Positions 1 to 64,000 of a stretch of 64,000 bases of DNA are shown piece after piece. This stretch comes from Daejeonella sp. Its GTDB lineage: Bacteria; Bacteroidota; Bacteroidia; Sphingobacteriales; Sphingobacteriaceae. A model generated the notes under the pieces. That model had not been told where the DNA came from. It saw only the letters and a list, made by a program, of their open reading frames with translations, and did no database searches. The stretch's first letter is position 1. Each line of letters starts with the position of its first letter. The stretch is from assembly GCF_030695525.1 (NCBI RefSeq), contig NZ_JAUYSS010000048.1:1-64000 (forward strand), in the 5' to 3' direction. The position numbers and the translations under genes were made by a program.

Positions 1-1
1 C

Positions 2-3000
2 CATACCTATTATGTAGCGGTAAGTGGTACAGAGAAATGTGAGAATGCAGGTGGCACACTTCAGTCAGTCACGGTTACGGTAAAACCCTTAGCGGTAGCA
101 GCTGATATTGCGGTTAGTGCTCCAGCGGTATGTTTTGGCAGCAGTGCGGTTCTCACCCCATCATTAGCGGTAGCGAATAGTATAACGAGTCCGGTTTACA
201 CCTGGTACGCCAATGCAGATAAAACGGGTCCGATTACCACAGGCGGAGCTTTCACAGTAGCAGTTAACGGAGTATTGACCGTTACAGGTCTAGCAGCCGG
301 AACACATACTTATTATGTAGCGGTAAGTGGTACAGAGAAATGTGAGAATGCAGGTGGTACGCTTCGGTCAGTAACGGTTACAGTAAATGCTCAACCAATT
401 GTAGCGTCTATTACAGGTGCTTCGGGTACAACGGTCGGGTCAACTACACAGCTTTCCAGCACAACATCAGGAGGTACATGGAGCAGCAGTAACACTTCAG
501 TAGCGACTGTAAGTACTTCCGGAATAGTCACCGGGGTGGCAACAGGCACGGCTACAATAACTTATACAGTAACGTCTTCCGGATGTTCTGCAAGTACTAC
601 AAAATCTATTACGATCACTGCGGCGCCAGCGGGTAATAACCCACCTATAGTAGCAGACATAAGCAAAAGTGGTCTTAAAGACCAACCTCTTGCTTTTGCC
701 GCTCTAAACTTTACAGAAAAATTTACTGACACAGACAATAATCCTTTGGTCAAGATAAAGGTAGTTACTCTACCACCAAGTGGTACATTAAAACTGGATG
801 GGGTAAATATTATTGCAGGTCAGGAAATCCCGGTAGCTGATCTTGCAAAAATTACCTTTGTCCCGGCAAGCGGTTTTACCGGCGGACCGGTCAGCTTCCA
901 ATGGAATGGTTCTGACGGGACTGATTATGCAGTAACGCCTAAAGATGTAAACATCACCATATCAGCTACTAATTCTCCTCCGGTGGCAGTGGCGGATGCT
1001 TACAGCACAGTTAAAGGAGGAACATTAACGGTTTCTGCGCCAGGTGTTTTAAACAATGATTCAGACCCGGATTCGAACCCGATCAATGCAATCAAAGTAA
1101 CTGACCCAGCCAATGGAACCTTAACTTTAAATTCCAACGGTTCATTTACTTATGTCCATAATAACGGAACATCCACTTCAGATAGTTTTACCTATAAAGT
1201 TAATGATGGAATTGTTGATGGGAATTCAGTTACAGTAAGTATCACAATTAATGCCTCCAATACGCCCCCTGTTATTGTAGACATTCCTAAAACAGGTGTT
1301 ATTGATCAACCGGTCACGTTCACTGCAGGCGATTTCACCAGCAAGTTTACCGATCCGAATGGAGACGCATTAAATAAAATACGGGTTGTCACTTTACCAA
1401 GTACGGGAACCTTGAGGCTCAATGGAGTAAATATCATAGCAGGACAGGAAATACCTTTGGCAGATCTTTCTAAAATTACATTTATTCCACCAGCAGGATT
1501 TTCTGGTGGTCCTATTTCGTTCCAATGGAACGGTTCAGATGGAACTGACTATGCAAGTTCTCCAAGAAATGTTAACATTACTATTGATCCAACTTCAATT
1601 TCAATTAATGTAACCGAGGTATGTATAGGTGATGTGCCATGGGTGCAGTACACTGTTTCAGCCCAGGGTTTTACACCGGCAGCAAATAGTGTGAGAATCC
1701 AGTGGAAAAAGATGGATGGTACAGTGGTCAGGGAATTGACCAATCAGGCACTTACAGGCCAGTTATTATGGCCCGGAGCAGCTGTTGATGCAAACGGTAT
1801 CCCAACGGCATGGCCGGGTTGGAATTTTACAGGGGGGCAGTGGGTTCAGATTTCAGATGGTTTGCGTCCTCAAATGAGGTTACACATCAGTATAAATCCT
1901 GAAACTGAAGTTACTGTAAATTATCCTCCGGCAACTCCATTCTGTTCTGCAAATCCGAACAGACCACCGGTAGTTAGTAATATTACCAAAAGCAGTACCG
2001 GGTTTTTACCGATAACGTTTACAGTTAACGATTTTACAAGTAAGTATACCGACCCTGATAGTGATCCTTTAGTAAAGGTCAGGATCCAAACCCTGCCTCC
2101 AAATGGAGTCTTGAAATTGAATGGTGTTCCGGTTACGCTAAATCAGGAGATTCCTGTTGCTGACCTAGCCAGGCTAACATTCGAGCCTGCCCTGAATTGG
2201 AGCGGAACAACAAACTTTACCTGGAATGGTTCTGATGGTGATGTTTACGCAACAAGTCCGGCAAATGCAGCCCTTACTGTTATTGCACCTAGTGATCCGA
2301 ATGCCAAGATAGGTTTGGCTAAGAACCTGGCTTCTGTTACTCCGGCTTTGAATGGTACTTACGATGTTAAGTTTGTTTTTACAGCGATAAATTTCGGTCC
2401 TAATGGTTTAGAAAATATTAGCATAAAAGATAATTTAGCTCTGGCATTTGGTGGTGCAGAAGTGATGGTTAAAACAATAACTGCCTTTGGAAATCTGAAA
2501 GCCAATAATTCTTTTAATGGTACGACGGATACAGAATTGCTGCTTCCTACCAGTCGTTTGGTAGCAGGTGAGGAAGCAAAAGTTGAATTGCTGATAAATG
2601 TGAGGTTGTTGTTAACATCCGGTGTTTTTCAAAACACGGCTACTGCCGAAGCTATCTCATCATTAACCGGCTTCAAAGTTACGGATGTTTCAACCAACGG
2701 ATTGAGACCTGATCCAAATACAACCGGAGATGTGAGTCCCTCAGAGACCACACCAATAAAACTTGATGCATTTCCCACCTATGTTCCTGCCGGTTTCTCA
2801 CCGAATGGAGATGGTATGAACGATAAGTTTGTTGTACAGAATGCTGATGGTAAGCATGTATCTCTTGAAATGTATAACAGATGGGGTAACCGTGTCTATA
2901 AGTCTGACGATTATAAGAATGACTGGGGAGGCGAAGTAACTGAAGGATTTTTTCTTGGCAGGGACATTCCAGATGGCACCTATTATTATATTATTATAAT

Positions 3001-3046
3001 AGATAGAAAGGATAAATACGCGGGTTTTATTACTGTGAACAGGTAA
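2..3046 (+). CDS. Large surface protein with Ig/cadherin-like repeats and T9SS type B sorting domain (5' end missing)
   Basis: The frame is open from base 2, so this is the last 1014 residues of a longer protein. Bases 8-385 carry a tandem Ig-type module with a 303-bp (101-residue) period, including the repeated motif TEKCENAGG. Next come a BIG2-like domain (about 400-620), two cadherin/VCBS-like modules that end in SFQWNGSDGTDYA and a third with FTWNGSDGD, a VCBS-like repeat with VLNNDSDPDSNP, and a DUF11-like domain near 2300-2640. The final 90 residues (AGFSPNGDGMNDKF, MYNRWGNRVY, DGTYYY) are the gliding-motility-associated C-terminal domain, the type B signal for the type IX secretion system. 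By family knowledge it is exported across the outer membrane by T9SS and held at the cell surface or released; an adhesin-like role is inference. An internal TTG at 275 is not a real start. Confidence 0.9.
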   Translation, partial: HTYYVAVSGTEKCENAGGTLQSVTVTVKPLAVAADIAVSAPAVCFGSSAVLTPSLAVANSITSPVYTWYANADKTGPITTGGAFTVAVNGVLTVTGLAAGTHTYYVAVSGTEKCENAGGTLRSVTVTVNAQPIVASITGASGTTVGSTTQLSSTTSGGTWSSSNTSVATVSTSGIVTGVATGTATITYTVTSSGCSASTTKSITITAAPAGNNPPIVADISKSGLKDQPLAFAALNFTEKFTDTDNNPLVKIKVVTLPPSGTLKLDGVNIIAGQEIPVADLAKITFVPASGFTGGPVSFQWNGSDGTDYAVTPKDVNITISATNSPPVAVADAYSTVKGGTLTVSAPGVLNNDSDPDSNPINAIKVTDPANGTLTLNSNGSFTYVHNNGTSTSDSFTYKVNDGIVDGNSVTVSITINASNTPPVIVDIPKTGVIDQPVTFTAGDFTSKFTDPNGDALNKIRVVTLPSTGTLRLNGVNIIAGQEIPLADLSKITFIPPAGFSGGPISFQWNGSDGTDYASSPRNVNITIDPTSISINVTEVCIGDVPWVQYTVSAQGFTPAANSVRIQWKKMDGTVVRELTNQALTGQLLWPGAAVDANGIPTAWPGWNFTGGQWVQISDGLRPQMRLHISINPETEVTVNYPPATPFCSANPNRPPVVSNITKSSTGFLPITFTVNDFTSKYTDPDSDPLVKVRIQTLPPNGVLKLNGVPVTLNQEIPVADLARLTFEPALNWSGTTNFTWNGSDGDVYATSPANAALTVIAPSDPNAKIGLAKNLASVTPALNGTYDVKFVFTAINFGPNGLENISIKDNLALAFGGAEVMVKTITAFGNLKANNSFNGTTDTELLLPTSRLVAGEEAKVELLINVRLLLTSGVFQNTATAEAISSLTGFKVTDVSTNGLRPDPNTTGDVSPSETTPIKLDAFPTYVPAGFSPNGDGMNDKFVVQNADGKHVSLEMYNRWGNRVYKSDDYKNDWGGEVTEGFFLGRDIPDGTYYYIIIIDRKDKYAGFITVNR
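8..385 (+). repeat. In-gene tandem Ig-module repeat, 303-bp period
   Basis: Bases 8-82 recur at 311-385 with only a few synonymous-type changes. This shows that at least one whole 101-residue module was duplicated in the coding frame. More copies probably lie upstream of the window. Confidence 0.8.
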
Positions 3047-3050
3047 TTAA

Positions 3051-4010
3051 ATGAGAATATTAACGGTAATGATGCGCAAAATATTTAAAGGATTAATTGT
3101 TATAGTTGTTTTGTTATTACAATTTGCTGAATTGTTTGCACAGCAAAATGCATTGTTTTCACAATACATGTTTAATACTCTTGCTTTCAATCCCGCCTAT
3201 GCGGGAAGCAGGAACGTGGCAGCAGCTACAGCACTTTACAGAAATCAATGGGTGGGTATCGATGGAGCACCTCAAACCGGTACATTTACTATGGATGCTC
3301 CTTTTGCAAATGAACGTTTGGGACTGGGAATACAGTTAATGAGTGATAAGATTGGAATAACAAAAACAACCGGAATTGTGTTAAGCGGTGCTTACCGCAT
3401 TCCAATAAATGAGGGTAGCCTATCATTTGGTTTACAGGGAAGTATGAATAATTATTTTGCAGGCTTTTCAAATGTCAATCTTGATCCTTCAGGGCCGGTG
3501 CCAGATATGGCATTCGCAGCAGATGTCAATAAAACCCTGTATAATTTTGGTTCGGGTGCTTACTATAGAAATAGCCGCTTTTATGCCGGTTTTTCAGTTC
3601 AGGATTTTGTTAGAAACAGACTCAATTTTAACGATATAAATCCAGGTGATATTACTGCAAGGCAATCTGCTCATGCCTACCTTGCAACAGGGTATGTTTT
3701 TCCATTGGGTTTTGATTTTGACCTTAAGACGTCTGTACTTGTTAAGGGGGTTAAAGGGGCTCCTGTTCAGGGTGATTTTAATGCTACACTCTGGATAAAG
3801 CAGGTGCTCGCAATTGGTGCTGAATATCGTACCAGTGCAGATATATCAGCAATGATGGAAATAAAGGTTAGTCCGAGAGTGAGTTTAGGCTATGCTTTTG
3901 ATAAAAGCATAACAAGTTTAAGAACATATAACTCCGGTAGTCATGAGTTTATGTTGAGGTATGAGTTTTCATTTGACCGTGACAGAATTTTATCACCCAG
4001 ATATTTTTAA
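3051..4010 (+). CDS. PorP/SprF family type IX secretion system membrane protein
   Basis: 319 residues with an N-terminal signal peptide (hydrophobic stretch about residues 13-30, ending LFAQQ). The mature start QNALFSQYMFNTLAFNPAYAGS is the hallmark of the PorP/SprF family; the rest has the alternating pattern of an outer-membrane beta-barrel. Members are usually encoded directly after a type B cargo gene, as here (4 bp after its stop), and are thought to anchor or help export that specific partner. The start at 3051 could instead be the ATG pair at 3069/3072, which would give a more standard signal peptide. The gene is the second of a likely three-gene surface operon. Confidence 0.9.
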   Translation: MRILTVMMRKIFKGLIVIVVLLLQFAELFAQQNALFSQYMFNTLAFNPAYAGSRNVAAATALYRNQWVGIDGAPQTGTFTMDAPFANERLGLGIQLMSDKIGITKTTGIVLSGAYRIPINEGSLSFGLQGSMNNYFAGFSNVNLDPSGPVPDMAFAADVNKTLYNFGSGAYYRNSRFYAGFSVQDFVRNRLNFNDINPGDITARQSAHAYLATGYVFPLGFDFDLKTSVLVKGVKGAPVQGDFNATLWIKQVLAIGAEYRTSADISAMMEIKVSPRVSLGYAFDKSITSLRTYNSGSHEFMLRYEFSFDRDRILSPRYF

Positions 4011-4027
4011 TGAAGAGGATTTAAGAT

Positions 4028-6127
4028 ATGCAGTTAAGGAAACCATTGACAATCATTTGCTTATCAGTTATGCTGCTTATTGCTATGCCATTTGCAGAAG
4101 CGCAGCAGGTTGACAATAGCCCCTTGTTAAGAAAAGCCATAATTGAATATCAGTCTTTGCGTTTTACAGATGCCATCAAAGAACTAAAAAAAGTTTTAGA
4201 TAAGGATCCTGAGAATGTTTCAGCCCAGGAAATGATGGCAGGAAGTAACCGAAATATTAAGGATTACGATGAAGCGCTCTATTGGTATGGAGAGCTTTGT
4301 AAACTTAAAAATATTAAACCGGAGTGGGCTTTATATTATGCAGAAGCATTGGCTAACAAAGAAAAGTACGAGCAATCCGAGCAGTGGTATCGTAAATTTT
4401 TAAGCATGAAGCCGGGCGACCGCCGGGCAGATGCATTCTCAAAAACAAATTTCAACTCTTTCTCCAGAAATGCCGGGGAGTACAGGGTAACTTATTCAAG
4501 TATTAACACAGATGCGTCTGAATATTCACCAATGTATTACAAAGATGGATTGATCTTCGTTAGTAACCGATCTCAAAAAACGAGGTTTGTTTTTCAGTGG
4601 GATAGAACTTCCTATTCTGACCTGTACATTGTTGACAAACTGGAGGATATTACAGAGGCTGATCCCGACAGTGTGGGTAAATCAGTTGAAGATTCTAAGT
4701 CTTCCAAATATATCGCCTCCAATTCAGACTCTGAACGATCTATCTTATCTTTATTTGCTTCAAGTAAACTTGTAACTAAAGACCAGGGCTCTGAACCTTA
4801 TTTGCTCAGAGGGAAAGTTAAAAGTAGCTTTCATGAAGGCCCTTCAGTTCTTTTGCCTGAGGGAAGTCTGCTGTTTACAAGGAATAATTTTGTCGGTGGA
4901 AAGGCTTCAAGAAGCAATAACGGAGTCAATAAACTAAAGCTTTATACAGCTTCAGGGCCGGGATGGAATAAAATAACTCCTTTCCCATATAACAATAATG
5001 AATATTCTACCGGGCATCCAACTATTTCACAGGACGGCAGAATATTGATCTTTGCTTCTGATATGCCCAGAGGATTTGGCGGTACAGATCTTTATTATTG
5101 TGTTCGTACCGGAGATGGAAAGAAATGGGGAAGACCAACAAATTTAGGCCCTAAGATTAACACTGAAGGCAATGAACAGTTTCCATTTCTTCATAAAGAT
5201 GGTAAGCTTTATTTTTCTTCAACCGGACATCCTGGCTTAGGTGGACTTGATATTTTTGAGGTGGTGTTGAAAGATCTTAAAGCAGTTGGCAATCCTCAAA
5301 ATATGGGTACTGATATTAATTCTTCTTCCGACGATTTTGGTTTCATCATGGATGAATACGCGAAGAACGGTTTTTTCAGTTCAAATAGAAGAGGGAATGA
5401 TGATATCTATCAGTTTACCCGAATGGCATATACGGTGGTACTGAAGGGTAAGGTTATTGATGCAGGTACAAATGCTCCGCTTCCCGGCAGCAGGGTAATT
5501 TTGCGTAGGAACGGAGTAACAGATACACTTTTGGCAAATAGTCTGGGTGAATTCACGAGGGTTCTTTCAAAGGAAACAGATTATGAATTAAGTGGTAGCC
5601 GGATATCTTATGTAAGCCGTCAAAGCTTTCTGAGTACTACTGGTATTACTACTGATTCAACCATAAACGTTCTGGTAAAATTAAACAGGGCCGAGAACCT
5701 TCAGCAATGGGTGACCGACAATTGTGAGACATTGAAGAGTACATTCAAATTGGATAATATTTATTATGATCTTGATCAGGCAGAAATCCGTCCGGATGCG
5801 ATTGCTGCACTGGATAGAATTGCACTGATTATGCAGAAAAACCCTGAAATCAGTATTATTTCTGCAAGTCATACGGATAGCAGGGCTACCGATAATTATA
5901 ACAGACAACTATCATTGAGAAGGGGAGAAGCTGCCCGGTCCTATTTGATTTCAAAAGGGATAGATGGAAGACGTATTGAAGTAAGATACTACGGTAAAAG
6001 CAGGTTGGTAAATTCATGTGTGGAGGGTGCTAACTGTCCTGAAACTGAGCAGCAGATGAACAGAAGAACAGAATTTGAGGTTATTCTGAATGATGTTAAT
6101 ATCACCCAACTGAATTGTAAAGAATAA
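4028..6127 (+). CDS. OmpA-family protein with TPR, PD40 propeller and carboxypeptidase-regulatory-like domains
   Basis: 699 residues. Domains in order: signal peptide (to about residue 25), TPR-like helices (about 30-150), PD40/WD40-like propeller blades (about 165-470, with FVSNRS, LIFASDMP, LYFSSTGHPG and GFFSSNRRG), a carboxypeptidase-regulatory-like/CNA-B domain (about 475-570, GKVIDAGTNAPLPG), and an OmpA peptidoglycan-binding domain (about 573-699, with IYYDLDQAEIRPD, ASHTDSRA and NRRTEFEV). This architecture accompanies PorP/SprF genes and is linked to T9SS/gliding periplasmic complexes (PorE-like). It lies 17 bp after the PorP/SprF gene. Tethering the outer-membrane complex to peptidoglycan is inferred from the OmpA domain. 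Confidence 0.9.
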   Translation: MQLRKPLTIICLSVMLLIAMPFAEAQQVDNSPLLRKAIIEYQSLRFTDAIKELKKVLDKDPENVSAQEMMAGSNRNIKDYDEALYWYGELCKLKNIKPEWALYYAEALANKEKYEQSEQWYRKFLSMKPGDRRADAFSKTNFNSFSRNAGEYRVTYSSINTDASEYSPMYYKDGLIFVSNRSQKTRFVFQWDRTSYSDLYIVDKLEDITEADPDSVGKSVEDSKSSKYIASNSDSERSILSLFASSKLVTKDQGSEPYLLRGKVKSSFHEGPSVLLPEGSLLFTRNNFVGGKASRSNNGVNKLKLYTASGPGWNKITPFPYNNNEYSTGHPTISQDGRILIFASDMPRGFGGTDLYYCVRTGDGKKWGRPTNLGPKINTEGNEQFPFLHKDGKLYFSSTGHPGLGGLDIFEVVLKDLKAVGNPQNMGTDINSSSDDFGFIMDEYAKNGFFSSNRRGNDDIYQFTRMAYTVVLKGKVIDAGTNAPLPGSRVILRRNGVTDTLLANSLGEFTRVLSKETDYELSGSRISYVSRQSFLSTTGITTDSTINVLVKLNRAENLQQWVTDNCETLKSTFKLDNIYYDLDQAEIRPDAIAALDRIALIMQKNPEISIISASHTDSRATDNYNRQLSLRRGEAARSYLISKGIDGRRIEVRYYGKSRLVNSCVEGANCPETEQQMNRRTEFEVILNDVNITQLNCKE

Positions 6128-6129
6128 GG

Positions 6130-6154
6130 AATATTGTTATAGGAGAACAATATT
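6130..6154 (+). terminator. Hairpin after the OmpA-family gene
   Basis: AATATTGTT and AACAATATT form a perfect 9-bp stem with a 7-nt loop, three bases after the stop at 6127. It lacks a T-run and is AT-rich, so it may be a weak terminator or a processing hairpin. It separates the three-gene T9SS block from the LruC gene. Confidence 0.4.
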
Positions 6155-6209
6155 TGAGTATAAATGGTGAGTCGTCATTTTCATTGGGCGAACTGAAAAT
6201 TAAGATGTT

Positions 6210-8393
6210 ATGAGAAAAGTTCTGAGTTTGATCATTCTAACTATTTTTGTTGGATTGTCATCCTGCAAAAAGGAGAATAATGCGGTTGAAGGCACTGTGA
6301 GTAATATGAGTGATCTCAAAGTCCCTGTGGGTTTTACCTGGGAGAATTCAAAGGATATTTATTTCGATATTACAATAACTGATGCGAGGTTTAATGATGC
6401 TTTGCACGTGGTATCCATATATGATGCGGATCCGGCATTAAACGGAAAGCTGCTTTCCAAAGGTTCTGCTTCTTTGAAATTACCATTTACAACAAAAGTC
6501 TATTTACCGAATACGGTGAAGGAGGTTTTTGTGGTCAAAACTGCACCTGATAATACAAGCAGTATGCAAAAGGTGGCAATTTCCGGACTTAAATTAAGTG
6601 TTCAGTTAAGTTCCACACTTAAGGCTGATCTTAATACACTTGCCGGTACGAATACCCTTGCCGGAATCGATGATAGTCCGACTTGCACTACTGGCTGTAC
6701 ACAAACAATCACCACATCTAATACAAATATTAATGTAAATAACGGCGATTTAATATGTATAACCGGAAGTAATATTACCGTGGGTTTTAATGGAAATGGC
6801 GGAACAATAAGAATTTGCGGCACAAATGTAACTGTACAAAATGCATCTTTAAATAATAGTGCTTTATTAATCATTACCAAAACCGGTTCGGCAACTTTCA
6901 ACAATCTTAATATGAATGGCTCAAACAGCACATTTATTAATTATGGAACTGCGACTGTTAATGGGTCTTTTTCACCAGGAGGTTCTTTTACGAATGAAAA
7001 CACATTCAGCACAACTGGTGATTTTAGTCTGAACTCGAATTCTAATTTTATGAATCATGGAATTATGAATGTGGGTGGAACAATGAATGTGAATACAGTT
7101 AATGTAACTTCTAATAATGGGTCAATCACAACTGCTCAAAATTTTCAGTTAAATGAAAATAGTCATTTTGTCAATAATTGTTTTTTATGGGTAAAGGCAA
7201 ATTATAATCATAATAATAATTCAATTTTAAAGAACTATAGCCTGATAAAAGTAAACAACACAACTACCTTAAATGGTAGTAGCGGAGAGCTGGCTCTTTA
7301 CAATGGGGCTATGCTTAGAACCACTAATTTGACCATCAATAATAAGATAAAAGGTTATGGTACGACATCATTAGTAAAAGTTTCAGCTAATACTACCATC
7401 AATAGCGGAAAGATAGAAAATGCCATTCAGTTTTGTGATCTGAATGGGATTGAAACCAATAATAATGCGCAGTTCACAGGAGGGGCCGTTCAGGCTTGCA
7501 CCTTGTATATTCCGGTAACGAACTGTAATACCGAAGGAAATGGTACAGCGCCACCGGCTGATTCTGATGGTGATGGGGTAATGGATGCACTTGACGAGTA
7601 TCCGAATGATCCGACTAAGGCTTATAATAATTATTATCCGTCGTCTTCGCCAAGTTCAGGAGCAACCGTGGCTTTTGAAGACCAATGGCCAGTTAAAGGG
7701 GATTACGATTTGAATGATGTGGTGGTATCTTATCGTTATAAAATTGTGACGAACGCTCAGAATAGGGTTGTTCAGGTAAATGGCGACTATACTCTTCATG
7801 CCACAGGCTCAGGTTATGAAACGGGTTTTGGTGTAGAATTTCCAACATTGCGATCAAGTGTAAGTGGAGTTAGCGGTGGAATACTTGAGGCCGGGCAAAC
7901 TAAAGCGGTAATAAAAATATTTAATGATATACGGGATGAAATGCAAGAGTGGAATACTCTTCCAGGGAAGCCTGTTTCTCCACTAAAAAATTACTCGGTA
8001 AGTTTTAATGTAAGTAACGGCCCTGCACTAAATACCTTTGGTCTAGGCTCTTATAATCCATTTATTTGGAATGGCGGACTTGGAAATGGGCGAAATCATG
8101 AAATTCATCTACCCGGGAAAACGCCAACAAGTTTAGGTACTACCTCTCTTTTTGGAACCGGAGATGACAACTCAAGTGTTTCTGCAGCTAGATATTATGT
8201 CACAAGCACTGGTTTGCCATGGGCAATTGATATCCCAATTAAACCGTTTAATTACCCGGTAGAATACATGAACATTACAGGTGGTTATCTTAAGTTTCAG
8301 GCATGGGCAGAATCAGGAGGCACACAGTTTGTAGATTGGTATTCCAATACCCAATCAGGTTACCGGAATAATGGGAATCTATTCCTGCCCTAA
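6210..8393 (+). CDS. LruC-domain surface lipoprotein
   Basis: 727 residues. The signal peptide ends in the lipobox LSSC, with Cys19 as the lipidation site. Residues about 150-440 are rich in Asn, Ser and Thr with short recurring strands (FINYGTATVNGSF, FMNHGIMNVGG, FVNNCFLWVK), which looks like a beta-helix or autotransporter-like stalk. A calcium-binding thrombospondin-type motif DSDGDGVMDALDEYPNDP starts near residue 451 and is followed by the LruC/DUF4842 domain (FEDQWPVKGDYDLNDVVV and the remainder). LruC-domain proteins are known from Leptospira and are common in Bacteroidota, but the function is poorly known. It follows the T9SS block in the same direction after an 82-bp gap. Confidence 0.85.
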   Translation: MRKVLSLIILTIFVGLSSCKKENNAVEGTVSNMSDLKVPVGFTWENSKDIYFDITITDARFNDALHVVSIYDADPALNGKLLSKGSASLKLPFTTKVYLPNTVKEVFVVKTAPDNTSSMQKVAISGLKLSVQLSSTLKADLNTLAGTNTLAGIDDSPTCTTGCTQTITTSNTNINVNNGDLICITGSNITVGFNGNGGTIRICGTNVTVQNASLNNSALLIITKTGSATFNNLNMNGSNSTFINYGTATVNGSFSPGGSFTNENTFSTTGDFSLNSNSNFMNHGIMNVGGTMNVNTVNVTSNNGSITTAQNFQLNENSHFVNNCFLWVKANYNHNNNSILKNYSLIKVNNTTTLNGSSGELALYNGAMLRTTNLTINNKIKGYGTTSLVKVSANTTINSGKIENAIQFCDLNGIETNNNAQFTGGAVQACTLYIPVTNCNTEGNGTAPPADSDGDGVMDALDEYPNDPTKAYNNYYPSSSPSSGATVAFEDQWPVKGDYDLNDVVVSYRYKIVTNAQNRVVQVNGDYTLHATGSGYETGFGVEFPTLRSSVSGVSGGILEAGQTKAVIKIFNDIRDEMQEWNTLPGKPVSPLKNYSVSFNVSNGPALNTFGLGSYNPFIWNGGLGNGRNHEIHLPGKTPTSLGTTSLFGTGDDNSSVSAARYYVTSTGLPWAIDIPIKPFNYPVEYMNITGGYLKFQAWAESGGTQFVDWYSNTQSGYRNNGNLFLP

Positions 8394-8479
8394 TTTACTC
8401 AGTTGAAACGCTCAGAATAAGCTCAGATTTTGGTAATCCTTATCTTCTTTGAATTATTCTTTGATAATAATCCTAACCT

Positions 8480-8947
8480 ATGAAATTCTTTAGATCCTGG
8501 CGGTTTAAATGGGCAATTAACCAAATCTTCACAGAAGCCAACAACAGGTTCTTGTTTCACCCTGGAAGTATTGGCTTGCCCTGATTTTAAAATTCTTTCC
8601 GGAGATTTACGATGGCCCAATCATGTTAAAGCTGAAAGCCAGAAGCAATGAATTTATTACCATTGATATAGAGGGAATTTCTGAATTAATCAGGAACCTT
8701 AACAATAAACGCATCCATTTAATTAAAATGGATTGTGAAGGAGCTGAATATGAAATAATCAAAGCGCTTGATGTAGGTTTGGTTTCTGAAATTGAAATCA
8801 TTCTGTTTGAGTCTACTGAGAGTGTTTATGATCTCAGTGAACTACTTGATCACCTTCGCTCGATTGGATTTAGTATTGAATTTAAAGAGAACAGCTGCAA
8901 CTACATTGCCCGGAATCTGAAATTTGTCGCTTCAAAGCTGATTCCCC
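8480..8947 (+). pseudogene. Broken FkbM-family methyltransferase
   Basis: An ATG at 8480 opens a frame reading MKFFRSWRFKWAINQIFTEA that stops at 8584. The story resumes in another frame: from about 8584 it reads ALILKFFPEIYDGPIMLKLK, then FITIDIEGISELI and IKMDCEGAEYEII, the last being the signature of FkbM (Methyltransf_21). The SAM-binding first half expected between these parts is absent, so I infer a frameshift near 8580 plus an internal deletion near 8635. A 143-residue open frame starting at 8623 continues to 9054, but from about 8948 it reads through REP-like repeat DNA. It lies next to the RAYT gene and at the edge of the polysaccharide locus, and is probably a relic of that locus. 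Confidence 0.7.
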
Positions 8948-9066
8948 GACTTGCGAAATCACCTATGCGAGCGGAAAGTAGATTTCGTCAGTCGCATACT
9001 ACATGGATATTAATGAAGCGACTTACGAATTTATCTTGGATGATGCCTAAGTAAAATTCGTAAGTC
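8948..9066. repeat. REP-like hairpin pair upstream of the RAYT gene
   Basis: Hairpin one spans 8948-8993: GACTTGCGAAATC pairs with GATTTCGTCAGTC. Hairpin two spans 9020-9066: GACTTACGAATTTA pairs with TAAAATTCGTAAGTC. Both have imperfect stems of about 13-14 bp and loops of about 18 nt. They are the left copies of the family found at 9666-9941. Confidence 0.8.
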
Positions 9067-9146
9067 TGAATACTCCTACCGTTAACTAAGTTTTTCCTTT
9101 TACTTCCTTAATTTTTATAATGTTTGAAAAATAAAATATTATAAAT

Positions 9147-9671
9147 ATGCCTAACAATTATGATGGAGGTTATTATCATCTGTTCAATCGGGGTAATAAC
9201 AAAGAAAAGATTTTCTTAGAAATAAGTGATTATAACTATTTTCTGAAACAATTCTATAAATATTTGGCTCCTCATATTGATGTTTTTGCATATTGTTTAA
9301 TGCCTAATCACTTCCACTTTTTCATTAGAATAAACGATAGTTCCAGATTTGACATAGGGATTAAGAACTTTCTTATCTCATATTCCAAAACAATTAATAA
9401 AAAGTATGGAAGAGTTGGTTCTCTTTTTCAAGGAACATATAAGCTATCAGAAATAAAAACCAATACCTATTTTACACGAATTATAACTTATATCCACCAA
9501 AATCCCTTGGTTGCGGGATTGTCAAAATCAATGGAGGAATATCGATTCTCATCGTACAAGGCATATTTGTTAAATGAAAAAACCAGTCTAAAAAAAGAGG
9601 AGGTTTTAGAATGGTTTGGGGGAATTAACAGCTTCATTGAGGCACATAAGTTGATAATTAAAGGTGACTGA
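9147..9671 (+). CDS. REP-associated tyrosine transposase (RAYT, Y1/IS200-like)
   Basis: 174 residues, full length for a RAYT. An early HLFNRGNN segment and the HUH-type metal site in YCLMPNHFHFF (about residues 49-59) mark the Y1 transposase fold. The catalytic Tyr is probably within YSKTINKKYGRVGSLFQGTYK. RAYTs are single-copy, domesticated relatives of IS200/IS605 transposases that nick and spread REP palindromes. REP-like hairpins lie on both sides, and the first right-hand hairpin overlaps the stop codon. The leader just upstream is very AT-rich and has no clear ribosome-binding site. Confidence 0.9.
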   Translation: MPNNYDGGYYHLFNRGNNKEKIFLEISDYNYFLKQFYKYLAPHIDVFAYCLMPNHFHFFIRINDSSRFDIGIKNFLISYSKTINKKYGRVGSLFQGTYKLSEIKTNTYFTRIITYIHQNPLVAGLSKSMEEYRFSSYKAYLLNEKTSLKKEEVLEWFGGINSFIEAHKLIIKGD

Positions 9672-9941
9672 CGAATTTATCTTGCATAACGCCTAAGTAA
9701 ATTCGCAAGTCTGAAATCCCGACTTGCGAAATCACTAACCGAGCGGAAAGTAGATTTCGTCAGTCACATACTAATTGGGCGACTGACGAATTTATCTTGC
9801 ATGACGCCTATGTAAATTCGCAAGTCAGATTCCCCGACTCGCGAAATCACCTAACCGATCTGAAAGTAGATTTCGCCTTCGCTTGTTAATTGGGCGACTG
9901 ACGAATTTATCTTGCATGACGCCTATGTAAATTCGCAAGTC
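9666..9941. repeat. REP-like hairpin array downstream of the RAYT gene
   Basis: Five units: 9666-9711, 9721-9765, 9781-9826, a degenerate copy near 9836-9885, and 9896-9941. Units of type 1 (GACTGACGAATTTA ... TAAATTCGCAAGTC) alternate with units of type 2 (GACTTGCGAAATC ... GATTTCGTCAGTC). Type 2 is roughly type 1 in inverted orientation, so the array is BIME-like. The stem foot is asymmetric (GACTGACG against GACTTGCG), as in REPs recognised by RAYTs. This fills the gap between the RAYT gene and the flippase gene. Confidence 0.85.
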
Positions 9942-9970
9942 AGATTTCCTGTTAAACGAACCCACCTTAA

Positions 9971-11302
9971 TCACGATCCTTTCAGGTATTTCCTGAAGAA
10001 TTCAGGATAGAATTGCCAGGCATAAATAAACGTATTCCTGATACTCACATTCAGTTCTTTCTTCAGGATACTTTGACCGATGAAAAAACCGATGATATGC
10101 GCCGCCAGGGTGGCATAGGCAGCCCCGAGTACCCCAAATCTGCTGATGAAAATATAGTTTAATCCTATATTTATAGAGGTAACCACCAATACCACAAAAA
10201 ATGTCAGCCGGGTTTTCCCTATGGAGTCCAGTATATTCCCAAATTGCCTGCCATAAGGAGTAAAAAGGCAGTAAAGTAGCGTAATATGAAGCAGTGGAAT
10301 AGTATCCTTATAGTTTGTGCCGGCAACCAGTGTGACAACAAAATCCGAAAACAGGTAAAGAAATATAATCCCCGGAATCAGCAATGCGATCAGGGTTCCC
10401 ACTGATTTCTCATACAGGTACTTAATGCCAACTTTTCCTTCGGTCACCATACGCTTTGCACTTTGAGGAAAGACAATTACTGCAACTGCATTGGTTGGTA
10501 TGTCGAGCAGATTAGTGATTCTGACAGCCACATTAAAAGCACCTGCCTGAACAGGCGAAAGAATTGCCCCCAGCATCATCTGGTCAACAGTAACCGAAAG
10601 AATAGAACTTACTGAGGTTCCAAAAGCATATTTCCCGTAATTAAATAACTTTCTAATCCAGTCGGTATAGATTCTAAAAGAAATGGATAGATAGGGTCTG
10701 ACCAGGAAAAAAGATATAAGTGTCCCCGTAAGGTTGGTGCCTATCTGTACATAGACCAGATCGATGAGGTTGATATTGAGATTGTAAAAATAACAAATAG
10801 CCACATAAGAAAAGAAACCCAATTGCATGATGAAAGAGCTCAGAAAAATGCTTCTGAATTTGAGGTTCGCCTGAAGAATACAGTTAAATTGGGTCAGTAT
10901 ACCAGAAATGACAAAGGTTATACAATAGGTATTGAAGATTTTAACCAGTTCGGGAGCTTTCCAAATTGCTGAAAGAATGCTTCCAAATCCAAGAATGAAC
11001 ATGATGCAAATCAGACTTAGAATTCCACTGATAGTGAATGAGGCTGCTGTAATCTTATGATGCTCACTTTTATCCTCGGCTGCAATGAACCTGATCAATG
11101 CGTTTTGAAGCAGTCCTCCTCTGACGGTCTCTATGATCGTGGTAGTTACCATGAATAGTACCCAAACCCCGTAATCATTTGGCCCCAGAATTCTAAGTAG
11201 TATATAAAAACTTCCTATACTAAAAAAAACGCCGGATAGATTCTGTAGCAGTGAAAAAAAACCTGCTCTGATCCAGTAAAGATCCTTATTGAAGATCTTC
11301 AT
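9971..11302 (-). CDS. Wzx-type oligosaccharide flippase
   Basis: 443 residues with about 12-14 hydrophobic segments spread over the whole length, matching the polysaccharide biosynthesis/MATE-like flippase family (start IFNKDLYWIRAGFFSLLQN, then repeated small-residue-rich helices). It would flip undecaprenyl-linked repeat units across the inner membrane. The start ATG shares a base with the upstream gene's stop (TAATG at 11300-11304), which indicates translational coupling. It is the last gene of a GT2 / two-domain GT / flippase group and the only Wzx candidate for the locus. Confidence 0.85.
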   Translation of the reverse strand: MKIFNKDLYWIRAGFFSLLQNLSGVFFSIGSFYILLRILGPNDYGVWVLFMVTTTIIETVRGGLLQNALIRFIAAEDKSEHHKITAASFTISGILSLICIMFILGFGSILSAIWKAPELVKIFNTYCITFVISGILTQFNCILQANLKFRSIFLSSFIMQLGFFSYVAICYFYNLNINLIDLVYVQIGTNLTGTLISFFLVRPYLSISFRIYTDWIRKLFNYGKYAFGTSVSSILSVTVDQMMLGAILSPVQAGAFNVAVRITNLLDIPTNAVAVIVFPQSAKRMVTEGKVGIKYLYEKSVGTLIALLIPGIIFLYLFSDFVVTLVAGTNYKDTIPLLHITLLYCLFTPYGRQFGNILDSIGKTRLTFFVVLVVTSINIGLNYIFISRFGVLGAAYATLAAHIIGFFIGQSILKKELNVSIRNTFIYAWQFYPEFFRKYLKGS

Positions 11303-13113
11303 TACCGGGATTGGGGTTTTTCAACATACAGGTAAGTATCAATATGCTTGAACAGTTCATCATCGCTTTTTGCATGGTAGATTATTGCACCTGAAAGTTT
11401 TGGGTATAGTTTCTGATAACATTTAAAATGATGTTCAGGGCCTTTTTTTGAAAGGATCAGGTTTATACCTCCAAAATAACTTGCCAGAGTTGCTGTTCCC
11501 CCATGGGTTGAAATAAAATGGCTGGCATTTGCATAAACCATCAGTTGCAGATGATTGAAGTTAGTTGCATTGGCCTTATTTTCGTTAAATAAAGTTTCCA
11601 TAAGGATGACCTCCGGATGTTCCTCCTCAAGCCATTCAAATTCATGAAGGTCATAAATTACACTATCATCGACTGTAATATTTTGTGATCTCGGGCGATT
11701 ATAGATGATTGTATATTGGTCTCTTAGCCTTTTAATGATTTTGTCCAGTACAGGAATACTGAGGAAGCTGACAGGAACATCATCCCATTCCATATTATAA
11801 CGGTTTGCAATAATCAGGATTGGTTTATCATACACGTAAATTGTATTCTGATAGGTTTGTTTAAATGGCACCTTTTCCCATTTTTTAATATTGTAATCCT
11901 GGCTGTAGAGTATACGGGGGATTTCGAAATTGTAATTTCCTTCATTTGAGCGTTCTTCAAATGCCTCTTCATGATCCCTTGAAAAAAAGTATAACTCTTT
12001 AGAATATTTTGATGAACGTGTTTTATCCAGTGTGCCATTTTTAAAATGCCAGTAAGCGAATGGAAGGACGAACTGTAATTCAGGAGCAAATTCGCCATTG
12101 AACGAAATGGTTTTATAGTTCTTGCGGATAAAAAAATCCTTGACCAAATACCTTAGTTGGACAATCTGACAATAATAAGTATCCTTATAAAATTGCATGT
12201 ACTCTCTGGAAACACCTGAATACCTGATTCTGACATAAAGACTCAAAAACTTATTTAGTACTGCCTTGGAAAGGTCAATAAAACTGTTGCTTTCTTTTCT
12301 GAGTTTTGCAATATCTGATTGGATAGCAAAACCATGGCTGGTTCTAAGAAAACGGAGGTCATAATTATACCTGAATTGGCGATAGATATCTCTGACAAAT
12401 TTTATCAGGGGATTTTTGCTCAGCGTCAATGTCCCCCGAATTGTTGTACTTGGCTCTTCCTCCGGATTTATTTGTTTGAACAGGCTCTTGTATTCGTTAT
12501 AGAAAAGTCCTTTGCCCCTCTGCTGGAGAAAGGCTATACACATTCGGTACTCAGAACGGTCAACACTCACCTGCTCAGTGTAAGGACCGAATTTTTCAAT
12601 AAAATTTGATCTTCTCAAGTGTGGATGGTCACTGTAAAAATAGATTTTACGGTAATTTAATGACCAGGGTTTATAGTGCATTTGAGAAAAACCTTTTTCA
12701 AACGGAACGAGATGCGGGTATTTGATATAGGAATAAAAGCGGATGATATCCAGATCTTTATTTTTCTCTATGATTTCCAGTGCATCTTTAAACGGCTCCC
12801 CAAAAGTGGGTAGAGGTACGAAATCTTCCTGAACGTAGAGTGTATAGGGTAATGTAACCGCAGCTTGCCCTTTATTGATATTATTCCCCAGCCCACTATT
12901 AACTTCAGTTGTAACCAGTTTAAAATCAAAGTGGCTTTGAAGTTCTTTGATAGCATCCAAATGTTCGTCTAAACTTCCATCATCTGAAACAATAATTTCT
13001 TCAAAATTGTATTTAAGGTCTCTGCAGGTTTGCAGTAGACGCTCGAGTGAGCTGCTGCGATTATAATGGGTAATGAGTAAACTGACGTCTTTAAAAAAGT
13101 AGTCTGAAGTCAT
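11302..13113 (-). CDS. Two-domain glycosyltransferase: GT2 plus C-terminal GT-B-like domain
   Basis: 603 residues, about twice a single GT2. Residues 1-300 carry a GT-A fold: VSLLITHYNR, VSDDGS (acidic pair at 44-45) and YVQEDF (95-97) in place of the usual DxD. Residues about 410-603 look like a separate domain of another type, with ILIIANRYNMEW, a predicted Rossmann-like half, and ISTHGGTATLASYFGG near residue 545, recalling nucleotide-binding loops of GT61-like or other GT-B enzymes. The middle is basic and Tyr-rich. It is coupled to the flippase downstream and lies 24 bp after the next GT2. The identity of the C-terminal domain is uncertain. Confidence 0.75.
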   Translation of the reverse strand: MTSDYFFKDVSLLITHYNRSSSLERLLQTCRDLKYNFEEIIVSDDGSLDEHLDAIKELQSHFDFKLVTTEVNSGLGNNINKGQAAVTLPYTLYVQEDFVPLPTFGEPFKDALEIIEKNKDLDIIRFYSYIKYPHLVPFEKGFSQMHYKPWSLNYRKIYFYSDHPHLRRSNFIEKFGPYTEQVSVDRSEYRMCIAFLQQRGKGLFYNEYKSLFKQINPEEEPSTTIRGTLTLSKNPLIKFVRDIYRQFRYNYDLRFLRTSHGFAIQSDIAKLRKESNSFIDLSKAVLNKFLSLYVRIRYSGVSREYMQFYKDTYYCQIVQLRYLVKDFFIRKNYKTISFNGEFAPELQFVLPFAYWHFKNGTLDKTRSSKYSKELYFFSRDHEEAFEERSNEGNYNFEIPRILYSQDYNIKKWEKVPFKQTYQNTIYVYDKPILIIANRYNMEWDDVPVSFLSIPVLDKIIKRLRDQYTIIYNRPRSQNITVDDSVIYDLHEFEWLEEEHPEVILMETLFNENKANATNFNHLQLMVYANASHFISTHGGTATLASYFGGINLILSKKGPEHHFKCYQKLYPKLSGAIIYHAKSDDELFKHIDTYLYVEKPQSR

Positions 13114-13137
13114 AGTATCTGCAGATCAGGAGTTTCC

Positions 13138-13986
13138 TTAGGATTTTTTATTATCTGGTAATCTTGAATGCAAATTATAAAAAAAACGTTTAAGTTCTTT
13201 GAAGAAGCGAATAATAAGCGCGCCAGAGATACTTCCATCAAGCCGAAGGGTTCGGATCCCTGTCCAGGTTCTGGCTTTTTTTGCTTTTACCTGTTTGATC
13301 TTTCCGTATTTCATCAGGTCAAGGCAGAGTTGCCCGTCTTCACCTCTCCGGTTAATTTTTATAAAACCAACCTTCAGGCCATACTCTTTAAGATATCCCA
13401 TGCTCATTCCGTAAGCATTGAAATAGGGTCTGTTAACATGCCTGAATTCTGCAATGATATCTTTCATCAATTCGAAAATGCTCAGTTTCCAGCGCGGATA
13501 CCCTGGTTCACTAATAAAGGAATACCGGCCATATACACACACCACTTCAGGCTGCGATAGAACGCTGATCATTTCATCAAGCCAGCTATCAGGATACAGA
13601 CAGTCGGCATCACCCATTAAGATATACTTACCCAATGCATTTTCCTGTCCGAGTTGCCTTGCGGGTCCGCAACCCTGTACTTCTTCAAAAAATGATTTTA
13701 TATGTAATTGATCGAGGGTTTTTTGTGTCTGATCAGTGGAATTATTATTAACTACAATGATTTCGAAAGGAATAGTACTTTTTAATTTTGAAAGACTTGC
13801 GATACATCTAAGGATATTTACTTCCTCATTCCATGCGGCAATTACTATACTAACTAAAGGGGATTTACTTTGAATTCTGTCAAGATCAATGTTCACAGAT
13901 TCAAATACATCAGCGGGTATTTCATTAAAAGTCGCAAAAGAGTATTGAAACTGATTTAACCAATCTGGATTCTTAAAAAAATTCAT
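13138..13986 (-). CDS. GT2 family glycosyltransferase
   Basis: 282 residues. The GT-A core begins at about residue 43 with LVSIVIAAWNEE, then FEIIVVNNNSTDQT, and the metal-binding DAD at residues 126-128 (MGDADCLYPD). The CGPARQLGQENALGKY segment is typical of GT2 enzymes. There is no C-terminal membrane anchor, so it is likely cytosolic and membrane-associated. It is the first gene of the minus-strand group running to the flippase. It is expected to add one sugar to the lipid-linked repeat unit; the specificity cannot be read. Confidence 0.85.
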   Translation of the reverse strand: MNFFKNPDWLNQFQYSFATFNEIPADVFESVNIDLDRIQSKSPLVSIVIAAWNEEVNILRCIASLSKLKSTIPFEIIVVNNNSTDQTQKTLDQLHIKSFFEEVQGCGPARQLGQENALGKYILMGDADCLYPDSWLDEMISVLSQPEVVCVYGRYSFISEPGYPRWKLSIFELMKDIIAEFRHVNRPYFNAYGMSMGYLKEYGLKVGFIKINRRGEDGQLCLDLMKYGKIKQVKAKKARTWTGIRTLRLDGSISGALIIRFFKELKRFFYNLHSRLPDNKKS

Positions 13987-14322
13987 TATCTACATCCATT
14001 TAATAGGGTTTATGTTGAATAGCTATCAAAAGCTGGTACCTTATCCTAAACTGAAACCAAAGAAATAACATTCTTAGGTGTAATTTCTTCATTGATTCAA
14101 AAAATCCGGCTCTTATTACCTGCAAAAACCTTACCATCTTGCATTGTAAAATTTACCTATAAAGATAATTTTATTGATAAGACCAATAACTCATTAATTT
14201 CTGAAATATTTTATTCACATATATTGTTAATCTATAAATATTTTATTCAATTAAGAGTTTTCAATCTAAAAAGTTTATTTTGTTTTTCAATTGGTCCTAT
14301 AGTTCAAAGAGAAAAATATGTT
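13987..14322. other. Divergent intergenic region between GT2 and GT4 genes
   Basis: 336 bp, strongly AT-rich, lying between two divergently transcribed glycosyltransferase genes, so promoters for both should be here. I see no clean TAnnTTTG element on the plus side and no hairpin. A frame open from a TTG at 14092 runs through 14092-14322, but its composition (Ile/Phe/Lys/Tyr-rich, no family motif) argues that it is untranslated leader. Confidence 0.5.
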
Positions 14323-15498
14323 ATGTTGCCAAATCTTTCAGTTTATATTTTAGGTAATTACAGGCCTGGCATGGCCGATGGACTGGCCGAATTCAATTTC
14401 CAAAACGTTAATGCGCTGAAAGATAGCATTGATTTTCATTTTGTAGAATTTGATGATTCAGTAGAGATTGGCTTTTACGATTCAAGCACTATTGATCAGA
14501 TCCGGATTCATCGATTTGGCTCAAAAGGATTTCTTGCCCTGAAGCTCTCCGGTGAGTTTAAGAGATGGCTAAGTGAACTGACTGTGAAAAATTCAGTTTT
14601 TCATCTCAATCATATTTATAATTTTAATAACTATTTGGTTGCCAGATTATTAGTTCATTATAAGATTCCTTACCTGATAACACCTCATGATGCTTATGTT
14701 TATTGTAAAGTTTTCAGATCGAATCGGCCTTTAGTCAAAAGGTTATATCGGGATCTTTTTGTATACTTCATCGATAAATATGTATTTGATCATGCATCTT
14801 ATATTCATGCATTAACTAATCAATGTATTCCTTGTTTACGATTGCTTACTTCCCGTCCGATTATGGCGGTTGGTAATCAGGTGAAAGATATGCACCTTAC
14901 TTTGGACATGAATATCATGGAAGACCGGATATGTTTTATTGGCCGGTCTGATATTTACCAGAAGGGAATTGACCGGGTTTTGGCAGGGTTCAGCCTGTTT
15001 GTTAAGTCACAAAATGTCGCTTCATCGATTAGTTTAACAATTGTTGGACCGGCTGATCCTGAATCAGATCAATTAAGACAGGAACTTTGCAGGGATCTTG
15101 AGCTTGAAATAGGCAGGCAGGTTGTGTTTGCAGGTAAAGTTCAGGAAGTAGAGCGGAACAGGATTCTTAGCATATCGAAGGTATATATTCATCTTTCAAG
15201 ATTTGAAGGTTTTGGATTGAGTGTAATTCAGGCATTATCGGCATTTAAGCCTGTGATAGTTTCTAAACAGGTTCCGACTTCGGATGTTATAAGAGATTAT
15301 AAGGCTGGTATTGTGGTAGATAGTCTGACAGAAATCGCAGATGCTATTGCTTTTATTTTTGCGCTTTCGGATCAGGAGTACCTGCAAATGGCCAGAAATG
15401 CAAGACGTTGTTATGAGGAACAATTTCATCCGGATGTGATCAGGCCAAAATTACTTGATCTTTATCAGAGGGCAGCTTCAGTGGCTGACACCAAGTAG
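14323..15498 (+). CDS. GT4 family glycosyltransferase
   Basis: I choose the ATG at 14323 (391 residues), because MLPNLSVYILGNYRPGMADG begins a standard GT-B N-terminal strand and AAAGAGAAA lies upstream. A TTG at 14092 in the same frame would add 77 atypical residues. The C-terminal domain shows ICFIGRSDIYQKGIDRVL, VFAGKV and SRFEGFGLSVIQALSAFKPV. The GT4 E-x7-E signature is present as E-x7-Q (EGFGLSVIQ), so the second acidic residue is replaced. It is transcribed against its GT2 neighbour and followed 84 bp later by a methyltransferase on the same strand. Confidence 0.85.
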   Translation: MLPNLSVYILGNYRPGMADGLAEFNFQNVNALKDSIDFHFVEFDDSVEIGFYDSSTIDQIRIHRFGSKGFLALKLSGEFKRWLSELTVKNSVFHLNHIYNFNNYLVARLLVHYKIPYLITPHDAYVYCKVFRSNRPLVKRLYRDLFVYFIDKYVFDHASYIHALTNQCIPCLRLLTSRPIMAVGNQVKDMHLTLDMNIMEDRICFIGRSDIYQKGIDRVLAGFSLFVKSQNVASSISLTIVGPADPESDQLRQELCRDLELEIGRQVVFAGKVQEVERNRILSISKVYIHLSRFEGFGLSVIQALSAFKPVIVSKQVPTSDVIRDYKAGIVVDSLTEIADAIAFIFALSDQEYLQMARNARRCYEEQFHPDVIRPKLLDLYQRAASVADTK

Positions 15499-15582
15499 TT
15501 TATGGAGTATTACAATCCCCTGTGACGCTTTATTTATTTTTTAAATTTATTAATTAACGTATCTTTATGAGATAATATCACG

Positions 15583-16314
15583 ATGAAATTAAGGAATCCC
15601 AGTTCAAGATTTGACCTCTCCATAAAACCTACAGACAGGGTACTTGAAGTTGGTGGGGGGCACAATCCTCATCCCCGTGCGAATGTTGTTGTTGATAAAT
15701 TTGTTGATTCCAATTATCACCGCAGTGGCGATATAAAAGTCTTAATCCACCAGCAATTTCTAAGTGCTGATGGTGAGGAGCTACCATTTGAAGATAAGTC
15801 CTTTGACTACGTAATATGTGCCCAGGTGCTGGAACATGTCGATGATCCAATCCGTTTTGTAAAGGAGCAGGTTAGGGTTTCTTCAATGGGCTATATGGAA
15901 ACCCCTTCCATTATCGGCGAATTTTTAATCCCAAAGGAATCCCATCGCTGGATTTTGCAGGAAATTGATAATAAGATCGTAATGTACGATAAAGAGCAGA
16001 TCGGATTTAGACCAATCATGGATTTTGGCTACGTGTTTCAGGAGTTTCTGCCAAAAAATTCTTTAGGGTTCAAAATCATGCAGCAAACTCATAGCGAGTT
16101 GACCATGATGAAATATGAATGGCAAGATGATCTTGAAATTCTGGTGAACCCCGACAGTTCTTATTACCGCGATTTTTTCACCAAGCCATGGGACGAAGAA
16201 GCTTGCAACAGGTTTTTATACAAGCGGACTTTAGGTAAGGAAGCTCTGTCGAGTTTTTCAGCATTTCTTGATATATGCCGCTCGGTATTTAAAAGCAAGG
16301 TGCTTCGAAGATAA
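15583..16314 (+). CDS. Class I SAM-dependent methyltransferase
   Basis: 243 residues. Motif I is VLEVGGGHNPHPRANVVVDKF (about residues 20-40), the acidic loop LPFEDKSFDYVICAQVLEHVDDP gives motifs IV/V, and METPSII resembles the family's usual post-motif strand. This Methyltransf_11-type protein sits among glycosyltransferases, so methylation of a sugar or of a glycan end is the likely role; that is inference from context. It converges with the GT4 gene on the other strand with 6 bp between the stops, leaving no room for separate terminators. Confidence 0.8.
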   Translation: MKLRNPSSRFDLSIKPTDRVLEVGGGHNPHPRANVVVDKFVDSNYHRSGDIKVLIHQQFLSADGEELPFEDKSFDYVICAQVLEHVDDPIRFVKEQVRVSSMGYMETPSIIGEFLIPKESHRWILQEIDNKIVMYDKEQIGFRPIMDFGYVFQEFLPKNSLGFKIMQQTHSELTMMKYEWQDDLEILVNPDSSYYRDFFTKPWDEEACNRFLYKRTLGKEALSSFSAFLDICRSVFKSKVLRR

Positions 16315-16320
16315 TGCGGC

Positions 16321-17532
16321 TTAGGATTTTCTGTTTTTAAGTGCATTATACATCAGTTCCGCAATCTCCTCTCCCCGTTTCTCCCAGGTGTTCTCTTTTG
16401 CAACAGTAATTCTGGCCTGTTTTAAATGAAGGTTATCTGTTTTAAGGGTATCTTCAATGGCATTGGAAAATGAAATAGAATCCCTGCAAAATGAAACCAT
16501 ACCATGTGTGAATTCTTCAAGATCAGGATTGAAATCAGTAGCAATGACAGGTTTTCCGGCTCCCAGATATTCAAATAATTTTAACGGGAAAATTGTCCTG
16601 CTGACTTCATCTTTTTTGAAGGGGATAATGGCTATATCGAATCCCTTAATTAATCCGGGCATATCCTGAAAAGGCAATCGCCCGATGTAATGCAAATTTG
16701 GAGTTTTAAGGAACCATTCAGGCACAAATTCTGGCATCAGCGGACCAGCAAATACAAAGCTCTTGTCAGGGTTAGCATCAATAACTTGCTTGATCAGATC
16801 ATAATTAAATCGTCTTTCAATGCTTCCTGCGTATCCAATTACTGGTCTTTTTATTCTATCTAAATGATGATTTATTTTAAGGCCATCGTCCAGGGCTTTT
16901 GAACTATGCTCAATATCGGCCGCATTGGGTATGAAATAGGTGTTGGGGTTCTGTTGTTTCTTGTCGTCATAGAGCATTCTGCTTGTACAAATGACCAGAT
17001 CACTTTTTAATACAAGTTCATTCTCGGAGATAATTCCGTGCTTCATATCATAGGGGATGATCATCGGATCTACACAGTGATATACACTAAGTGCCGGTTT
17101 GAGTGGATCAGCAATTCCCGGATAATGGAAGTTGAATGAATTGATATATATATAATCCCTGATCTTGTTTTTTCTGATGGCCATTTTCATCCGCTTCCGG
17201 ATAAGAAATTCATTAAATCGAAGAATCGAGCGGTATATTTTTCCTTCGGGAAGGAAATTTATGCTAATTAAAGGCGGACTGATGATGATTTTTAGATTTT
17301 CATCCTTGTCTGAAATGATGCCATCTGAAAATGGAGAAAAGTATTTTTTGCGTGCCTCTATCAGTTTACTGTTCTTCTTGTTGAAATAATCTTTCCAGGT
17401 GATGGGGTAGTCTATGTAATAAACAAAATTGTTTTTGGAAAGTTCTCTTGCAATATTAAAACTTGTTGACTGATCAGGACCATCAAATTTTGTCGCACCC
17501 AGAATAAAAATGTGTTTACCTTTCAGAATCAT
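16321..17532 (-). CDS. GT-B (GT4-like) glycosyltransferase
   Basis: 403 residues. The N-terminal domain begins HIFILGATKFDGPDQSTSFN; the C-terminal domain contains RPVIGYAGSIERRFNYDLI, LHYIGRLPFQDMPGLIKGFD and a donor-site segment PLKLFEYLGAGKPVIATDF. This is like the TuaH/teichuronic-type glycosyltransferases of EPS clusters. Its start overlaps the stop of the upstream acetyltransferase by 4 bp (17529-17532), so the two are translationally coupled. It is the last gene of the long minus-strand EPS run that begins at 26490. Confidence 0.85.
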   Translation of the reverse strand: MILKGKHIFILGATKFDGPDQSTSFNIARELSKNNFVYYIDYPITWKDYFNKKNSKLIEARKKYFSPFSDGIISDKDENLKIIISPPLISINFLPEGKIYRSILRFNEFLIRKRMKMAIRKNKIRDYIYINSFNFHYPGIADPLKPALSVYHCVDPMIIPYDMKHGIISENELVLKSDLVICTSRMLYDDKKQQNPNTYFIPNAADIEHSSKALDDGLKINHHLDRIKRPVIGYAGSIERRFNYDLIKQVIDANPDKSFVFAGPLMPEFVPEWFLKTPNLHYIGRLPFQDMPGLIKGFDIAIIPFKKDEVSRTIFPLKLFEYLGAGKPVIATDFNPDLEEFTHGMVSFCRDSISFSNAIEDTLKTDNLHLKQARITVAKENTWEKRGEEIAELMYNALKNRKS

Positions 17533-18149
17533 GGTTTAACTTTTTCCCATACCCTCGTTTCAGGGTTGTACTGTTTCACGATTCTGGCGGGATTCCCAAC
17601 GGCAACACAATATGCCGGAAGATCCTTGGTTACAATACTTCCTGCACCAATAATGGTATGCCGGCCGATACTGACTCCGGCGGTGATCACAGAATTTGCA
17701 CCTACCCACACATTTTCTGCAATGCTGATCTTAGAAGTACTAACCTTTTGCATAGTAGGAGGGGTCTCAATATCCTCATAGCTATGATTCATTCCTGAAA
17801 TGACTACATTTTGAGCCGTCATCACATGATCTTCGATCTCTACAGGTCCGATAATAACGTTTGAAACCCCAATAAATGACCTGCTACCAATCAACACATC
17901 CCCAACACCGTTATTGATTGTTGTAAAATCCTCGATAACTGAATAAGCACCCAATTCAAAGTTTTTATATGGAAACAAATCCATTTTGGTCCTCCAACGT
18001 ATGATAGAGCCTTTACCCCTGGTATGTTTGAATGGGTTGAGAAACATTCTTACCCATAAACGAGGACGATATTGATTGGGTGAAATAAGTGCCCAGCGGG
18101 CAACTTTCTTCAATGAATCATTAGATCTGATCAGGGATGTGAGCGACAT
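17529..18149 (-). CDS. Hexapeptide-repeat (LbH) O-acyltransferase
   Basis: 206 residues. The second half is a left-handed beta-helix of hexapeptide repeats (VLIGSRSFIGVSNVIIG, VWVGANSVITAGVSIGRHTI, IGAGSIVTKDLPAYCVAVGNPARIV), as in sugar O-acetyltransferases of the WcaF/Maa type; the His in NHSYED is the likely catalytic base. It probably decorates a sugar of the repeat unit using an acyl-CoA. It overlaps the GT4 gene downstream by 4 bp and lies 11 bp after the methyltransferase gene, inside one operon. Confidence 0.85.
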   Translation of the reverse strand: MSLTSLIRSNDSLKKVARWALISPNQYRPRLWVRMFLNPFKHTRGKGSIIRWRTKMDLFPYKNFELGAYSVIEDFTTINNGVGDVLIGSRSFIGVSNVIIGPVEIEDHVMTAQNVVISGMNHSYEDIETPPTMQKVSTSKISIAENVWVGANSVITAGVSIGRHTIIGAGSIVTKDLPAYCVAVGNPARIVKQYNPETRVWEKVKP

Positions 18150-18160
18150 TTTATGGATTT

Positions 18161-19258
18161 TTATTTCTCAAATATAAACATTGGATATTCCCCTTTTCTA
18201 CCGCAAAGTTCCGGCTCTTTTTCCTCTTTAGAATAAACCCAGTTTAAAATCTGCTTTCCATAAAGGGCTGGATGTATATAGTAACGCATGAAGGGTACAC
18301 TCAGGGATCTCCAGACAGCAAGTTTAAAAGGAGGCAGATTGTCCCGGAAATAATTGTACGTATGAGCATAGAAATAAAGTCTTTTTGCAGGTTCACCCTT
18401 TCCGAGAAGCTTACCGATCAGGCCTAATAAACGATTCTTTATAAAAACAAAGCCACGAAATGGAAGCAGAAAGAGGTTCATCCAGGCTGAATGTTTATAC
18501 CAGTCGTAAACTACCACCCCTTTACCTCCCTTTGCCAGTAATCTGTATAATTCCCGGATTGCAAGTGACTGCTCATCTTTGGGGATATGATAAATGGTAT
18601 TCAGGGATACAAAACCATCCATTACATTATCCTTAAAAGGCATATTACACATATCGGCAAGAACATAGATTCCTTTTTCCCCTAATTTTTTTCTTGCTTC
18701 TGACAATGCCTGAAATGAAAAATCTACACATACCCTATACGTGTAATTTGCAGAATACTGCAGATAATCGGCATATTGCAATGCCCCGGAAGCGGCATCC
18801 AGCATAAAGGTTCCTGATGGATTCAGATAGCGGGAAACACGGTCATGGCATTTTTTTAAATATTCCTTAGAAACCTCCCTCAGGTCTTCGTAAATAACCG
18901 CATCCTCATAATTGCCTTCTTCATTTACAAACCAACCCTTCTGGTTATAAAAATTTTGAACTAATTGTTTGTCCTTATCTTTTTCTTCCTTAATGAATTT
19001 ATCAGCGGAACGAGTCAATGCAAGCTCTTTCAATAAAATCACAATGCCATTTATGATAGGATAGATGTAGGATTGATCAGTTGCAATCAGACCCTGTTCC
19101 AATTCCTTGTTCACCAATTCGCCATCAGCTTGCCAAAGCTTTTGGCTGGCTGCATCGGCCTTGAGCATCACAATTTCTTCGTCCGTCAATAATCGAAGGT
19201 CTTGTCCGCTAAGCGGACATTTTAAGATTTCAATCCAATCCATATTCATTTCTGTCAT
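18161..19258 (-). CDS. Methyltransferase with N-terminal Trm112-like domain
   Basis: 365 residues. Residues 8-80 resemble a Trm112p-like zinc-ribbon domain (IEILKCPLSGQDLRLL ... YIYPIINGIVILL), but only one Cys (Cys14) remains of the usual set. The class I methyltransferase domain follows, with motif I as LDAASGAL at 153-160 (degenerate Gly pattern) and MPFKDNVMDGFVSLNTIYHIP later. A C-terminal segment of about 100 residues with basic and aromatic clusters may contact the membrane. Such fusions occur in glycan clusters; the substrate is unknown. The start may be the ATG at residue 4 or 6. The polymerase gene upstream ends 6 bp before it. Confidence 0.75.
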   Translation of the reverse strand: MTEMNMDWIEILKCPLSGQDLRLLTDEEIVMLKADAASQKLWQADGELVNKELEQGLIATDQSYIYPIINGIVILLKELALTRSADKFIKEEKDKDKQLVQNFYNQKGWFVNEEGNYEDAVIYEDLREVSKEYLKKCHDRVSRYLNPSGTFMLDAASGALQYADYLQYSANYTYRVCVDFSFQALSEARKKLGEKGIYVLADMCNMPFKDNVMDGFVSLNTIYHIPKDEQSLAIRELYRLLAKGGKGVVVYDWYKHSAWMNLFLLPFRGFVFIKNRLLGLIGKLLGKGEPAKRLYFYAHTYNYFRDNLPPFKLAVWRSLSVPFMRYYIHPALYGKQILNWVYSKEEKEPELCGRKGEYPMFIFEK

Positions 19259-19264
19259 TTTTTT

Positions 19265-20734
19265 TTAGACATTCAATATCTTCTGATTTTCTTCTTTCTT
19301 TTCCTTATCCAGGTTATAGGTTGCATCAATCAATGCTGCTACAAGGAAAAAATAAACATTAAGAGGGTACTGTGTAATAGCTTCCTGTGGGTAATTACCG
19401 ATGGTAATAGCATACACCATCAATACCATCGCAAGGCAGTAGCTTTTGAGTTCCGGATCCTCCATTTTAAAGTAATTCGAGATACCCTTTTGCAGAATGA
19501 TAAATAGCAGAGCACAGAAAATAAACAGGCCGATCCAGCCGGTTTCAACAGCTACCCTGACATAACCACTATCAGGTGGAAATGATGCCAAAAAAGAACC
19601 GGGGGAAAACTTTGCCCCCCACACTCCGGTGGAGCCAAGCCCCCCCCCAATAGGATGCGACCAGATATAAGGTTGGATCATCTTTTGATTCTGCGCCCTT
19701 ACATTGAAGGATGCATCATTAGATGGTTTAAATGCCGATTGAAACCGGTATAAAACGGGATTACTTGTTGGCACGAAAATAATAAAGGCCATAAAAAGGG
19801 CTGCCCCGGTGGTAATCAGCATAATCTGCCGGTTGAAAACCAATATGGTCAGCATTACCATAGCCGCCGGTAATAAAACATAGGCACTTCGGGTCCCGGA
19901 AAAGAGCATGTTTGATATAAAAAACATTGCCAAGACCGACAAGAATATCTTTTTTCTCATTGATATCTTTCCGAACATCATACCGATACAAAGCAGACTG
20001 CTAAGGATCATGTTATAAGAGAATACTGTTGGGTCAGAGAAAATGGAGAATTTTCGCCAAACTCCATTAATAAATAGCAGATCTCTGATTAATGGGTCAG
20101 AATACAGGTAAGCCTCTTCATATCCCGCAAAACCTATAAATTGTTGTCTGTATCCATTGATTCCTGCAAAAATACTTAAGCCCAACCATAGCTTAATTAT
20201 GAATCTGATAAACTTTAAATCCCGGATATGATAACTGAATATAAAATAAGTCAGCATGACAATAGCCATACTTCTTATGGTATAGAGCCAGGCCATTTTG
20301 GATTGAGCTACCGGATTTGCAACCAGTATGAAATTATAAATAATCCAAATAGATATCATCAGGCTGATCGGGCTACTTAGGAACGACCAGTCGGGATGGT
20401 ATTTAAGTTGAATAAACAGTCCAATAATTAATAAGGCCAGAAGGCCATCCATCAAAGTACCCATTGGGAACTTAACCAGATTAAGCCTTAGTATTAACAT
20501 GATTAAATAAGCAGCGATTAATAGGGCCGTAATCCCAAATTTGGGTTTGGATATTACAGCAAAGGCTATGATCGGGCCTATTAAAAGAATTAATATAATA
20601 GCCGCACCTTTGATTTGGGCAACATTTATGATATATGCAAACAATATAGAAATAGCAAGCAAGACGATAAAGCCCGCAGGTTTACCCAGGGTTTTTGCGA
20701 ATGATGTTATGCTATTTAGTCCAGATCGTATCAA
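19265..20734 (-). CDS. O-antigen ligase/polymerase family membrane protein (Wzy-like)
   Basis: 489 residues with about 11-12 membrane segments. A large periplasmic loop near residues 340-400 contains SHPIGGGLGSTGVWG and PDSGYVRVAVETGWIGL, the Wzy_C/O-antigen-ligase signature region (the PxxG and xSxxxxxxxExG pattern). It would polymerise or ligate lipid-linked glycan on the periplasmic side. It is the only polymerase candidate in the locus and lies between the membrane GT2 gene (with a small reading frame in between) and the Trm112-methyltransferase. Confidence 0.85.
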   Translation of the reverse strand: MIRSGLNSITSFAKTLGKPAGFIVLLAISILFAYIINVAQIKGAAIILILLIGPIIAFAVISKPKFGITALLIAAYLIMLILRLNLVKFPMGTLMDGLLALLIIGLFIQLKYHPDWSFLSSPISLMISIWIIYNFILVANPVAQSKMAWLYTIRSMAIVMLTYFIFSYHIRDLKFIRFIIKLWLGLSIFAGINGYRQQFIGFAGYEEAYLYSDPLIRDLLFINGVWRKFSIFSDPTVFSYNMILSSLLCIGMMFGKISMRKKIFLSVLAMFFISNMLFSGTRSAYVLLPAAMVMLTILVFNRQIMLITTGAALFMAFIIFVPTSNPVLYRFQSAFKPSNDASFNVRAQNQKMIQPYIWSHPIGGGLGSTGVWGAKFSPGSFLASFPPDSGYVRVAVETGWIGLFIFCALLFIILQKGISNYFKMEDPELKSYCLAMVLMVYAITIGNYPQEAITQYPLNVYFFLVAALIDATYNLDKEKKEENQKILNV

Positions 20735-20756
20735 TTAAATCAGGTTTTTATTAAAA

Positions 20757-20885
20757 TTAGAGAAAAAGGATTTTTAAGAAAAAGAAAAACACAGTAATAA
20801 ATGCCAGCGCCATGGAGCCATATTTACTGAAAAGAAGGAATATTTCTTTGCTTGTTTTTCTATCCTTTATGTGGTTATATCTCAT
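20757..20885 (-). CDS. Probable 42-residue single-span membrane protein
   Basis: An ATG at 20885 opens a 42-codon frame (TAA at 20757). It reads a basic, hydrophilic start (MRYNHIKDRKTSKEIF) followed by one hydrophobic segment (ALAFITVFFFFLKILFL). The pattern of positive N-terminus then one span is what a small membrane subunit looks like. It sits in line with the EPS genes, 51 bp after the GT2 and 22 bp before the polymerase, and fills the only sizeable gap in this part of the run. No Shine-Dalgarno is seen, as is normal in the phylum. No family is recognised; chance is possible at this size. Confidence 0.45.
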   Translation of the reverse strand: MRYNHIKDRKTSKEIFLLFSKYGSMALAFITVFFFFLKILFL

Positions 20886-20936
20886 ATTTAAAACGTTATG
20901 ATCAATATTAACTAATTATATTAAAGTCATCAAATG

Positions 20937-22124
20937 CTAATCTTCAGGATATTTTTTTGGAAGATGTTTAGTAGCTACTGAAATTTTGTTTGCCGACTTT
21001 ATTTTAAGTAATGACAACACCTGAAGGAACATGAATTCAGGAATGTTTATTAAGGCTTTATAAATTCTCGGATCTGTATTTTTTTGGTATAATGCAATAC
21101 CGAAACTGGCCAAGAAGCAAAAAAATGCCCCGAACCATGCAAAAGCTAAGATTGGATTCAGAAAGATATTGAATATCAAACAAATCAATGAGAGAATAAG
21201 GAAGATAAAAAGGGGTGGTCTGATTAATATTAATCCAAACAGGAACTGATTAAGACTGAAATTCTGAAGGCCACTTGCCAGTAGCTTAAATCCATTTGAA
21301 AAGTATTTAAACCAGGAATTTATCCATCTTGACCTTTGCTTGACCAGTTGATCTGATTCAGAGGTCTTTTCATCATAAACGATTGCTTTTTCTGCAAAGG
21401 CAATTCTTTGTCTGCGTTTTACAATGGCATATTGGAGAACTTTGTCAAATCCTGCACCCTGTATTTCCTTGTTTTCCAGACAGTCGCGAAAAAGCCCGAT
21501 TGTAAATGCCATCCCCGATCCGGAAAGCGTTGCAGATGAGCCCAGACTAAATAAAACTTTTCCATCGTAAAAGTGATAGAAAAGATCTCTTGCAGCATCA
21601 AGAGCCGCTATATTGGTGTCCAGATTCTTGGCTTTTCTTTTTCCTTGTACTGCGTGAAAACCCATATTGAAATATTCATTGAGCTCAATTAAGTAATTCC
21701 TGTCGACAATATTATCACTATCAATTATGGTTAGATGAGTGTGTTCCCTTCTAAAATTTCTGATCGCATAGAAATGTGAACTGGTATTACTTGCCAGGGT
21801 TTGCTCAGGCCTGAGCAGAATCACCCGATCATCGTTGAAATGCAGATTGGATATATCGCATTTATCTGCAACAACATAGACAAGAAATTTGCTGTAATTT
21901 AATTTCAGGATTGAATTTACGGCCGCCGGAATAAGATCAGTCTGTTCATATGCAGTGACTATTACGGCATAATCAATTTCATCCTCCGGCTTAACTTCTA
22001 ATGACTGTTTTTTAAGTAAGCTCGTAATTTTGTAAAAAAATAGAAAAATTAGTGGTAAAAGAAGATTATATCCTATTAATGCCTGGATTATTATCCAAAA
22101 ATACAATGTGATATGATACAGCAT
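20937..22124 (-). CDS. Membrane-bound GT2 glycosyltransferase (processive type)
   Basis: 395 residues: an N-terminal membrane span (about 5-32), a GT2 domain with AVIVTAYEQTDLIPAAVNSI, the catalytic DSD at 135-137 (TIIDSDNIVD), and QRSRW at 263-267 (the Q/RxxRW motif of processive enzymes such as cellulose and hyaluronan synthases). Two C-terminal spans follow at about 290-350. It may build a chain on the cytosolic face or elongate lipid-linked glycan. It begins one base after the copolymerase gene stop, so it is tightly coupled to it. Confidence 0.85.
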   Translation of the reverse strand: MLYHITLYFWIIIQALIGYNLLLPLIFLFFYKITSLLKKQSLEVKPEDEIDYAVIVTAYEQTDLIPAAVNSILKLNYSKFLVYVVADKCDISNLHFNDDRVILLRPEQTLASNTSSHFYAIRNFRREHTHLTIIDSDNIVDRNYLIELNEYFNMGFHAVQGKRKAKNLDTNIAALDAARDLFYHFYDGKVLFSLGSSATLSGSGMAFTIGLFRDCLENKEIQGAGFDKVLQYAIVKRRQRIAFAEKAIVYDEKTSESDQLVKQRSRWINSWFKYFSNGFKLLASGLQNFSLNQFLFGLILIRPPLFIFLILSLICLIFNIFLNPILAFAWFGAFFCFLASFGIALYQKNTDPRIYKALINIPEFMFLQVLSLLKIKSANKISVATKHLPKKYPED

Positions 22125-22125
22125 A

Positions 22126-24321
22126 TCATTCTAATACATTTGCATGGTCAATGTGTTCTTCAGGTTTTCCCTGTTGCTTGACTTTATTCAGTATCCAGCC
22201 AATAAACTGGCCATTGAGTGTAGTCAGGTAATTAATATGCTGATTTTTTACTTCATTTAAAGTTTGGTCGGCTTCAAATACGCTTAAAGTTTTGTCGGTC
22301 AATAAAATCCATTCTTTTGCTTTGTTTAGGGCTTCAAGTGGAGGGGTTTCAACAAGAATAACATCGAAGTGTGAACGCAATTGTTCCAGTCTTTCCAGAA
22401 TAGTTTCTTCGTCGCTTACTTCCAGCAATGATTTATCACCACCCCGGTTTCCCATGACCATTATCCCGGAATTGAAATTAATCCCACCCAGATCACCTGA
22501 GTGCAGAAAATCTTCGAGAAACAATTTAGTATTGGAGTTTTTGGTAATAGAAGGATTGTCGAAGTTTCCGTCAATAAGCAAAACTTTCTTATTCACCATA
22601 ACATAAGTATAGGCGATGCAGGCAGAAATTAGTGTTTTCCCTTCTCCTTCACTGATACTTGTAATACTTAAGACCTGGCCACGGTCTGATGTTCGGGCGA
22701 GTTCACGGTTCACTTCGAAGCGTGTAGAACGTAATTGCTTTTTGAACTCACGCATTTCTGCGGTTCCATGCAGATTTTTCCAGATACCCTTCAAATCAAG
22801 TGTCGACTTGCCCACGAGGTTGAGGTACCCAAGTACCGGAGATTTGGTAAGTAATACAAGGTCTGCCGGGCGGCGGATGCGGTTATCCAGGAAGAACATG
22901 ATGAACAGGATAATTACACAAAACACCCCACTTAGTATGCCACTGATAATTACCAAGAGCATTTTTTTAGATGGGAGAGGTAGACCAGGCATAGCTACCT
23001 GCGCTTGTCTGAGTTTGACAGGAAACTCAGCTTCCATCGTTACTTTATTGTATTGTGCCAGTAAATCCTGGTACTCTTCACTTCCTGTTTGTATATCCCG
23101 TTCATAGCTTTGAATAACAGCTTCATGAGGAACCAGTTGCTCGAATTTTTTACTCATGATGGCAAGCTGATTTTTCAGCGAATTCAAACCATAAACAGTC
23201 CGGTCAAGTTCAATCTGAAGGTCAAGCTTCTTTTGGATAAGTGCGGTTTTTGAACTCAGGGGATTATCTGTGTATTTATCCGACATTGTATTGATTTGGG
23301 CACTTACAATCTTTTGCAGCGAATCTATTGAAGTCTTGTATCGCTCATCAAAATCACTCTGAATATACTTATCCTGCAAGGCATTCATTTGAGCCTTTGT
23401 ACCAATTATCCTTTGGTTAATATCCGTAAAGGTCGCTTCCATGTAGCGGCGGTCAACCGGATCGAAACGTTTATCAATGTTGGCAATGGTTCCTTTAATA
23501 GCCACAATATCTTTCTCAGCCTGCTGCATTCTCAACTCATAATCTGCAGTTTGGGTATAGATCTGTGATGATTGCTCATTCAGATTAAGTATTCTATTCT
23601 GAATTTTATATTCACGCAAACCGTTGATTCGGGCTTGAAGAGTGTCAGATTTTATTTTCAAAAGGTTCTTTAGAAAGTTTACAGAAGAACGCTGATTTTC
23701 TTTTACCAGAACGGTATAATAGTCGGTAAAAATGTTAGATAAGGTGTTGACCACAAAAGCAGATAATTCTGAATTTTCAGATTGAAAATCAATAAAAATA
23801 AAATCTGTCGTTCCGGCACGGTAAATCAGTAAATCATACAATAAAGATTGATAATCATAACCCATCGATCCCAGTATCCGATGCAATCCTTCTTCATCCT
23901 GCTCCCTAAGGTTCAGACCCTCTTTTTTACTCAATTTTTCTTTGAACACACTTAATGCATGTTTTTTAGCCTCAAGATTCAATGTTTTCAGAAGTTCACT
24001 GGGTTCTCTGAAAGGCTTGGTAGTTAGGTCATGAATGATAAGCCTGTAAGAAACAAGGTCAATCATGCTTTTTGAATTCATGACCTGCACCATATTGACG
24101 AATTTCTGATTGATTCTTGACTCCTGTAAAACACTGGCCTCCGAAAGTGCCATTTGCTGAGTTTCGTCAACAATCCCTGTTGCAATCTGGGCTTGGGCAG
24201 GATAAACATCAGGAAGATTTCTTACAATATAATAAGTTACCATTACCGTAATTAGCGGCACAGTAATTAAAACTATTTTATAGCGTAATAATAAATCGAT
24301 GAATTTTTTTAATTCTTCCAT
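22126..24321 (-). CDS. Wzz/Wzc-like polysaccharide copolymerase with BY-kinase-like ATPase, no Tyr tail
   Basis: 731 residues. A first membrane span (about 13-33) is followed by a large periplasmic part with coiled-coil character (about 200-430), the second span (about 453-477), and a cytosolic P-loop ATPase. Walker A reads ISEGEGKT (about 556-563), Walker A' LLIDGNFD (about 581-588) and Walker B VILVETPP. The usual G-rich SxxPGEGKS is altered, and A' lacks the normal DxDxR. The C-terminus (KQQGKPEEHIDHANVLE) contains no Tyr cluster, so autophosphorylation of the classical Wzc type is unlikely. By family it controls chain length and links synthesis to export. Confidence 0.85.
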   Translation of the reverse strand: MEELKKFIDLLLRYKIVLITVPLITVMVTYYIVRNLPDVYPAQAQIATGIVDETQQMALSEASVLQESRINQKFVNMVQVMNSKSMIDLVSYRLIIHDLTTKPFREPSELLKTLNLEAKKHALSVFKEKLSKKEGLNLREQDEEGLHRILGSMGYDYQSLLYDLLIYRAGTTDFIFIDFQSENSELSAFVVNTLSNIFTDYYTVLVKENQRSSVNFLKNLLKIKSDTLQARINGLREYKIQNRILNLNEQSSQIYTQTADYELRMQQAEKDIVAIKGTIANIDKRFDPVDRRYMEATFTDINQRIIGTKAQMNALQDKYIQSDFDERYKTSIDSLQKIVSAQINTMSDKYTDNPLSSKTALIQKKLDLQIELDRTVYGLNSLKNQLAIMSKKFEQLVPHEAVIQSYERDIQTGSEEYQDLLAQYNKVTMEAEFPVKLRQAQVAMPGLPLPSKKMLLVIISGILSGVFCVIILFIMFFLDNRIRRPADLVLLTKSPVLGYLNLVGKSTLDLKGIWKNLHGTAEMREFKKQLRSTRFEVNRELARTSDRGQVLSITSISEGEGKTLISACIAYTYVMVNKKVLLIDGNFDNPSITKNSNTKLFLEDFLHSGDLGGINFNSGIMVMGNRGGDKSLLEVSDEETILERLEQLRSHFDVILVETPPLEALNKAKEWILLTDKTLSVFEADQTLNEVKNQHINYLTTLNGQFIGWILNKVKQQGKPEEHIDHANVLE

Positions 24322-24329
24322 AGTATCGG

Positions 24330-25007
24330 CTACTGAATTTCTTCGATCTTTTTAGTCAATAATTCTTCCAGAGATGCCTTGGCGATCAGAAAATTTGATT
24401 CCGCTGCAATTTTAGATTGTAATGCTCCTGAGTAGGACATTTGCATTAATGTATATTGTTCAAATGTGATCTCGCTTTTTTCAAATTTGGTTTTGACATC
24501 ATTACTGACATTTAGGGCATCTGAACTCAATTTTGTTTGGAGTCGCAAATTTGAAAGTGCCTGGACATAGGTAAAATATCGTCGTTTTACTTCAGTTTCG
24601 AGAGTTAAATGGTATTCGTCAAGATCATGTTGTGCGAGTTTTACACTTTCTCTAGCCTGTTTTACATTTCCTGGTTTCTGGAGTATTGAACTAAGGTTGA
24701 AATTGAAGGCAACCTGATATCCGTTAAAAAATCTGGGAACTGCAATGTCTAATGTATTGTTAGGATTATAAATATAAGAGAAGGAAAACGCGTCGAGCCA
24801 GGATAGTTGTTCCTGACCTACCGTTGTTTTAGCAACCTTGATACGACCCTCAAAACTATTCATCCTGGGATAATTTTCTTTGGCTGTAGCAATAAGTTTT
24901 TCAAGGAAAACATATGAAATGTCTGTCATCATAGTTTCCTGCGACTTAACAGAATTATTTATTAGAAGTAAAACAAACGTTGTTAAAAAAAAGAATTTCC
25001 TGAACAT
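24330..25007 (-). CDS. Half-length TolC-like outer membrane efflux protein
   Basis: 225 residues, about half of a normal TolC/OEP protein (430-480). A signal peptide (about 1-22, ending VKSQE) precedes one TolC-type repeat: a helix-strand start (FLEKLIATAKENYPRMNSFEGRIKVAKT), a YIYNPNNT/AFNFNLS beta stretch, then long helices with LAQHDLDEYHLTLETEVKRRYFTYVQA and IAAESNFLIAKASLEELL. One structural repeat could assemble as a hexamer instead of a trimer; that is inference. No frameshift is apparent and both flanks are intact genes, 3 bp and 8 bp away. It lies where a Wza-type export gene would be expected. Confidence 0.8.
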   Translation of the reverse strand: MFRKFFFLTTFVLLLINNSVKSQETMMTDISYVFLEKLIATAKENYPRMNSFEGRIKVAKTTVGQEQLSWLDAFSFSYIYNPNNTLDIAVPRFFNGYQVAFNFNLSSILQKPGNVKQARESVKLAQHDLDEYHLTLETEVKRRYFTYVQALSNLRLQTKLSSDALNVSNDVKTKFEKSEITFEQYTLMQMSYSGALQSKIAAESNFLIAKASLEELLTKKIEEIQ

Positions 25008-25010
25008 ATT

Positions 25011-26120
25011 TTAAAATTTTTCCTTGTGCAATATTACCGGCAATGTTTTAATTAATATTTCAAAATCGAACCAGAACGAATATTTTGACGCGTAGAAGTT
25101 ATCAAATTTTTTTCGTTCCCGCTCGGAAATATCTTTTTTTCCTCTGCTTTTTATTTGCCACAATCCTGTAACACCTGCCGGACCCATAAAACGCTGTGAC
25201 CAATCATTTGATGTCAGCATTTCAGCTTCATAAAGTGGTAATGGCCGGTTTCCAACCAATGACATATCTCCTTTTAATACATTGAAAAGCTGGGGCAGTT
25301 CATCTATACTGGTCCTTCTGATAAAGGATCCGAATCGGGTAATTCGTGGATCATTAATCAATTTTACAAAAGTTGTTCGTTTTTTTGAATCATCAACCTC
25401 AACGTCTGACTGTTCATCGCTCTTATATAGATTACGGTCAGATAAATCTTCCAACTGGCTTTCGGCTCCTATATGCATAGATCTGAATTTGTAGAAATCA
25501 AAAATATTGTAACCCGTTCCTACTCTTTTGCTTTTATAGATAATTGGGCCCTTCGAATCCAAACGTATTATTATTGCAGTTAAAATTAGAACCGGAGAGA
25601 AAAGCAGGATGCATATTGCGGAAACAACTACATCAAAAATGCGCTTCATCTGAGGCAATTTGTAAATTACATCTGAGTTTGCCAGTACAGAAAGCTGTGG
25701 TTTTATAAGCTTGAATTTAACTAAAAAATGGAGTCTCTCGATCAGATGTTCTATAGGAAAGGGCATTACATAAAAGTCATGCACCTTTGATTTTAATGCA
25801 CTCGCTTTCCACGCTTTATCTTCCTGGGATGCAATCAGCACAATGATCAATTCACGGTAAAGTGGATTCTTTTTAATCTTTTCAATATATTTAAAACATT
25901 TACCCTCTGAATCAGTTTCGATCAGTATTACATCTGGTAAAGTTAAAATAGACTGATTATCAAGAAAATCCTGAAGCTCTTCCAGATTCTGATGTTTATT
26001 TATATGAAATTCGCTTGGTAATTCCTTTAAAAGCCAGGCAGTAGAATCAGTGCCCATATAAGCAATGCTTAAATGATGCACGGAATAAATTGCGTCCCTG
26101 TGCCTAGTTAATTGCGACAT
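25011..26120 (-). CDS. Pseudo-receiver domain fused to an undecaprenyl-phosphate sugar transferase
   Basis: 369 residues. Residues 17-135 follow the receiver fold: the strand VILIET has Glu68 where the phospho-acceptor Asp should be, the conserved Lys before Pro is Met119 (VMPFP), and the acidic pair of strand one is absent. A membrane hairpin (about 160-186) then leads into a bacterial sugar transferase domain (GPIIYKSKRVGTGYNIFDFYKFRSM, RRTSIDELPQLFNVLKGDMSLVGNRP, VTGLWQIKSRG). The enzyme would start repeat-unit synthesis by moving a sugar phosphate to undecaprenyl phosphate. Its start overlaps the true receiver gene by 17 bp. Confidence 0.85.
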   Translation of the reverse strand: MSQLTRHRDAIYSVHHLSIAYMGTDSTAWLLKELPSEFHINKHQNLEELQDFLDNQSILTLPDVILIETDSEGKCFKYIEKIKKNPLYRELIIVLIASQEDKAWKASALKSKVHDFYVMPFPIEHLIERLHFLVKFKLIKPQLSVLANSDVIYKLPQMKRIFDVVVSAICILLFSPVLILTAIIIRLDSKGPIIYKSKRVGTGYNIFDFYKFRSMHIGAESQLEDLSDRNLYKSDEQSDVEVDDSKKRTTFVKLINDPRITRFGSFIRRTSIDELPQLFNVLKGDMSLVGNRPLPLYEAEMLTSNDWSQRFMGPAGVTGLWQIKSRGKKDISERERKKFDNFYASKYSFWFDFEILIKTLPVILHKEKF

Positions 26121-26490
26121 TATTCTTTAGTAGTATTTCAGTTATTGACAATTTTAATTCAGTAGGGTTGAATGGCTTTTTAAAATAACAATCGGCCCTG
26201 AATGGCATTTGCTCAACTCTCTTTTCAAGATTATCTGCACCTGATAAAAGAATCACCGGAGTGTCTCGGTAATATCCACTGATTTTCAGGTTTCTAATAA
26301 ATGATCCTCCATCTATATAAGGCATCTCCAAATCCGATATAATCAGTGCAGGATCATTGCCATCTTCAAGCCAGCTTATAGCATCAGCACCATTTTGTTT
26401 AATCACAAGGTCGTAGTCTTTTGACAGTATGAAATTGAGCAGCTTGAGGATACTCAACTCATCATCCACAACCAGAATTTGTTTCTTCAT
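26104..26490 (-). CDS. Single-domain response regulator (CheY-like)
   Basis: 128 residues, only a receiver domain: acidic pair Asp9/Asp10 (LVVDDE), phospho-acceptor Asp53 (ISDLEMP), Ser83 (LLSGAD) and Lys105 (FKKPF), so all active residues are present. There is no output domain, so it must signal by protein contact. It is the first gene of the EPS run and overlaps the pseudo-receiver/sugar-transferase gene by 17 bp, which suggests the two products are made together and may interact. The cognate histidine kinase is not in the window. Confidence 0.9.
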   Translation of the reverse strand: MKKQILVVDDELSILKLLNFILSKDYDLVIKQNGADAISWLEDGNDPALIISDLEMPYIDGGSFIRNLKISGYYRDTPVILLSGADNLEKRVEQMPFRADCYFKKPFNPTELKLSITEILLKNNVAIN

Positions 26491-26533
26491 AGTTCAAATT
26501 GCCTGATTCAACCTGAATAGGTAAACAATCAAT

Positions 26534-26556
26534 AATTACCTGTTTAACAGGTAATT
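26534..26556. promoter_or_regulatory. 23-bp palindrome upstream of the EPS run
   Basis: Arms AATTACCTGTT and AACAGGTAATT are perfectly complementary around a single central base. It lies 44 bp before the start codon at 26490 and downstream of the best -7 match, so it may be an operator dimer site or a leader hairpin. No T-run follows on the minus strand, so it is not a standard terminator. Confidence 0.55.
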
Positions 26557-26615
26557 CAAGTTTTTATCTCAGGTATTAAAAGTACTTATTTATTGAAAAT
26601 ATATTGCCATTTAAG

Positions 26616-26623
26616 CAAAATTA
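26616..26623 (-). promoter_or_regulatory. Candidate -7 element for the EPS run
   Basis: On the minus strand the bases read TAATTTTG, a full match to the Bacteroidota -7 consensus TAnnTTTG. The nearest TTG lies 24 bp upstream, longer than the usual 19-20, so the -33 element is not convincing. The implied leader of about 115 nt would contain the 26534 palindrome. Confidence 0.35.
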
Positions 26624-26810
26624 ATAAATATCTAACCTCTAACTTTACAATGAAAGTGCCAATCGGGATAATCTGCTTATCAGTGGATAACAATGGTATT
26701 GGGGAAATTATTGCCAAAGTAGTGTAGAATAAATTCCACAATTATGGCAAAATTTTAACCGAAATTCCCATGAGGTGGCTTTGTGTAATCCTTTTAAGGA
26801 TATTCGGGTA

Positions 26811-26838
26811 ATTGGAATTGGAAGTTGAGAATTGGAAA
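26811..26838. repeat. Seven-base-period repeat block
   Basis: Four units in register: ATTGGAA, TTGGAAG, TTGAGAA, TTGGAAA. This is one of several heptad blocks in this window (see 26899, 38047, 46595, 47015, 48235, 48538 and 61740). Confidence 0.55.
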
Positions 26839-26898
26839 ATGATTCATTAATAGTACATCAACTAAAAACAAAATTCCCCTTTTATCAGAATCTGAAAC

Positions 26899-26926
26899 AG
26901 GCAACCGATAACAGGCAACAGAATAA
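26899..26926. repeat. Seven-base-period repeat block
   Basis: Units AGGCAAC, CGATAAC, AGGCAAC, AGAATAA in register, ending 6 bp from the 3' end of the rhodanese gene. The unit family resembles the block at 48538. Confidence 0.5.
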
Positions 26927-26932
26927 ATAGAT

Positions 26933-27397
26933 TTATTTCGCTTCTAATGGATATCCCTTATCAATCCAGTTCTGCTTCAAATTAGTTGGCAGATTAAGCA
27001 GTTTGCCCTTAGTAAAGCCCATGGTTTTTAACATATTAACTGCAGGACGGATATTTGGGCATCTTTCAAATGGACAACATCCACAGTAAACGACCACAAA
27101 GGTATTTTTAGGCAATTTTGATAAAGCACTCTTCAACTTCAGGAGATTCGCTTGTTCACTAACTCCACCAAGATTTATTGAACCTTTGATATTTTCAACT
27201 ACTCCAATGTTAAATATTTTAGGTTGATTAGCTTTAGGATTGGCGATAATTGCTGCCAATTCGGAGGGGGCTATCAGGTCTTTTTGAGTCCAGTTATCTT
27301 TTTTGTCTAATGCCTGATTGGCTTTGACTGTAGTTTGGGACAGACTAATGCTTGTACTTGATAGGGAAATAAGTATGATGTAAAGTAGGATTCTCAT
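26933..27397 (-). CDS. Secreted rhodanese-like protein
   Basis: 154 residues with a signal peptide (about 1-21, ending SLSQT) and a single rhodanese-like domain. The active loop is CGCCPFERC (residues 105-113): Cys107 to Arg112 gives the C-x4-R spacing of rhodaneses, and there are three further Cys. It would act in the periplasm in persulfide transfer or thiol redox chemistry; the substrate is unknown. It follows the TlpA-like gene by 77 bp on the same strand, so a joint redox role is plausible. The extra Cys residues beside the loop may instead bind metal. Confidence 0.75.
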   Translation of the reverse strand: MRILLYIILISLSSTSISLSQTTVKANQALDKKDNWTQKDLIAPSELAAIIANPKANQPKIFNIGVVENIKGSINLGGVSEQANLLKLKSALSKLPKNTFVVVYCGCCPFERCPNIRPAVNMLKTMGFTKGKLLNLPTNLKQNWIDKGYPLEAK

Positions 27398-27474
27398 GAT
27401 TTTTCAGCTTATTATAATTGTAAAAATAGGTAATTCTTTACACCGGAGTTCTAAAAACTTAATTTAATGGTGTT

Positions 27475-28056
27475 TTATCGGCTAAGTTCATTTAAAAAGT
27501 TAAGCATTTCAGCATTATCATAATCTGCCATTCCGCTATGCTGAAAAACAATATTACCCTTTGGCCCTATGATCACTGTTGTGGGGAGGGTTCCGTTAAA
27601 AATATTTTCAGGAATGGCCGACTCACTCGAATAGACTTTTAGCTGGTAAGCGTGTTTTTTCATGTATTTGACAGAAGATGCAATTTTATTGTCAACATCT
27701 ACCATAATAAAATTGACTTTATCCTTATTCTTAATTTTTGAATATAATGAATTTATTGAAGGCATTTCAGCACGACAAGGTGGGCACCAGGTTGCCCAAA
27801 AATTTATAAAGTAAACTTCGCCTTTATTATCTGACAGTGTAAGCAGTTCTCCATCCTCTGATCTGAAAGTCAAATCAGCTGGAATTGTTTTACTGATTTC
27901 AAGGCCTGAACTTGGAGCATCGGCATTATAAAGCCCGGTCTTCATAAGCCCCTGAATCAATAGTGTTCTCGCATCTGCACTAAAGAACATAATACCCGCT
28001 AAAAGCACAAATAGAATATTGCTGATATTTGATTTGACAGATTTTAACAATTCCAT
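27475..28056 (-). CDS. TlpA/ResA-like membrane-anchored thioredoxin
   Basis: 193 residues if started at the ATG at 28056, which has AAAGAGAAA just upstream; a longer form from 28089 would add 11 residues before the membrane span. An N-terminal span (about 10-30) anchors a periplasmic thioredoxin fold: FINFWATWCPPC with redox Cys91 and Cys94, then MPSINSLY, and the cis-Pro strand GTLPTTVIIGPKGNIVF. TlpA/ResA proteins reduce periplasmic disulfides, for example in cytochrome c maturation. A Crp/Fnr-type palindrome lies about 50 bp upstream. Confidence 0.85.
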   Translation of the reverse strand: MELLKSVKSNISNILFVLLAGIMFFSADARTLLIQGLMKTGLYNADAPSSGLEISKTIPADLTFRSEDGELLTLSDNKGEVYFINFWATWCPPCRAEMPSINSLYSKIKNKDKVNFIMVDVDNKIASSVKYMKKHAYQLKVYSSESAIPENIFNGTLPTTVIIGPKGNIVFQHSGMADYDNAEMLNFLNELSR

Positions 28057-28395
28057 TGTTTCTCTTTTATGATTTCTGCAAGTTAGCATGCCTAGCGATG
28101 GGTATTTGTAACATTAGTCACAAACCTTTTAGGGAAATAGTTTGCTTTAATGAATATTGTGCAAAATAGTACACTTGTATGTCCTTTATTTTCTACATTC
28201 TTTCTAAGGAAATTCATGCTAAGATCTTATGGTTTAAGTTATTAGCTTGAAATAAACTGAGATTATGCTCCTGCCTAATGCTTTTTAGAGCCATTTTAAT
28301 AAGCAAAGCTCCCTATGTTATTAAGCTCAATTTGATTAAGAACATTTGGTCTGATTTTCGAGTATAAGTAATGAATCTGTTTTAATTATAGCAAA
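28057..28395. other. Divergent intergenic region
   Basis: About 340 bp between the TlpA-like gene (minus) and a small unknown gene (plus). Apart from the Crp/Fnr-like palindrome I see nothing I can name; the DNA is AT-rich with several short imperfect repeats and no long frame. Confidence 0.5.
28105..28124. promoter_or_regulatory. Crp/Fnr-like palindromic site
   Basis: TTTGTAAC-ATTA-GTCACAAA is a near-perfect inverted repeat (7 of 8 arm positions). It contains TGTAA-N6-TCACA, one base from the Crp consensus TGTGA-N6-TCACA. It lies 49 bp upstream of the TlpA-like start. No Crp/Fnr gene is in the window. Confidence 0.45.
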
Positions 28396-28689
28396 ATGGT
28401 AAAAAGTAAAATAGCCGCGATAAAGGACTGGATCAAAACCATGGGATTTGAATTAGTAAAATCACATAATTTGAGTGGCGAAGAAGTTAAGATTAACTAC
28501 TACAGTTTAGGTAATTTTGGTATTTATGAGGAAATATCAATTAAAAAATTGGCTGGAAGCACAAAGGAGCCTAAACTGCGATTTATTTCCTGGAATCCCT
28601 GGGGAGTTGATTTTGAAGTAAGCTCCCTTAAAGATTTGATAGATGCTTATCAGGATTCTAAATCCTTCAGCCCCGAAATGCCGATTTAG
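28396..28689 (+). CDS. Small protein of unknown function
   Basis: 97 residues, no signal peptide and no membrane span; mixed alpha/beta composition starting with a basic amphipathic helix (MVKSKIAAIKDWIKTMGFELV) and ending with WNPWGVDFEVSSLKDLIDAYQDS. I recognise no family. It stands alone, facing the convergent N-acetylglucosamine-kinase-like gene 30 bp away. Codon use and length support a real gene. Confidence 0.5.
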   Translation: MVKSKIAAIKDWIKTMGFELVKSHNLSGEEVKINYYSLGNFGIYEEISIKKLAGSTKEPKLRFISWNPWGVDFEVSSLKDLIDAYQDSKSFSPEMPI

Positions 28690-28719
28690 GTATTGAACTA
28701 TCCGGTCATTGTACAAATT

Positions 28720-29568
28720 TTAAATGCCGTTCTTTAAGATAAATCTGGATAGTTCTTCGATGGGATGTTTCAGAATTTTACCTATTCTAATACCATTTAC
28801 AATACATAGTTCCTTCAGTATGTCAGAGAAGTGATATGCAATTGAGCCAACAAAATGACAGGTTTGCTCCCTGAAATCAGGGTACGATTTGATATTTGTC
28901 TCTATAAATTCACTGAAGCTTTTTTTTATGATTTCAATGATAAACGGATGACTGATATGTTCGCTTAGAAAAGGAGCGAATGAGGCCAGATAGAAATTCG
29001 GCGAAGGTTCCTGATAGACATGTTTTATAACCGACTCTTTATCGATTTTGTACTTTGCATAAAATCTTTCTGAAAGGTCCGGGGGCATGGTCCCATATAA
29101 AAAACTGGTTATTAATTGTTTACCAAGCCATGACCCCGAGCCTTCGTCTCCGAGAATATAGCCCAGACCATGTTTACTTTGATGAATTTTTGTTCCGTCA
29201 AAATAAGTGATGTTAGAACCTGTACCTATAATACAACAGATTCCCTTAGAATTGCCTGAAGTGGCATAAATGGATGCAATGATATCTATATCAACACTGA
29301 CAAATGCATTTTTAAATATTTTAGATAATGCATTGGATATGTGCTCACGTCGATCGGGACTTGAACAGCCTGCTCCGAAAAAGTATATCTCCGTTACCAG
29401 ATCTTTGTAGGGCTGTATTTCCGGGGTATTCTGGAATATTTTGACAATATCTTTTTCGGATAGGAAAAATGGGTTGATACCACTGGTTCTGAATGATATA
29501 TTTTCAGTATCTGAGAGTGTTAATATCCAGTCGGCTTTGCTTGAGCCGCTGTCTGCTACTAATAACAT
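28720..29568 (-). CDS. BadF/BadG-type ATPase, N-acetylglucosamine-kinase-like
   Basis: 282 residues of the actin/hexokinase fold: phosphate-1 loop VADSGSSKADW at the start, the sugar-site segment SGINPFF, phosphate-2 CCIIGTGSNITYFDG, and HGLGYILGDEGSGSWLGKQ, typical of bacterial GlcNAc kinases in the BadF/BadG/BcrA/BcrD family. It would phosphorylate an amino sugar salvaged from wall recycling or chitin. It starts 2 bp after a receiver-only gene and is the end of the minus-strand series that begins with the efflux operon. Confidence 0.85.
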   Translation of the reverse strand: MLLVADSGSSKADWILTLSDTENISFRTSGINPFFLSEKDIVKIFQNTPEIQPYKDLVTEIYFFGAGCSSPDRREHISNALSKIFKNAFVSVDIDIIASIYATSGNSKGICCIIGTGSNITYFDGTKIHQSKHGLGYILGDEGSGSWLGKQLITSFLYGTMPPDLSERFYAKYKIDKESVIKHVYQEPSPNFYLASFAPFLSEHISHPFIIEIIKKSFSEFIETNIKSYPDFREQTCHFVGSIAYHFSDILKELCIVNGIRIGKILKHPIEELSRFILKNGI

Positions 29569-29570
29569 AA

Positions 29571-29966
29571 TTAAAGTTCCTGAAGAATTTGACTTGTAAG
29601 TGGTTTACCAATAAACTTGGATACCAGGTGATTTTCTTTTACCCTTCTGATGTCCTTTGGATCCAAAGATGAGGTGAGGACATAAATTTTAACTTTATCG
29701 GGTCCCAGATCAGGCAGTTCCATTAATGCTTTAAGAAATTCAAATCCATTCATTATGGGCATTCTCAGATCCAAAAATATTACTTCGGGAAGTTCTTTTC
29801 CTTCAAGGTATAAATCCCTTATATAGTTAAATGCTTCTTTTGGAGATTCTATTACGGTAATAGACTCTGCGAAATCGCTATTATCTAATATCTTTCGATT
29901 GATCAGATTGTCTATGTAGCTATCATCTACCAGTAATACACTTTTGTATTTGAAGGAAATCATCAA
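29571..29966 (-). CDS. Single-domain response regulator
   Basis: 131 residues, receiver only, with Asp14/Asp15 (LVDD), acceptor Asp66 (FLDLRMP), Thr98/Ser99 (LTSS) and Lys121 (IGKP) all present. The form with long loops (YLEGKELPEVIFLD) is common in Bacteroidota and often works with hybrid kinases. It has no DNA-binding domain. It sits between the TolC gene (54 bp) and the kinase gene (2 bp); no histidine kinase is near, so its partner is unknown. Confidence 0.85.
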   Translation of the reverse strand: MMISFKYKSVLLVDDSYIDNLINRKILDNSDFAESITVIESPKEAFNYIRDLYLEGKELPEVIFLDLRMPIMNGFEFLKALMELPDLGPDKVKIYVLTSSLDPKDIRRVKENHLVSKFIGKPLTSQILQEL

Positions 29967-30020
29967 ATCAAAATTACTAATTCTTTACACTTAAGCAAGC
30001 GAATTAGAATTATAGGAATT

Positions 30021-31343
30021 TTATTGCAGATTAAGTCTGCCGGAAAGCTGCATTAATGCTACTTCTCCCAGTTTGGCTTCAAATTGTGCATTGGTATAAC
30101 GAGCATTTGCGTCAATATAGTTTCGCTGGGCTTCCCTGAACTCAAGTGGCGCAACACTTCCCAGCCTGAATTTTTCGAGTGTGATATTCATATTTTGCCT
30201 TGCTACTTCCAGGTTCTGACGTTCAAGCTTAACCAACTGCAGATTAGTCTGAAAGGTTTGGTACAAAGAGCTTAATTGTGAAGTGATTGACTGATTCAGC
30301 CTTTCATATTGTAATTGATTGTTCTCTATTTGAAGACTTGCGTTCTTCTCTGCCCTTTTCTGCAAATGTCCATTAAAAATATTTACTGAGGCTGTTAGGC
30401 CATAATTGAGACCTCTGCCTACCGAGTTTCTGGCAAAACCAAGTTCAGATGTTGATTTATTGAAGTTGTAGCCAGTATTCAGGTTAATTCCGGGATATCG
30501 GTTTGCCTTAACTTCCCTGAGATTGATTTCTGAAATTCGTTTATTGATCAGGGCCGTTTGTAGGGCTGGATTTAGTTGAGCGGCAGAGCTTAGCAATTCG
30601 GGAAGCATCAGACTGTTGCCTATAATAATGGTATCCGAGACGGAGAAATCGGTATTAATATCTCTCGCCAGAATTTCATTTAGCTTAATTTTTGTGTTGC
30701 GATAAAGGTCAATTTGCCTCAAAAGATTGGTGGTATCCGTATTCAGGTCTACTGAAGCGGCAAGCACTTCAAGTTTCGCAGCTTTGCCAATGGTATATCT
30801 GCTTTCAGAATTCCGTAGTCTGATTCTGGATATCTCCAGTGCACCACTAAGTGCTTCGATTTGTTGCTGTTGTTGCACCAGATCATAATAATTATTAATG
30901 ACATCAGCCAGGGTGGTCTGAATTGACAGTTTAAAGTTGGCTTCACCAAGGTTTTCGAGTTCCTTAAGTCTGTCATATCGGGCGAACATTTGAAAACCGT
31001 CAAACACCTGCCAATTAAGTACCGGGCCATAAACAAGGTTGGTGTTTTTAGCTCCGTTTCGTTCCTGTGATACTCCGCTCGACAATGTTTGTTTCGTATT
31101 TGAAACTGTATTGTTCGTGCTCAAATTTCCCGTAATTATAGGAAGCATTCCCGCATTAGCCCTGTTTACATTGTTTTTTGCCTGTTCAACTTCGTTTTTA
31201 TTCAACTTGATATCATAGTTGTTTTCCAATGCAGTCTGTACTGCCTGTTCTAGACTAAGTCGTTCCTGAGCTTGGATACTTGAGATATGCACCAGGCAGG
31301 CAAAAAAGAGAAGAATACTGAATTTAACTTTTTTTCTGTTCAT
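30021..31343 (-). CDS. TolC-family outer membrane efflux protein
   Basis: 440 residues, full length, with a signal peptide (about 1-25, ending IQAQE) and the two-repeat TolC pattern: LEQAVQTALENNYDIKLNKNEVEQAKNNV early, long coiled helices, and a second repeat with NPALQTALINKRISEINLREVKANRYPGI. It forms the outer-membrane channel for the RND pump encoded 57 bp upstream. It contrasts with the half-length TolC-like gene at 24330. Confidence 0.9.
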   Translation of the reverse strand: MNRKKVKFSILLFFACLVHISSIQAQERLSLEQAVQTALENNYDIKLNKNEVEQAKNNVNRANAGMLPIITGNLSTNNTVSNTKQTLSSGVSQERNGAKNTNLVYGPVLNWQVFDGFQMFARYDRLKELENLGEANFKLSIQTTLADVINNYYDLVQQQQQIEALSGALEISRIRLRNSESRYTIGKAAKLEVLAASVDLNTDTTNLLRQIDLYRNTKIKLNEILARDINTDFSVSDTIIIGNSLMLPELLSSAAQLNPALQTALINKRISEINLREVKANRYPGINLNTGYNFNKSTSELGFARNSVGRGLNYGLTASVNIFNGHLQKRAEKNASLQIENNQLQYERLNQSITSQLSSLYQTFQTNLQLVKLERQNLEVARQNMNITLEKFRLGSVAPLEFREAQRNYIDANARYTNAQFEAKLGEVALMQLSGRLNLQ

Positions 31344-31400
31344 ATATATTAATAACCTAATGATAGAGCCTCTTTATCCGGCCTGATCTTAGTGTATTTA

Positions 31401-34400
31401 TTAGCCGTTAATCAATTCTGCTTCAAGAACCGGTTCTGCTTTTCCTGTTATCTCCGGAAGCGGCTTGTGTTTCTTCGACCACATGGAATAAACAGCAGGA
31501 ATTACGTAAAGTGTAAGAATCAATGAGAAGAGTGTTCCTCCAATAATTACAATCCCCATGCTCATCCGGCTTTTTGCAGCCGCACCCAGTGCCATAGCAA
31601 TTGGTAATGCACCTAAAGCAATCGCCAGACTTGTCATCAGGATTGGTCTTAGTCGTGCTACCGATGCTTCGATTATTGCATCACCTAAGGGCATTCCCTG
31701 CTCTTTCAATTGGTTTGCGAATTCTACAATTAATATACCGTTCTTCGTGACTAGCCCAATGAGCATGATTGTTCCGATCTGGCTAAAGATATTCCATGTT
31801 TGTCCGAAAAGCCAGAGTGAAAGGAAGGCACCTGCCACCGCCATTGGCACCGTTAGAATAATAATAAATGGATCGATGAAACTCTCGAACTGCGCTGCCA
31901 GGATTAGGTAGACCAGTAACAAAGCGAGAGCAAATGCAAAAAGTGTATTTGCAGAACTTTCCCGGTAATCACGTGATTCTCCTCCCAGATCAGTAGAAAA
32001 TGTATCATCCAGAATTTTTGCCGCAGCCTGATCCATAACCTCGATTCCGTCACCAATACTTTTTCCGGGGGCTAAACCAGCAGATACAGTAGCTGACATA
32101 AAACGATTATTATGGTACAACTGTGGAGGAGTACTTGTTTCCTGTACTGCAACCAGGTTGTCGAGCTGAATGAGCTCACCCTTGTTATTTCGTACAAAAA
32201 TTGAGGTTAAATCCAGCGGATCATTTCGATCGGGACGGTCATATTGACCAATGACCTGATATTGCCTGCCGTTCATCTGGAAGTACGCAAAGCGTTGTCC
32301 ACTGAGTGCAAATTGTAAGGTTTGTGCGACATCCAATACCGAAACGCCCAGATTTCTGGATTTTTCCCTGTCAATAGTGACATTTATTTCAGGCTTATTG
32401 AATTTCAGGTTTGCATCGACAGCTGTAAAGGTTGGATCCTGACTGATTTCATCAATGAACAACGGAAGCTTTTCACGGAGTTTTTCAAAGTTAGGAGCCT
32501 GAATGATATAATTTACCGGTAAGCCTCCTCGTCTGGTAACTGAAATTGTAGGCTGTTGAATAACAAATACCCTGCCTTCTGTATAAGGTTTGGTAATTCT
32601 TGTTAACTTCTCAGCAACCTGTGCCTGTGAAGTCTCCCTTTTCGATGGGTCACTTAAACGTAATCTTAAAAAGCCGGTATTTGCCGCTCCTGAACCACTA
32701 AAGCCCGGAGAAGTAACTGTCAGGAGAAATTCTTTTTCAGGAATAGAATCCTCTACCAGTTTGGTAAGTTCAAGTATGAAGTTATCTGTATAATCGAATG
32801 AGGAGCCCTCAGGAGCTGTGACTTGCATGTTTACTGCAGCACGGTCATCATATGGAGCAGTTTCTTTTTGAAGAATAGCCCAGAATAGCGCGATAAGGCC
32901 GATACAGATAAAGATGATCGGAAAAGCGATCCAGCGTTTTTTCATAAAACTGGTCAGGGATTCTGAATAACCGGAAGTCATTTTCTCAAAATAAGGTTCA
33001 GACCAATTATAGAATCGGGTTTTCTTTTTATTTGCCTTCATCATGTAGGCATTCAGCATCGGTGTTAATGAAAGAGAGACAAATGCTGAGATTAAAACAG
33101 CCGCACCAATAACTACCCCGAATTCCCTGAATAGCCGGCCAACAAATCCCTCCAGAAAGATCACAGGAAGGAATACTGCAGCAAGGGTTACTGATATTGA
33201 AATTACAGCAAAAAATATTTCATTCGACCCTTTTATGGCGGCCTCAATCGGACTGTAACCCTCTTCGAGCTTCTTGAAAATATTTTCCGTTACAACAATC
33301 CCGTCATCCACAACCAAACCGGTAGCCAGTACAATTGCGAGAAGGGTAAGTACATTAATAGAAAATCCAAAAAGGTACATAATGAAAAATGTGGATATCA
33401 GTGATACCGGTATATCGATTAATGGTCTGAATGCAATACTCCAGTCGCGGAAGAAAAGAAATATGATCAGAATTACCAGAATTAGAGCGATTAAAATCGT
33501 TTCAGCAACCTCTGTTACTGATCTTTGGATGAATACTGTAGTGTCGAGCGCAATATCAAGCTTTAAGTCCTCCGGAAGCTCTTTCTTTAATTGTTCATAG
33601 CGTTTGTAGAACTCATTGGATATTTCCAGGTAATTGGCCCCCGGTTGTGGGATTAAGCCCATTCCTATCATAGGTTTTCCTGATGAACGAAGCATAGTTT
33701 CTTCATTTTCAGGCCCAAGCATCGCAGTACCAATATCCCTCAGCCGAACAATATTGTCTCCTGAACTTTGAATAATCAGATTGTTAAATTGTTCTTCATT
33801 GGTAAGATTACCAAGAGTTTTCACCGACAATTCGGTTGAATTTCCGGTAATCTTTCCCGAAGGAAGTTCCACATTTTCCCTGTCGAGGGCATTCTTTACA
33901 TCCAGTGCAGTAAGCTTGTATGCGGCCAACTTAGCCGGGTCAATCCAGATACGCATGGCATAGCGTTTTTGTCCCCAGATCTGTATACCGCTTACTCCGG
34001 GAATGGTCTGAAGGCGCTGTGAAATTACGTTTTCTGCATAATCACTAAGTTCAAGCTGGTTTCTGCTTTCACTCTGTATAGTCATTGATAAAATTGCTTC
34101 CGAATTTGCATCTGCTTTTGATACTACCGGCAGGCCATCAATATCTTTTGGCAATGATCTTACTGCCTGAGAAACCTTGTCTCTGACATCATTGGCAGCT
34201 TCTTCAAGCTCTTTGTCAAGGTTGAATTCAATATTTATATTACTCGTGCCCTGATTACTCGAAGAAGACATGTTTTTAATCCCCTCTATACTATTTATTG
34301 CCTTCTCAAGAGGTTCAGTTATCTGAGACTCAATGATGTCTGAGTTTGCACCAGGATAACTTGTTCGTACCGAAACTATCGGTGGGTCAATAGAGGGGAA

Positions 34401-34508
34401 TTCCCTAACCCCTAAAAAACTAAAGCCAATGACACCGAAAAGAACCAAAAGCAGATTCATTACGATTGCAAGTACTGGCCTTTTTATGCTGGTGGTTGAT
34501 AAACTCAT
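31401..34508 (-). CDS. RND-family multidrug efflux transporter (HAE1 type)
   Basis: 1035 residues, standard for AcrB/MexB-like pumps: an N-terminal span (LSTTSIKRPVLAIVMNLLLVLFG), a first large periplasmic part with REFPSIDPPIVSV, the central helix with LATGLVVDDGIVVTENI (paired Asp of the proton relay), a second periplasmic domain, and the final helices with LTLYVIPAVYS. It exports toxic compounds using the proton gradient, with the MFP at 34560 and TolC at 30021. Likely cotranscribed in a marR-MFP-RND-TolC operon. Confidence 0.95.
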   Translation of the reverse strand: MSLSTTSIKRPVLAIVMNLLLVLFGVIGFSFLGVREFPSIDPPIVSVRTSYPGANSDIIESQITEPLEKAINSIEGIKNMSSSSNQGTSNINIEFNLDKELEEAANDVRDKVSQAVRSLPKDIDGLPVVSKADANSEAILSMTIQSESRNQLELSDYAENVISQRLQTIPGVSGIQIWGQKRYAMRIWIDPAKLAAYKLTALDVKNALDRENVELPSGKITGNSTELSVKTLGNLTNEEQFNNLIIQSSGDNIVRLRDIGTAMLGPENEETMLRSSGKPMIGMGLIPQPGANYLEISNEFYKRYEQLKKELPEDLKLDIALDTTVFIQRSVTEVAETILIALILVILIIFLFFRDWSIAFRPLIDIPVSLISTFFIMYLFGFSINVLTLLAIVLATGLVVDDGIVVTENIFKKLEEGYSPIEAAIKGSNEIFFAVISISVTLAAVFLPVIFLEGFVGRLFREFGVVIGAAVLISAFVSLSLTPMLNAYMMKANKKKTRFYNWSEPYFEKMTSGYSESLTSFMKKRWIAFPIIFICIGLIALFWAILQKETAPYDDRAAVNMQVTAPEGSSFDYTDNFILELTKLVEDSIPEKEFLLTVTSPGFSGSGAANTGFLRLRLSDPSKRETSQAQVAEKLTRITKPYTEGRVFVIQQPTISVTRRGGLPVNYIIQAPNFEKLREKLPLFIDEISQDPTFTAVDANLKFNKPEINVTIDREKSRNLGVSVLDVAQTLQFALSGQRFAYFQMNGRQYQVIGQYDRPDRNDPLDLTSIFVRNNKGELIQLDNLVAVQETSTPPQLYHNNRFMSATVSAGLAPGKSIGDGIEVMDQAAAKILDDTFSTDLGGESRDYRESSANTLFAFALALLLVYLILAAQFESFIDPFIIILTVPMAVAGAFLSLWLFGQTWNIFSQIGTIMLIGLVTKNGILIVEFANQLKEQGMPLGDAIIEASVARLRPILMTSLAIALGALPIAMALGAAAKSRMSMGIVIIGGTLFSLILTLYVIPAVYSMWSKKHKPLPEITGKAEPVLEAELING

Positions 34509-34559
34509 AGGACAATTTTTTGATTATTTAATCGGGTAAATTATTCGAATAATCTTGAA

Positions 34560-35630
34560 TTAATTTGTAATCGTCACCTTAACAGGCATATCATCTTTTA
34601 ATGACATAATGCCGGTAGTTAATACAGTATCTCCAATACTTAATCCGGAAAGAATTAAAACTGATTTCTCAGTTCGGGTCCCTGTCTCAACCATAACCTC
34701 CCTGGCTTTTCCATTTGAACTGACATATACTTTTTTACCCTGAAGTACCGGGACTATCGATTCTGTTGGTATCAAAATCGCATCATTTATATTGCTTAGA
34801 GGCAGGTCAATCTTAGCGAAAGATCCCGGAAGCAGTATCCCATTTGAATTGGAAGCTTTGGCTTTTAATTGTAATGTTCTGGTGGACATATCTATTCCTG
34901 GTTCAATTGCATAAATTGAACCGGTGTAGGAGTTATTTGATCCGGCTACTGTAAATGAGATTTTCGTATTTAGTTTTATAGTGCCTGAATACTTTTCAGG
35001 TATTGAAAATAAAATCTTAACAGGGTCAGTACTGACTAATCGTGCAATATTACTTGAAGGGGTAATATATTCTCCGGCAGAAATAGTTCTTAAACCAATT
35101 TTACCACTAAATGGCGCGCGGATCAGGGTTTTGGCCAATTGAGCACGTATAAGTTGTGTTTGAGATTCTAATGATCGCAGTTCAGACAAGGCCACATCAT
35201 ACTCTTCTTTACTGATTGCCTCTTTTTCAAGCAACTTACCGGCACGAAATTCCGTTTCCTGTGCTAATTTTTGTTTGGTTAAAGCTTGAGAAAGCTGAGC
35301 CTGTAATTCAAGATCATTGATTTTTAATAATACCTTTCCCTTGGGCACTGTAGTTCCTTCGTTGAACAGGATCTGAGTAACAAGACCGGAAACCTCACTG
35401 CGTATATCAACCTGTTCGTTCGCCTCTATCGTCCCGGCGATGGCCAGGGAGTTCGAAAAATTCTCAGCCTTTGTTACTATACCGTTAACAGTTAACACAG
35501 AAGCCGGGCCTCCGGGTCCACGACCTGCAGCAGCACCTGCCTTTTGAACCTTATTCTTGTTGATACGGTAAGCCACAAATACAGCCAGCAGGATTACAAG
35601 AATTGTGTAAACGATATATTTTGTTTTCAT
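34560..35630 (-). CDS. RND efflux periplasmic adaptor (membrane fusion protein)
   Basis: 356 residues: an N-terminal membrane anchor (about 3-22), a biotinyl/lipoyl-like half motif GLVTQILFNEGTTVPKGKVLLKI, an alpha-helical hairpin (about 110-160), its partner half TLIRAPFSGKIGLRTISAGEYI, then beta-barrel and membrane-proximal domains. It bridges the RND pump and TolC. It starts 4 bp after the MarR gene stop and lies 51 bp before the pump gene. Confidence 0.95.
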   Translation of the reverse strand: MKTKYIVYTILVILLAVFVAYRINKNKVQKAGAAAGRGPGGPASVLTVNGIVTKAENFSNSLAIAGTIEANEQVDIRSEVSGLVTQILFNEGTTVPKGKVLLKINDLELQAQLSQALTKQKLAQETEFRAGKLLEKEAISKEEYDVALSELRSLESQTQLIRAQLAKTLIRAPFSGKIGLRTISAGEYITPSSNIARLVSTDPVKILFSIPEKYSGTIKLNTKISFTVAGSNNSYTGSIYAIEPGIDMSTRTLQLKAKASNSNGILLPGSFAKIDLPLSNINDAILIPTESIVPVLQGKKVYVSSNGKAREVMVETGTRTEKSVLILSGLSIGDTVLTTGIMSLKDDMPVKVTITN

Positions 35631-35634
35631 GTAA

Positions 35635-36102
35635 TTAATTATAATTTTTTAATATGGGATGTGTTTTTTCCAGCGAATCAGCTGAAATATCTAATAGATT
35701 CTGTTGAATGGTAGTCAGTAATTCCGTAAATAAAAGCTTGTTTGAATCACAAATATTCTGAAATGCTATCGCATTGAGTTCTTTTATGGCCGCTCTAATG
35801 ATTGGAAGACTGCTTTTAGCAGAGGAGGTTAATCTGATTAGCTGCTCCCTGCGGTCCTGTGGATTTTTTTCTCGCTTCACATAGCCTTTTTCTTCCAGAT
35901 AATCCAAAATAGTGACCATATAGGATTTGTCGATATGCAAAATTTCTGAAAGTGCCTTTTGTGTTAAAATGCGATCATGTGAATCGATTAATAGCAGAAC
36001 ATAATGATACCTATCAATTGGTAACTGAGGGACCATTTTTGAAAGGGCGCTCAGATATTTCTTAGAAACAGCAATAAATGGATTAGCAAGTGGTTCAATC
36101 AT
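35635..36102 (-). CDS. MarR-family transcriptional regulator of the efflux operon
   Basis: 155 residues. The winged-helix region shows LTQKALSEILHIDKSYMVTILDYLEEKGYVKREKNPQDRREQLIRLT, with the DxRxxxx wing typical of MarR. It is the first gene of the operon, 4 bp before the adaptor gene, and so should repress its own operon until a ligand binds. A -7-like TAGATTTG (minus strand, 36113-36120) and a 19-bp imperfect palindrome (TAGTT ... AACTA, about 36137-36155) lie directly upstream. Confidence 0.9.
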   Translation of the reverse strand: MIEPLANPFIAVSKKYLSALSKMVPQLPIDRYHYVLLLIDSHDRILTQKALSEILHIDKSYMVTILDYLEEKGYVKREKNPQDRREQLIRLTSSAKSSLPIIRAAIKELNAIAFQNICDSNKLLFTELLTTIQQNLLDISADSLEKTHPILKNYN

Positions 36103-36112
36103 ATTAGTAGTA

Positions 36113-36120
36113 CAAATCTA
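36113..36120 (-). promoter_or_regulatory. Candidate -7 element for the marR-RND operon
   Basis: TAGATTTG on the minus strand fully matches TAnnTTTG and lies 10 bp before the start codon, implying a very short leader. No TTG at the right distance is seen, so the -33 part is missing or weak. Confidence 0.4.
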
Positions 36121-36204
36121 TTTTTAAACTTTGAAATTAGTTTGATGTAGCAACTATTTTACCGGACATTGACTGCAAGCCCTAATTAAATTGAATCGAA
36201 AACT

Positions 36205-36212
36205 TACTTTTG
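36205..36212 (+). promoter_or_regulatory. Candidate -7 element for the M61 gene
   Basis: TACTTTTG matches TAnnTTTG and lies 24 bp upstream of the ATG at 36237. A -33 TTG at proper spacing is not evident. Confidence 0.35.
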
Positions 36213-36236
36213 CAGTGAACGATTATATATAGGAAA

Positions 36237-38042
36237 ATGAAATATTTGATCTCTTTAATTATTGTTGTCTTTATGTCCAGCTCTCTTCTTGCCCAAAATA
36301 AAATCGCCTTTGAGCTTTCTTTTACTGAGCCTCAGGCTCATTATGCAGAGGTGCAGATGAATATTTCCGGAGTTAAATCGGCTCATATTGATTTAAAAAT
36401 GCCTGTTTGGACACCTGGATCTTATCTGATCAGGGAATTTTCCAAAAATGTGGAAGGATTTAAAGCATTTGACCAGGGAGGCAAAGAACTTCCATTTGAA
36501 AAGATCAGTAAAAATACCTGGAGAATTAGTACTGCAAATTCTGGGAAAGTAAAAGTAAGTTATAGGATATATTCATTCGAAATATCTGTCAGGACAAGTT
36601 TTGTAGACGAATCACATGCTTTTTTATCTCCAACTGGAATTTTTATGTACCCCGATGGCCAGCTAAATGAAGCATCCGAGATAACAATTAACCCTCATGA
36701 AACATGGTCTAAAATTTCAACTGGTCTTGAGAAAGTCAGTTCAAAGCCCAACACTTTTTATGCTCCGAACTTCGATGTGCTTTATGATTCGCCTTTTGAA
36801 GTTGGGAATCAGGATATTTTTGAATTTGTTGCTGAGGGAGTACAGCATGAAGTTGCGATGTATGGAGGAGGAAATTATGATAAAGAAATCCTTAAGCGGG
36901 ATATGTCAAAGATCGTCATAGAGCAAACCAAAACTTTTGGCATTAATCCCAACAAGCGATATGTTTTTATAGTTCATAATTTTAATTCAGGTGGTGGCGG
37001 ACTTGAGCACTTGAATTCAACTGTTTTAGGAGCCAGCCGCAATTCATACAATACAGAAGCAGGCCTTTTGAGGTTCCTTGGACTTGTTTCTCATGAGTAT
37101 TTTCACCTGTGGAACGTAAAGCGTTTACGTCCGATAGCATTAGGGCCATTTAATTATGAACAGGAAAACTATTCCAGAAACCTATGGATTGCTGAAGGCT
37201 TCACTGCATATTATCAGGATATCTATACTAAGAGGGCTGGTTTACAAAGCCCTGAACGTTATCTGATGACCCTTGCTGCTTCAATTAGCTCTGTGGAAAA
37301 TCAGCCCGGGAACCGGGTTGAGGCACTGAGCGATGCAAGTTTTGATGCCTGGATTAAGCAATATCGTCCAAATGAAAACTCTGCTAATTCTACTATTTCA
37401 TATTACAGTAAGGGCGCTTTGCTGGCTCTGATCATTGATCTTGAAATTATTCATTCAACTCAGTCCAAAGCAGGATTGGATGAGCTTATGAAGGCAATGT
37501 ATGATGAGTATTATACAAAAAAGGACCGTGGGTTTACTGATGCCGAGTTCAAGTCAATGCTGGAAAAGGTGGCAGGAAAATCTTTTGATGATGTTTACAG
37601 GGATTATGTCAACGGGGTAAAGACCATAGATTACAATAAATATTTTGGGTATGCCGGTTTTACACTGATTGATGATGCGGCTAAAGGTAATGACGCATAT
37701 CTGGGTGCAGTAACTGCGCTAAAAGATGGTAAGATTATAGTGACAAATGTAAGTCGGCAAAGCCCTGCCTGGAAGAGTGGCTTAAATGTAAACGATGAGA
37801 TAATAGCTATAGATGGATCTCGGATAAATAATGTATCAGATCCCAGACTATCAGAAGTTGAGAAATTTATTTCAAGTAAAAAGCCAGGTGAAAAAATTGA
37901 AATCTCATTCAGTCGTGATGGTATTTTCCGAAAAACTGAGTTAACACTGGTCAGGAATCCGAATCATAGATTTAGAATCGCCTCTGTTCCAAATCTTACC
38001 CAAGAACAGCTTGCGGTAAGGAAGAGGTGGTTGAAACTTTGA
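36237..38042 (+). CDS. M61-family metallopeptidase with PDZ domain
   Basis: 601 residues, with signal peptide (about 1-19, ending LLAQN). The M61 glycyl-aminopeptidase-like core has the zinc site HEYFH at 286-290 and the third ligand Glu320 (WIAEGFTAYYQD). A PDZ domain (about 490-575, VTNVSRQSPAWKSGLNVNDEIIAID) ends the protein. It is a periplasmic or surface peptidase of unknown natural substrate. It is divergent from the MarR operon with a 134-bp gap between them and stands alone. Confidence 0.9.
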   Translation: MKYLISLIIVVFMSSSLLAQNKIAFELSFTEPQAHYAEVQMNISGVKSAHIDLKMPVWTPGSYLIREFSKNVEGFKAFDQGGKELPFEKISKNTWRISTANSGKVKVSYRIYSFEISVRTSFVDESHAFLSPTGIFMYPDGQLNEASEITINPHETWSKISTGLEKVSSKPNTFYAPNFDVLYDSPFEVGNQDIFEFVAEGVQHEVAMYGGGNYDKEILKRDMSKIVIEQTKTFGINPNKRYVFIVHNFNSGGGGLEHLNSTVLGASRNSYNTEAGLLRFLGLVSHEYFHLWNVKRLRPIALGPFNYEQENYSRNLWIAEGFTAYYQDIYTKRAGLQSPERYLMTLAASISSVENQPGNRVEALSDASFDAWIKQYRPNENSANSTISYYSKGALLALIIDLEIIHSTQSKAGLDELMKAMYDEYYTKKDRGFTDAEFKSMLEKVAGKSFDDVYRDYVNGVKTIDYNKYFGYAGFTLIDDAAKGNDAYLGAVTALKDGKIIVTNVSRQSPAWKSGLNVNDEIIAIDGSRINNVSDPRLSEVEKFISSKKPGEKIEISFSRDGIFRKTELTLVRNPNHRFRIASVPNLTQEQLAVRKRWLKL

Positions 38043-38395
38043 CAATTGAGATATGAGATATGAGATATGAGAATTGAGATATGAGATTTGAGAAGGCCGG
38101 TACCCAAGTTCTCAATTTCGTCACCTAAAACCTCCATTCTAATACTACTGAACGTAAAATACTATACAACTAGCTGTCCTAAAGCCTGGCTAAGTCCCCT
38201 GTCTAAGTCTTATAATTTTCATTTTTAAGCTGTTAAAAAACAGAATGTTTTGTCTTAAGTTCAATACATTAAGTTTAAAGCAATAGAAGCAGAAGCTCAG
38301 GTTCTTGTTAAAGTACCCCGACAGAGAAGCAAAAGCAGGGTTATTGCAAAATGCCGACGGGACAGCAACAGATTATTACTGGGAAATCTTTATGT
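38043..38395. other. Intergenic region with heptad repeats
   Basis: 353 bp between convergent genes. It starts with seven heptads at 38047-38095; the rest shows no supported gene or hairpin. A short open stretch around 38300-38395 has no start codon or family signature. Confidence 0.6.
38047..38095. repeat. Seven-base-period repeat block
   Basis: TGAGATA x3, TGAGAAT, TGAGATA, TGAGATT, TGAGAAG in perfect seven-base register, beginning 4 bp after the M61 stop. Confidence 0.8.
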
Positions 38396-38875
38396 TTAGA
38401 AAGTAAGTCTTATTGCCAGACCAACATCACCTGTACGTAAATTTGTGTTCGGAGTTAATTCGAAGCGGGGCCTCCAATCGAGGGCAAGGTTTAGGGGGGC
38501 ACCTTCGATTTTATAATCTAGACCCAGTACACCATCGGCGCTTAACCAAAGATCACCATCAAAATCTTTTCTTTTATAAGAACCGATACTACCGCCACCA
38601 CCATAATACCATAACAGGCCGGATGCTCCTTCAATTGGATGGTGGACTTCATAAAGTCCGGTGAACAGAAACCGTTGAAGATCATTATTATTTCTGAATG
38701 ATAAATTAAGGTCTAAGGCCTTGTTTGAGTTCAAAAATGTTTTGTAGTTTAAGCCATTATAAGACCCAAGTCTTACCCCGACGGCATTCTCATAAGTCTG
38801 TGCTTGTGAGTTCGAATTGGCAAGAAAAACAAATCCTGCAGTTAAACAAAGTAGTAATAGCTTTTTCATAATCAT
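38396..38875 (-). CDS. Small outer-membrane-like secreted protein
   Basis: 159 residues with a signal peptide (about 1-25, ending SQAQT) and a pattern of alternating hydrophobic residues ending in Phe (VGLAIRLTF), as in small outer-membrane beta-barrels. Gly- and Tyr-rich turns (GLLWYYGGGGSIGSY) are consistent. I do not recognise a named family. It is divergent from the acyl-CoA ligase and has a strong inverted repeat over its promoter region. Confidence 0.65.
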   Translation of the reverse strand: MIMKKLLLLCLTAGFVFLANSNSQAQTYENAVGVRLGSYNGLNYKTFLNSNKALDLNLSFRNNNDLQRFLFTGLYEVHHPIEGASGLLWYYGGGGSIGSYKRKDFDGDLWLSADGVLGLDYKIEGAPLNLALDWRPRFELTPNTNLRTGDVGLAIRLTF

Positions 38876-38897
38876 AATATTTATCAGGTGGACATTT

Positions 38898-38905
38898 CAA
38901 ATATA
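38898..38905 (-). promoter_or_regulatory. Candidate -7 element for the small outer-membrane gene
   Basis: TATATTTG on the minus strand fully matches TAnnTTTG, 22 bp upstream of the start at 38875. The 38920-38953 inverted repeat covers where the -33 element would lie. Confidence 0.45.
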
Positions 38906-38919
38906 ATGCCATAGAAACG

Positions 38920-38953
38920 TTTATCTGACAGAAATTCAATACTGTCAGATAAA
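38920..38953. promoter_or_regulatory. Perfect 12-bp inverted repeat, likely operator
   Basis: TTTATCTGACAG, a 10-nt spacer, then CTGTCAGATAAA. The arm centres are 22 bp apart, two helical turns, which fits a dimeric regulator binding one face of the DNA. It lies 15 bp upstream of the -7 element of the outer-membrane gene and about 125 bp upstream of the acyl-CoA ligase. Confidence 0.6.
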
Positions 38954-39035
38954 TTTCAACTACAACATTGGAAATTTCATGAAGTTGACATTTTTTACAT
39001 GACAATGTATTTATTCTTAATCATACCCTTTTTAT

Positions 39036-39055
39036 ATTTAGCTATTTTGCTAAAT
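39036..39055. promoter_or_regulatory. 20-bp inverted repeat upstream of acyl-CoA ligase
   Basis: ATTTAGC and GCTAAAT flank a 6-nt spacer (TATTTT). It ends 23 bp before the ATG at 39079 and overlaps TATATTTA (39033-39040), a one-mismatch -7 element, so binding could block transcription of the ligase gene. Confidence 0.45.
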
Positions 39056-39078
39056 TACAGTTTTAATGAAAAGAAGAT

Positions 39079-40845
39079 ATGGCAGCAATTACTCGTGTAT
39101 TTGATCTTTTAGAGCACTCCCTTGAAAAACACCGGAAAGAAGATATGGTGGCAGCAAAGCAGAATGGTATCTGGAATAAATATTCTACAGAAAAATTTGT
39201 AGCCCAGGTAAATTCAGTAAGTCAGGGCTTGATCGCTTCGGGAATAATTAAGGATAACAAGGTTGCAATTATGTCGCCGAACCGTCCTGAATGGAATATT
39301 TGTGATTTTGGAATCATGCAAATCGGGGCTACACAGGTGCCTATGTATCCAACTCTCTCCGAAAATGATATCAAGTTTATACTTCGGGATGCAGAAGTAA
39401 AAATTGTTTTTGTCTCTGATCTGGCACTTTATGAAAAACTTAACAATGTCAGAAAAACAGAGGGAATTGACTTTAAGATATTCAGTTTTGACACTATTGA
39501 AGGGGTACCACACTGGCAGGAACTGATTGAGATTGGAGAAAGGGCCGAACCTGTTAATCTGCAGGTTTATCGTGATCGGATCCTCCCGGATGACCTGCTA
39601 ACCCTGATATATACTTCAGGTACTACCGGAACACCAAAAGGGGTTATGCTGACTCATAGTAATCTGGTCAGTAATGTAATGTCCTCTTCTGGATTGTACC
39701 CGGTTGGTTTCAAAAAAGCACTGAGTTTTCTTCCTCTCTCACATATTTTTGAGCGCATGGTGCTCTATATGTATTTCTACCTCGGAGTATCAGTGTATTA
39801 TGCCCAAAGTATGGAAACCATTGCTGCTGATCTGGTAGAAGTAAAACCACATGGATTTACCACAGTTCCACGCCTACTGGAAAAAGTATATGACAGGATA
39901 GTGGCTAAAGGCTCTGAGTTGACAGGGGTAAAAAAATCTTTATTCTTTTGGGCATTGAACCTCGGACTTAGATATGAAATGAATGGAGCGAATGGATTAT
40001 GGTATGAAATTCAGCTTAAACTAGCTAATAAGCTCATTTTCAATAAATGGCGTGATGCTTTGGGTGGTAATATTTTGGCTGTGGTTTCGGGTGGTGCTGC
40101 TTTGCAATCGCGACTTGCAAGGGTATTTTGGGCTGCTGGCATGCCTGTTCTGGAGGGATATGGACTTACAGAAACTTCGCCTGTAATTGCAGTAAACGGA
40201 CTTGATTTAGGTGCAGCAAAATTTACGACTGTTGGTAAAGCTATCCGGGATGTGGAAGTAAAAATTGCAGAAGATGGAGAAATTTTATGTAAAGGCCCAA
40301 ATGTAATGAAAGGCTATTATAATCGCCCCGATCTAAGTGATGAGGTAATTGATAAGGATGGTTTCTTCCATACCGGCGATATCGGTGAATGGGTAGATGG
40401 TCAGTACCTCAGAATAACCGACCGTAAAAAGGAGATATTTAAAACAGCCGGCGGAAAATATATTGCCCCGCAGATTCTTGAAAATAAATTCAAGGAATCG
40501 CCATATATCGAGCAAATGATAGTAATCGGGGAAAATGAGCGATTCCCGGCAGCATTGATCCTGCCCAACTATCCGGCACTATCAGCCTGGTGTACACGAT
40601 CTGGAATAGCTTATACTAATAATCCGGAAATGATTTTGGATCAAAGGGTAATAGATAAAATACAGTCAGTAATTGATCATTTCAACAAAGATTTCGGGCA
40701 TTGGGAGCAAATTAAAAAATTTGAACTGCTGACAGAAGATTGGAGTATTGACGGTGGGGAACTTACGCCAAAACTGAGTTTGAGAAGGAAGGCAATTTTG
40801 CAGAAATACAAAGAGAAGGTTGAAAATATATATAAAAATGCATAG
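39079..40845 (+). CDS. Long-chain-fatty-acid--CoA ligase
   Basis: 588 residues, AMP-forming. ATP/AMP motifs: IYTSGTTGTPKGVMLTH (about 176-192), YGLTETSPVI, FHTGDIGEW and KKEIFKTAGGKYIAP. The form with ENKFKESPYIEQMIVIGENE is the long-chain (FAA1/FadD15-like) type. It activates fatty acids to acyl-CoA, supplying the beta-oxidation genes at 44190-50422. It overlaps the next gene by 8 bp (ATGCATAG), so the two are translationally coupled. Confidence 0.9.
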   Translation: MAAITRVFDLLEHSLEKHRKEDMVAAKQNGIWNKYSTEKFVAQVNSVSQGLIASGIIKDNKVAIMSPNRPEWNICDFGIMQIGATQVPMYPTLSENDIKFILRDAEVKIVFVSDLALYEKLNNVRKTEGIDFKIFSFDTIEGVPHWQELIEIGERAEPVNLQVYRDRILPDDLLTLIYTSGTTGTPKGVMLTHSNLVSNVMSSSGLYPVGFKKALSFLPLSHIFERMVLYMYFYLGVSVYYAQSMETIAADLVEVKPHGFTTVPRLLEKVYDRIVAKGSELTGVKKSLFFWALNLGLRYEMNGANGLWYEIQLKLANKLIFNKWRDALGGNILAVVSGGAALQSRLARVFWAAGMPVLEGYGLTETSPVIAVNGLDLGAAKFTTVGKAIRDVEVKIAEDGEILCKGPNVMKGYYNRPDLSDEVIDKDGFFHTGDIGEWVDGQYLRITDRKKEIFKTAGGKYIAPQILENKFKESPYIEQMIVIGENERFPAALILPNYPALSAWCTRSGIAYTNNPEMILDQRVIDKIQSVIDHFNKDFGHWEQIKKFELLTEDWSIDGGELTPKLSLRRKAILQKYKEKVENIYKNA

Positions 40846-42547
40846 TATCACAGCCACGGGTTTTATCAAAGGCAAAGTAGTTTTAATTGTTTTAAGTGTC
40901 CTGTTTTCAGGATGTCTTCGCGGAAGTCTTTCCAAAAATAATTCCGGTGAGTATAAAAAAGGGATGGTTGTTTCTGCACATCCATCCTCATCAAAAGTAG
41001 GTTTGGATATTCTCAAAAAGGGCGGAAATGCAGTTGATGCTGCAGTCGCGGTTCAATTTGCACTGGCGGTGGTTTATCCCGGTGCAGGCAATTTAGGAGG
41101 AGGAGGATTTATGGTTTACCGTTCTGCAAGCGGAGAACTCGCGACACTCGATTTTCGTGAAAAGGCGCCCGGAAAGGCAAGTCGTGATATGTATTTGGAC
41201 TCTTCCGGCAATGCCGTTACGGAAATGAGTTTATTCGGGCATCTCGCGGCCGGTGTACCCGGAAGTGTTGACGGTATGGTTAAGGCTCATGAAAAGTTTG
41301 GTAAACTGAGTTGGGCTGAAGTAGTACAGCCAGCACTGGATCTTGCCAGAAAGGGATTTCCCATTACAGATAGTCAGGTAGAAGAATTTACAGAATTACA
41401 GGAAAATATTAAAAAATATAATCCCGGAAAATCTTATTTTATTAAAGAGAAATGGGCGAAAGGTGATTCCTGGATTCAGGAGGATCTCGCTAAAACCTTG
41501 GAATTGATCAGGGATAAAGGCCGGGATGGATTTTACGCCGGTGAAGTGGCTGATCATATAGAAGCGGAGATGATTAGTGGAGGTGGTTTGATCAGCAAGG
41601 AGGACCTGAAAAATTATCAGTCACAATGGCGCGAACCCCTAATTGGTAATTATAAGGATTACAAGGTAATCACTATGCCGCCAACTTCCAGCGGTGGAAT
41701 TGCATTACTACAACTTTTGAATTCTGTTGAAGAGTTTCCGCTCAGTAAGTGGGGGCATAACTCCGACTCAACAGTCCAGGTGGTAGTTGAAGCTGAGCGA
41801 AGGGTATATGCCGACCGGGCAAGCCATCTTGGCGATCCGGATTTTTATAAAGTTCCGCAGAAATACCTGGTTAATCCGATTTATTCAAAGTACAGAATGA
41901 AAGACTTTAACTGGGAGAAAGCAACACTCAGTACTGATATTAAAGCAGGTGAAGTGCCAAAAGAAAATGAAGAAACTACGCATTTTTCAATCGTTGATCG
42001 TGAGGGAAATGCTGTTTCAGTGACTACAACCCTGAATGGGGGTTATGGCTCAATGGTATTTGTGAAAGGTGCGGGATTCCTCTTGAACAATGAGATGGAT
42101 GATTTTTCAGTTAAGCCGGGCACTCCTAATATGTACGGACTGCTTGGAGGCGAAGCTAATTCCATTGTTCCAGGAAAGCGAATGCTCAGTTCAATGACTC
42201 CAACCATCCTTGAAAAAGGCGGAGAACTGTTTATGGTTGTTGGAACCCCCGGTGGCTCAACCATAATTACCTCTGTCTTTCAAACTATATTAAATGTGAT
42301 TGAATTTGATATGGGAATGCAGGCCGCTGTAAATGCGAAGAAATTCCATCATCAATGGTATCCGGATGTTGTTACTGTTGAACAGGGTGGATTGGATACC
42401 CTGGTCAGGAATAAGCTGGAGAAGAAGGGATACATTTTTAAAGAACGTAAAGCAATTGGTCGTGTTGATGCAATCCTTAAAACCCAATGGGGTTATTATG
42501 AGGGGGGTGCCGACCCCCGTGGAGATGATACGAAGATGGGATGGTGA
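40838..42547 (+). CDS. ggt: Gamma-glutamyltransferase lipoprotein
   Basis: 569 residues from the ATG at 40838, which overlaps the ligase stop by 8 bp; a TTG at 40820 would add six residues. A lipobox (LFSGC, Cys about 25) makes it a membrane-anchored lipoprotein. The Ntn-hydrolase nucleophile is Thr380 in EETTHFS, where self-cleavage gives two subunits; GNAVSVTTTLNGGYGS and GKRMLSSMTPTI fit the small subunit. It breaks down glutathione and other gamma-glutamyl compounds. Coupling to an acyl-CoA ligase has no obvious functional reason. Confidence 0.9.
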   Translation: MHSITATGFIKGKVVLIVLSVLFSGCLRGSLSKNNSGEYKKGMVVSAHPSSSKVGLDILKKGGNAVDAAVAVQFALAVVYPGAGNLGGGGFMVYRSASGELATLDFREKAPGKASRDMYLDSSGNAVTEMSLFGHLAAGVPGSVDGMVKAHEKFGKLSWAEVVQPALDLARKGFPITDSQVEEFTELQENIKKYNPGKSYFIKEKWAKGDSWIQEDLAKTLELIRDKGRDGFYAGEVADHIEAEMISGGGLISKEDLKNYQSQWREPLIGNYKDYKVITMPPTSSGGIALLQLLNSVEEFPLSKWGHNSDSTVQVVVEAERRVYADRASHLGDPDFYKVPQKYLVNPIYSKYRMKDFNWEKATLSTDIKAGEVPKENEETTHFSIVDREGNAVSVTTTLNGGYGSMVFVKGAGFLLNNEMDDFSVKPGTPNMYGLLGGEANSIVPGKRMLSSMTPTILEKGGELFMVVGTPGGSTIITSVFQTILNVIEFDMGMQAAVNAKKFHHQWYPDVVTVEQGGLDTLVRNKLEKKGYIFKERKAIGRVDAILKTQWGYYEGGADPRGDDTKMGW

Positions 42548-42571
42548 TGTTCTGAAATGAAATACCCGTGT

Positions 42572-43093
42572 TTAAAGCTCAGGTTCAGCTTTTTGCTTCT
42601 CTTTAGCCGTAATAATAACTGTGACCAGAAAGTGGAGCAATATTATTGTTAACAGTAAAAATTTTATTCCTGCAAAGATGAAAGCTGCCCCGGCATAGGT
42701 GTCGTCTGGACCTGAATTGATTAGTTGAAGCAAGGCAAGGTTTTCCAGAAAATCACAGGCAACTGCAATCACAGCCATGTTACTCAAAATTCTGAACTTG
42801 TTTAAAGGATGATCATTAGCCAGCCTTCCACAAGCCCATGCACTGCCATAAAAGAAGGCGGCTCCATACAGAAGCGGGAAAATGAAATCAAGGTAGATAC
42901 TGAGTTTCATCAATTCTGTATGGCCTAATGTTTCCAGGTTATTAAGAAATATTTCTGCATTTGCGGCTGTTCCAATAAATTCAAATGAGAGAATGCTGCT
43001 TTGATTTAGGGGTGTAGTCATATTACGCATCAGGATAATCCATCCCAAAGCGATCAGTAATAGAATAGTGAATCTTAATCCTTTATTTTTCAT
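42572..43093 (-). CDS. Four-span membrane protein of unknown function
   Basis: 173 residues with four hydrophobic segments (about 8-24, 66-88, 105-125 and 135-160) separated by polar loops; the first loop has NAEIFLNNLETLGH. I recognise no family. The cytosolic tail is rich in Lys and Glu (KEKQKAEPEL). It lies 19 bp after an equally unknown gene on the same strand; the two may form an operon. It converges with ggt with 24 bp between the stops. Confidence 0.55.
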   Translation of the reverse strand: MKNKGLRFTILLLIALGWIILMRNMTTPLNQSSILSFEFIGTAANAEIFLNNLETLGHTELMKLSIYLDFIFPLLYGAAFFYGSAWACGRLANDHPLNKFRILSNMAVIAVACDFLENLALLQLINSGPDDTYAGAAFIFAGIKFLLLTIILLHFLVTVIITAKEKQKAEPEL

Positions 43094-43112
43094 CGGTTTA
43101 TATATTTTTGAT

Positions 43113-43514
43113 TCAATTTTTAAAGGGATACTTACGGATTGAGCTCTGACTCATTCCGTCTTTTTCATATATTGCTATACAATGTTCCTTGTATTGCTCT
43201 GCAATATTTACTTCGCCGAAATTCAATTCTTTAGGAAGTTCAGCCTTGTTCAGAAAAAAGTAAATTTTCGTTGTGCCGTATTTGGTATGAGGCATGTAAC
43301 GACCATATTGTTCCATTTCCTCCCAATTTTCAGTATTAACGCTTACCGCATAAATTCTGATTACCGGACCTGTGTTCTGTTCATTGCGAATAAATGCCAC
43401 TTCTTTAAAGTCACTTTTCAGGTCTTTTATTCCCGTTTCTGCAATCGTGTTCCATATTATCGCAGTGATTATCAAAACAGATAAAATAAGGATGTAGACT
43501 TTATATTTTTTCAT
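43113..43514 (-). CDS. Membrane-anchored protein of unknown function
   Basis: 133 residues: one N-terminal span (about 4-22) and a soluble periplasmic part with mixed alpha/beta composition (YMPHTKYGTTKIYFFLNKAELP). No family is recognised. It is first in a two-gene minus-strand unit with the four-span protein, and is divergent from the MarR gene at 43641. A -7-like TAGATTTG lies upstream. Confidence 0.5.
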   Translation of the reverse strand: MKKYKVYILILSVLIITAIIWNTIAETGIKDLKSDFKEVAFIRNEQNTGPVIRIYAVSVNTENWEEMEQYGRYMPHTKYGTTKIYFFLNKAELPKELNFGEVNIAEQYKEHCIAIYEKDGMSQSSIRKYPFKN

Positions 43515-43522
43515 TTTCTTAC

Positions 43523-43530
43523 CAAATCTA
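43523..43530 (-). promoter_or_regulatory. Candidate -7 element for the two-gene unknown unit
   Basis: TAGATTTG on the minus strand matches TAnnTTTG, 8 bp before the start at 43514, so the transcript would be nearly leaderless. Confidence 0.35.
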
Positions 43531-43586
43531 AGCTTTAATATGCAAATGATGGTTTATGACTCATCAAAATAAAAGCAAAATTACTC

Positions 43587-43617
43587 TTGTTTTATATTTA
43601 TCTATTTTATACATTTG
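43587..43617 (+). promoter_or_regulatory. Bacteroidota promoter of the MarR gene
   Basis: TTG at 43587-43589, a 20-bp spacer, and TACATTTG at 43610-43617: a full match to TTG-N19/20-TAnnTTTG. This is the best promoter in the window. Expected start near 43624. Confidence 0.65.
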
Positions 43618-43636
43618 CTATGCAAGCATAGTAAAT
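43613..43636. promoter_or_regulatory. 24-bp MarR-type palindrome over the promoter
   Basis: Core CTATGC-AA-GCATAG is perfectly symmetrical; outer arms ATTT and AAAT extend it. It overlaps the -7 element and the expected start site, and ends 4 bp before the ATG at 43641, so binding of the encoded MarR would block its own transcription. Confidence 0.6.
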
Positions 43637-43640
43637 TTGA

Positions 43641-44105
43641 ATGAAGCCAGAAGAAACAGTAGATTATTTTTTAAAAATCGTTTGGCAAACAGTAGCAAAT
43701 AAATATAATCAGATTGCTGCAGATTATGGTATAACACAGGCTCTGGGCTATATGCTTATTAATATACATGAGGAGGGTACTGCGGTTTCACAAATTGCGT
43801 CATTGTCAGGTGTGAAATCCACAAGTCTGTCCAGAATGCTTAAGAATATGGAAGAACTTGGTCTCATTTACAGGGAGACAGATCCGAATGATAAGCGTTC
43901 TGTAAAGATATTTTTAACTCCATCAGGTATTGAAAAGCGTCAGATTGCAAAAGATGTAGTGAGGAAATTTAATGAGTATCTCAATGCACATATTTCTGAC
44001 AAGGATCGGCTTAAGCTGATTAATACGTTAAACAAAATAAATCAACTAACCACTGATTATAAACCTCAGTTTTGCTACCCGGAAATTCCGGGTAGTAAAA
44101 CTTGA
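43641..44105 (+). CDS. MarR-family transcriptional regulator next to beta-oxidation genes
   Basis: 154 residues. Winged-helix segment: AVSQIASLSGVKSTSLSRMLKNMEELGLIYRETDPNDKRSVKIFLT, with the wing DPNDKRS. It precedes fadN by 84 bp on the same strand and has a matching palindrome over its own promoter, so autoregulation and control of the fad genes are both likely. The ligand may be an acyl-CoA; that is inference from position. Bacillus uses a TetR-type FadR for its fadNAE genes instead. Confidence 0.85.
   Translation: MKPEETVDYFLKIVWQTVANKYNQIAADYGITQALGYMLINIHEEGTAVSQIASLSGVKSTSLSRMLKNMEELGLIYRETDPNDKRSVKIFLTPSGIEKRQIAKDVVRKFNEYLNAHISDKDRLKLINTLNKINQLTTDYKPQFCYPEIPGSKT
44075..44095 (+). 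terminator. GC-rich hairpin at the end of the MarR gene
   Basis: CTACCCGG, AAATT loop, CCGGGTAG: a perfect 8-bp stem inside the last codons of the MarR gene, with TAAAAC after it instead of a T-run. It may act as a weak terminator or attenuator that lowers transcription from marR into fadN. Confidence 0.35.
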
Positions 44106-44189
44106 AAAAATTAGTACAAATCCGATTTCGGTATTTAATCATCTTAGCTTACATCCGGCAACTGCGGGATAATAAATAAAAATAAACAG

Positions 44190-46595
44190 ATGAAACGAGT
44201 CATCAGAAAAGTAGCGGTATTGGGTTCGGGCATCATGGGTTCCCGTATTGCATGCCATTTTGCCAATGTTGGAGTTGAAGTGCTGCTGCTGGATATCGTT
44301 CCAAAGGAACTGACCGCTGAGGAGCAGTCAAAAGGTGCTGATCTTAATTCTAAAGCAGTTAGAAATAGAATTGTAAATCTTGCACTTGAAAGTGCTTTAA
44401 AGGCCAATCCCTCCCCGGTTTACTCCAAAAAAGTTATAGGCAATATAAGTACAGGCAATTTCGATGACAATTTGAAAGATATTGCAGCCTGCGATTGGGT
44501 GATTGAGGTTGTTGTTGAAAGGCTGGAAATTAAAAAGCTGATCTTTGATCAGGTTGAATTATACAGAACTCCGGGAACTCTGATTAGTTCAAATACTTCC
44601 GGAATTCCGATTCATTTGATGGCTGAAGGACGTTCAGAAGATTTTCGATCCCATTTTTGCGGTACCCACTTCTTTAATCCACCGCGATACCTTCGTTTAC
44701 TTGAAATCATCCCCACTACTCAGACAAAACCTGAGATTGTTGATTTCCTGATGTACTACGGTGATAAATTTCTTGGAAAAACCACTGTATTATGTAAAGA
44801 TACCCCCGCCTTTATCGCAAATCGTGTTGGTGTTTATTCCATCATGGCACTCCTTCATCTGGTTGAGAAGATGGATCTCTCGGTTGAAGAGGTTGATAAA
44901 TATACCGGGCCCGCTTTGGGCAGACCTAAGTCGGCGACCTTCCGTACTACGGATGTTGTCGGACTGGACACAATGATCAATGTTGCGGGAGGCTTGTATA
45001 GCAATCTTCCTGAAGATAAAGCGCATGATCTGTTTGAACTCCCTGCATATGTCAAGAAAATGCAGGAGAATAAGTGGCTTGGGGATAAAACACAGCAGGG
45101 CTTTTATAAAAAGGTAAAAGGTGCTGATGGGAATTCAGAAATCCTTGCTCTTGATCTCAAAACATTAGAATATAAACCTCAGCAGAAAATAAAATCTTCA
45201 ACACTTGAGGCGACTAAACTAATCGAAAATTTACCTGAGCGGATGAAAGTATTCGCTAATGGGACTGATAAGGCCGGTGATTTCTTCCGCCATTCTTTTT
45301 TCGGGCTTTTTGAATATGTTTCAGACCGTATTCCTGAAATTTCTGATGAACTATACCGTATTGATGATGCAATGAGGGCTGGTTTTGGATGGGAACTGGG
45401 TCCTTTTGAGGTATGGGATGCTGTCGGACTGAAAAACGCGCTCGAAGGAATGAAGAAATATGGTAATGAGGCATCAGCATGGGTTCATGAGATGGTTCAG
45501 GCCGGAAATGAGTCATTCTATAAGGTAGAAAACGGGGTTAAGAAGTATTACGATATTCCATCAAAGTCGTATAAAGCGGTTCCAGGAACCGAATCTTTCA
45601 TTATTCTGGACAATATTCGTTCAACAAATACAGTTTGGAAAAATTCAGGAACTACAATTACCGATCTGGGCGATGGAATACTGAATCTTGAATTTCACAC
45701 CAAAATGAACACCATTGGTGGTGAAGTGATTCAGGGATTAAATAAAGCGATTGATCTGGCTGAAAAAGATTACCGGGGTCTGGTTGTTGGGAATGATGGA
45801 GCCAACTTTTCGGCGGGCGCAAATATCGGAATGATATTTATGGCTGCCGTTGAACAGGATTGGGATGAGATCAACATAGCCATTAAGATGTTTCAGAATA
45901 CAATGATGCGGATGCGTTATTCAAGTATTCCGGTTGTGGCCGCTCCGCATAATCTTACCCTTGGAGGCGGCTGTGAATTGTGTCTTCATGCTGATTTTGT
46001 TCAGGCTAATGCCGAAACCTATATGGGATTGGTTGAATTTGGCGTGGGATTGATTCCGGGAGGAGGAGGTTCAAAAGAATTTGCCCTTCGTTTATCAGAT
46101 GAGTTTAAAGAGGGTCAAATAGAGCAGGCAGCACTCCGGGAGCGTTTTTTAACTATCGGGCAGGCTAAAGTTTCGACCTCGGCTGTTGAAGCAGTTGAAC
46201 TAGGCTACCTGCAAAAGGAGAAGTTCGGTATGAGCATGAACCGTAACAGATTAATCATTGACGCAAAAGAAAAAGCAATTGAACTTGCAGATGGAGGATA
46301 TACAAAGCCGGTTCAACGCAAGGATATCAGGGTATTAGGTAAGCAGGGGATGGGTATTGTTTATGCAGGAGCAAATTCCATGTTCGCCGGGAACTTTATC
46401 TCAGAACACGATAAAAAGATATCCGAAAAATTGGGCTATGTGCTCTGCGGTGGTAATCTTTCAGCTCCAACATTAGTTTCTGAACAATATCTGCTTGACC
46501 TGGAGCGTGAAGTGTTCCTTTCGCTTTGCGCAGAGAAGAAAACACTTGAACGAATACAGAGTATACTGACTAAGGGTAAGCCGTTGAGGAATTAG
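44190..46595 (+). CDS. fadN: 3-hydroxyacyl-CoA dehydrogenase / enoyl-CoA hydratase (FadN-like)
   Basis: 801 residues. The order is dehydrogenase first (NAD site VAVLGSGIMGSRIACHFANVG, then VVERLEIKKLIFDQ, SNTSGIPI and FFNPPRYLRLLE; about 1-300) and hydratase second (about 520-720, NFSAGANIGM, LTLGGGCELCLHAD, GLIPGGGGSKEFA). This is the order and length of Bacillus FadN, not of E. coli FadB, which has the hydratase first. It performs the middle two steps of beta-oxidation. The stop codon lies at the start of a heptad repeat array, after which an unrelated S23 gene separates it from fadA. Confidence 0.9.
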   Translation: MKRVIRKVAVLGSGIMGSRIACHFANVGVEVLLLDIVPKELTAEEQSKGADLNSKAVRNRIVNLALESALKANPSPVYSKKVIGNISTGNFDDNLKDIAACDWVIEVVVERLEIKKLIFDQVELYRTPGTLISSNTSGIPIHLMAEGRSEDFRSHFCGTHFFNPPRYLRLLEIIPTTQTKPEIVDFLMYYGDKFLGKTTVLCKDTPAFIANRVGVYSIMALLHLVEKMDLSVEEVDKYTGPALGRPKSATFRTTDVVGLDTMINVAGGLYSNLPEDKAHDLFELPAYVKKMQENKWLGDKTQQGFYKKVKGADGNSEILALDLKTLEYKPQQKIKSSTLEATKLIENLPERMKVFANGTDKAGDFFRHSFFGLFEYVSDRIPEISDELYRIDDAMRAGFGWELGPFEVWDAVGLKNALEGMKKYGNEASAWVHEMVQAGNESFYKVENGVKKYYDIPSKSYKAVPGTESFIILDNIRSTNTVWKNSGTTITDLGDGILNLEFHTKMNTIGGEVIQGLNKAIDLAEKDYRGLVVGNDGANFSAGANIGMIFMAAVEQDWDEINIAIKMFQNTMMRMRYSSIPVVAAPHNLTLGGGCELCLHADFVQANAETYMGLVEFGVGLIPGGGGSKEFALRLSDEFKEGQIEQAALRERFLTIGQAKVSTSAVEAVELGYLQKEKFGMSMNRNRLIIDAKEKAIELADGGYTKPVQRKDIRVLGKQGMGIVYAGANSMFAGNFISEHDKKISEKLGYVLCGGNLSAPTLVSEQYLLDLEREVFLSLCAEKKTLERIQSILTKGKPLRN

Positions 46596-46630
46596 TATTG
46601 AGTATTGAGTATTGAGTATTGAGTATTGAG
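46595..46630. repeat. GTATTGA x5 array (left border of S23 gene)
   Basis: Five perfect copies of GTATTGA start at the last base of the fadN stop codon. The same unit recurs in reverse complement at 47015-47044, on the other side of the four-helix-bundle gene. Confidence 0.85.
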
Positions 46631-46644
46631 ATATCAAGGCGGAA

Positions 46645-47004
46645 ATGCATAATATTAAAGATCTGAAAATATGGAATAAGAGTATAGACCTGGCAATAAA
46701 GGTTTATGATGTTTCCGCAAAATTTCCGGCAGATGAGCGTTATGGTTTGATATCTCAAATTCGCCGGTGTGCAGTATCTATACCATCCAATATTTCGGAG
46801 GGAGCCGGAAGAAACTCCAATAAAGAATTTTTGCAATTCTTGGGTATTGCGAATGGATCATCATATGAACTGCAAACTCAATTGGTGATAACAGAACGTC
46901 TTGGATTTGTTGATACTAAAATATGTAATGAATTACTCGAATGCATAGATGAACTTCAAAAAATGAATTTTAATCTTCAAAAATCAATAAGACTTAAATT
47001 GTAG
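46645..47004 (+). CDS. Four-helix-bundle (S23/IVS) protein
   Basis: 119 residues: DLKIWNKSIDLAIKVYD, FPADERYGLISQIRRCAVSIPSNISEGAG and the final helices match the four-helix-bundle family once called S23, first met inside 23S rRNA intervening sequences and related to the Avd accessory proteins of diversity-generating retroelements. No rRNA is nearby. It cuts the fadN-fadA order, with 49 bp and 47 bp to its neighbours taken up mainly by inverted heptad arrays, which suggests it arrived as a cassette. Its function is unknown. Confidence 0.9.
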   Translation: MHNIKDLKIWNKSIDLAIKVYDVSAKFPADERYGLISQIRRCAVSIPSNISEGAGRNSNKEFLQFLGIANGSSYELQTQLVITERLGFVDTKICNELLECIDELQKMNFNLQKSIRLKL

Positions 47005-47014
47005 TTGGGTTGGG

Positions 47015-47044
47015 TCTCAATACTCAATACTCTCTACTCAATAC
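47015..47044. repeat. TCAATAC array (right border of S23 gene)
   Basis: TCAATAC x2, a degenerate TCTCTAC, then TCAATAC. This is the reverse complement of the GTATTGA array at 46595, so the S23 gene is bracketed by inverted arrays. It ends 7 bp before the ATG of fadA. Confidence 0.8.
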
Positions 47045-47051
47045 TATAGGA

Positions 47052-48230
47052 ATGGAAGAAGCATATATCATAGCCGCATACAGAACCGCAATTGGAAAGG
47101 CACCCCGTGGTGTATTTCGTTTTACCAGGGCTGATGATCTGGCAGCTGAAGTGGTCAGACATCTGGTGGCCTCGGTACCTGATCTGGACAAGAATCAAAT
47201 TGATGATGTGATTGTCGGTAATGCTACCCCTGAGGCAGAACAGGGACTGAATATTGCCCGTATGATCTCTTTGATGGGACTGGATACGGATAAAGTTCCG
47301 GGTGTTACAGTAAATCGTTACTGTGCTTCAGGATTGGAGACCATAGCCATCGCGACTGCCAAAATCAGGTCGGGTATGGCCGATTGTATCGTAGCCGGCG
47401 GTGTTGAGGTGATGTCGGGCATGCCATTCGGAGGTTGGAAACTGGTTCCTAATGCAGATGTGGCGAAAAATAATCCTGAATGGTATTGGGGTATGGGTCT
47501 TACAGCCGAAGCCGTTGCAAAAGAATTTAAGGTAAGCAGGGAAGATCAGGATGAGTTTTCATTCAACTCGCATCAAAAAGCTATTGCGGCAATTAAGAAT
47601 GGTCACCTCAAAGACGGGCTGATTCCGATTACCATTAAAGAGACTTATCTGGATGAAAATTTAAAGCAGAAAACAAGGGAATTTGTTGTGGATACAGATG
47701 AAGGTCCGCGTGCCGACACCGCCCTTGACAAGCTCGCAAAACTTAAGCCGGTGTTTGCCGCCGGAGGCTCGGTAACTGCCGGAAATTCATCTCAAACATC
47801 TGATGGAGCGGCATTTGTATTGGTGGTCTCTGAAAAAATGTTGAAAAAATTAAATGTACAACCCATTGCCCGACTGGTAAGTTACGGTGTTGCCGGAGTT
47901 CCACCAAGAATCATGGGCATCGGTCCGATAGAAGCTATTCCCTTGGCATTAAAAAAAGCAGGGATGAAGCAGCAGGATCTTGATCTTATTGAGCTGAACG
48001 AAGCCTTTGCATCTCAATCTCTTGCTGTAATCAGAGCACTTGACTTAGATCAGGGAAAAGTAAATGTTAACGGAGGGGCAATAGCACTTGGCCATCCTCT
48101 TGGTTGTACAGGATCAAAACTATCCGTTCAGCTTTTCAATGAACTGAAAAGAAGGGATAAGAAATTTGGAATGGTGACCATGTGTGTTGGAACAGGTCAG
48201 GGAGCAGCGGGGATATTTGAGTTGATGTAG
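47052..48230 (+). CDS. fadA: Acetyl-CoA acyltransferase (thiolase)
   Basis: 392 residues from the ATG at 47052; an upstream ATG at 47010 would translate the heptad array and is rejected. Active residues: nucleophile Cys in VNRYCASGLETIA (about residue 89), His in ALGHPLGCTGS and Cys in MCVGTGQGAAG. It performs the last step of beta-oxidation, releasing acetyl-CoA. It is downstream of fadN with the S23 cassette between them; the leader is shortened by the repeat array, so coupling to fadN is probably lost. Confidence 0.9.
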   Translation: MEEAYIIAAYRTAIGKAPRGVFRFTRADDLAAEVVRHLVASVPDLDKNQIDDVIVGNATPEAEQGLNIARMISLMGLDTDKVPGVTVNRYCASGLETIAIATAKIRSGMADCIVAGGVEVMSGMPFGGWKLVPNADVAKNNPEWYWGMGLTAEAVAKEFKVSREDQDEFSFNSHQKAIAAIKNGHLKDGLIPITIKETYLDENLKQKTREFVVDTDEGPRADTALDKLAKLKPVFAAGGSVTAGNSSQTSDGAAFVLVVSEKMLKKLNVQPIARLVSYGVAGVPPRIMGIGPIEAIPLALKKAGMKQQDLDLIELNEAFASQSLAVIRALDLDQGKVNVNGGAIALGHPLGCTGSKLSVQLFNELKRRDKKFGMVTMCVGTGQGAAGIFELM

Positions 48231-48234
48231 CTAT

Positions 48235-48276
48235 GGAGAGTGGAGTGTGGAGAGTGGAGAATTTAGAATTGAGAAT
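48235..48276. repeat. Seven-base-period repeat block
   Basis: GGAGAGT, GGAGTGT, GGAGAGT, GGAGAAT, TTAGAAT, TGAGAAT in register, 4 bp after the fadA stop. Confidence 0.75.
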
Positions 48277-48321
48277 GGAATAGGGATAATGGATACTACT
48301 AGTATTTAAATTTTAGCAGGA

Positions 48322-48447
48322 TGTCATCCTGAGTGTAACGAAGGAACTTAGCGAAAGGGAATGAGGAGTTTGATATTGAGAATAGAGGTCAATATGTTCT
48401 AAGGTCCCTCCTGCGTCGGCCTTGCCTGCCGGCAGGCAGGGATGACA
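48322..48447. repeat. MITE-like element with TGTCAT ends
   Basis: 126 bp from TGTCATCCTGAG to GGGATGACA: the ends are inverted. The inside holds ACGAAGGA and a GC-rich palindrome CCTGCCGGCAGG. A shorter relative is at 54671-54740. Confidence 0.65.
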
Positions 48448-48537
48448 GCCAGAATGGAATTGAAAGTGGAGAAAGTTGATAGGCAGCAAAAACAGCTAAA
48501 TAATTACTACTAATTTTAAAATGTAGGTATAAATTAC

Positions 48538-48579
48538 CGGCAGACAACAGACAGCAGACAACACATAACTGATAACAGA
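48538..48579. repeat. Seven-base-period repeat block
   Basis: CGGCAGA, CAACAGA, CAGCAGA, CAACACA, TAACTGA, TAACAGA in register, about 50 bp upstream of fadE. Unit composition resembles the 26899 block. Confidence 0.65.
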
Positions 48580-48631
48580 ATAAAAGATAAAGAGCAATTC
48601 TTTGCTCCTTATTCCTTAATCAATTAATAAC

Positions 48632-50422
48632 ATGAGCACAGCAAAAACCAAATCAATCAAAGGCGGAGAATTTATTATCCGCGAAACGGCATGTGAGGAT
48701 ATTTTTATCCCGGAGGAGTTTGATGAAGAGCAGTTGATGATCAAAAAAACCTGTGAGGATTTTTTGGTGGCAGAAGTTTTTCCTAATCTCGACAGGATCG
48801 ATAACCAGGAAGAAGGATTAATGGTAAACCTGATGGATAAGGCAGGTGAACTGGGTTTATTGGCTGTTTCTATCCCTGAAGAGTATGGGGGCTTTGGAAA
48901 AAACTTCAATACCTCCATGCTGGTGGCAGATTCAGTAGGGGCAGGATGTTCATTCGCTGTTGCACTTTCGGCACATACTGGAATCGGTACCTTGCCTATA
49001 CTTTATTATGGTAATAAAGAGCAAAAGGATAAATACATCCCCAAACTGGCTACCGGCGAGTGGAAAGCATCTTATTGCCTTACCGAACCCAATTCAGGTT
49101 CTGATGCTAATTCAGGAAGAACAAAAGCGGTACTGAATGCAGAGGGTACTCACTACCTGATCACTGGTCAGAAAATGTGGATCACCAATGGTGGTTTTGC
49201 AGATATATTTATTGTTTTTGCAAAAATCGATGACGATAAAAACCTATCTGCATTTATTGTTGAAAAGGATTTTGGCGGAATTACGATGAACCCTGAGGAA
49301 CATAAACTGGGTATTAAAGGATCTTCAACAAGACAGGTGTTCTTTAACGACTGTCCGGTTCCTGTCGAAAATCTGCTTTCAGAGCGTGAAAATGGCTTTA
49401 AAATAGCCGTAAATATTCTGAATATCGGCCGGATTAAACTTGGTGTTGCGGCTATCGGTTCTTCACGTATGGTCTTGAACCAGGCGATAAATTATTCAAA
49501 TGAACGTATACAGTTCAATTTGCCAATTTCAAAGTTCGGTGCTATTCGCTATAAACTTGCCGAAATGGCTACCCGTAATTTTGCTCTTGAAAGTGCATCT
49601 TACCGTGCCGGACAGAATATCGATGATGCATATGATGCTTTGGTAGCAGAAGGTATGGACCCTTCACAGGCTAAATTGAAATCTACAGAGCAATTCGCTG
49701 TGGAATGTGCAATTATCAAGGTTTGGGGATCTGAAGTTTTGGATTATATCGTAGACGAAGGTCTGCAAATCTATGGTGGTATGGGTTATTCTGCAGAAGC
49801 ACCCATGGAGCGCGCTTATCGCGATAGCAGGATCAACAGGATATTCGAGGGTACTAATGAGATCAACAGGATGCTTATCCTTGACATGCTCCTGAAACGT
49901 GCCATGAAGGGTGAACTCGATCTGATGACTCCGGCACAGGCCGTTGCGGCTGAATTAATGTCAATCCCTGACTTTGGGGAGGAAGATAATTCACTCTTCG
50001 CGGCAGAAAAGCGACTTTTAGCTAACCTGAAAAAGGCCGGTTTGATGATAGCTGGTGCCGCAGTTCAGAAATTGATGATGACCCTGTCAAAAGAGCAGGA
50101 GATTCTGATGAATATTGCAGACATCATCGGTTATATCTATGTAGCCGAATCAACTATTCTTAGAGTTGAAAAACTGGTGAAATTAAGAGGTGAAGAAGCA
50201 TGTTCAGGACAGCTTGATATGATGCGGATCTACCTCTATCAGACTGTTGATAAGGTCTCTGTAGCAGGTAAAGAAGCACTTTATTCATTCGCTGAAGGTG
50301 ATGAACTAAGAATGATGCTGGTTGGGCTGAGACGTTTTACAAAATCAGAGCCTTTCAATATTAAAGAAACCAGACAACGTGTCGCTAAGCAATTGATTGA
50401 AGCAAATAAGTATTGTTATTAG
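48632..50422 (+). CDS. fadE: Acyl-CoA dehydrogenase (FadE-like, long form)
   Basis: 596 residues. Acyl-CoA dehydrogenase core with YCLTEPNSGSDANSGRTKAV, TGQKMWITNGGFAD and QIYGGMGYSAEAPMERAYRDSRINRIFEGTNEI, and an added helical C-terminal domain of about 180 residues, as in Bacillus FadE (about 594 residues). It performs the first FAD-dependent step of beta-oxidation. It completes the fadN-fadA-fadE gene order. The 401-bp gap before it may carry its own promoter. Confidence 0.9.
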   Translation: MSTAKTKSIKGGEFIIRETACEDIFIPEEFDEEQLMIKKTCEDFLVAEVFPNLDRIDNQEEGLMVNLMDKAGELGLLAVSIPEEYGGFGKNFNTSMLVADSVGAGCSFAVALSAHTGIGTLPILYYGNKEQKDKYIPKLATGEWKASYCLTEPNSGSDANSGRTKAVLNAEGTHYLITGQKMWITNGGFADIFIVFAKIDDDKNLSAFIVEKDFGGITMNPEEHKLGIKGSSTRQVFFNDCPVPVENLLSERENGFKIAVNILNIGRIKLGVAAIGSSRMVLNQAINYSNERIQFNLPISKFGAIRYKLAEMATRNFALESASYRAGQNIDDAYDALVAEGMDPSQAKLKSTEQFAVECAIIKVWGSEVLDYIVDEGLQIYGGMGYSAEAPMERAYRDSRINRIFEGTNEINRMLILDMLLKRAMKGELDLMTPAQAVAAELMSIPDFGEEDNSLFAAEKRLLANLKKAGLMIAGAAVQKLMMTLSKEQEILMNIADIIGYIYVAESTILRVEKLVKLRGEEACSGQLDMMRIYLYQTVDKVSVAGKEALYSFAEGDELRMMLVGLRRFTKSEPFNIKETRQRVAKQLIEANKYCY

Positions 50423-50563
50423 AAAATATGACAAAATGTAAACTATTCGGAAGATTTCTGGCAAACTCTTTGAATGGAAATATCGTATATTCTAGTTAGA
50501 AAAAGGTTATTAATGTTAAAGTGTATGAACTTAGTTAATGTAATCACCATAGCAATCCTTGAA

Positions 50564-50713
50564 ATGTCCGGACTGATGGACAAATTAAAGGCCCTGAAGG
50601 AGAAGCTACAGGATTTTCTTCCTGATCTTAATCCTCAGGAATCAAATAAAAAGCAATTGATCTATATTCCTCTGCGTGTTTCTGACCAGGACAAGACCAG
50701 GAAAAAGTCTTAA
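50564..50713 (+). CDS. Small charged protein of unknown function
   Basis: 49 residues from the ATG at 50564 (MSGLMDKLKALKEKLQDF), with a Lys-rich amphipathic helix and the tail IYIPLRVSDQDKTRKKS. In the same frame an ATG at 50474 would add 30 hydrophobic residues that look untranslated; ATG at 50576 is a third option. It ends 19 bp before the TetR-like gene and probably belongs to its transcript. No family is recognised. Confidence 0.4.
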   Translation: MSGLMDKLKALKEKLQDFLPDLNPQESNKKQLIYIPLRVSDQDKTRKKS

Positions 50714-50732
50714 TGACAATTAAAATTCCAAA

Positions 50733-51398
50733 ATGAACAATGTTATGTATACTGCCGAAGAAATTCAAAATGCTTATATAGATTATGTCCTGACAAAGGG
50801 CATTAAACCTGCGTCTGTTTATGTATTTGCAAAAGAGAATAATCTAACGGAAGAGGAGTTCTATAATTTCTACGCTTCTTTTGAAGGGATTGAAGATTCT
50901 ATCTGGACTGAGCTATTCAATAAAGCATTGACTGAAGTACAAAATCAGGAAATCTGGCAGCAATACTCATCAAGGGAGAAAACTCTTGCATTTTTTTATG
51001 CCTTTATTGAGTTGTTGAAAAGTAAAAGAAGTTTTGTCTTATATAGTTTAAAGCAATCGGGGCAAAGCATCGGGACACCTGCAATACTAAAAGGAGTAAA
51101 AGTGCTTTTTGAAGGATTTGCTTCAGGGCTGGTGGAACAGGGAGTGGAGTCGGGTGAACTGGCAAACAGGCGCTTTCTAACCTCGAAATATAAGGACGCA
51201 CTTTGGATTCAGTTTGGTGTCATTTTGAATTTTTGGGCTAAGGATAACAGCCCAGGGTTTGAAAAAACTGATGAAGCAATTGAAAAAGGAATTAATGTTA
51301 CTTTCGATCTTTTTGGTAAATCACCTTTAGATAGCTTGTTTGATTATGGGAAGTTCATGATGAATAATGGCGGCATGAAACCAAATGTCAAGTTTTAA
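50733..51398 (+). CDS. TetR-family-like regulator
   Basis: 221 residues. The N-terminal helices (AEEIQNAYIDYVLTKGIKPASVYVFAKENNLTEEEFYNFYASFEGIEDSIW) follow the TetR HTH layout, with the recognition region at NLTEEEFYNFYAS, though it is not a textbook helix. The all-helical rest fits a TetR C-terminal ligand domain. It lies 35 bp before an ABC1/UbiB kinase gene on the same strand and after the fadE gene; the Bacillus regulator of fadNAE is also a TetR. Direct control of fad genes here is inference. Confidence 0.65.
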   Translation: MNNVMYTAEEIQNAYIDYVLTKGIKPASVYVFAKENNLTEEEFYNFYASFEGIEDSIWTELFNKALTEVQNQEIWQQYSSREKTLAFFYAFIELLKSKRSFVLYSLKQSGQSIGTPAILKGVKVLFEGFASGLVEQGVESGELANRRFLTSKYKDALWIQFGVILNFWAKDNSPGFEKTDEAIEKGINVTFDLFGKSPLDSLFDYGKFMMNNGGMKPNVKF

Positions 51399-51433
51399 AT
51401 AGCCATTCATACAAATAGAACTTCGATTGCTAA

Positions 51434-52744
51434 ATGAAAGAACAAGACAGTATTCCCACATCAAAAACAGAACGCTCTGCAAAATTTGTAAAAACTGGTC
51501 TTAAGGTTGGCGGCAACTATATAAAGCATTACTCTAAAAAGTTATTCAATCCCTCACTTAACAATGATGAGTTAAATCTCGATAATGCAACAGATATCTA
51601 TGCATCATTGAGTGAGTTGAAGGGTAGTGCCCTCAAGGTAGCCCAGATGCTTAGTATGGATAAGAACATATTACCTAAAGCATATGTCGATCAGTTTTCA
51701 CTCTCTCAGTATAATGCCCCACCATTATCGGGGCCGCTCATAGTAAGAACCTTCAGTAAATATTTTGGTAAAACCCCCTCCGAGATTTACGATGAATTTA
51801 ACATCAGGTCAACCAATGCCGCTTCTATCGGACAGGTACATCAGGCGAGCTTAAATGGCAAAAAGTTAGCAGTTAAAATTCAATATCCTGGGGTTGGCGA
51901 CAGTATATCTTCAGACCTAAAAATGGTAAAGCCATTTGCATTCCGCTTGTTGGGAATGAGTCAGAAAGAACTGGAAGTTTACATGACGGAAGTAGAAGAA
52001 CGGCTTCTTGAAGAAACAGATTATGATCTCGAAATTAAGCGATCCATTGAGTTTTCGGATGCTTGTAAAAACATACCGAATGTGGTTTTCCCTGCCTATT
52101 ATCCTGAACTTTCCTCAAAAAGAATTATCACCATGGATTGGCTTGAAGGCCAGCACATGAAGGAATTTATGAAGACGAATCCTTCACAGGAACTCAGGAA
52201 TAAAATTGGCCAGGCTCTGTGGGATTTTTATAATTTCCAGCAGCATGAATTAAGAGCAGTACATGCAGATCCACATCCCGGAAATTTTCTGATCACCTCA
52301 GAAGGAAAACTGGGGATTATTGATTTTGGATGTATTAAAGAAATGCCAGACGACTTCTACTATCCTTTCTTTTCGCTTACTTCTACAGATATGCTAAAGG
52401 ATAAGGCCCGGACTATCAAGGCATTTCGTCAACTGGAAATGATTCGAGAGAATGATGATGCGACGCAAATCGAATTTTATTACCGTATTTATAAGGAAAT
52501 GATTGAATTGTTTGCACAACCATACATGTCGAATACCTTTGATTTTAGCAAATCTGAATTTTTTGATAAGCTTTATTCCTATGGTGAGAAGATTTCCCGA
52601 ATGCCTGAATTCAAACAGGCCCGGGGTGTTAAGCATTTTATTTATGTAAACCGGACAAACTTTGGCCTATATAACATGCTTCATGATCTGGGTGCAATTG
52701 TGAGAACTGATACCTGGTATCCGCATTTAGAGATTGCTGTTTAA
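51434..52744 (+). CDS. AarF/UbiB (ABC1) atypical kinase
   Basis: 436 residues. Motifs of the ABC1 family: ELKGSALKVAQMLSMD (KxGQ-type lid), AASIGQVHQASLNGKKLAVKIQYPGV, EETDYDLEIK, HADPHPGNFLI and GIIDFGCIKEM. It has no C-terminal membrane spans, unlike UbiB, so it is more like the soluble ADCK/ABC1 type. Members control quinone or lipid metabolism as ATPases. It is coupled to the TetR-like gene. Confidence 0.85.
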   Translation: MKEQDSIPTSKTERSAKFVKTGLKVGGNYIKHYSKKLFNPSLNNDELNLDNATDIYASLSELKGSALKVAQMLSMDKNILPKAYVDQFSLSQYNAPPLSGPLIVRTFSKYFGKTPSEIYDEFNIRSTNAASIGQVHQASLNGKKLAVKIQYPGVGDSISSDLKMVKPFAFRLLGMSQKELEVYMTEVEERLLEETDYDLEIKRSIEFSDACKNIPNVVFPAYYPELSSKRIITMDWLEGQHMKEFMKTNPSQELRNKIGQALWDFYNFQQHELRAVHADPHPGNFLITSEGKLGIIDFGCIKEMPDDFYYPFFSLTSTDMLKDKARTIKAFRQLEMIRENDDATQIEFYYRIYKEMIELFAQPYMSNTFDFSKSEFFDKLYSYGEKISRMPEFKQARGVKHFIYVNRTNFGLYNMLHDLGAIVRTDTWYPHLEIAV

Positions 52745-52851
52745 ATCAAATTAATCAAAGCCTTGTGTCTTCATCGCCTTCAATAAAAGCTTTATAAATT
52801 AAAATATTTTGTTAAAAAATGTTAATCCTTACTTTTTAACGTTTAAAAGGA

Positions 52852-52859
52852 TAAATTTG
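52852..52859 (+). promoter_or_regulatory. Candidate -7 element for the FKBP gene
   Basis: TAAATTTG matches TAnnTTTG and lies 7 bp before the ATG at 52867, so the FKBP transcript would be almost leaderless. No clear -33 TTG is seen. Confidence 0.4.
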
Positions 52860-52866
52860 CTGCAAT

Positions 52867-53337
52867 ATGAAAATTCACCTATTACTGTTCTCTATTGTCA
52901 TGGTGCTTGGATTAAGCTCGTGCCTTAAAGATGACTATGTTGACCCAACTGTTCAGTCACAAAAAGATGATGCAATCATTGTCAAATTTTTGACTGACAA
53001 TAATATATCTGCAATAAAACATTCCAGTGGCTTGTATTATCAGATTATTCAATCAGGTTCCGGCAATATCACTTATACTGTTAATACAACCGTCACCTCT
53101 AATTATACCGGAAGATTATTATCGGGCCAGGTTTTTGATAAATCAACCACTCAACCACTCGCTTTTAAGCTGGGTCAGGTTATTGTAGGCTGGCAGATCG
53201 GTGTTCCCCTGATCCAAAAGGGAGGTAAGATCAGATTATTCATTCCTTCTGGTTATGGATATGGACCTCAGGGTTCAGGCCCGATTCCCCCAAATTCGGT
53301 ACTCGATTTTGATATCGAATTGGTGGATGTTCAATAA
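52867..53337 (+). CDS. FKBP-type peptidyl-prolyl isomerase lipoprotein
   Basis: 156 residues: a lipoprotein signal (LSSC, Cys19), then Lys-Asp-Asp (CLKDDYVD), similar to the Bacteroidota lipoprotein export signal, suggesting a cell-surface location. One FKBP domain with TSNYTGRLLSGQVFD, VGWQIGVPLIQKGGKIRLFIPSGYGYG and PPNSVLDFDIELVDV has all the usual binding residues. It helps folding of outer-membrane or surface proteins. It precedes a second FKBP lipoprotein by 12 bp. Confidence 0.9.
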   Translation: MKIHLLLFSIVMVLGLSSCLKDDYVDPTVQSQKDDAIIVKFLTDNNISAIKHSSGLYYQIIQSGSGNITYTVNTTVTSNYTGRLLSGQVFDKSTTQPLAFKLGQVIVGWQIGVPLIQKGGKIRLFIPSGYGYGPQGSGPIPPNSVLDFDIELVDVQ

Positions 53338-53349
53338 TAAAAACACAAA

Positions 53350-54222
53350 ATGAAACAATTTTTTAAATACACTTTAGCGGTTATATTTTTGGCAGGTATC
53401 CTTGTTTCTTGTGTAAAGGAATACGAGTCAATCGAAGTAATTGATGACCGTAATGTTAAGGAATACATACAGAAAAATAATTTATCTGTTCAGGAGTACA
53501 ATGGTACAGGTGTTTATTATCAGGTAGTGAGTCCGGGTCTTGGAGCAGAAGTACAGTACTCAGAACTTACTCCCGCAATAATTACGATCCGCTCATTGGA
53601 TGGTAAATATGTAGCTGTTGATACGTTCAGCAGTGTGAGCAGATATTATAACTACCTTGGATATTTCAGTCCGGAAGCAGTTCGTGTTGGAATTAAGGAG
53701 GTGCTGAAAAAATCAAATGGAACGCTCAGGATAATTGTACCTTCACGCCTGGCATTTGGAAGGAATGGTACTGCACAAATACCCGGAAATTCTTCGCTCG
53801 ATATTGTTGTGAAGGTTATGGAAAAGGATAAAATTCCACAATATGATGATTATACCATAACCAAATATCTGGAAAAGAATGCCTTGACAGGATTTTCTAA
53901 AACTCCCAGCGGTATTTATTATAAAATTGGTCAGCCGGGCACAGGAAGCCCGATTACAATTGATTCCACGGTGGTTGCAAATTATACGGGAAAATTGCTA
54001 AATGGCACCTTGTTTGATCGGGTATTACCCGGAAGTGAGGCTACTTTTAGTCTGACTTCAGTTATAAAAGGCTGGCAGCAGGCAATACCCCTGATTAATC
54101 AGGGCGGAAATATTCGTATGATCATTCCTTCAACACTCGGCTATGGTATGGAGGGCAGTTCGCCATCTATTCCACCATTTTCCTGTCTTGATTTTGAGGT
54201 CAATGTTACTGATGTCAAGTAG
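53350..54222 (+). CDS. Lipoprotein with one degenerate and one intact FKBP domain
   Basis: 290 residues; lipobox LVSC (Cys21). The C-terminal FKBP domain (about 190-290) is intact: ANYTGKLLNGTLFD, IKGWQQAIPLINQGGNIRMIIPSTLGYGM, PPFSCLDFEVNVTDV. The N-terminal one (about 40-160) keeps the fold but has lost key binding residues: IRSLDGKYVAVDTFSS replaces the YTGxLxDGxxFD strand, and RVGIKEVLKKSNGTLRI lacks the Trp. The first domain likely lacks isomerase activity and may bind substrate. It follows the single-domain FKBP gene by 12 bp and arose probably by duplication. Confidence 0.85.
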   Translation: MKQFFKYTLAVIFLAGILVSCVKEYESIEVIDDRNVKEYIQKNNLSVQEYNGTGVYYQVVSPGLGAEVQYSELTPAIITIRSLDGKYVAVDTFSSVSRYYNYLGYFSPEAVRVGIKEVLKKSNGTLRIIVPSRLAFGRNGTAQIPGNSSLDIVVKVMEKDKIPQYDDYTITKYLEKNALTGFSKTPSGIYYKIGQPGTGSPITIDSTVVANYTGKLLNGTLFDRVLPGSEATFSLTSVIKGWQQAIPLINQGGNIRMIIPSTLGYGMEGSSPSIPPFSCLDFEVNVTDVK

Positions 54223-54280
54223 TTTTCTTGCAATTTCCTGAGAAGCTGATACTCTTCAGAAATCAAATCTTTCCATTAGG

Positions 54281-54592
54281 ATGATTTATAAGAAGCATAT
54301 TTTCATTTGCACAAATCAGCGCCCATCCGGTGCAAGAATTTGTTGCGGAGAGGAGCATGGTTCAGCGCTTGTCGCAGAATTTAAAAAATTGATAAAGAAC
54401 AAGGGACTTGATGTTGAGATGAGAGCACAGCGGACAGGCTGTTTTGATATTTGTGAGCAAGGACCAACTGTTGCAATTTATCCTGAAGGAGTGTTCTACG
54501 GTAAAGTACAGCTAAGCGATGTCGAAGAAATCGTTTTCGAACACCTGGAAAATGACAGAATTGTCAGCCGCTTACAAATAATTGAAAAGTAA
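54281..54592 (+). CDS. 2Fe-2S thioredoxin-like ferredoxin
   Basis: 103 residues with Cys10, Cys21, Cys54 and Cys58: C-x10-C and C-x3-C is the ligand pattern of thioredoxin-like 2Fe-2S ferredoxins (Shethna-type and NuoE-like). TGCFDICEQGPTVAIYPEGVFYG is the signature second half. It has a small cytosolic electron-carrier role; its partner is not evident. It follows the FKBP pair by 58 bp. Confidence 0.9.
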   Translation: MIYKKHIFICTNQRPSGARICCGEEHGSALVAEFKKLIKNKGLDVEMRAQRTGCFDICEQGPTVAIYPEGVFYGKVQLSDVEEIVFEHLENDRIVSRLQIIEK

Positions 54593-55261
54593 ACATCTAA
54601 CCTCTACATTTCCTGCCTTATGAGTCCGGGCTTGAGCCCAATGTTATTAGCTTTATTTACGTTGGCAATCTGTCATGCCGAAGGATTGAGGCAACTATTT
54701 TGAAGTGTAAATTAGATTTTTCGCTACGCTCTGAATGACAAAATTCCTTAATTTAACCTGAGTTCGGTATAAGTAAGGGCACAAAATACTTTATATTTGA
54801 TCTGATAAAGCTCTGGAGCCACAATAATTGATTTTGGAAAGCAATACCTGTGTGTTATAGGTTAATTCAGCCCTTTCCTTCGGAGTATTTCCGGCAAGAA
54901 ATCGCGTTCTACTTCAAATTAGGAATAGCCGGAAGATACCTCCTACGGCAAGGTTTATTTTACCCGGTTCTGTATTTCATTGGGACGGGCAGCCCGGCAG
55001 AAGGACCATTTGCCTTTTGAAATAAACCCGGGTGGCAGCTGTACCTTTTTGCCCAGGCAGATTGTTATACTTCAGAGGAATTTCCAGGCAAAAACTATGG
55101 CAGAACACGGGTAAGCAGGACCGAAGAGAATCTGACCCTGCTTTCTAAAACAATAAAAAATCTTCAATCTAAATTTACCCTCAGAATGATTTTCTATCGA
55201 ACTCACTTTAATTAATGACATTGGGATTGACCTGACCTGTCAGTCCGGGCTTGACCCGGAC
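54593..55261. other. 669-bp gap with repeat remnants
   Basis: No supportable gene. It holds a TGTCAT-ended element (54671-54740), half a copy of the CCGGGCTTGA motif at 54625-54640, and a complete hairpin copy at 55242-55262. GC is higher at 54880-55130, where two short open stretches are interrupted by stops; this may be decayed mobile DNA but I cannot name it. Confidence 0.55.
54671..54740. repeat. Short MITE-like element with TGTCAT ends
   Basis: 70 bp from TGTCATGCCGAAGGATTGAG to CGCTACGCTCTGAATGACA. Ends inverted, inner CGAAGGA shared with 48322-48447. Confidence 0.6.
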
Positions 55262-55262
55262 T
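55242..55262. repeat. CCGGGCTTGACCCGG hairpin
   Basis: AGTCCGGG, CTTGA loop, CCCGGACT: a perfect 8-bp stem that touches the stop codon of the CBS gene (minus). There is no T-run on either side. Half a copy stands at 54625-54640, so it is a dispersed repeat more than a terminator. Confidence 0.5.
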
Positions 55263-55690
55263 CAACCACTAATATAATTCTGCAACTGCTCAATCGTCTG
55301 TTTTTGATCTTCAATTACAAATTTAACCAGATCGCCAATAGAAATCATTCCTGTAACCTTTCCGTTATCTATTACCGGTAAGTGGCGGATGTGCTTATCA
55401 GTCATAATCTGCATACATTGATCAATACTGGAATTCAGATTGATAACTTCCAGTTTGGCCGTCATTACATCTTTGATTTTTGTTTCTTTTGATGATTTAC
55501 CCTGCAAAATAATCTTCCGGGCATAATCCCGTTCTGTAAAAATCCCTTTTAATTCAGGCCCCTCCATTACCAGCAAAGCGCTGATATTTTTATCCATCAT
55601 AATTTGCAGCGCATCCAGTACAGAGGCATCCGGGTTAACAAAATAAATTGAATTGGATTTAGTCTGGAAAATATTACTTACTCTTTTCAT
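55262..55690 (-). CDS. CBS-domain protein
   Basis: 142 residues made of two CBS domains (about 8-65 and 75-135): SVLDALQIMMDKNISALLVMEGPELKGIFTERDYARK and SIDQCMQIMTDKHIRHLPVIDNGKVTGMISIGDLVK. Standalone CBS pairs of this type bind adenosine nucleotides and sense energy state. It has no fused enzyme. It is monocistronic, between a repeat-filled gap and the photolyase gene. Confidence 0.9.
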   Translation of the reverse strand: MKRVSNIFQTKSNSIYFVNPDASVLDALQIMMDKNISALLVMEGPELKGIFTERDYARKIILQGKSSKETKIKDVMTAKLEVINLNSSIDQCMQIMTDKHIRHLPVIDNGKVTGMISIGDLVKFVIEDQKQTIEQLQNYISG

Positions 55691-55980
55691 TACAGATGGT
55701 TTATCTATTAAATATAGTTAATTATTCAATTGATATTATCCTGGAATTTTGATCATTGAAAATGATTAGGATTTTTTCGGAAGACCTGATTGATTAAGGG
55801 CTATATATAAGAATGTTTGAATTAAAAATTCTCATTGTTCCTGTAAAAATCCTTATCTATTTAAAATCTTACATGAAAATGATCAATAAAGTCAATCTTA
55901 TGCCCGTAATTTGCCTCAATTTGCTAGTTATAATTAATATTTACTAGTGTGAAGGTATTATGGGGGAGCCTTAAATAAAT

Positions 55981-57423
55981 ATGAGCGGTAAAACCATTTT
56001 AGTTTGGTTTAGAAAAGATTTACGGATTCACGATAATGAGATTTTAGCGGAAGCGGTTCGAAAAGGTGGCAGGATTGTTCCTGTATATTGTTTTGATCCG
56101 CGACAGTTTGAAATGACCTCATTTCAAACCCGGAAAACCGGTCTGATTCGTACCCGTTTTTTATTGGAAAGTGTGGCTGATCTACGCGACTCCTTTAAAA
56201 AGGCAGGAGGAGATCTTGTTATTAAATTTGGGCGGCCTGAAATTGTCATTCCTGAGCTTGTTGCAAAGTACCAGATAACTGAAGTTTATCACCACCGTGA
56301 AGTAGCATCTGAAGAAACAAGGGTCTCAGCGGATGTAGAGAATGCACTTTGGAAGCTGAAAATTAATCTGAAGCATTTTATTGGGCATACACTCTATCAC
56401 AAAGAGGACTTGCCTTTTCCAATTAATAGTATCCCCGACATCTTTACCAGTTTTAGAAAGAAAGTTGAGCGTGACGGTTCGGTTAGAACTTGTCATGAAA
56501 CTCCGCATAGTATGAGTTTTCCTGAGAATCTGGAAACAAGTATTCTTCCGGATCTTTCTGACTTCGGGTTTGATGAGAATGAACCTGCTGATGTGAGATC
56601 CGTGATGAATTTCCATGGTGGAGAGACCGAGGCCTTGAAGCGGATTCAGGATTATTTCTGGGAGAAAAATGCCATTCAGAATTATAAGCAAACACGTAAT
56701 GGTCTTTTAGGTTCTGATTATTCATCCAAGTTTTCTGCCTGGATAGCTTTGGGATGTCTCTCACCAAGGGAGGTTTACTGGGAAATAAAAAAGTATGAGC
56801 AGGTACATGGTACAGGTGATTCGACTTACAGTTTTTTTCTGGAGCTGTTATGGCGTGATTATTTCCGCTTCATGTTCAAAAAATACGGGAATAAATTTTT
56901 TCAGAAAATTGGATTCAAGGGGGTGGCTCCTGAAGAAGGCGAAAATCAGCAAGAGCTTTTCGAACTATGGAAAAATGCCCAAACGGGTATTCCTTTTATC
57001 GATGCTAATATGACTGAATTGAATACAACCGGATTCATGAGTAACAGGGGGCGTCAGAACGTGGCTAGTTTCCTGGTGAAGGATTTGAAGGTTAACTGGA
57101 TGTGGGGAGCCTCCTATTTTGAAGAAAAATTAATTGACTATTGTCCTGCCAATAATTGGGGAAATTGGGCTTATGTTGCCGGTGTCGGAAATGATCCAAA
57201 AGAATACAGGTATTTTAATGTACTCAAACAGGCGATGGAATATGATCCGCATGGAGAATATGTGAGGTTATGGATCCCCGAACTTTCCAAGGTATATGGA
57301 TTGAATGTTCATCAGCCCTGGAATTTGTCGCAAACTGAACGTGCTGAATATCAATTGATAAACTATCTTGCTGCACCTCCATATGCACCTGAATTGGAAA
57401 TTGTGAAAAAATCAAATAAATAA
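55981..57423 (+). CDS. CRY-DASH cryptochrome/photolyase
   Basis: 480 residues. N-terminal alpha/beta antenna domain (LVWFRKDLRIHDNEIL), then the FAD-binding helical domain with SSKFSAWIALGCLSPREVYWEI, FFLELLWRDYFRFMFKKYG and TGFMSNRGRQNVASFLVKDL, which together are typical of CRY-DASH. Such proteins repair UV pyrimidine dimers in single-stranded DNA and may signal blue light. It stands alone with 290 bp upstream, in which I find no clear promoter. Confidence 0.9.
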   Translation: MSGKTILVWFRKDLRIHDNEILAEAVRKGGRIVPVYCFDPRQFEMTSFQTRKTGLIRTRFLLESVADLRDSFKKAGGDLVIKFGRPEIVIPELVAKYQITEVYHHREVASEETRVSADVENALWKLKINLKHFIGHTLYHKEDLPFPINSIPDIFTSFRKKVERDGSVRTCHETPHSMSFPENLETSILPDLSDFGFDENEPADVRSVMNFHGGETEALKRIQDYFWEKNAIQNYKQTRNGLLGSDYSSKFSAWIALGCLSPREVYWEIKKYEQVHGTGDSTYSFFLELLWRDYFRFMFKKYGNKFFQKIGFKGVAPEEGENQQELFELWKNAQTGIPFIDANMTELNTTGFMSNRGRQNVASFLVKDLKVNWMWGASYFEEKLIDYCPANNWGNWAYVAGVGNDPKEYRYFNVLKQAMEYDPHGEYVRLWIPELSKVYGLNVHQPWNLSQTERAEYQLINYLAAPPYAPELEIVKKSNK

Positions 57424-57570
57424 AAACGTTAATTAATGGCTTTTAAAGCATATTTCGACAGTTTTACTGAATATTTTTTTTAATTTTCCGGCGTGGATAT
57501 TACGTGCGTTCCTGTATGCCCCAAAAATCAATTTAGCATACACTTTTACACGATTCTATCCTTAAAATCT

Positions 57571-57578
57571 TATTTTTG
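57571..57578 (+). promoter_or_regulatory. Candidate -7 element for sucA-sucB
   Basis: TATTTTTG matches TAnnTTTG; the expected start near 57585 gives a leader of about 105 nt that contains the 57609 hairpin. No TTG at 19-20 bp upstream. Confidence 0.45.
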
Positions 57579-57608
57579 TGTCGCAAACACTTAGTTTTAA
57601 ATGAAACC

Positions 57609-57656
57609 TGCATGAGCTTACCGCTCACATAAATATAAAGAATTTAAGCTCATGCA
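57609..57656 (+). promoter_or_regulatory. 12-bp inverted repeat in the sucA leader
   Basis: TGCATGAGCTTA, a 24-nt spacer, then TAAGCTCATGCA: perfect arms. It lies between the likely promoter and the ATG at 57691. It could be a leader stem-loop or a two-site operator (arm centres 36 bp apart). Confidence 0.5.
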
Positions 57657-57690
57657 AGCTTCATGGCCATTATAGAGCAATAATATACTA

Positions 57691-60486
57691 ATGAAAAATT
57701 TATCATACCTCAATAACGCTAATTCTGCTTATATCGATTCTCTATATCAGCTATATAAAGAAGATCCGGCTTCGGTTGAGTTTGGCTGGCAGAAATTCTT
57801 TGAAGGATTCGATTTTGGCCGAAGCTCTGATGCAGGAGTTGTTAGCACTGAAACTCCTGATCATTTCTTTAAAGAGATTAAAGTATTAAATCTTATCAAC
57901 GGTTACAGACAGCGGGGTCATTTATTTACTAAAACCAATCCTGTTCAGGAACGAAGGGCATATTTTCCCGGTAAGGAACTTTCAACCTTCGGTTTGGATA
58001 ATGGGGATCTGGAAACAGTATTCAATGCAGGTGTTGAAGTAGGTATCGGCCCTGCCAAATTAAAAGATATCGTGGCTCTTGTTGAGCAAACCTATTGTCA
58101 ATCGATAGGGGTTGAATATAAATACGTAAGGAATCCTGAAAAACTGAAATGGTTTGAGTTAAGAATGGAATCTGAGCGTAATACGCCAAATTTCAGCATT
58201 GAGACCAAAAAAGGAATTCTGAAGAAACTGAATGAAGCCGTTGTTTTCGAGAACTTTCTGGGAACTAAATTCTTAGGCCAGAAACGATTTTCACTTGAAG
58301 GGGCAGAAACAGTTATTCCGGCTTTGGATTTTGTCATCGGTAAAGGAGCTGATCTTGGTATCGATGAGTTTGTGATCGGTATGGCACATCGTGGACGTTT
58401 GAACGTTCTTGCCAATATTATGCAGAAAACCTATAAAGATATCTTTTCCGAGTTTGAGGGTAAAGGTTTTGATGCAAATACACCCTATGGCGGGGATGTA
58501 AAATATCATTTGGGATATTCAACTGATGTTGAAACCGGATCGGGTAAAAAGGTTCATCTAAGCTTATGTCCTAATCCATCACACCTCGAAACAGTAGATT
58601 CAGTTGTTCAGGGCATGGTTCGCTCCAAGATTGATTTCAAATATGATGGTGATTATAAGCGTATTGCCCCAATTCTGATTCATGGTGATGCATCACTTGC
58701 CGGGCAAGGTATAGCCTATGAAGTCCTGCAAATGGCGAAACTTGATGGGTATAAAACAGGTGGAAGTATTCACCTTGTGATCAATAACCAGGTAGGTTTT
58801 ACAACGAATTATAAGGATGCAAGGTCTTCCACCTATTGTACCGATCTGGCTAAGGTGACACTATCTCCGGTATTTCATGTGAATGGAGATGATGTGGAGG
58901 CCATTATCTATGCGATCAATATGGCAGTAGAATACCGTCAGAAATATCATAATGATGTATTTATTGATATTTTATGTTATCGCCGTTACGGTCATAACGA
59001 AGCGGATGAACCAAAATTCACACAACCACTTTTATATAAAGCGATTGAGAAACACCCGAATCCACGCGAGATCTATAATAAGAAATTAATGGAGCAGGGT
59101 AGCGTTGACGCCAATCTCGCGAAGGAGATGGAAAAGAACTTCCGTGCCTTGCTTCAGGAAAGGTTGAATGAGGCTAAAGAAGATCAAAGTTATTCGGCTG
59201 TTCATCAAATATTCGGTGGTTCATGGAAAGGTTTGCGGCTTGCAAAGGCAGGTGCCTTATATGAGCCGGTTAATACAGCCCTGCCAGCAGAGAATATTCT
59301 GTCCATTGCAAAGGAAATAAGCACTCTGCCGGGAGATAAGAAGTTTTTCAAGAAAATTGAAAAGCTTTTTGAAGAGCGTAGTAAGATGTCTGAGACCAAA
59401 ATATTCGACTGGGCTATGGCTGAGTTGATTGCCTATGGAACCTTGCTTCAGGAGGGTTTCAGAGTACGTGTGAGCGGACAGGACGTAGAGCGCGGTACCT
59501 TCTCTCACAGACATGCCGTAATTACCCTGGAGGATTCGGCAGAGGAATATATCCCATTGGCAATGCTTGACAATGGAGCAGCCAAATTCGAAATTTATAA
59601 TTCACACTTATCTGAGTATGGAGTTTTGGGTTTTGAATATGGTTACGCATTGGCAAATCCAATGGCACTTACGATATGGGAAGCTCAGTTTGGTGATTTT
59701 GTGAATGGCGCTCAGATTGTAATTGATCAATTTATAACCAGTGCTGAAACGAAATGGCAGCGATCCAATGGTTTGGTGATGCTTCTTCCTCATGGTTTTG
59801 AGGGACAGGGTCCTGAGCATTCTTCGGGAAGGATTGAGCGGTTCCTGGAAGCCTGTGCTGAAGACAATATACAAGTTGCCAATTGTACCACACCTGCAAA
59901 CTTCTTCCATGTTTTGCGCAGGCAAATGAAACGGGATTTCCGCAAGCCTCTGGTTGTATTTACACCAAAGAGCCTGTTGAGAAGCGCACAATGTGTAAGC
60001 AAGCTGGATGAATTTACTGATGGACGGTTCAGGGAACTGATTGATGATACCTATGTTAAGGCTGCTGATGTAAAAAGGGTGTTATTCTGTAGTGGTAAGA
60101 TTTATTATGATCTTCTTGAAAAGCAACAGACCGACAAAATAAAGGATACAGCGATTGTTCGTCTGGAACAATTATATCCATTACCTTTTGACCAGATTGA
60201 AGCCATCAGAAGCAAATACAAACATGCCAAAGAGCATGTATGGGTACAGGAAGAACCTGAAAATATGGGTCCATGGCCATACATTTCCAGAAAATACCGG
60301 AATTCATCAATTAATTTTGATTTGGTTTCACGTAAAGAAAGCAGTAGTACAGCAACAGGTTATGCTAAGCAGCATATTGCCCAACAATTATATGTTATTG
60401 CCACTGCATTTGAAGCGAAAGCTGCAGGTTCTGAGGTAAAAAAACGGATAGAAAGAACAACGAAGAAAGTTGTTGATATTGACTAA
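57691..60486 (+). CDS. sucA: 2-oxoglutarate dehydrogenase E1 component
   Basis: 931 residues, full length. N-terminal motif [27 protein letters not shown] is typical of the family. Thiamine diphosphate site: [15 protein letters not shown] (about 330-345) and [14 protein letters not shown] (about 366-379); [18 protein letters not shown] and [17 protein letters not shown] are family blocks. It decarboxylates 2-oxoglutarate and passes succinyl to E2 in the TCA cycle. The E2 gene starts 20 bp after it. E3 is not in this window. Confidence 0.95.
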
Positions 60487-60506
60487 TAGAATTAAGAAAA
60501 ACCATT

Positions 60507-61730
60507 ATGAGTTTAGTGATCAAAGTTCCGCCTGTAGGCGAATCTATTTCCGAAGTTACATTGTCCCAGTGGATCAAAAAAGACGGCGATTATGTTGAAA
60601 TGGATGAAATTATTGCGGAGTTAGAATCTGATAAAGCAACATTTGAACTTACAGCAGAGAAAGCCGGAACTTTAAAAACCATTGCAAAGGAAGGTGATAC
60701 ACTTGAGATCGGCGCAGCTGTATGCAGCATTGAGGAAGGCGGTAGTCCCGCCGCCGCAAAACCTGCTGCAGAGGCTCCAAATGAACAACAAAGTCCTGCT
60801 GTAAAAGTAGAAGCTGCCAAAGCAAGTACTTATGCTTCAGGAGCTCCATCACCATCTGCCGCTAAGATTTTAGCCGAAAAGGGTGTTAACCCCGCTGATG
60901 TGAATGGCAGCGGAGTGGGAGGTAGATTGACCAAGGAAGATGCTTTGAAGGCAGCACCAGCCGCTAAAACTGAAAGTACTGCTTCAAAACCTGCCAGCAG
61001 CGCTCCTGTAGTAAAAGCAGCCGCAGGTTCAAGGGATGAAAGACGTGAAAAGATGTCTTCATTACGTAAAACAGTTGCTAAAAGATTGGTTACTGTTAAG
61101 AACGAGACAGCAATGCTTACTACTTTTAATGAAGTAGATATGCAGCCAATTATGGAACTGCGTTCCAAATACAAAGATAAGTTTAAAGAAAAATTTGGTG
61201 TGGGTTTAGGCTTCATGTCATTCTTTACCAAAGCTGTATGTGAAGCCCTGAAAGATTTCCCATCAGTGAATGCCCGAATTGAAGGGGAAGAGGTCGTATT
61301 TAATAATTTTGCAGATATTTCCATTGCTGTTTCAGCGCCCAAGGGATTAGTGGTCCCGGTAATCCGAAATGCTGAATCAAAATCTCTTGCAGAAATTGAA
61401 GCTTCTGTAATGGAATTAGCTGTTAAGGCCCGCGACAGTAAATTAACTATCGAAGAGATGACCGGTGGAACATTTACCATCACCAATGGTGGTGTATTTG
61501 GCTCCATGATGTCAACTCCGATCATAAATGCACCTCAATCGGCAATTTTGGGTATGCATAATATTGTGGAACGACCAGTTGCCCTGAATGGTCAGGTAGT
61601 GATCAGACCAATTATGTATGTTGCATTGTCATACGATCACAGAATTATTGACGGACGTGAGTCGGTAGGCTTCCTGGTAAGGGTAAAACAATTGCTGGAG
61701 GATCCGGCGAGGTTGTTGCTGGGGGTTTAG
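60507..61730 (+). CDS. sucB: 2-oxoglutarate dehydrogenase E2 component (dihydrolipoyl succinyltransferase)
   Basis: 407 residues. Lipoyl domain with the modified Lys43 ([13 protein letters not shown]), an Ala/Pro/Lys-rich linker, the peripheral E3-binding domain (about 110-145, [33 protein letters not shown]), a second linker, and the acyltransferase core with [11 protein letters not shown] (catalytic His and Asp). It transfers succinyl to CoA. It is coupled to sucA with a 20-bp gap and is followed by a strong terminator. Confidence 0.95.
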
Positions 61731-61739
61731 CTTTGGAGT

Positions 61740-61767
61740 TATAAGTTGTAAGTTATACGTTGTAAGT
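61740..61767. repeat. Seven-base-period repeat block
   Basis: TATAAGT, TGTAAGT, TATACGT, TGTAAGT in register between the sucB stop and its terminator. Confidence 0.65.
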
Positions 61768-61804
61768 AAAAAGGGTAGTTCATTTTAAATGAAGTACCCT
61801 TTTT
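61768..61804 (+). terminator. Bidirectional intrinsic terminator after sucB
   Basis: AAAAAGGGTAGTTCATT pairs with AATGAAGTACCCTTTTT (one mismatch) around a 3-nt loop. The stem ends in five A and five T, so it can act for sucB (plus) and the DUF2807 gene (minus). Confidence 0.8.
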
Positions 61805-61835
61805 AATGTTTAAAATATAGTGTTGGCTGCTGTAA

Positions 61836-62576
61836 TTACAGTCCTTTTGAGATATTGCCTGAACCACTTTTCTTGCTGTTCACCGTGGCGTTACCACCGT
61901 ATCTGATATCTCCTGAGCCACTCATCACGGCTTCCAGTTCTTTATCTGCAATAATTGAAATTTCTCCTGAGCCGCTTACTTTTGCACTGGTATTGGTAGT
62001 TTTCAAATTTCGGCCATCAAAATCACCTGAACCTGCAACAGTGATTCTGGCATTTTTTGCATAGCCTTTTGAACTGATTTTTCCTGAACCGCTGATAACA
62101 GCAATGTAATTCTCCACCTCAATATTCACTGTCATACTACCTGAACCGCTGATGGTATTATTTAGGTTAGCCGACTTCACTTTGCCCTTCAACTCTACAT
62201 TTCCTGAACCGCTAAGCACAAGATTGTTGAGGCTTTTGGCTTGTATATAAATATTAACTTTTCCACTATTATTCCAGCTGCGCTTGTTGAGTTGCTTTTT
62301 GTCGCGTATTTTTAAAATACCATTCTCCACTTTGGTTTCGATCTCATTAATCACATCGGAATCGCCTTCCAAACGTAAACTCTCGGTATTACTCATCGTG
62401 ATGTAGACATGGTGTCTTCCGGAAACAGTAATCCCCGAGAATCCTGATACCTGACGTTCATCGTCTCTCAGGTGCATTTTACTGTTTACTGCTGTTGTTG
62501 GGATCTTAGCTGTTGTGTATTCTGATCCAATGGCAATAAATAATGCCATTATGAGATATATTCTAAGGTGCTTCAT
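61836..62576 (-). CDS. DUF2807 (head GIN domain) secreted protein
   Basis: 246 residues: signal peptide (about 1-22), then FSGITVSGRHHVYITMS (the GIN start) and a beta-solenoid with repeated SGSG turns (LSGSGNVEL, ISGSGSMTV, ISGSGKISS, VAGSGDFDG, VSGSGEISI, MSGSGDIRY). The repeat of about 20 residues with G-S-G corners is the family hallmark. It is widespread in Bacteroidota; the role is unknown, probably periplasmic or surface-bound. It converges with sucB. Confidence 0.9.
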   Translation of the reverse strand: MKHLRIYLIMALFIAIGSEYTTAKIPTTAVNSKMHLRDDERQVSGFSGITVSGRHHVYITMSNTESLRLEGDSDVINEIETKVENGILKIRDKKQLNKRSWNNSGKVNIYIQAKSLNNLVLSGSGNVELKGKVKSANLNNTISGSGSMTVNIEVENYIAVISGSGKISSKGYAKNARITVAGSGDFDGRNLKTTNTSAKVSGSGEISIIADKELEAVMSGSGDIRYGGNATVNSKKSGSGNISKGL

Positions 62577-62693
62577 CTTAAATATTTTTTAATTATTTAC
62601 CGGTAAGGTGTACCGGTCTTTTAATTTTTATTTATTAAGATGAGACGCAGGTTTACAAATAAAGTTGCATGGTTATAAATATATTTTCAGATT

Positions 62694-64000
62694 TTATTCT
62701 GATTGGCTGATTTCTGTTTCAATTTGCTTAAGCCTGATATAGAAATTCAGGGTGTCAGGGCTAAAGGCAGCATTCATTTTTATCTTTTTCCATTCAGTTT
62801 CCGGGTTTATCCATTCCATTTTATTTCCGCGTTTAATCCGGATTGGCATGTCAAAATCTTTCACATCAGCCTGCCAGCGATATGAAACCTGATTTCCTTG
62901 CTGTTTATACTCAAGAATAGGAATTTGGGCAAACCGGAGGTACTGATCATAAATTTTGCTCATATTTTTTCCTGTAATCCGGTTGATATAATTCACAATT
63001 TCCTCTGTATTAGTGGTTTTAAGGCCAAATTCCTTATTCATCCCTCTCAATAATTCCCGCCATTTTTTATCATCATCCAGCAATACCCGGGTCATATGAA
63101 TCAGGTTGGCACCTTTATAATACATATCCCCTGATCCCTCCTTATTGACATTGTAGGGGCCGATCAAAGGTTTGTTGTTCATGATATTTGACCTGATACC
63201 GGCAATGTACTTCGCACCGGCAGCCTTTCCTTCTCTGCTTTCAACATATAAGGCTTCTGAGTACATCGTAAACCCTTCATGAATCCACATATCTGCAATA
63301 TCCTGAGCGGTAATATTATTCCCAAACCATTCATGGCCTGTCTCATGTATGATGATATAATCCCACTTTAAACCTAGCCCGGTACCCGAAAGATCCCGCC
63401 CCCTGTATCCGTTAAGGTATTTATTGCCATAGGCAATTGCACTCTGGTGCTCCATGCCCAAATAGGGGGTTTCAATCAGTTTATAGCCATCGCGGTAAAA
63501 TGGGTAGGGGCCAAACCAGTTTTCAAAGACACTGAGCATGGGCTTTACATTGGCGTTAAATTGCTTTTTTGCTTTCTCAAGATTCTCCCTCAAAACATAA
63601 TAATCAAGGCTTAATTTCCCATTTTCTCCCTCGTAAATATCATCAAAGTGGACATAATCGGCCACGTTGAGGCTTACATTGTAATTGTTTATCGGATAAG
63701 AAACGAACCAGTTGTATTGGGTATAACTATCTTTAAGGTCTTTTACAGAGAGAAGTCGGCCATTGCTTACATTCATTAATCCTTTGGGGACTGCAATACT
63801 GATAAGGATGCTGTCTACCTCATCCGATTGATGATCTTTATTAGGCCACCAGGAACTTGCTCCAAAGCCCTGGCAGGCTACGCTAACCCATGGTTTACCG
63901 TTTTGGTCAGCAGAGAAAGTGAATCCTCCATCCCAGGGTGCATTTATCGCAATCGTTGGATTTCCATTGTAATGAACGGTGAATTCAGCCTTGCTCCCTT
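62694..64000 (-). CDS. M1-family metallopeptidase (N-terminus missing at window edge)
   Basis: The frame is open from 64000 to the stop at 62694 (435 visible residues); an ATG at 63776 is internal because family sequence continues upstream (GFGASSWWPNKDHQSDEVDSI). Zinc site HETGHEW with the downstream Glu in WIHEGFTMYSE; the exopeptidase motif GAMEN reads GMEHQ (YLGMEHQSAIAYG), as in many Bacteroidota M1 enzymes. A probable secreted aminopeptidase. The signal region is outside the window. Confidence 0.9.
   Translation of the reverse strand, partial: GSKAEFTVHYNGNPTIAINAPWDGGFTFSADQNGKPWVSVACQGFGASSWWPNKDHQSDEVDSILISIAVPKGLMNVSNGRLLSVKDLKDSYTQYNWFVSYPINNYNVSLNVADYVHFDDIYEGENGKLSLDYYVLRENLEKAKKQFNANVKPMLSVFENWFGPYPFYRDGYKLIETPYLGMEHQSAIAYGNKYLNGYRGRDLSGTGLGLKWDYIIIHETGHEWFGNNITAQDIADMWIHEGFTMYSEALYVESREGKAAGAKYIAGIRSNIMNNKPLIGPYNVNKEGSGDMYYKGANLIHMTRVLLDDDKKWRELLRGMNKEFGLKTTNTEEIVNYINRITGKNMSKIYDQYLRFAQIPILEYKQQGNQVSYRWQADVKDFDMPIRIKRGNKMEWINPETEWKKIKMNAAFSPDTLNFYIRLKQIETEISQSE

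Follow-up and report, generated by a model that had tools for sequence, protein, structure and literature searches.

A probable REPtron in Daejeonella whose RAYT gene occupies different repeat sites in two sister species

Introduction

Does a RAYT gene keep its place among the repeats that surround it? In the sections of three papers that treat their inheritance, RAYTs are single-copy, vertically inherited genes without evidence of mobility (PMC8049555, PMC3116915, PMC6006769), and they appear incapable of self-mobilization (PMC3116915). Their distribution among species is nonetheless patchy, which makes it hard to say how they spread. A Daejeonella genome in which seven palindromes crowd around a RAYT gene raises the question anew. 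The locus lies in the window, by which we mean the whole 64,000-nt stretch analyzed (contig NZ_JAUYSS010000048.1, positions 1 to 64,000). Throughout, G000 is the window's own genome (4.2 Mb), G019 is a sister species, and G009 and G004 are relatives in the genus; C denotes a contig and L a locus. Sister species that carry the RAYT at reciprocal repeat sites make the question of spread testable within one genus.

Results

Between 8948 and 9941, a 174-aa RAYT gene is surrounded by seven copies of an imperfect palindrome of 46 nt, and these units belong to two subfamilies, A and B. Upstream of the gene the order is A-B: an A unit on the minus strand (8948-8993, found by arm search and covariance model) precedes a 47-nt B unit on the plus strand (9020-9066). 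A leader of 80 nt (9067-9146, plus strand), conserved in the G019 RAYT module by alignment, runs from this B unit to the start of the RAYT (9147-9671, plus strand). Downstream, the order is B-A-B-A-B with a period of 115. The first of these B units (9666-9711, plus) overlaps the end of the RAYT and, starting at 9666, supplies its TGA stop; the G019 RAYT has a B unit at the equivalent position. Together with the unit at 9020-9066, it forms a direct B repeat bracketing the gene. It is followed by a 45-nt A unit (9721-9765, minus), a B unit (9781-9826, plus), an A unit with one degenerate end (9836-9881, minus; model match 9836-9880), and a B unit identical to the one at 9781-9826 (9896-9941, plus). 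Every A unit in the window is on the minus strand and every B unit on the plus strand. Arms are exact in six of the seven units, the exception being the unit at 9836, and an arm search of the 64-kb window found no eighth. These coordinates bear out the sequence-only reading, which had described seven hairpin units of two inverted types, a full-length RAYT inside them, and one unit over its stop codon; the two inverted types are A and B, on opposite strands in the window.

To the left of the site lies the tail of a decayed FkbM methyltransferase gene (8710-8947, plus), orthologous to G019 C49 and G009 C7. A 143-aa ORF at 8623-9054 represents this tail and is overlapped by both units that precede the RAYT. 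To the right is a polysaccharide flippase gene (9971-11302, minus), whose orthologous flank in G019 C49 and G009 C7 is 82-85% identical. The FkbM gene at 8484-8947 lacks an inner stretch, its version on G019 C49 being longer, and an LruC-domain gene at 6210-8393 is absent from the corresponding place in G019.

The gene encodes a RAYT/TnpA_REP-like HUH-Y1 protein, with NHFH as its HUH motif and YIHQNP as its Y motif. It matches Pfam PF01797 (Y1_Tnp) at 35.2 bits, above the cut-off of 23, and NCBIfam NF047646 (REP_Tyr_transpos) at 57 bits, below a cut-off of 80 that is a curated naming threshold rather than a defining biological feature. A structure model built with 28 aligned sequences has a mean pLDDT of 93.3, and its best fold match in the PDB is 4er8, the E. 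coli RAYT in complex with a REP hairpin (E 2.7e-8), followed by the IS608, IS200, and ISDra2 transposases. By sequence, the PDB gave a single unrelated weak match (a capsid protein, E 0.21). In an alignment of relatives, the HUH, Y, and SS residues are invariant or nearly so, S135-S136 being invariant. The distance from H57 to Y115 is 58 residues, and the corresponding stretch is longer in the more distant relatives L017, L020, and L022; the window RAYT has an FQ motif where two Pedobacter relatives have WQ. G000 and G019 each carry one copy, their other Y1 genes being diverged paralogues, and on this count a multi-copy insertion sequence was rejected. Two further RAYT-like Y1 genes in G000, L017 (C10) and L018 (C19:96758), are 38% and 37% identical to the window RAYT, and each is flanked by a palindrome family of its own, unrelated in sequence to the window units.

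Are the hairpins found only at this locus? When up to 3 mismatches are allowed, a symmetric arm pattern matches 39 places across the 4.2 Mb of G000, and the reversed-pattern control matches 0, so chance origin is excluded; a purely local array was likewise rejected. A covariance model was then made from 32 of the 39 places, leaving out 3 exact duplicates, 3 near-duplicates, and 1 misaligned copy. It returned 106 rows on G000 with both palindrome strands counted. With second strands removed, there are at least 63 units at E<0.01 and two more at 0.02, among the best 150 of 2064 candidates scored. Nearly all (62/65) are intergenic, compared with 15% for 46-nt places drawn at random from the same stretches (simple ORF caller), and the other three are window units that overlap the ends of the RAYT and the decayed FkbM ORF. 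Genes flanking the units are convergent, divergent, and co-directional alike. The hairpins do recur genome-wide between genes, so the check for confinement to this locus came out negative.

All units can be read in a common orientation, with GACTGACG at the left end and CGYAAGTC at the right. The inner stem is CGAAATC/GATTTCG in subfamily A and CGAATTTA/TAAATTCG in subfamily B; in both, 4 outer pairs are followed by a two-base internal loop and then by 7-8 inner pairs, which close a loop of about 18 nt. The consensus ends are GACT...AGTC in A and B alike. The 5' GT[AG]G foot of canonical REPs, the recognition element of E. coli-type RAYTs, is absent, and CGTC lies inside the unit arm. In the inner stem, 93.2% of cells are paired, and 30 cells are changed on both sides between A and B, compared with 13.2 ± 3.6 after shuffling; the pairs with double changes (2) are no more numerous than in shuffles. 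Compensation supports pairing, yet the A/B difference behind it may amount to one or two events.

Units are mostly joined as inverted A/B heterodimers. This holds for 73 of the 75 close junctions (≤60 nt) in G000 and G019 together: all 49 junctions with left ends facing are A/B, as are all 24 with right ends facing. The junctions cannot be counted as independent events, since duplication enlarges the arrays and many sites were inherited from a common ancestor. The 26 junctions of G000 (19 left-facing, 7 right-facing) are all A/B. G019 has 49, counted with 3 of its 89 units left out as they have no sequence: 30 left-facing and 17 right-facing A/B junctions and 2 tandem same-type pairs. Spacings are mostly 14-17 and 9-11 nt. 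Solitary units account for 22/65 in G000 and 20/86 in G019. One three-unit cluster (A+B-A+) occurs twice, 1.24 kb apart, at G000 C14:84537-85956 (L109), with near-identical units, a local duplication.

Within the genus, 12 of 20 genomes contain matches to the covariance model (E ≤ 0.001), G004 and G018 with a single weak match each; the 21 genomes taken from elsewhere in the family and class contain none. Single-sequence and nine-sequence profile searches found an orthologue of the window RAYT in just 2 of the 20 genus genomes, G000 and G019, the latter 79% identical, and detected none in 8 of the 10 genomes whose repeats are clear. A 56% relative is present outside the family, in G038, with palindromes of another sequence. 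The sequence-only reading had suggested checking whether the hairpins are restricted to genomes with this RAYT: restriction to the genus stands, but most genomes with clear repeats lack a detected orthologue. Assembly breaks within arrays may explain this. In G000, 10 of 65 units lie <500 nt from a contig end, in sequence that makes up about 1.7% of the assembly, and a dimer stands at the same position at the start of three G009 contigs. With repeats so frequent at contig ends, an assembly can easily miss a RAYT that lies between arrays. Decay of the repeats after RAYT loss is unsupported, as the top model scores in G002, G008, G009, and G016, where no RAYT was detected, equal those of G000.

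Beyond the genus, we scanned named genomes for RAYTs and considered the best 80 of 562 loci. The closest RAYTs among the matches listed are from Mucilaginibacter (62-67%) and Pedobacter (58-59%), and RAYTs 58-67% identical to that of the window carry palindromes with a common ACTTACGAA arm, as in the window units. The Mucilaginibacter form is AGACTTACGAAGTTTT-TAA-..., and two Pedobacter have a long-loop form. Exact arms recur genome-wide in all six of these genomes counted (30, 25, 69, 5, 5, and 12 copies; control 0). By these likenesses, the repeats are matched in sequence to this RAYT clade. At 41 of the 72 loci with enough flank (best 80 of 562), the RAYT stands between matching palindromes, compared with 0/65 for windows displaced by 1200 nt. 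In 29 of 46 palindromes (the 41 bracketed loci and 5 loci cut by contig ends, again from the best 80 of 562), one half folds into a hairpin of its own, at least 4 pairs closing a 3-nt loop, whereas about 1.2 are expected by shuffling. Many have a nested shape in common, in which a short centre separates two small hairpins with 3-nt loops in inverted orientation, and by inspection this inner dyad seems to have been lost from the window units. In Adhaeribacter soli (L150:3191-3223) and Niabella ginsengisoli (L151:3179-3211), the RAYT match itself contains a 33-nt palindrome of the flanking type, like the palindromes inside RAYT genes already in print for subclass 2.4.

Is the RAYT at the same place in related genomes? 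With window positions 6200-13100 as the query, a genus search found the locus in G019 (C49, 82-85%) and in G009 (C7), between FkbM and flippase genes. Neither carries a RAYT there: G019 C49 has four units in the order A-B-A-B, and G009 C7 has four degenerate units and about 900 nt of other DNA. The G019 RAYT sits at another locus, C63, whose right flank has orthologues at G000 C19:14808-20039 (85%) and on G009 C61 (91%); the sites on G000 C19 and G009 C61 hold one B/A pair each and no more. The left flank of the G000 C19 site maps to G019 C15, which ends in an eight-unit array; the last 136 nt of C15 are the start of C63, and one flank of the G019 RAYT is joined solely through this exact overlap. 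In G004, the same two genes as at the G000 C19 site flank an intergenic stretch without units. A profile search found no RAYT match at G019 C49 or at G000 C19:14.7 kb.

In these two sister species, then, the RAYT stands at different repeat sites, accompanied each time by an A-B pair on its upstream side and a B unit on its downstream side. Both copies have a module of A, B (degenerate in G019), leader, RAYT, and B in common, and the RAYT has the same orientation relative to array polarity at both sites. Misassembly at the window junctions is unlikely because the flanking units have no exact match elsewhere in G000, the best being 94% over 48 nt for the left junction and 88% for the right. A second RAYT family (C10, L017), also flanked by repeats, is at an unchanged locus in G000, G009, G011, and G004.

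The repeat sites themselves are old, being stable in position between species and variable in unit number. Of the 37 repeat clusters in G000, 27 map to a unit-bearing place in G019, a count that includes the two of the RAYT itself, one of which is mapped only through the RAYT. Nine others have no mapped flank, with G019 repeat loci as targets, and one maps to a place without units. Sites differ in unit number between G000 and G019, e.g., 2 vs 6 and 1 vs 4. An apparent rearrangement between these genomes, or an assembly error, has its breakpoints at REP units (G000 C1:7556-7663 and C2:31157-31318): C1-left is joined to C2-right in G019 C26, and C1-right to C2-left in G019 C4 (L104, L105 vs L142, L235).

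Discussion

We consider it very likely that the locus is a REPtron of a Bacteroidota bacterium, i.e., a RAYT (from the TnpA_REP class of HUH nucleases, which act on single-stranded DNA) together with the REP family cognate to it. The sequence-only reading had named a REP-RAYT system, and the RAYT fold and the matched, genome-wide intergenic repeats agree with that name. In keeping with RAYT/TnpA_REP (class 2 TnpA_Y1) proteins, the gene has HUH and Y1 motifs in a Y1-transposase fold, flanking REPs dispersed in the genome, and a single copy per genome, and inverted pairs at regular spacing (73/75 junctions) are what defines a REPIN or BIME. As in the E. coli REPtron, the fold is that of 4er8, inverted pairs of two subfamilies flank the gene, and the repeats are intergenic genome-wide; in contrast to it, the units have no GTAG foot, a longer loop of 18 nt, and a two-base internal loop near the foot, and the window-type RAYT is not at a fixed locus (compared with the E. 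coli system as described in PMC6006769 and PMC8266576). Pseudomonas REPINs are likewise commonly inverted doublets with a minority of singlets, but their doublets are typically of identical type, whereas nearly all here are A/B heterodimers (Bertels and Rainey 2011, PMC3116915). CGTC REPs have Bacteroidetes among their hosts, and heterodimers are common in some families (Di Nocera et al. 2013, PMC3733652). However, the account given there has an unpaired terminal CGTC tag and no dedicated transposase; with CGTC internal to the arm and a RAYT present, this class was rejected.

What is already known of such systems in this phylum? The sequence-only reading had placed a REP-RAYT system outside the Proteobacteria. 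A Bacteroidota system is indeed present here, but the class is already in print: Quentin et al. (2018, PMC6006769) describe subclass 2.6 (Bertels group 5) as mostly from Bacteroidetes, with "atypical secondary structures." Its reported features are a length of about 180 aa, a Y motif YIH[QN]NP, and SS after the core, compared with 174 aa, YIHQNP, and S135-S136 in the window RAYT; the flanking atypical structures without GT[AG]G and their further copies elsewhere in the genome also agree (PMC6006769). The same paper gives subclass 2.6 a 21-aa insertion with a median HUH-Y distance of 82, NH[LIV]H, and WQ, whereas the window RAYT has 58, NHFH, and FQ. From its motifs, we regard it as a candidate member of subclass 2.6, which the Y motif, tail, and length fit and the HUH-Y distance, NH[LIV]H, and WQ do not. 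In a search of the literature on Bacteroidetes RAYTs, supplements apart, neither these repeats nor relocation of a RAYT came up outside the papers cited, and a text search for the palindrome arms returned only unrelated matches among those listed. Bacteroidota RAYTs with atypical REPs are known; the repeat anatomy and the reciprocal empty sites are new. The bracketing palindromes (41 loci, from the best 80 of 562) constitute a catalogue of concrete candidate substrates for the little-described Bacteroidota RAYTs.

How might the system work? Judging from known RAYTs and work in E. coli (PMC8266576), the RAYT would recognize folded units on single-stranded DNA and cut and rejoin them. The A/B pair would be the working unit, equivalent to a REPIN or BIME, and local array growth would be the usual product of RAYT action. 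With less certainty, a RAYT cassette with direct B repeats (B-RAYT-B) could change site by exchange at B units, driven either by RAYT action or by homologous recombination.

The relocation case, with two RAYT-bearing genomes (G000 and G019), suggests that the RAYT gene itself changes place among its repeats. Could the RAYT be mobile in its own right? By analogy with the circle of IS608, the RAYT and one B unit might form a cassette that uses B units both to exit from the genome and to insert into it, with REPs as both substrate and docking sites. We put this forward tentatively, as possible but on the unlikely side. Mobility of this kind predicts B-RAYT-B direct repeats, reciprocal empty sites with repeats only, and the same orientation to array polarity, all of which are seen, and direct B repeats on both sides would fit integration of a one-B circle, by the RAYT or by recombination. 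Such mobility, if real, would contradict the published picture of RAYTs as immobile genes. Another account leaves the RAYT protein no part: homologous recombination between REP arrays, or foreign DNA integrated through repeat homology, moved the gene. We find this plausible, if slightly short of probable. Near-identical array units of 115-118 bp flank both RAYT loci, breakpoints of the G000/G019 rearrangement lie at REP units, and the RAYT DNA is 78-83% identical vs 82-85% for the flanks. Yet the units are short (46 nt) and diverged, and so poor RecA-type substrates, and the second RAYT of the genus, repeat-flanked too, is at one locus in four genomes. It is also conceivable that nothing moved recently, and that ancestral copies at both loci were lost differently in each lineage. 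REP units at both loci in three species are what such loss would leave, and RAYT loss from REP-bearing genomes is discussed in PMC6006769. However, the scheme requires that the gene was duplicated and that G009, too, lost it at both loci; RAYTs usually occur once per genome, and neither empty site in G019 or G000 gave a RAYT match. We judge it decidedly unlikely.

Two further readings concern what the locus is. An active IS200/IS605-type insertion sequence with ends that are REP-like by accident would have the same HUH-Y1 fold and chemistry as IS608 and ISDra2 and would likewise lie between hairpins; the direct B repeats that bracket the RAYT recall the end hairpins of IS608, which are like-oriented. 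But such elements are multicopy, whereas there is one RAYT per genome against at least 63 repeats, and the closest fold is a RAYT, not an IS transposase. The Y motif is YIHQNP rather than the class 1 Y[IV]ENQ given in PMC6006769, and we judge this reading very improbable. We give scarcely any credence to ordinary terminators or mRNA 3' stabilizers that accumulated near the gene: nearly all units do lie between genes and are possibly transcribed, but they form a sequence-specific family with an asymmetric consensus, A/B heterodimers, and RAYT-matched palindromes across the phylum, and their flanking genes have no preferred direction.

RAYT-like genes also turned up in a different setting. On G031 C36 (L021:450-2448, L041:1462-3100), one is placed between cas1 (PF01867) and cas2 (PF09827), with another directly ahead of cas1, so that two HUH genes are woven into a CRISPR adaptation module.

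Follow-up and report, generated by a model that had tools for sequence, protein, structure and literature searches.

Many Bacteroidota appear to export a surface sugar polymer through a half-length relative of TolC (hereafter hTolC) and not through a Wza pore. The locus described here belongs to a Daejeonella-like Sphingobacteriaceae genome, the closest named relatives of which are Daejeonella and Pedobacter, and lies within the window, i.e. the whole stretch of 64,000 nucleotides that was analysed. The best explanation of the data is a Wzx/Wzy exopolysaccharide pathway whose exit is a homo-oligomer of single-repeat hTolC, with no Wza or other OPX protein (probability of about 0.72). A sequence-only reading of the locus had suggested an export machine different from the Wza-Wzc type; its conserved gene order, its pairing with Wzc and not Wza, its half-length relatives and the lack of a dedicated OPX gene all support this putative function. 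The outer-membrane exit would be hTolC itself, as indicated by gene order, OPX exclusion, co-divergence with Wzc, fold and three genomes devoid of OPX genes.

The genes form a minus-strand run that reads from 26490 to 16321. The run (first nine genes) and its flank are composed as follows:

26104..26490, minus strand: single-domain CheY-like receiver, phosphorylatable by motif (PF00072, E 5e-18)
25011..26120, minus strand: polyprenyl-phosphate sugar-1-P transferase (monotopic PGT) with an N-terminal pseudo-receiver (Bac_transf, E 1e-58)
24330..25007, minus strand: hTolC, single-repeat OEP/TolC-like predicted outer-membrane channel subunit, 225 aa (PF02321, 1-186/187)
22126..24321, minus strand: Wzc-like PCP-2a with a BY-pseudokinase domain and no Tyr tail (Foldseek match to Wzc, motifs, Tyr counts)
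20937..22124, minus strand: membrane glycosyltransferase of family 2, EpsU-like (PF13641, E 4e-30), kept in the module
19265..20734, minus strand: protein of the Wzy-type polymerase / O-antigen ligase family (PF04932, E 7e-12)
18161..19258, minus strand: methyltransferase (PF08241), a variable cargo gene missing in many relatives
17529..18149, minus strand: hexapeptide acyltransferase (PF00132)
16321..17532, minus strand: GT4-like glycosyltransferase (PF13692)
15583..16314, plus strand: methyltransferase (PF08241) on the opposite strand, its synteny beside the run being kept in close relatives
14092..15498, plus strand: GT4 glycosyltransferase (PF00534)
13138..13986, minus strand: GT2 glycosyltransferase (PF00535)
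11302..13113, minus strand: GT2 glycosyltransferase, two-part protein (PF00535)
9971..11302, minus strand: Wzx-type flippase (PF13440 / PF01943)

The receiver and PGT genes overlap by 17 bp and the gaps between the PGT, hTolC, Wzc and GT2 genes are only 1-8 bp long, so that the five genes from the receiver to GT2 are probably co-transcribed. Beyond the two plus-strand genes, the flippase and two GT2 genes (9971-13986) lie on the same strand as the run and complete the gene set usual for a Wzx/Wzy pathway, save for an OPX gene. As initially noticed, no PF02563 or SLBB gene is found in the run. None of the window cluster genes that could be identified encodes an ABC, RND or HlyD component, and no large barrel gene was recognised there. 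Positions 8000-30000 gave no Rfam match, and a plasmid search gave no match.

The 225-residue protein carries one complete OEP domain (positions 1-186 of the 187 of the PF02321 profile), as expected of the single-repeat TolC-like protein first described, and its N-terminus reads as a typical signal sequence. Its AlphaFold2 model (mean pLDDT 86.8) consists of a helix, a strand, a loop, a strand and a long helical hairpin, and matches one repeat of CmeC, OprM, VceC and TolC (Foldseek, VIA-align). Along the modelled strands, hydrophobic residues alternate with Ser, Thr, Asn, Gln or Gly, the hydrophobic face being outside and the polar one inside, which is the pattern expected of strands that wall a barrel whose lumen is polar.

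A protein search matched hTolC in 19 of 60 relatives, with open frames of 226-340 aa. When 395 genomes from the whole phylum were searched, the strongest matches were open frames of 226-326 aa from many families, ordinary two-repeat proteins appearing below about E 1e-15, and a class-wide search added further families. The homologues found over many Bacteroidota families are single-repeat proteins, mostly of 225-300 aa; in the six genomes checked, full-length OEPs generally have two PF02321 matches and the module protein has one. A dN/dS of 0.04-0.06 relative to near relatives indicates that hTolC is under strong purifying selection.

These data bear on the possibility that hTolC is merely a truncated or decaying full-length TolC. 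Its length, half of the usual one, and the profile scores, which somewhat favour the C-terminal repeat in 18 of 22 full-length OEPs, would fit such an origin. However, all the close homologues and most of the distant ones are single-repeat proteins with a complete OEP domain and a stop, dN/dS is about 0.05, and the gaps of 3-8 bp to both neighbours leave no room for a hidden missing half. Furthermore, the hTolC proteins constitute one group (SH-aLRT 86) outside both repeats in a tree of repeats, where hTolC, repeat 1 and repeat 2 form three groups whose inner support is weak and whose root is unsettled. Truncation, a highly improbable reading, was rejected given the phylum-wide single-repeat homologues and the low dN/dS. 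The homologues in close relatives are all of half length. On this comparative basis, hTolC is one phylum-wide family of single-repeat proteins and not a truncation product.

The same gene order is present in other Bacteroidota. Wzc is directly downstream of hTolC in 42 of 51 non-duplicate loci and somewhere in the stretch fetched for each locus (about 20 kb or less) in 47 of them. A further 20 mostly divergent loci add 17 direct hTolC-Wzc pairs; the three exceptions are one insertion beside a contig end and, within one family, two loci in which hTolC closes a Wzx/Wzy cluster. Over all 71 loci, Wzc is found immediately downstream of hTolC in 59 and within the fetched stretch in 64, some of the other seven being contig ends or insertions. 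The receiver and PGT genes are not beside hTolC in every lineage.

OEP proteins normally partner HlyD-type adaptors, and hTolC could be conceived as part of another system, for efflux or type I secretion, that is located in sugar clusters by chance and has its adaptor and pump encoded elsewhere. Three loci (L038, L183 and L184), in which hTolC ends a Wzx/Wzy cluster with no Wzc nearby, would be compatible with this view. The adjacency of Wzc in 59 of 71 loci, the co-divergence of the two proteins (r 0.94) and the lack of any adaptor or pump among the window cluster genes that could be identified make it very improbable.

A more serious alternative, yet still an unlikely one, is that hTolC is an accessory outer-membrane protein, which anchors Wzc or exports a small modifier or an enzyme, and that the polymer leaves through an OPX protein shared between loci. 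A PF02563 gene is indeed present somewhere in 63 of the 66 hTolC genomes searched and could act in trans. In none of these 66 genomes did such a gene share a contig with hTolC at less than about 80 kb, the nearest one being that on contig 12 of genome G718. The pairing of the short TolC with Wzc and not with Wza, for which a check had been proposed, holds beyond the window. Three module-bearing genomes (G547, G573 and G681) argue against an OPX protein acting in trans. These draft MAGs of one family, which are 92-96% complete, have no PF02563 match, and their only SLBB matches are proteins without PF02563, but they all carry the receiver, PGT, hTolC, Wzc and Wzx; hTolC is present in all four genomes examined of this family. 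A genome-wide SLBB search of the window genome, also proposed at the outset, found two long SLBB OPX genes away from the run (open frames of 839 and 826 aa). Each of them is followed by its own Wzz gene, on which ground a Wza encoded elsewhere and dedicated to the hTolC locus was rejected. Lastly, the Wza-linked loci of relatives have their own separate clade of Wzc.

The Wzc-like protein combines a Wzz/helical-arm periplasmic domain with a BY-kinase fold and matches Wzc by sequence profile (E 1e-42) and Wzc cryo-EM chains by Foldseek (E 1e-21). For comparison, 20 Wza regions were taken from relatives, 18 of which yielded 19 Wzc proteins, most of them encoded beside Wza. In a tree of 61 Wzc proteins, one branch with a support of 100 separates the 42 hTolC-linked proteins from the 19 Wza-linked ones, and at least ten genomes contribute to both sides. 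The distances of hTolC and of its Wzc partner are correlated (r 0.94 for 43 pairs), the best of 2000 permutations, which ignore shared ancestry, reaching 0.36.

The sequence-only reading proposed that this protein has altered Walker motifs and lacks the C-terminal Tyr cluster. The first proposal holds for Walker A' and mostly for Walker B but not for Walker A, whose GK[TS] is kept in 48 of 49 hTolC-linked Wzc as in the Wza-linked ones. In Walker A', D-x-N-F replaces D-x-D-x-R: among about 54 hTolC-linked proteins, the second Asp position is occupied by Asn in 47 and by Asp in 3, versus Asp in 19/19 Wza-linked proteins. Walker B has a Glu in 43 hTolC-linked proteins and an Asp in 18/19 Wza-linked ones. 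The second proposal was borne out, as the last 60 residues contain on average 1.4 Tyr in hTolC-linked Wzc versus 8.0 in Wza-linked Wzc (rank test p 2e-9, a statistic that ignores shared ancestry). A Tyr-rich tail is found in 18/19 Wza-linked proteins and not in the hTolC-linked ones, the deepest branches of which carry a basic C-terminal stretch (for example GEIPKKRS). Judging from these alignments, hTolC-linked Wzc forms a lineage of its own in which kinase features were lost, this loss accompanying the change of outer-membrane partner. Its separate clade, the loss of motifs and the correlation of 0.94 argue that hTolC replaced Wza as the partner of Wzc long ago.

The first two genes of the run were read from the outset as a CheY-like receiver and a sugar transferase bearing a dead receiver, a view that alignments of homologues confirm. 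Residues D9/D10, D53, S83 and K105 of the receiver are conserved across 28 homologues (D53 in 27/28, K105 in 28/28), the phosphorylation site being complete in nearly all. The N-terminus of the PGT retains a receiver outline with only a sub-threshold match to receivers; it has lost the acidic DD pocket, and Glu takes the place of the acceptor Asp in 21 of 24 proteins. In several distant families, the PGT (253-284 aa) has no pseudo-receiver but is still preceded by the receiver gene. A receiver with a phosphorylatable Asp is encoded together with an initiating PGT, which is a feature of EpsW/EpsZ-type control. In EpsW/EpsZ of Myxococcus, a single-domain receiver was experimentally shown to activate the initiating PGT by direct contact (PMC12802240). 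Given this precedent, the intact receiver and the pseudo-receiver of the PGT, docking of the receiver is proposed to start the first sugar transfer. The suggestion that a phospho-relay takes the place of Tyr autophosphorylation is retained only in part: the most likely target of the receiver is the PGT, for which EpsW/EpsZ is the precedent (PMC12802240), and the receiver would not stand in for the Tyr autophosphorylation of Wzc. For PCPs with pseudokinases, the loss of Tyr control has a precedent of its own in EcpK (PMC12004946).

Taken together, export could proceed as follows. The phosphorylated single-domain receiver would dock on the pseudo-receiver of the PGT and turn on the synthesis of repeat units. 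The repeat units would be flipped by Wzx and polymerised by Wzy, and the chain length would be set by the Wzc-like PCP. The long periplasmic helical arms of Wzc would then meet the helical barrel of hTolC, this presumed contact producing a continuous channel. The Wzc assembly would no longer be cycled by Tyr phosphorylation, and its nucleotide-binding pseudokinase ring may serve as an ATP-dependent scaffold.

As to stoichiometry, full-length TolC is usually a trimer of two-repeat chains that forms a 12-strand barrel. Since hTolC is equivalent to one TolC repeat, it would have to oligomerise, and not as the usual TolC trimer. With two strands per subunit, six copies would give 12 strands and eight copies 16: a hexamer would rebuild the 12-strand barrel of TolC, and an octamer would form a 16-strand barrel fitting an octameric PCP.

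According to the literature found, the exit of Wzx/Wzy polysaccharides across the outer membrane needs an OPX protein. In the export of group 1 capsule by Escherichia coli, a Wza octamer works with a Wzc octamer (PMC12881504). The hTolC system shares with Wza-Wzc the Wzx/Wzy pathway and a PCP-2a of Wzc fold with long periplasmic helical arms, but has a single-repeat TolC instead of Wza, no Tyr tail and altered Walker A' and B motifs. EpsY/EpsX of Myxococcus, a composite translocon made of a PF02563 OPX protein and an 18-strand single-chain barrel (PMC9601211), likewise serves a Wzx/Wzy pathway in place of Wza; unlike it, the hTolC locus has no PF02563 protein and no 16-18 strand barrel gene was found there. 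EcpK/EpsV, also from Myxococcus, involves a BY-pseudokinase with a basic tail and a PCP controlled without Tyr phosphorylation (PMC12004946). The deep hTolC-linked Wzc share this basic, not Tyr-rich, C-terminus, whereas the pseudokinase at hTolC loci is fused to the PCP and retains Walker A. As for EpsW/EpsZ (PMC12802240), a single-domain receiver and an initiating PGT in one pathway are common to both systems, but the PGT described here bears a fused pseudo-receiver, which is a likely docking site, and the two genes are adjacent.

Each part of the hTolC module belongs to a known superfamily. Neither a TolC-Wzc pairing nor a half-length TolC paired with a PCP is described in the literature searched, which covered few of the subscription journals. 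If hTolC-Wzc is an additional outer-membrane exit route, it would account for Wzx/Wzy clusters without Wza; should export be demonstrated, the translocon may merit a separate class. Such a class, in which six or eight single-repeat TolC proteins dock on a PCP with no OPX protein or adaptor, is a slightly favoured proposal; under it, hTolC could be a surviving form of the unduplicated TolC ancestor, and its copy number would be free to follow that of an octameric PCP. Compared to TolC, OprM and CusC (PF02321), hTolC shares the OEP domain, with two strands and a helical hairpin per repeat, but has one repeat only and its partner is a PCP, not HlyD with an RND or ABC protein. If confirmed, it would provide a natural single-repeat TolC to study how the duplicated TolC channel arose. 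Elsewhere in the window, a full-length TolC is accompanied by HlyD and RND genes of its own.

About 3.5 kb upstream of the exopolysaccharide gene run, the window carries a classical RND pump operon whose TolC is a full-length, two-repeat protein of 440 aa, and this position is kept in several close relatives. The operon offers a handy internal contrast to hTolC, the single-repeat TolC-like protein of the sugar run. A second receiver and an ATPase gene lie between the two; in close relatives, genes of the same sizes hold this place, with the RND operon on one side and the sugar run on the other.

30021-35630, minus strand: classical RND pump operon (full-length TolC, AcrB-like, HlyD-like)
29571-29966, minus strand: second single-domain receiver
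28720-29568, minus strand: BadF-type ATPase gene, next after this receiver
275-6127, plus strand: three-gene cassette (cadherin/Ig-like adhesin with a CHU_C type IX secretion signal, PorP/SprF, PD40-OmpA)

The adhesin cassette is found in the vicinity of the sugar cluster. In several Pedobacter-like genomes (L029:3545-9339; L031; L050; L056), genes that match those of the cassette in size separate hTolC from the pair formed by the receiver and the sugar-phosphate transferase.

In two small genomes of the same genus (L024 and L025), the receiver is absent beside the hTolC module, the transferase is cut down to its pseudo-receiver part and neither the membrane glycosyltransferase nor the Wzy polymerase adjoins it; hTolC and Wzc are still intact despite these losses.

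The Wzc partner in family f107 (L167, L171, L175, L176) reaches 914-933 aa, nearly 200 residues above the length elsewhere. At L102:9409-12000, a dynamin-like GTPase gene, not Wzc, adjoins a single-repeat OEP protein.
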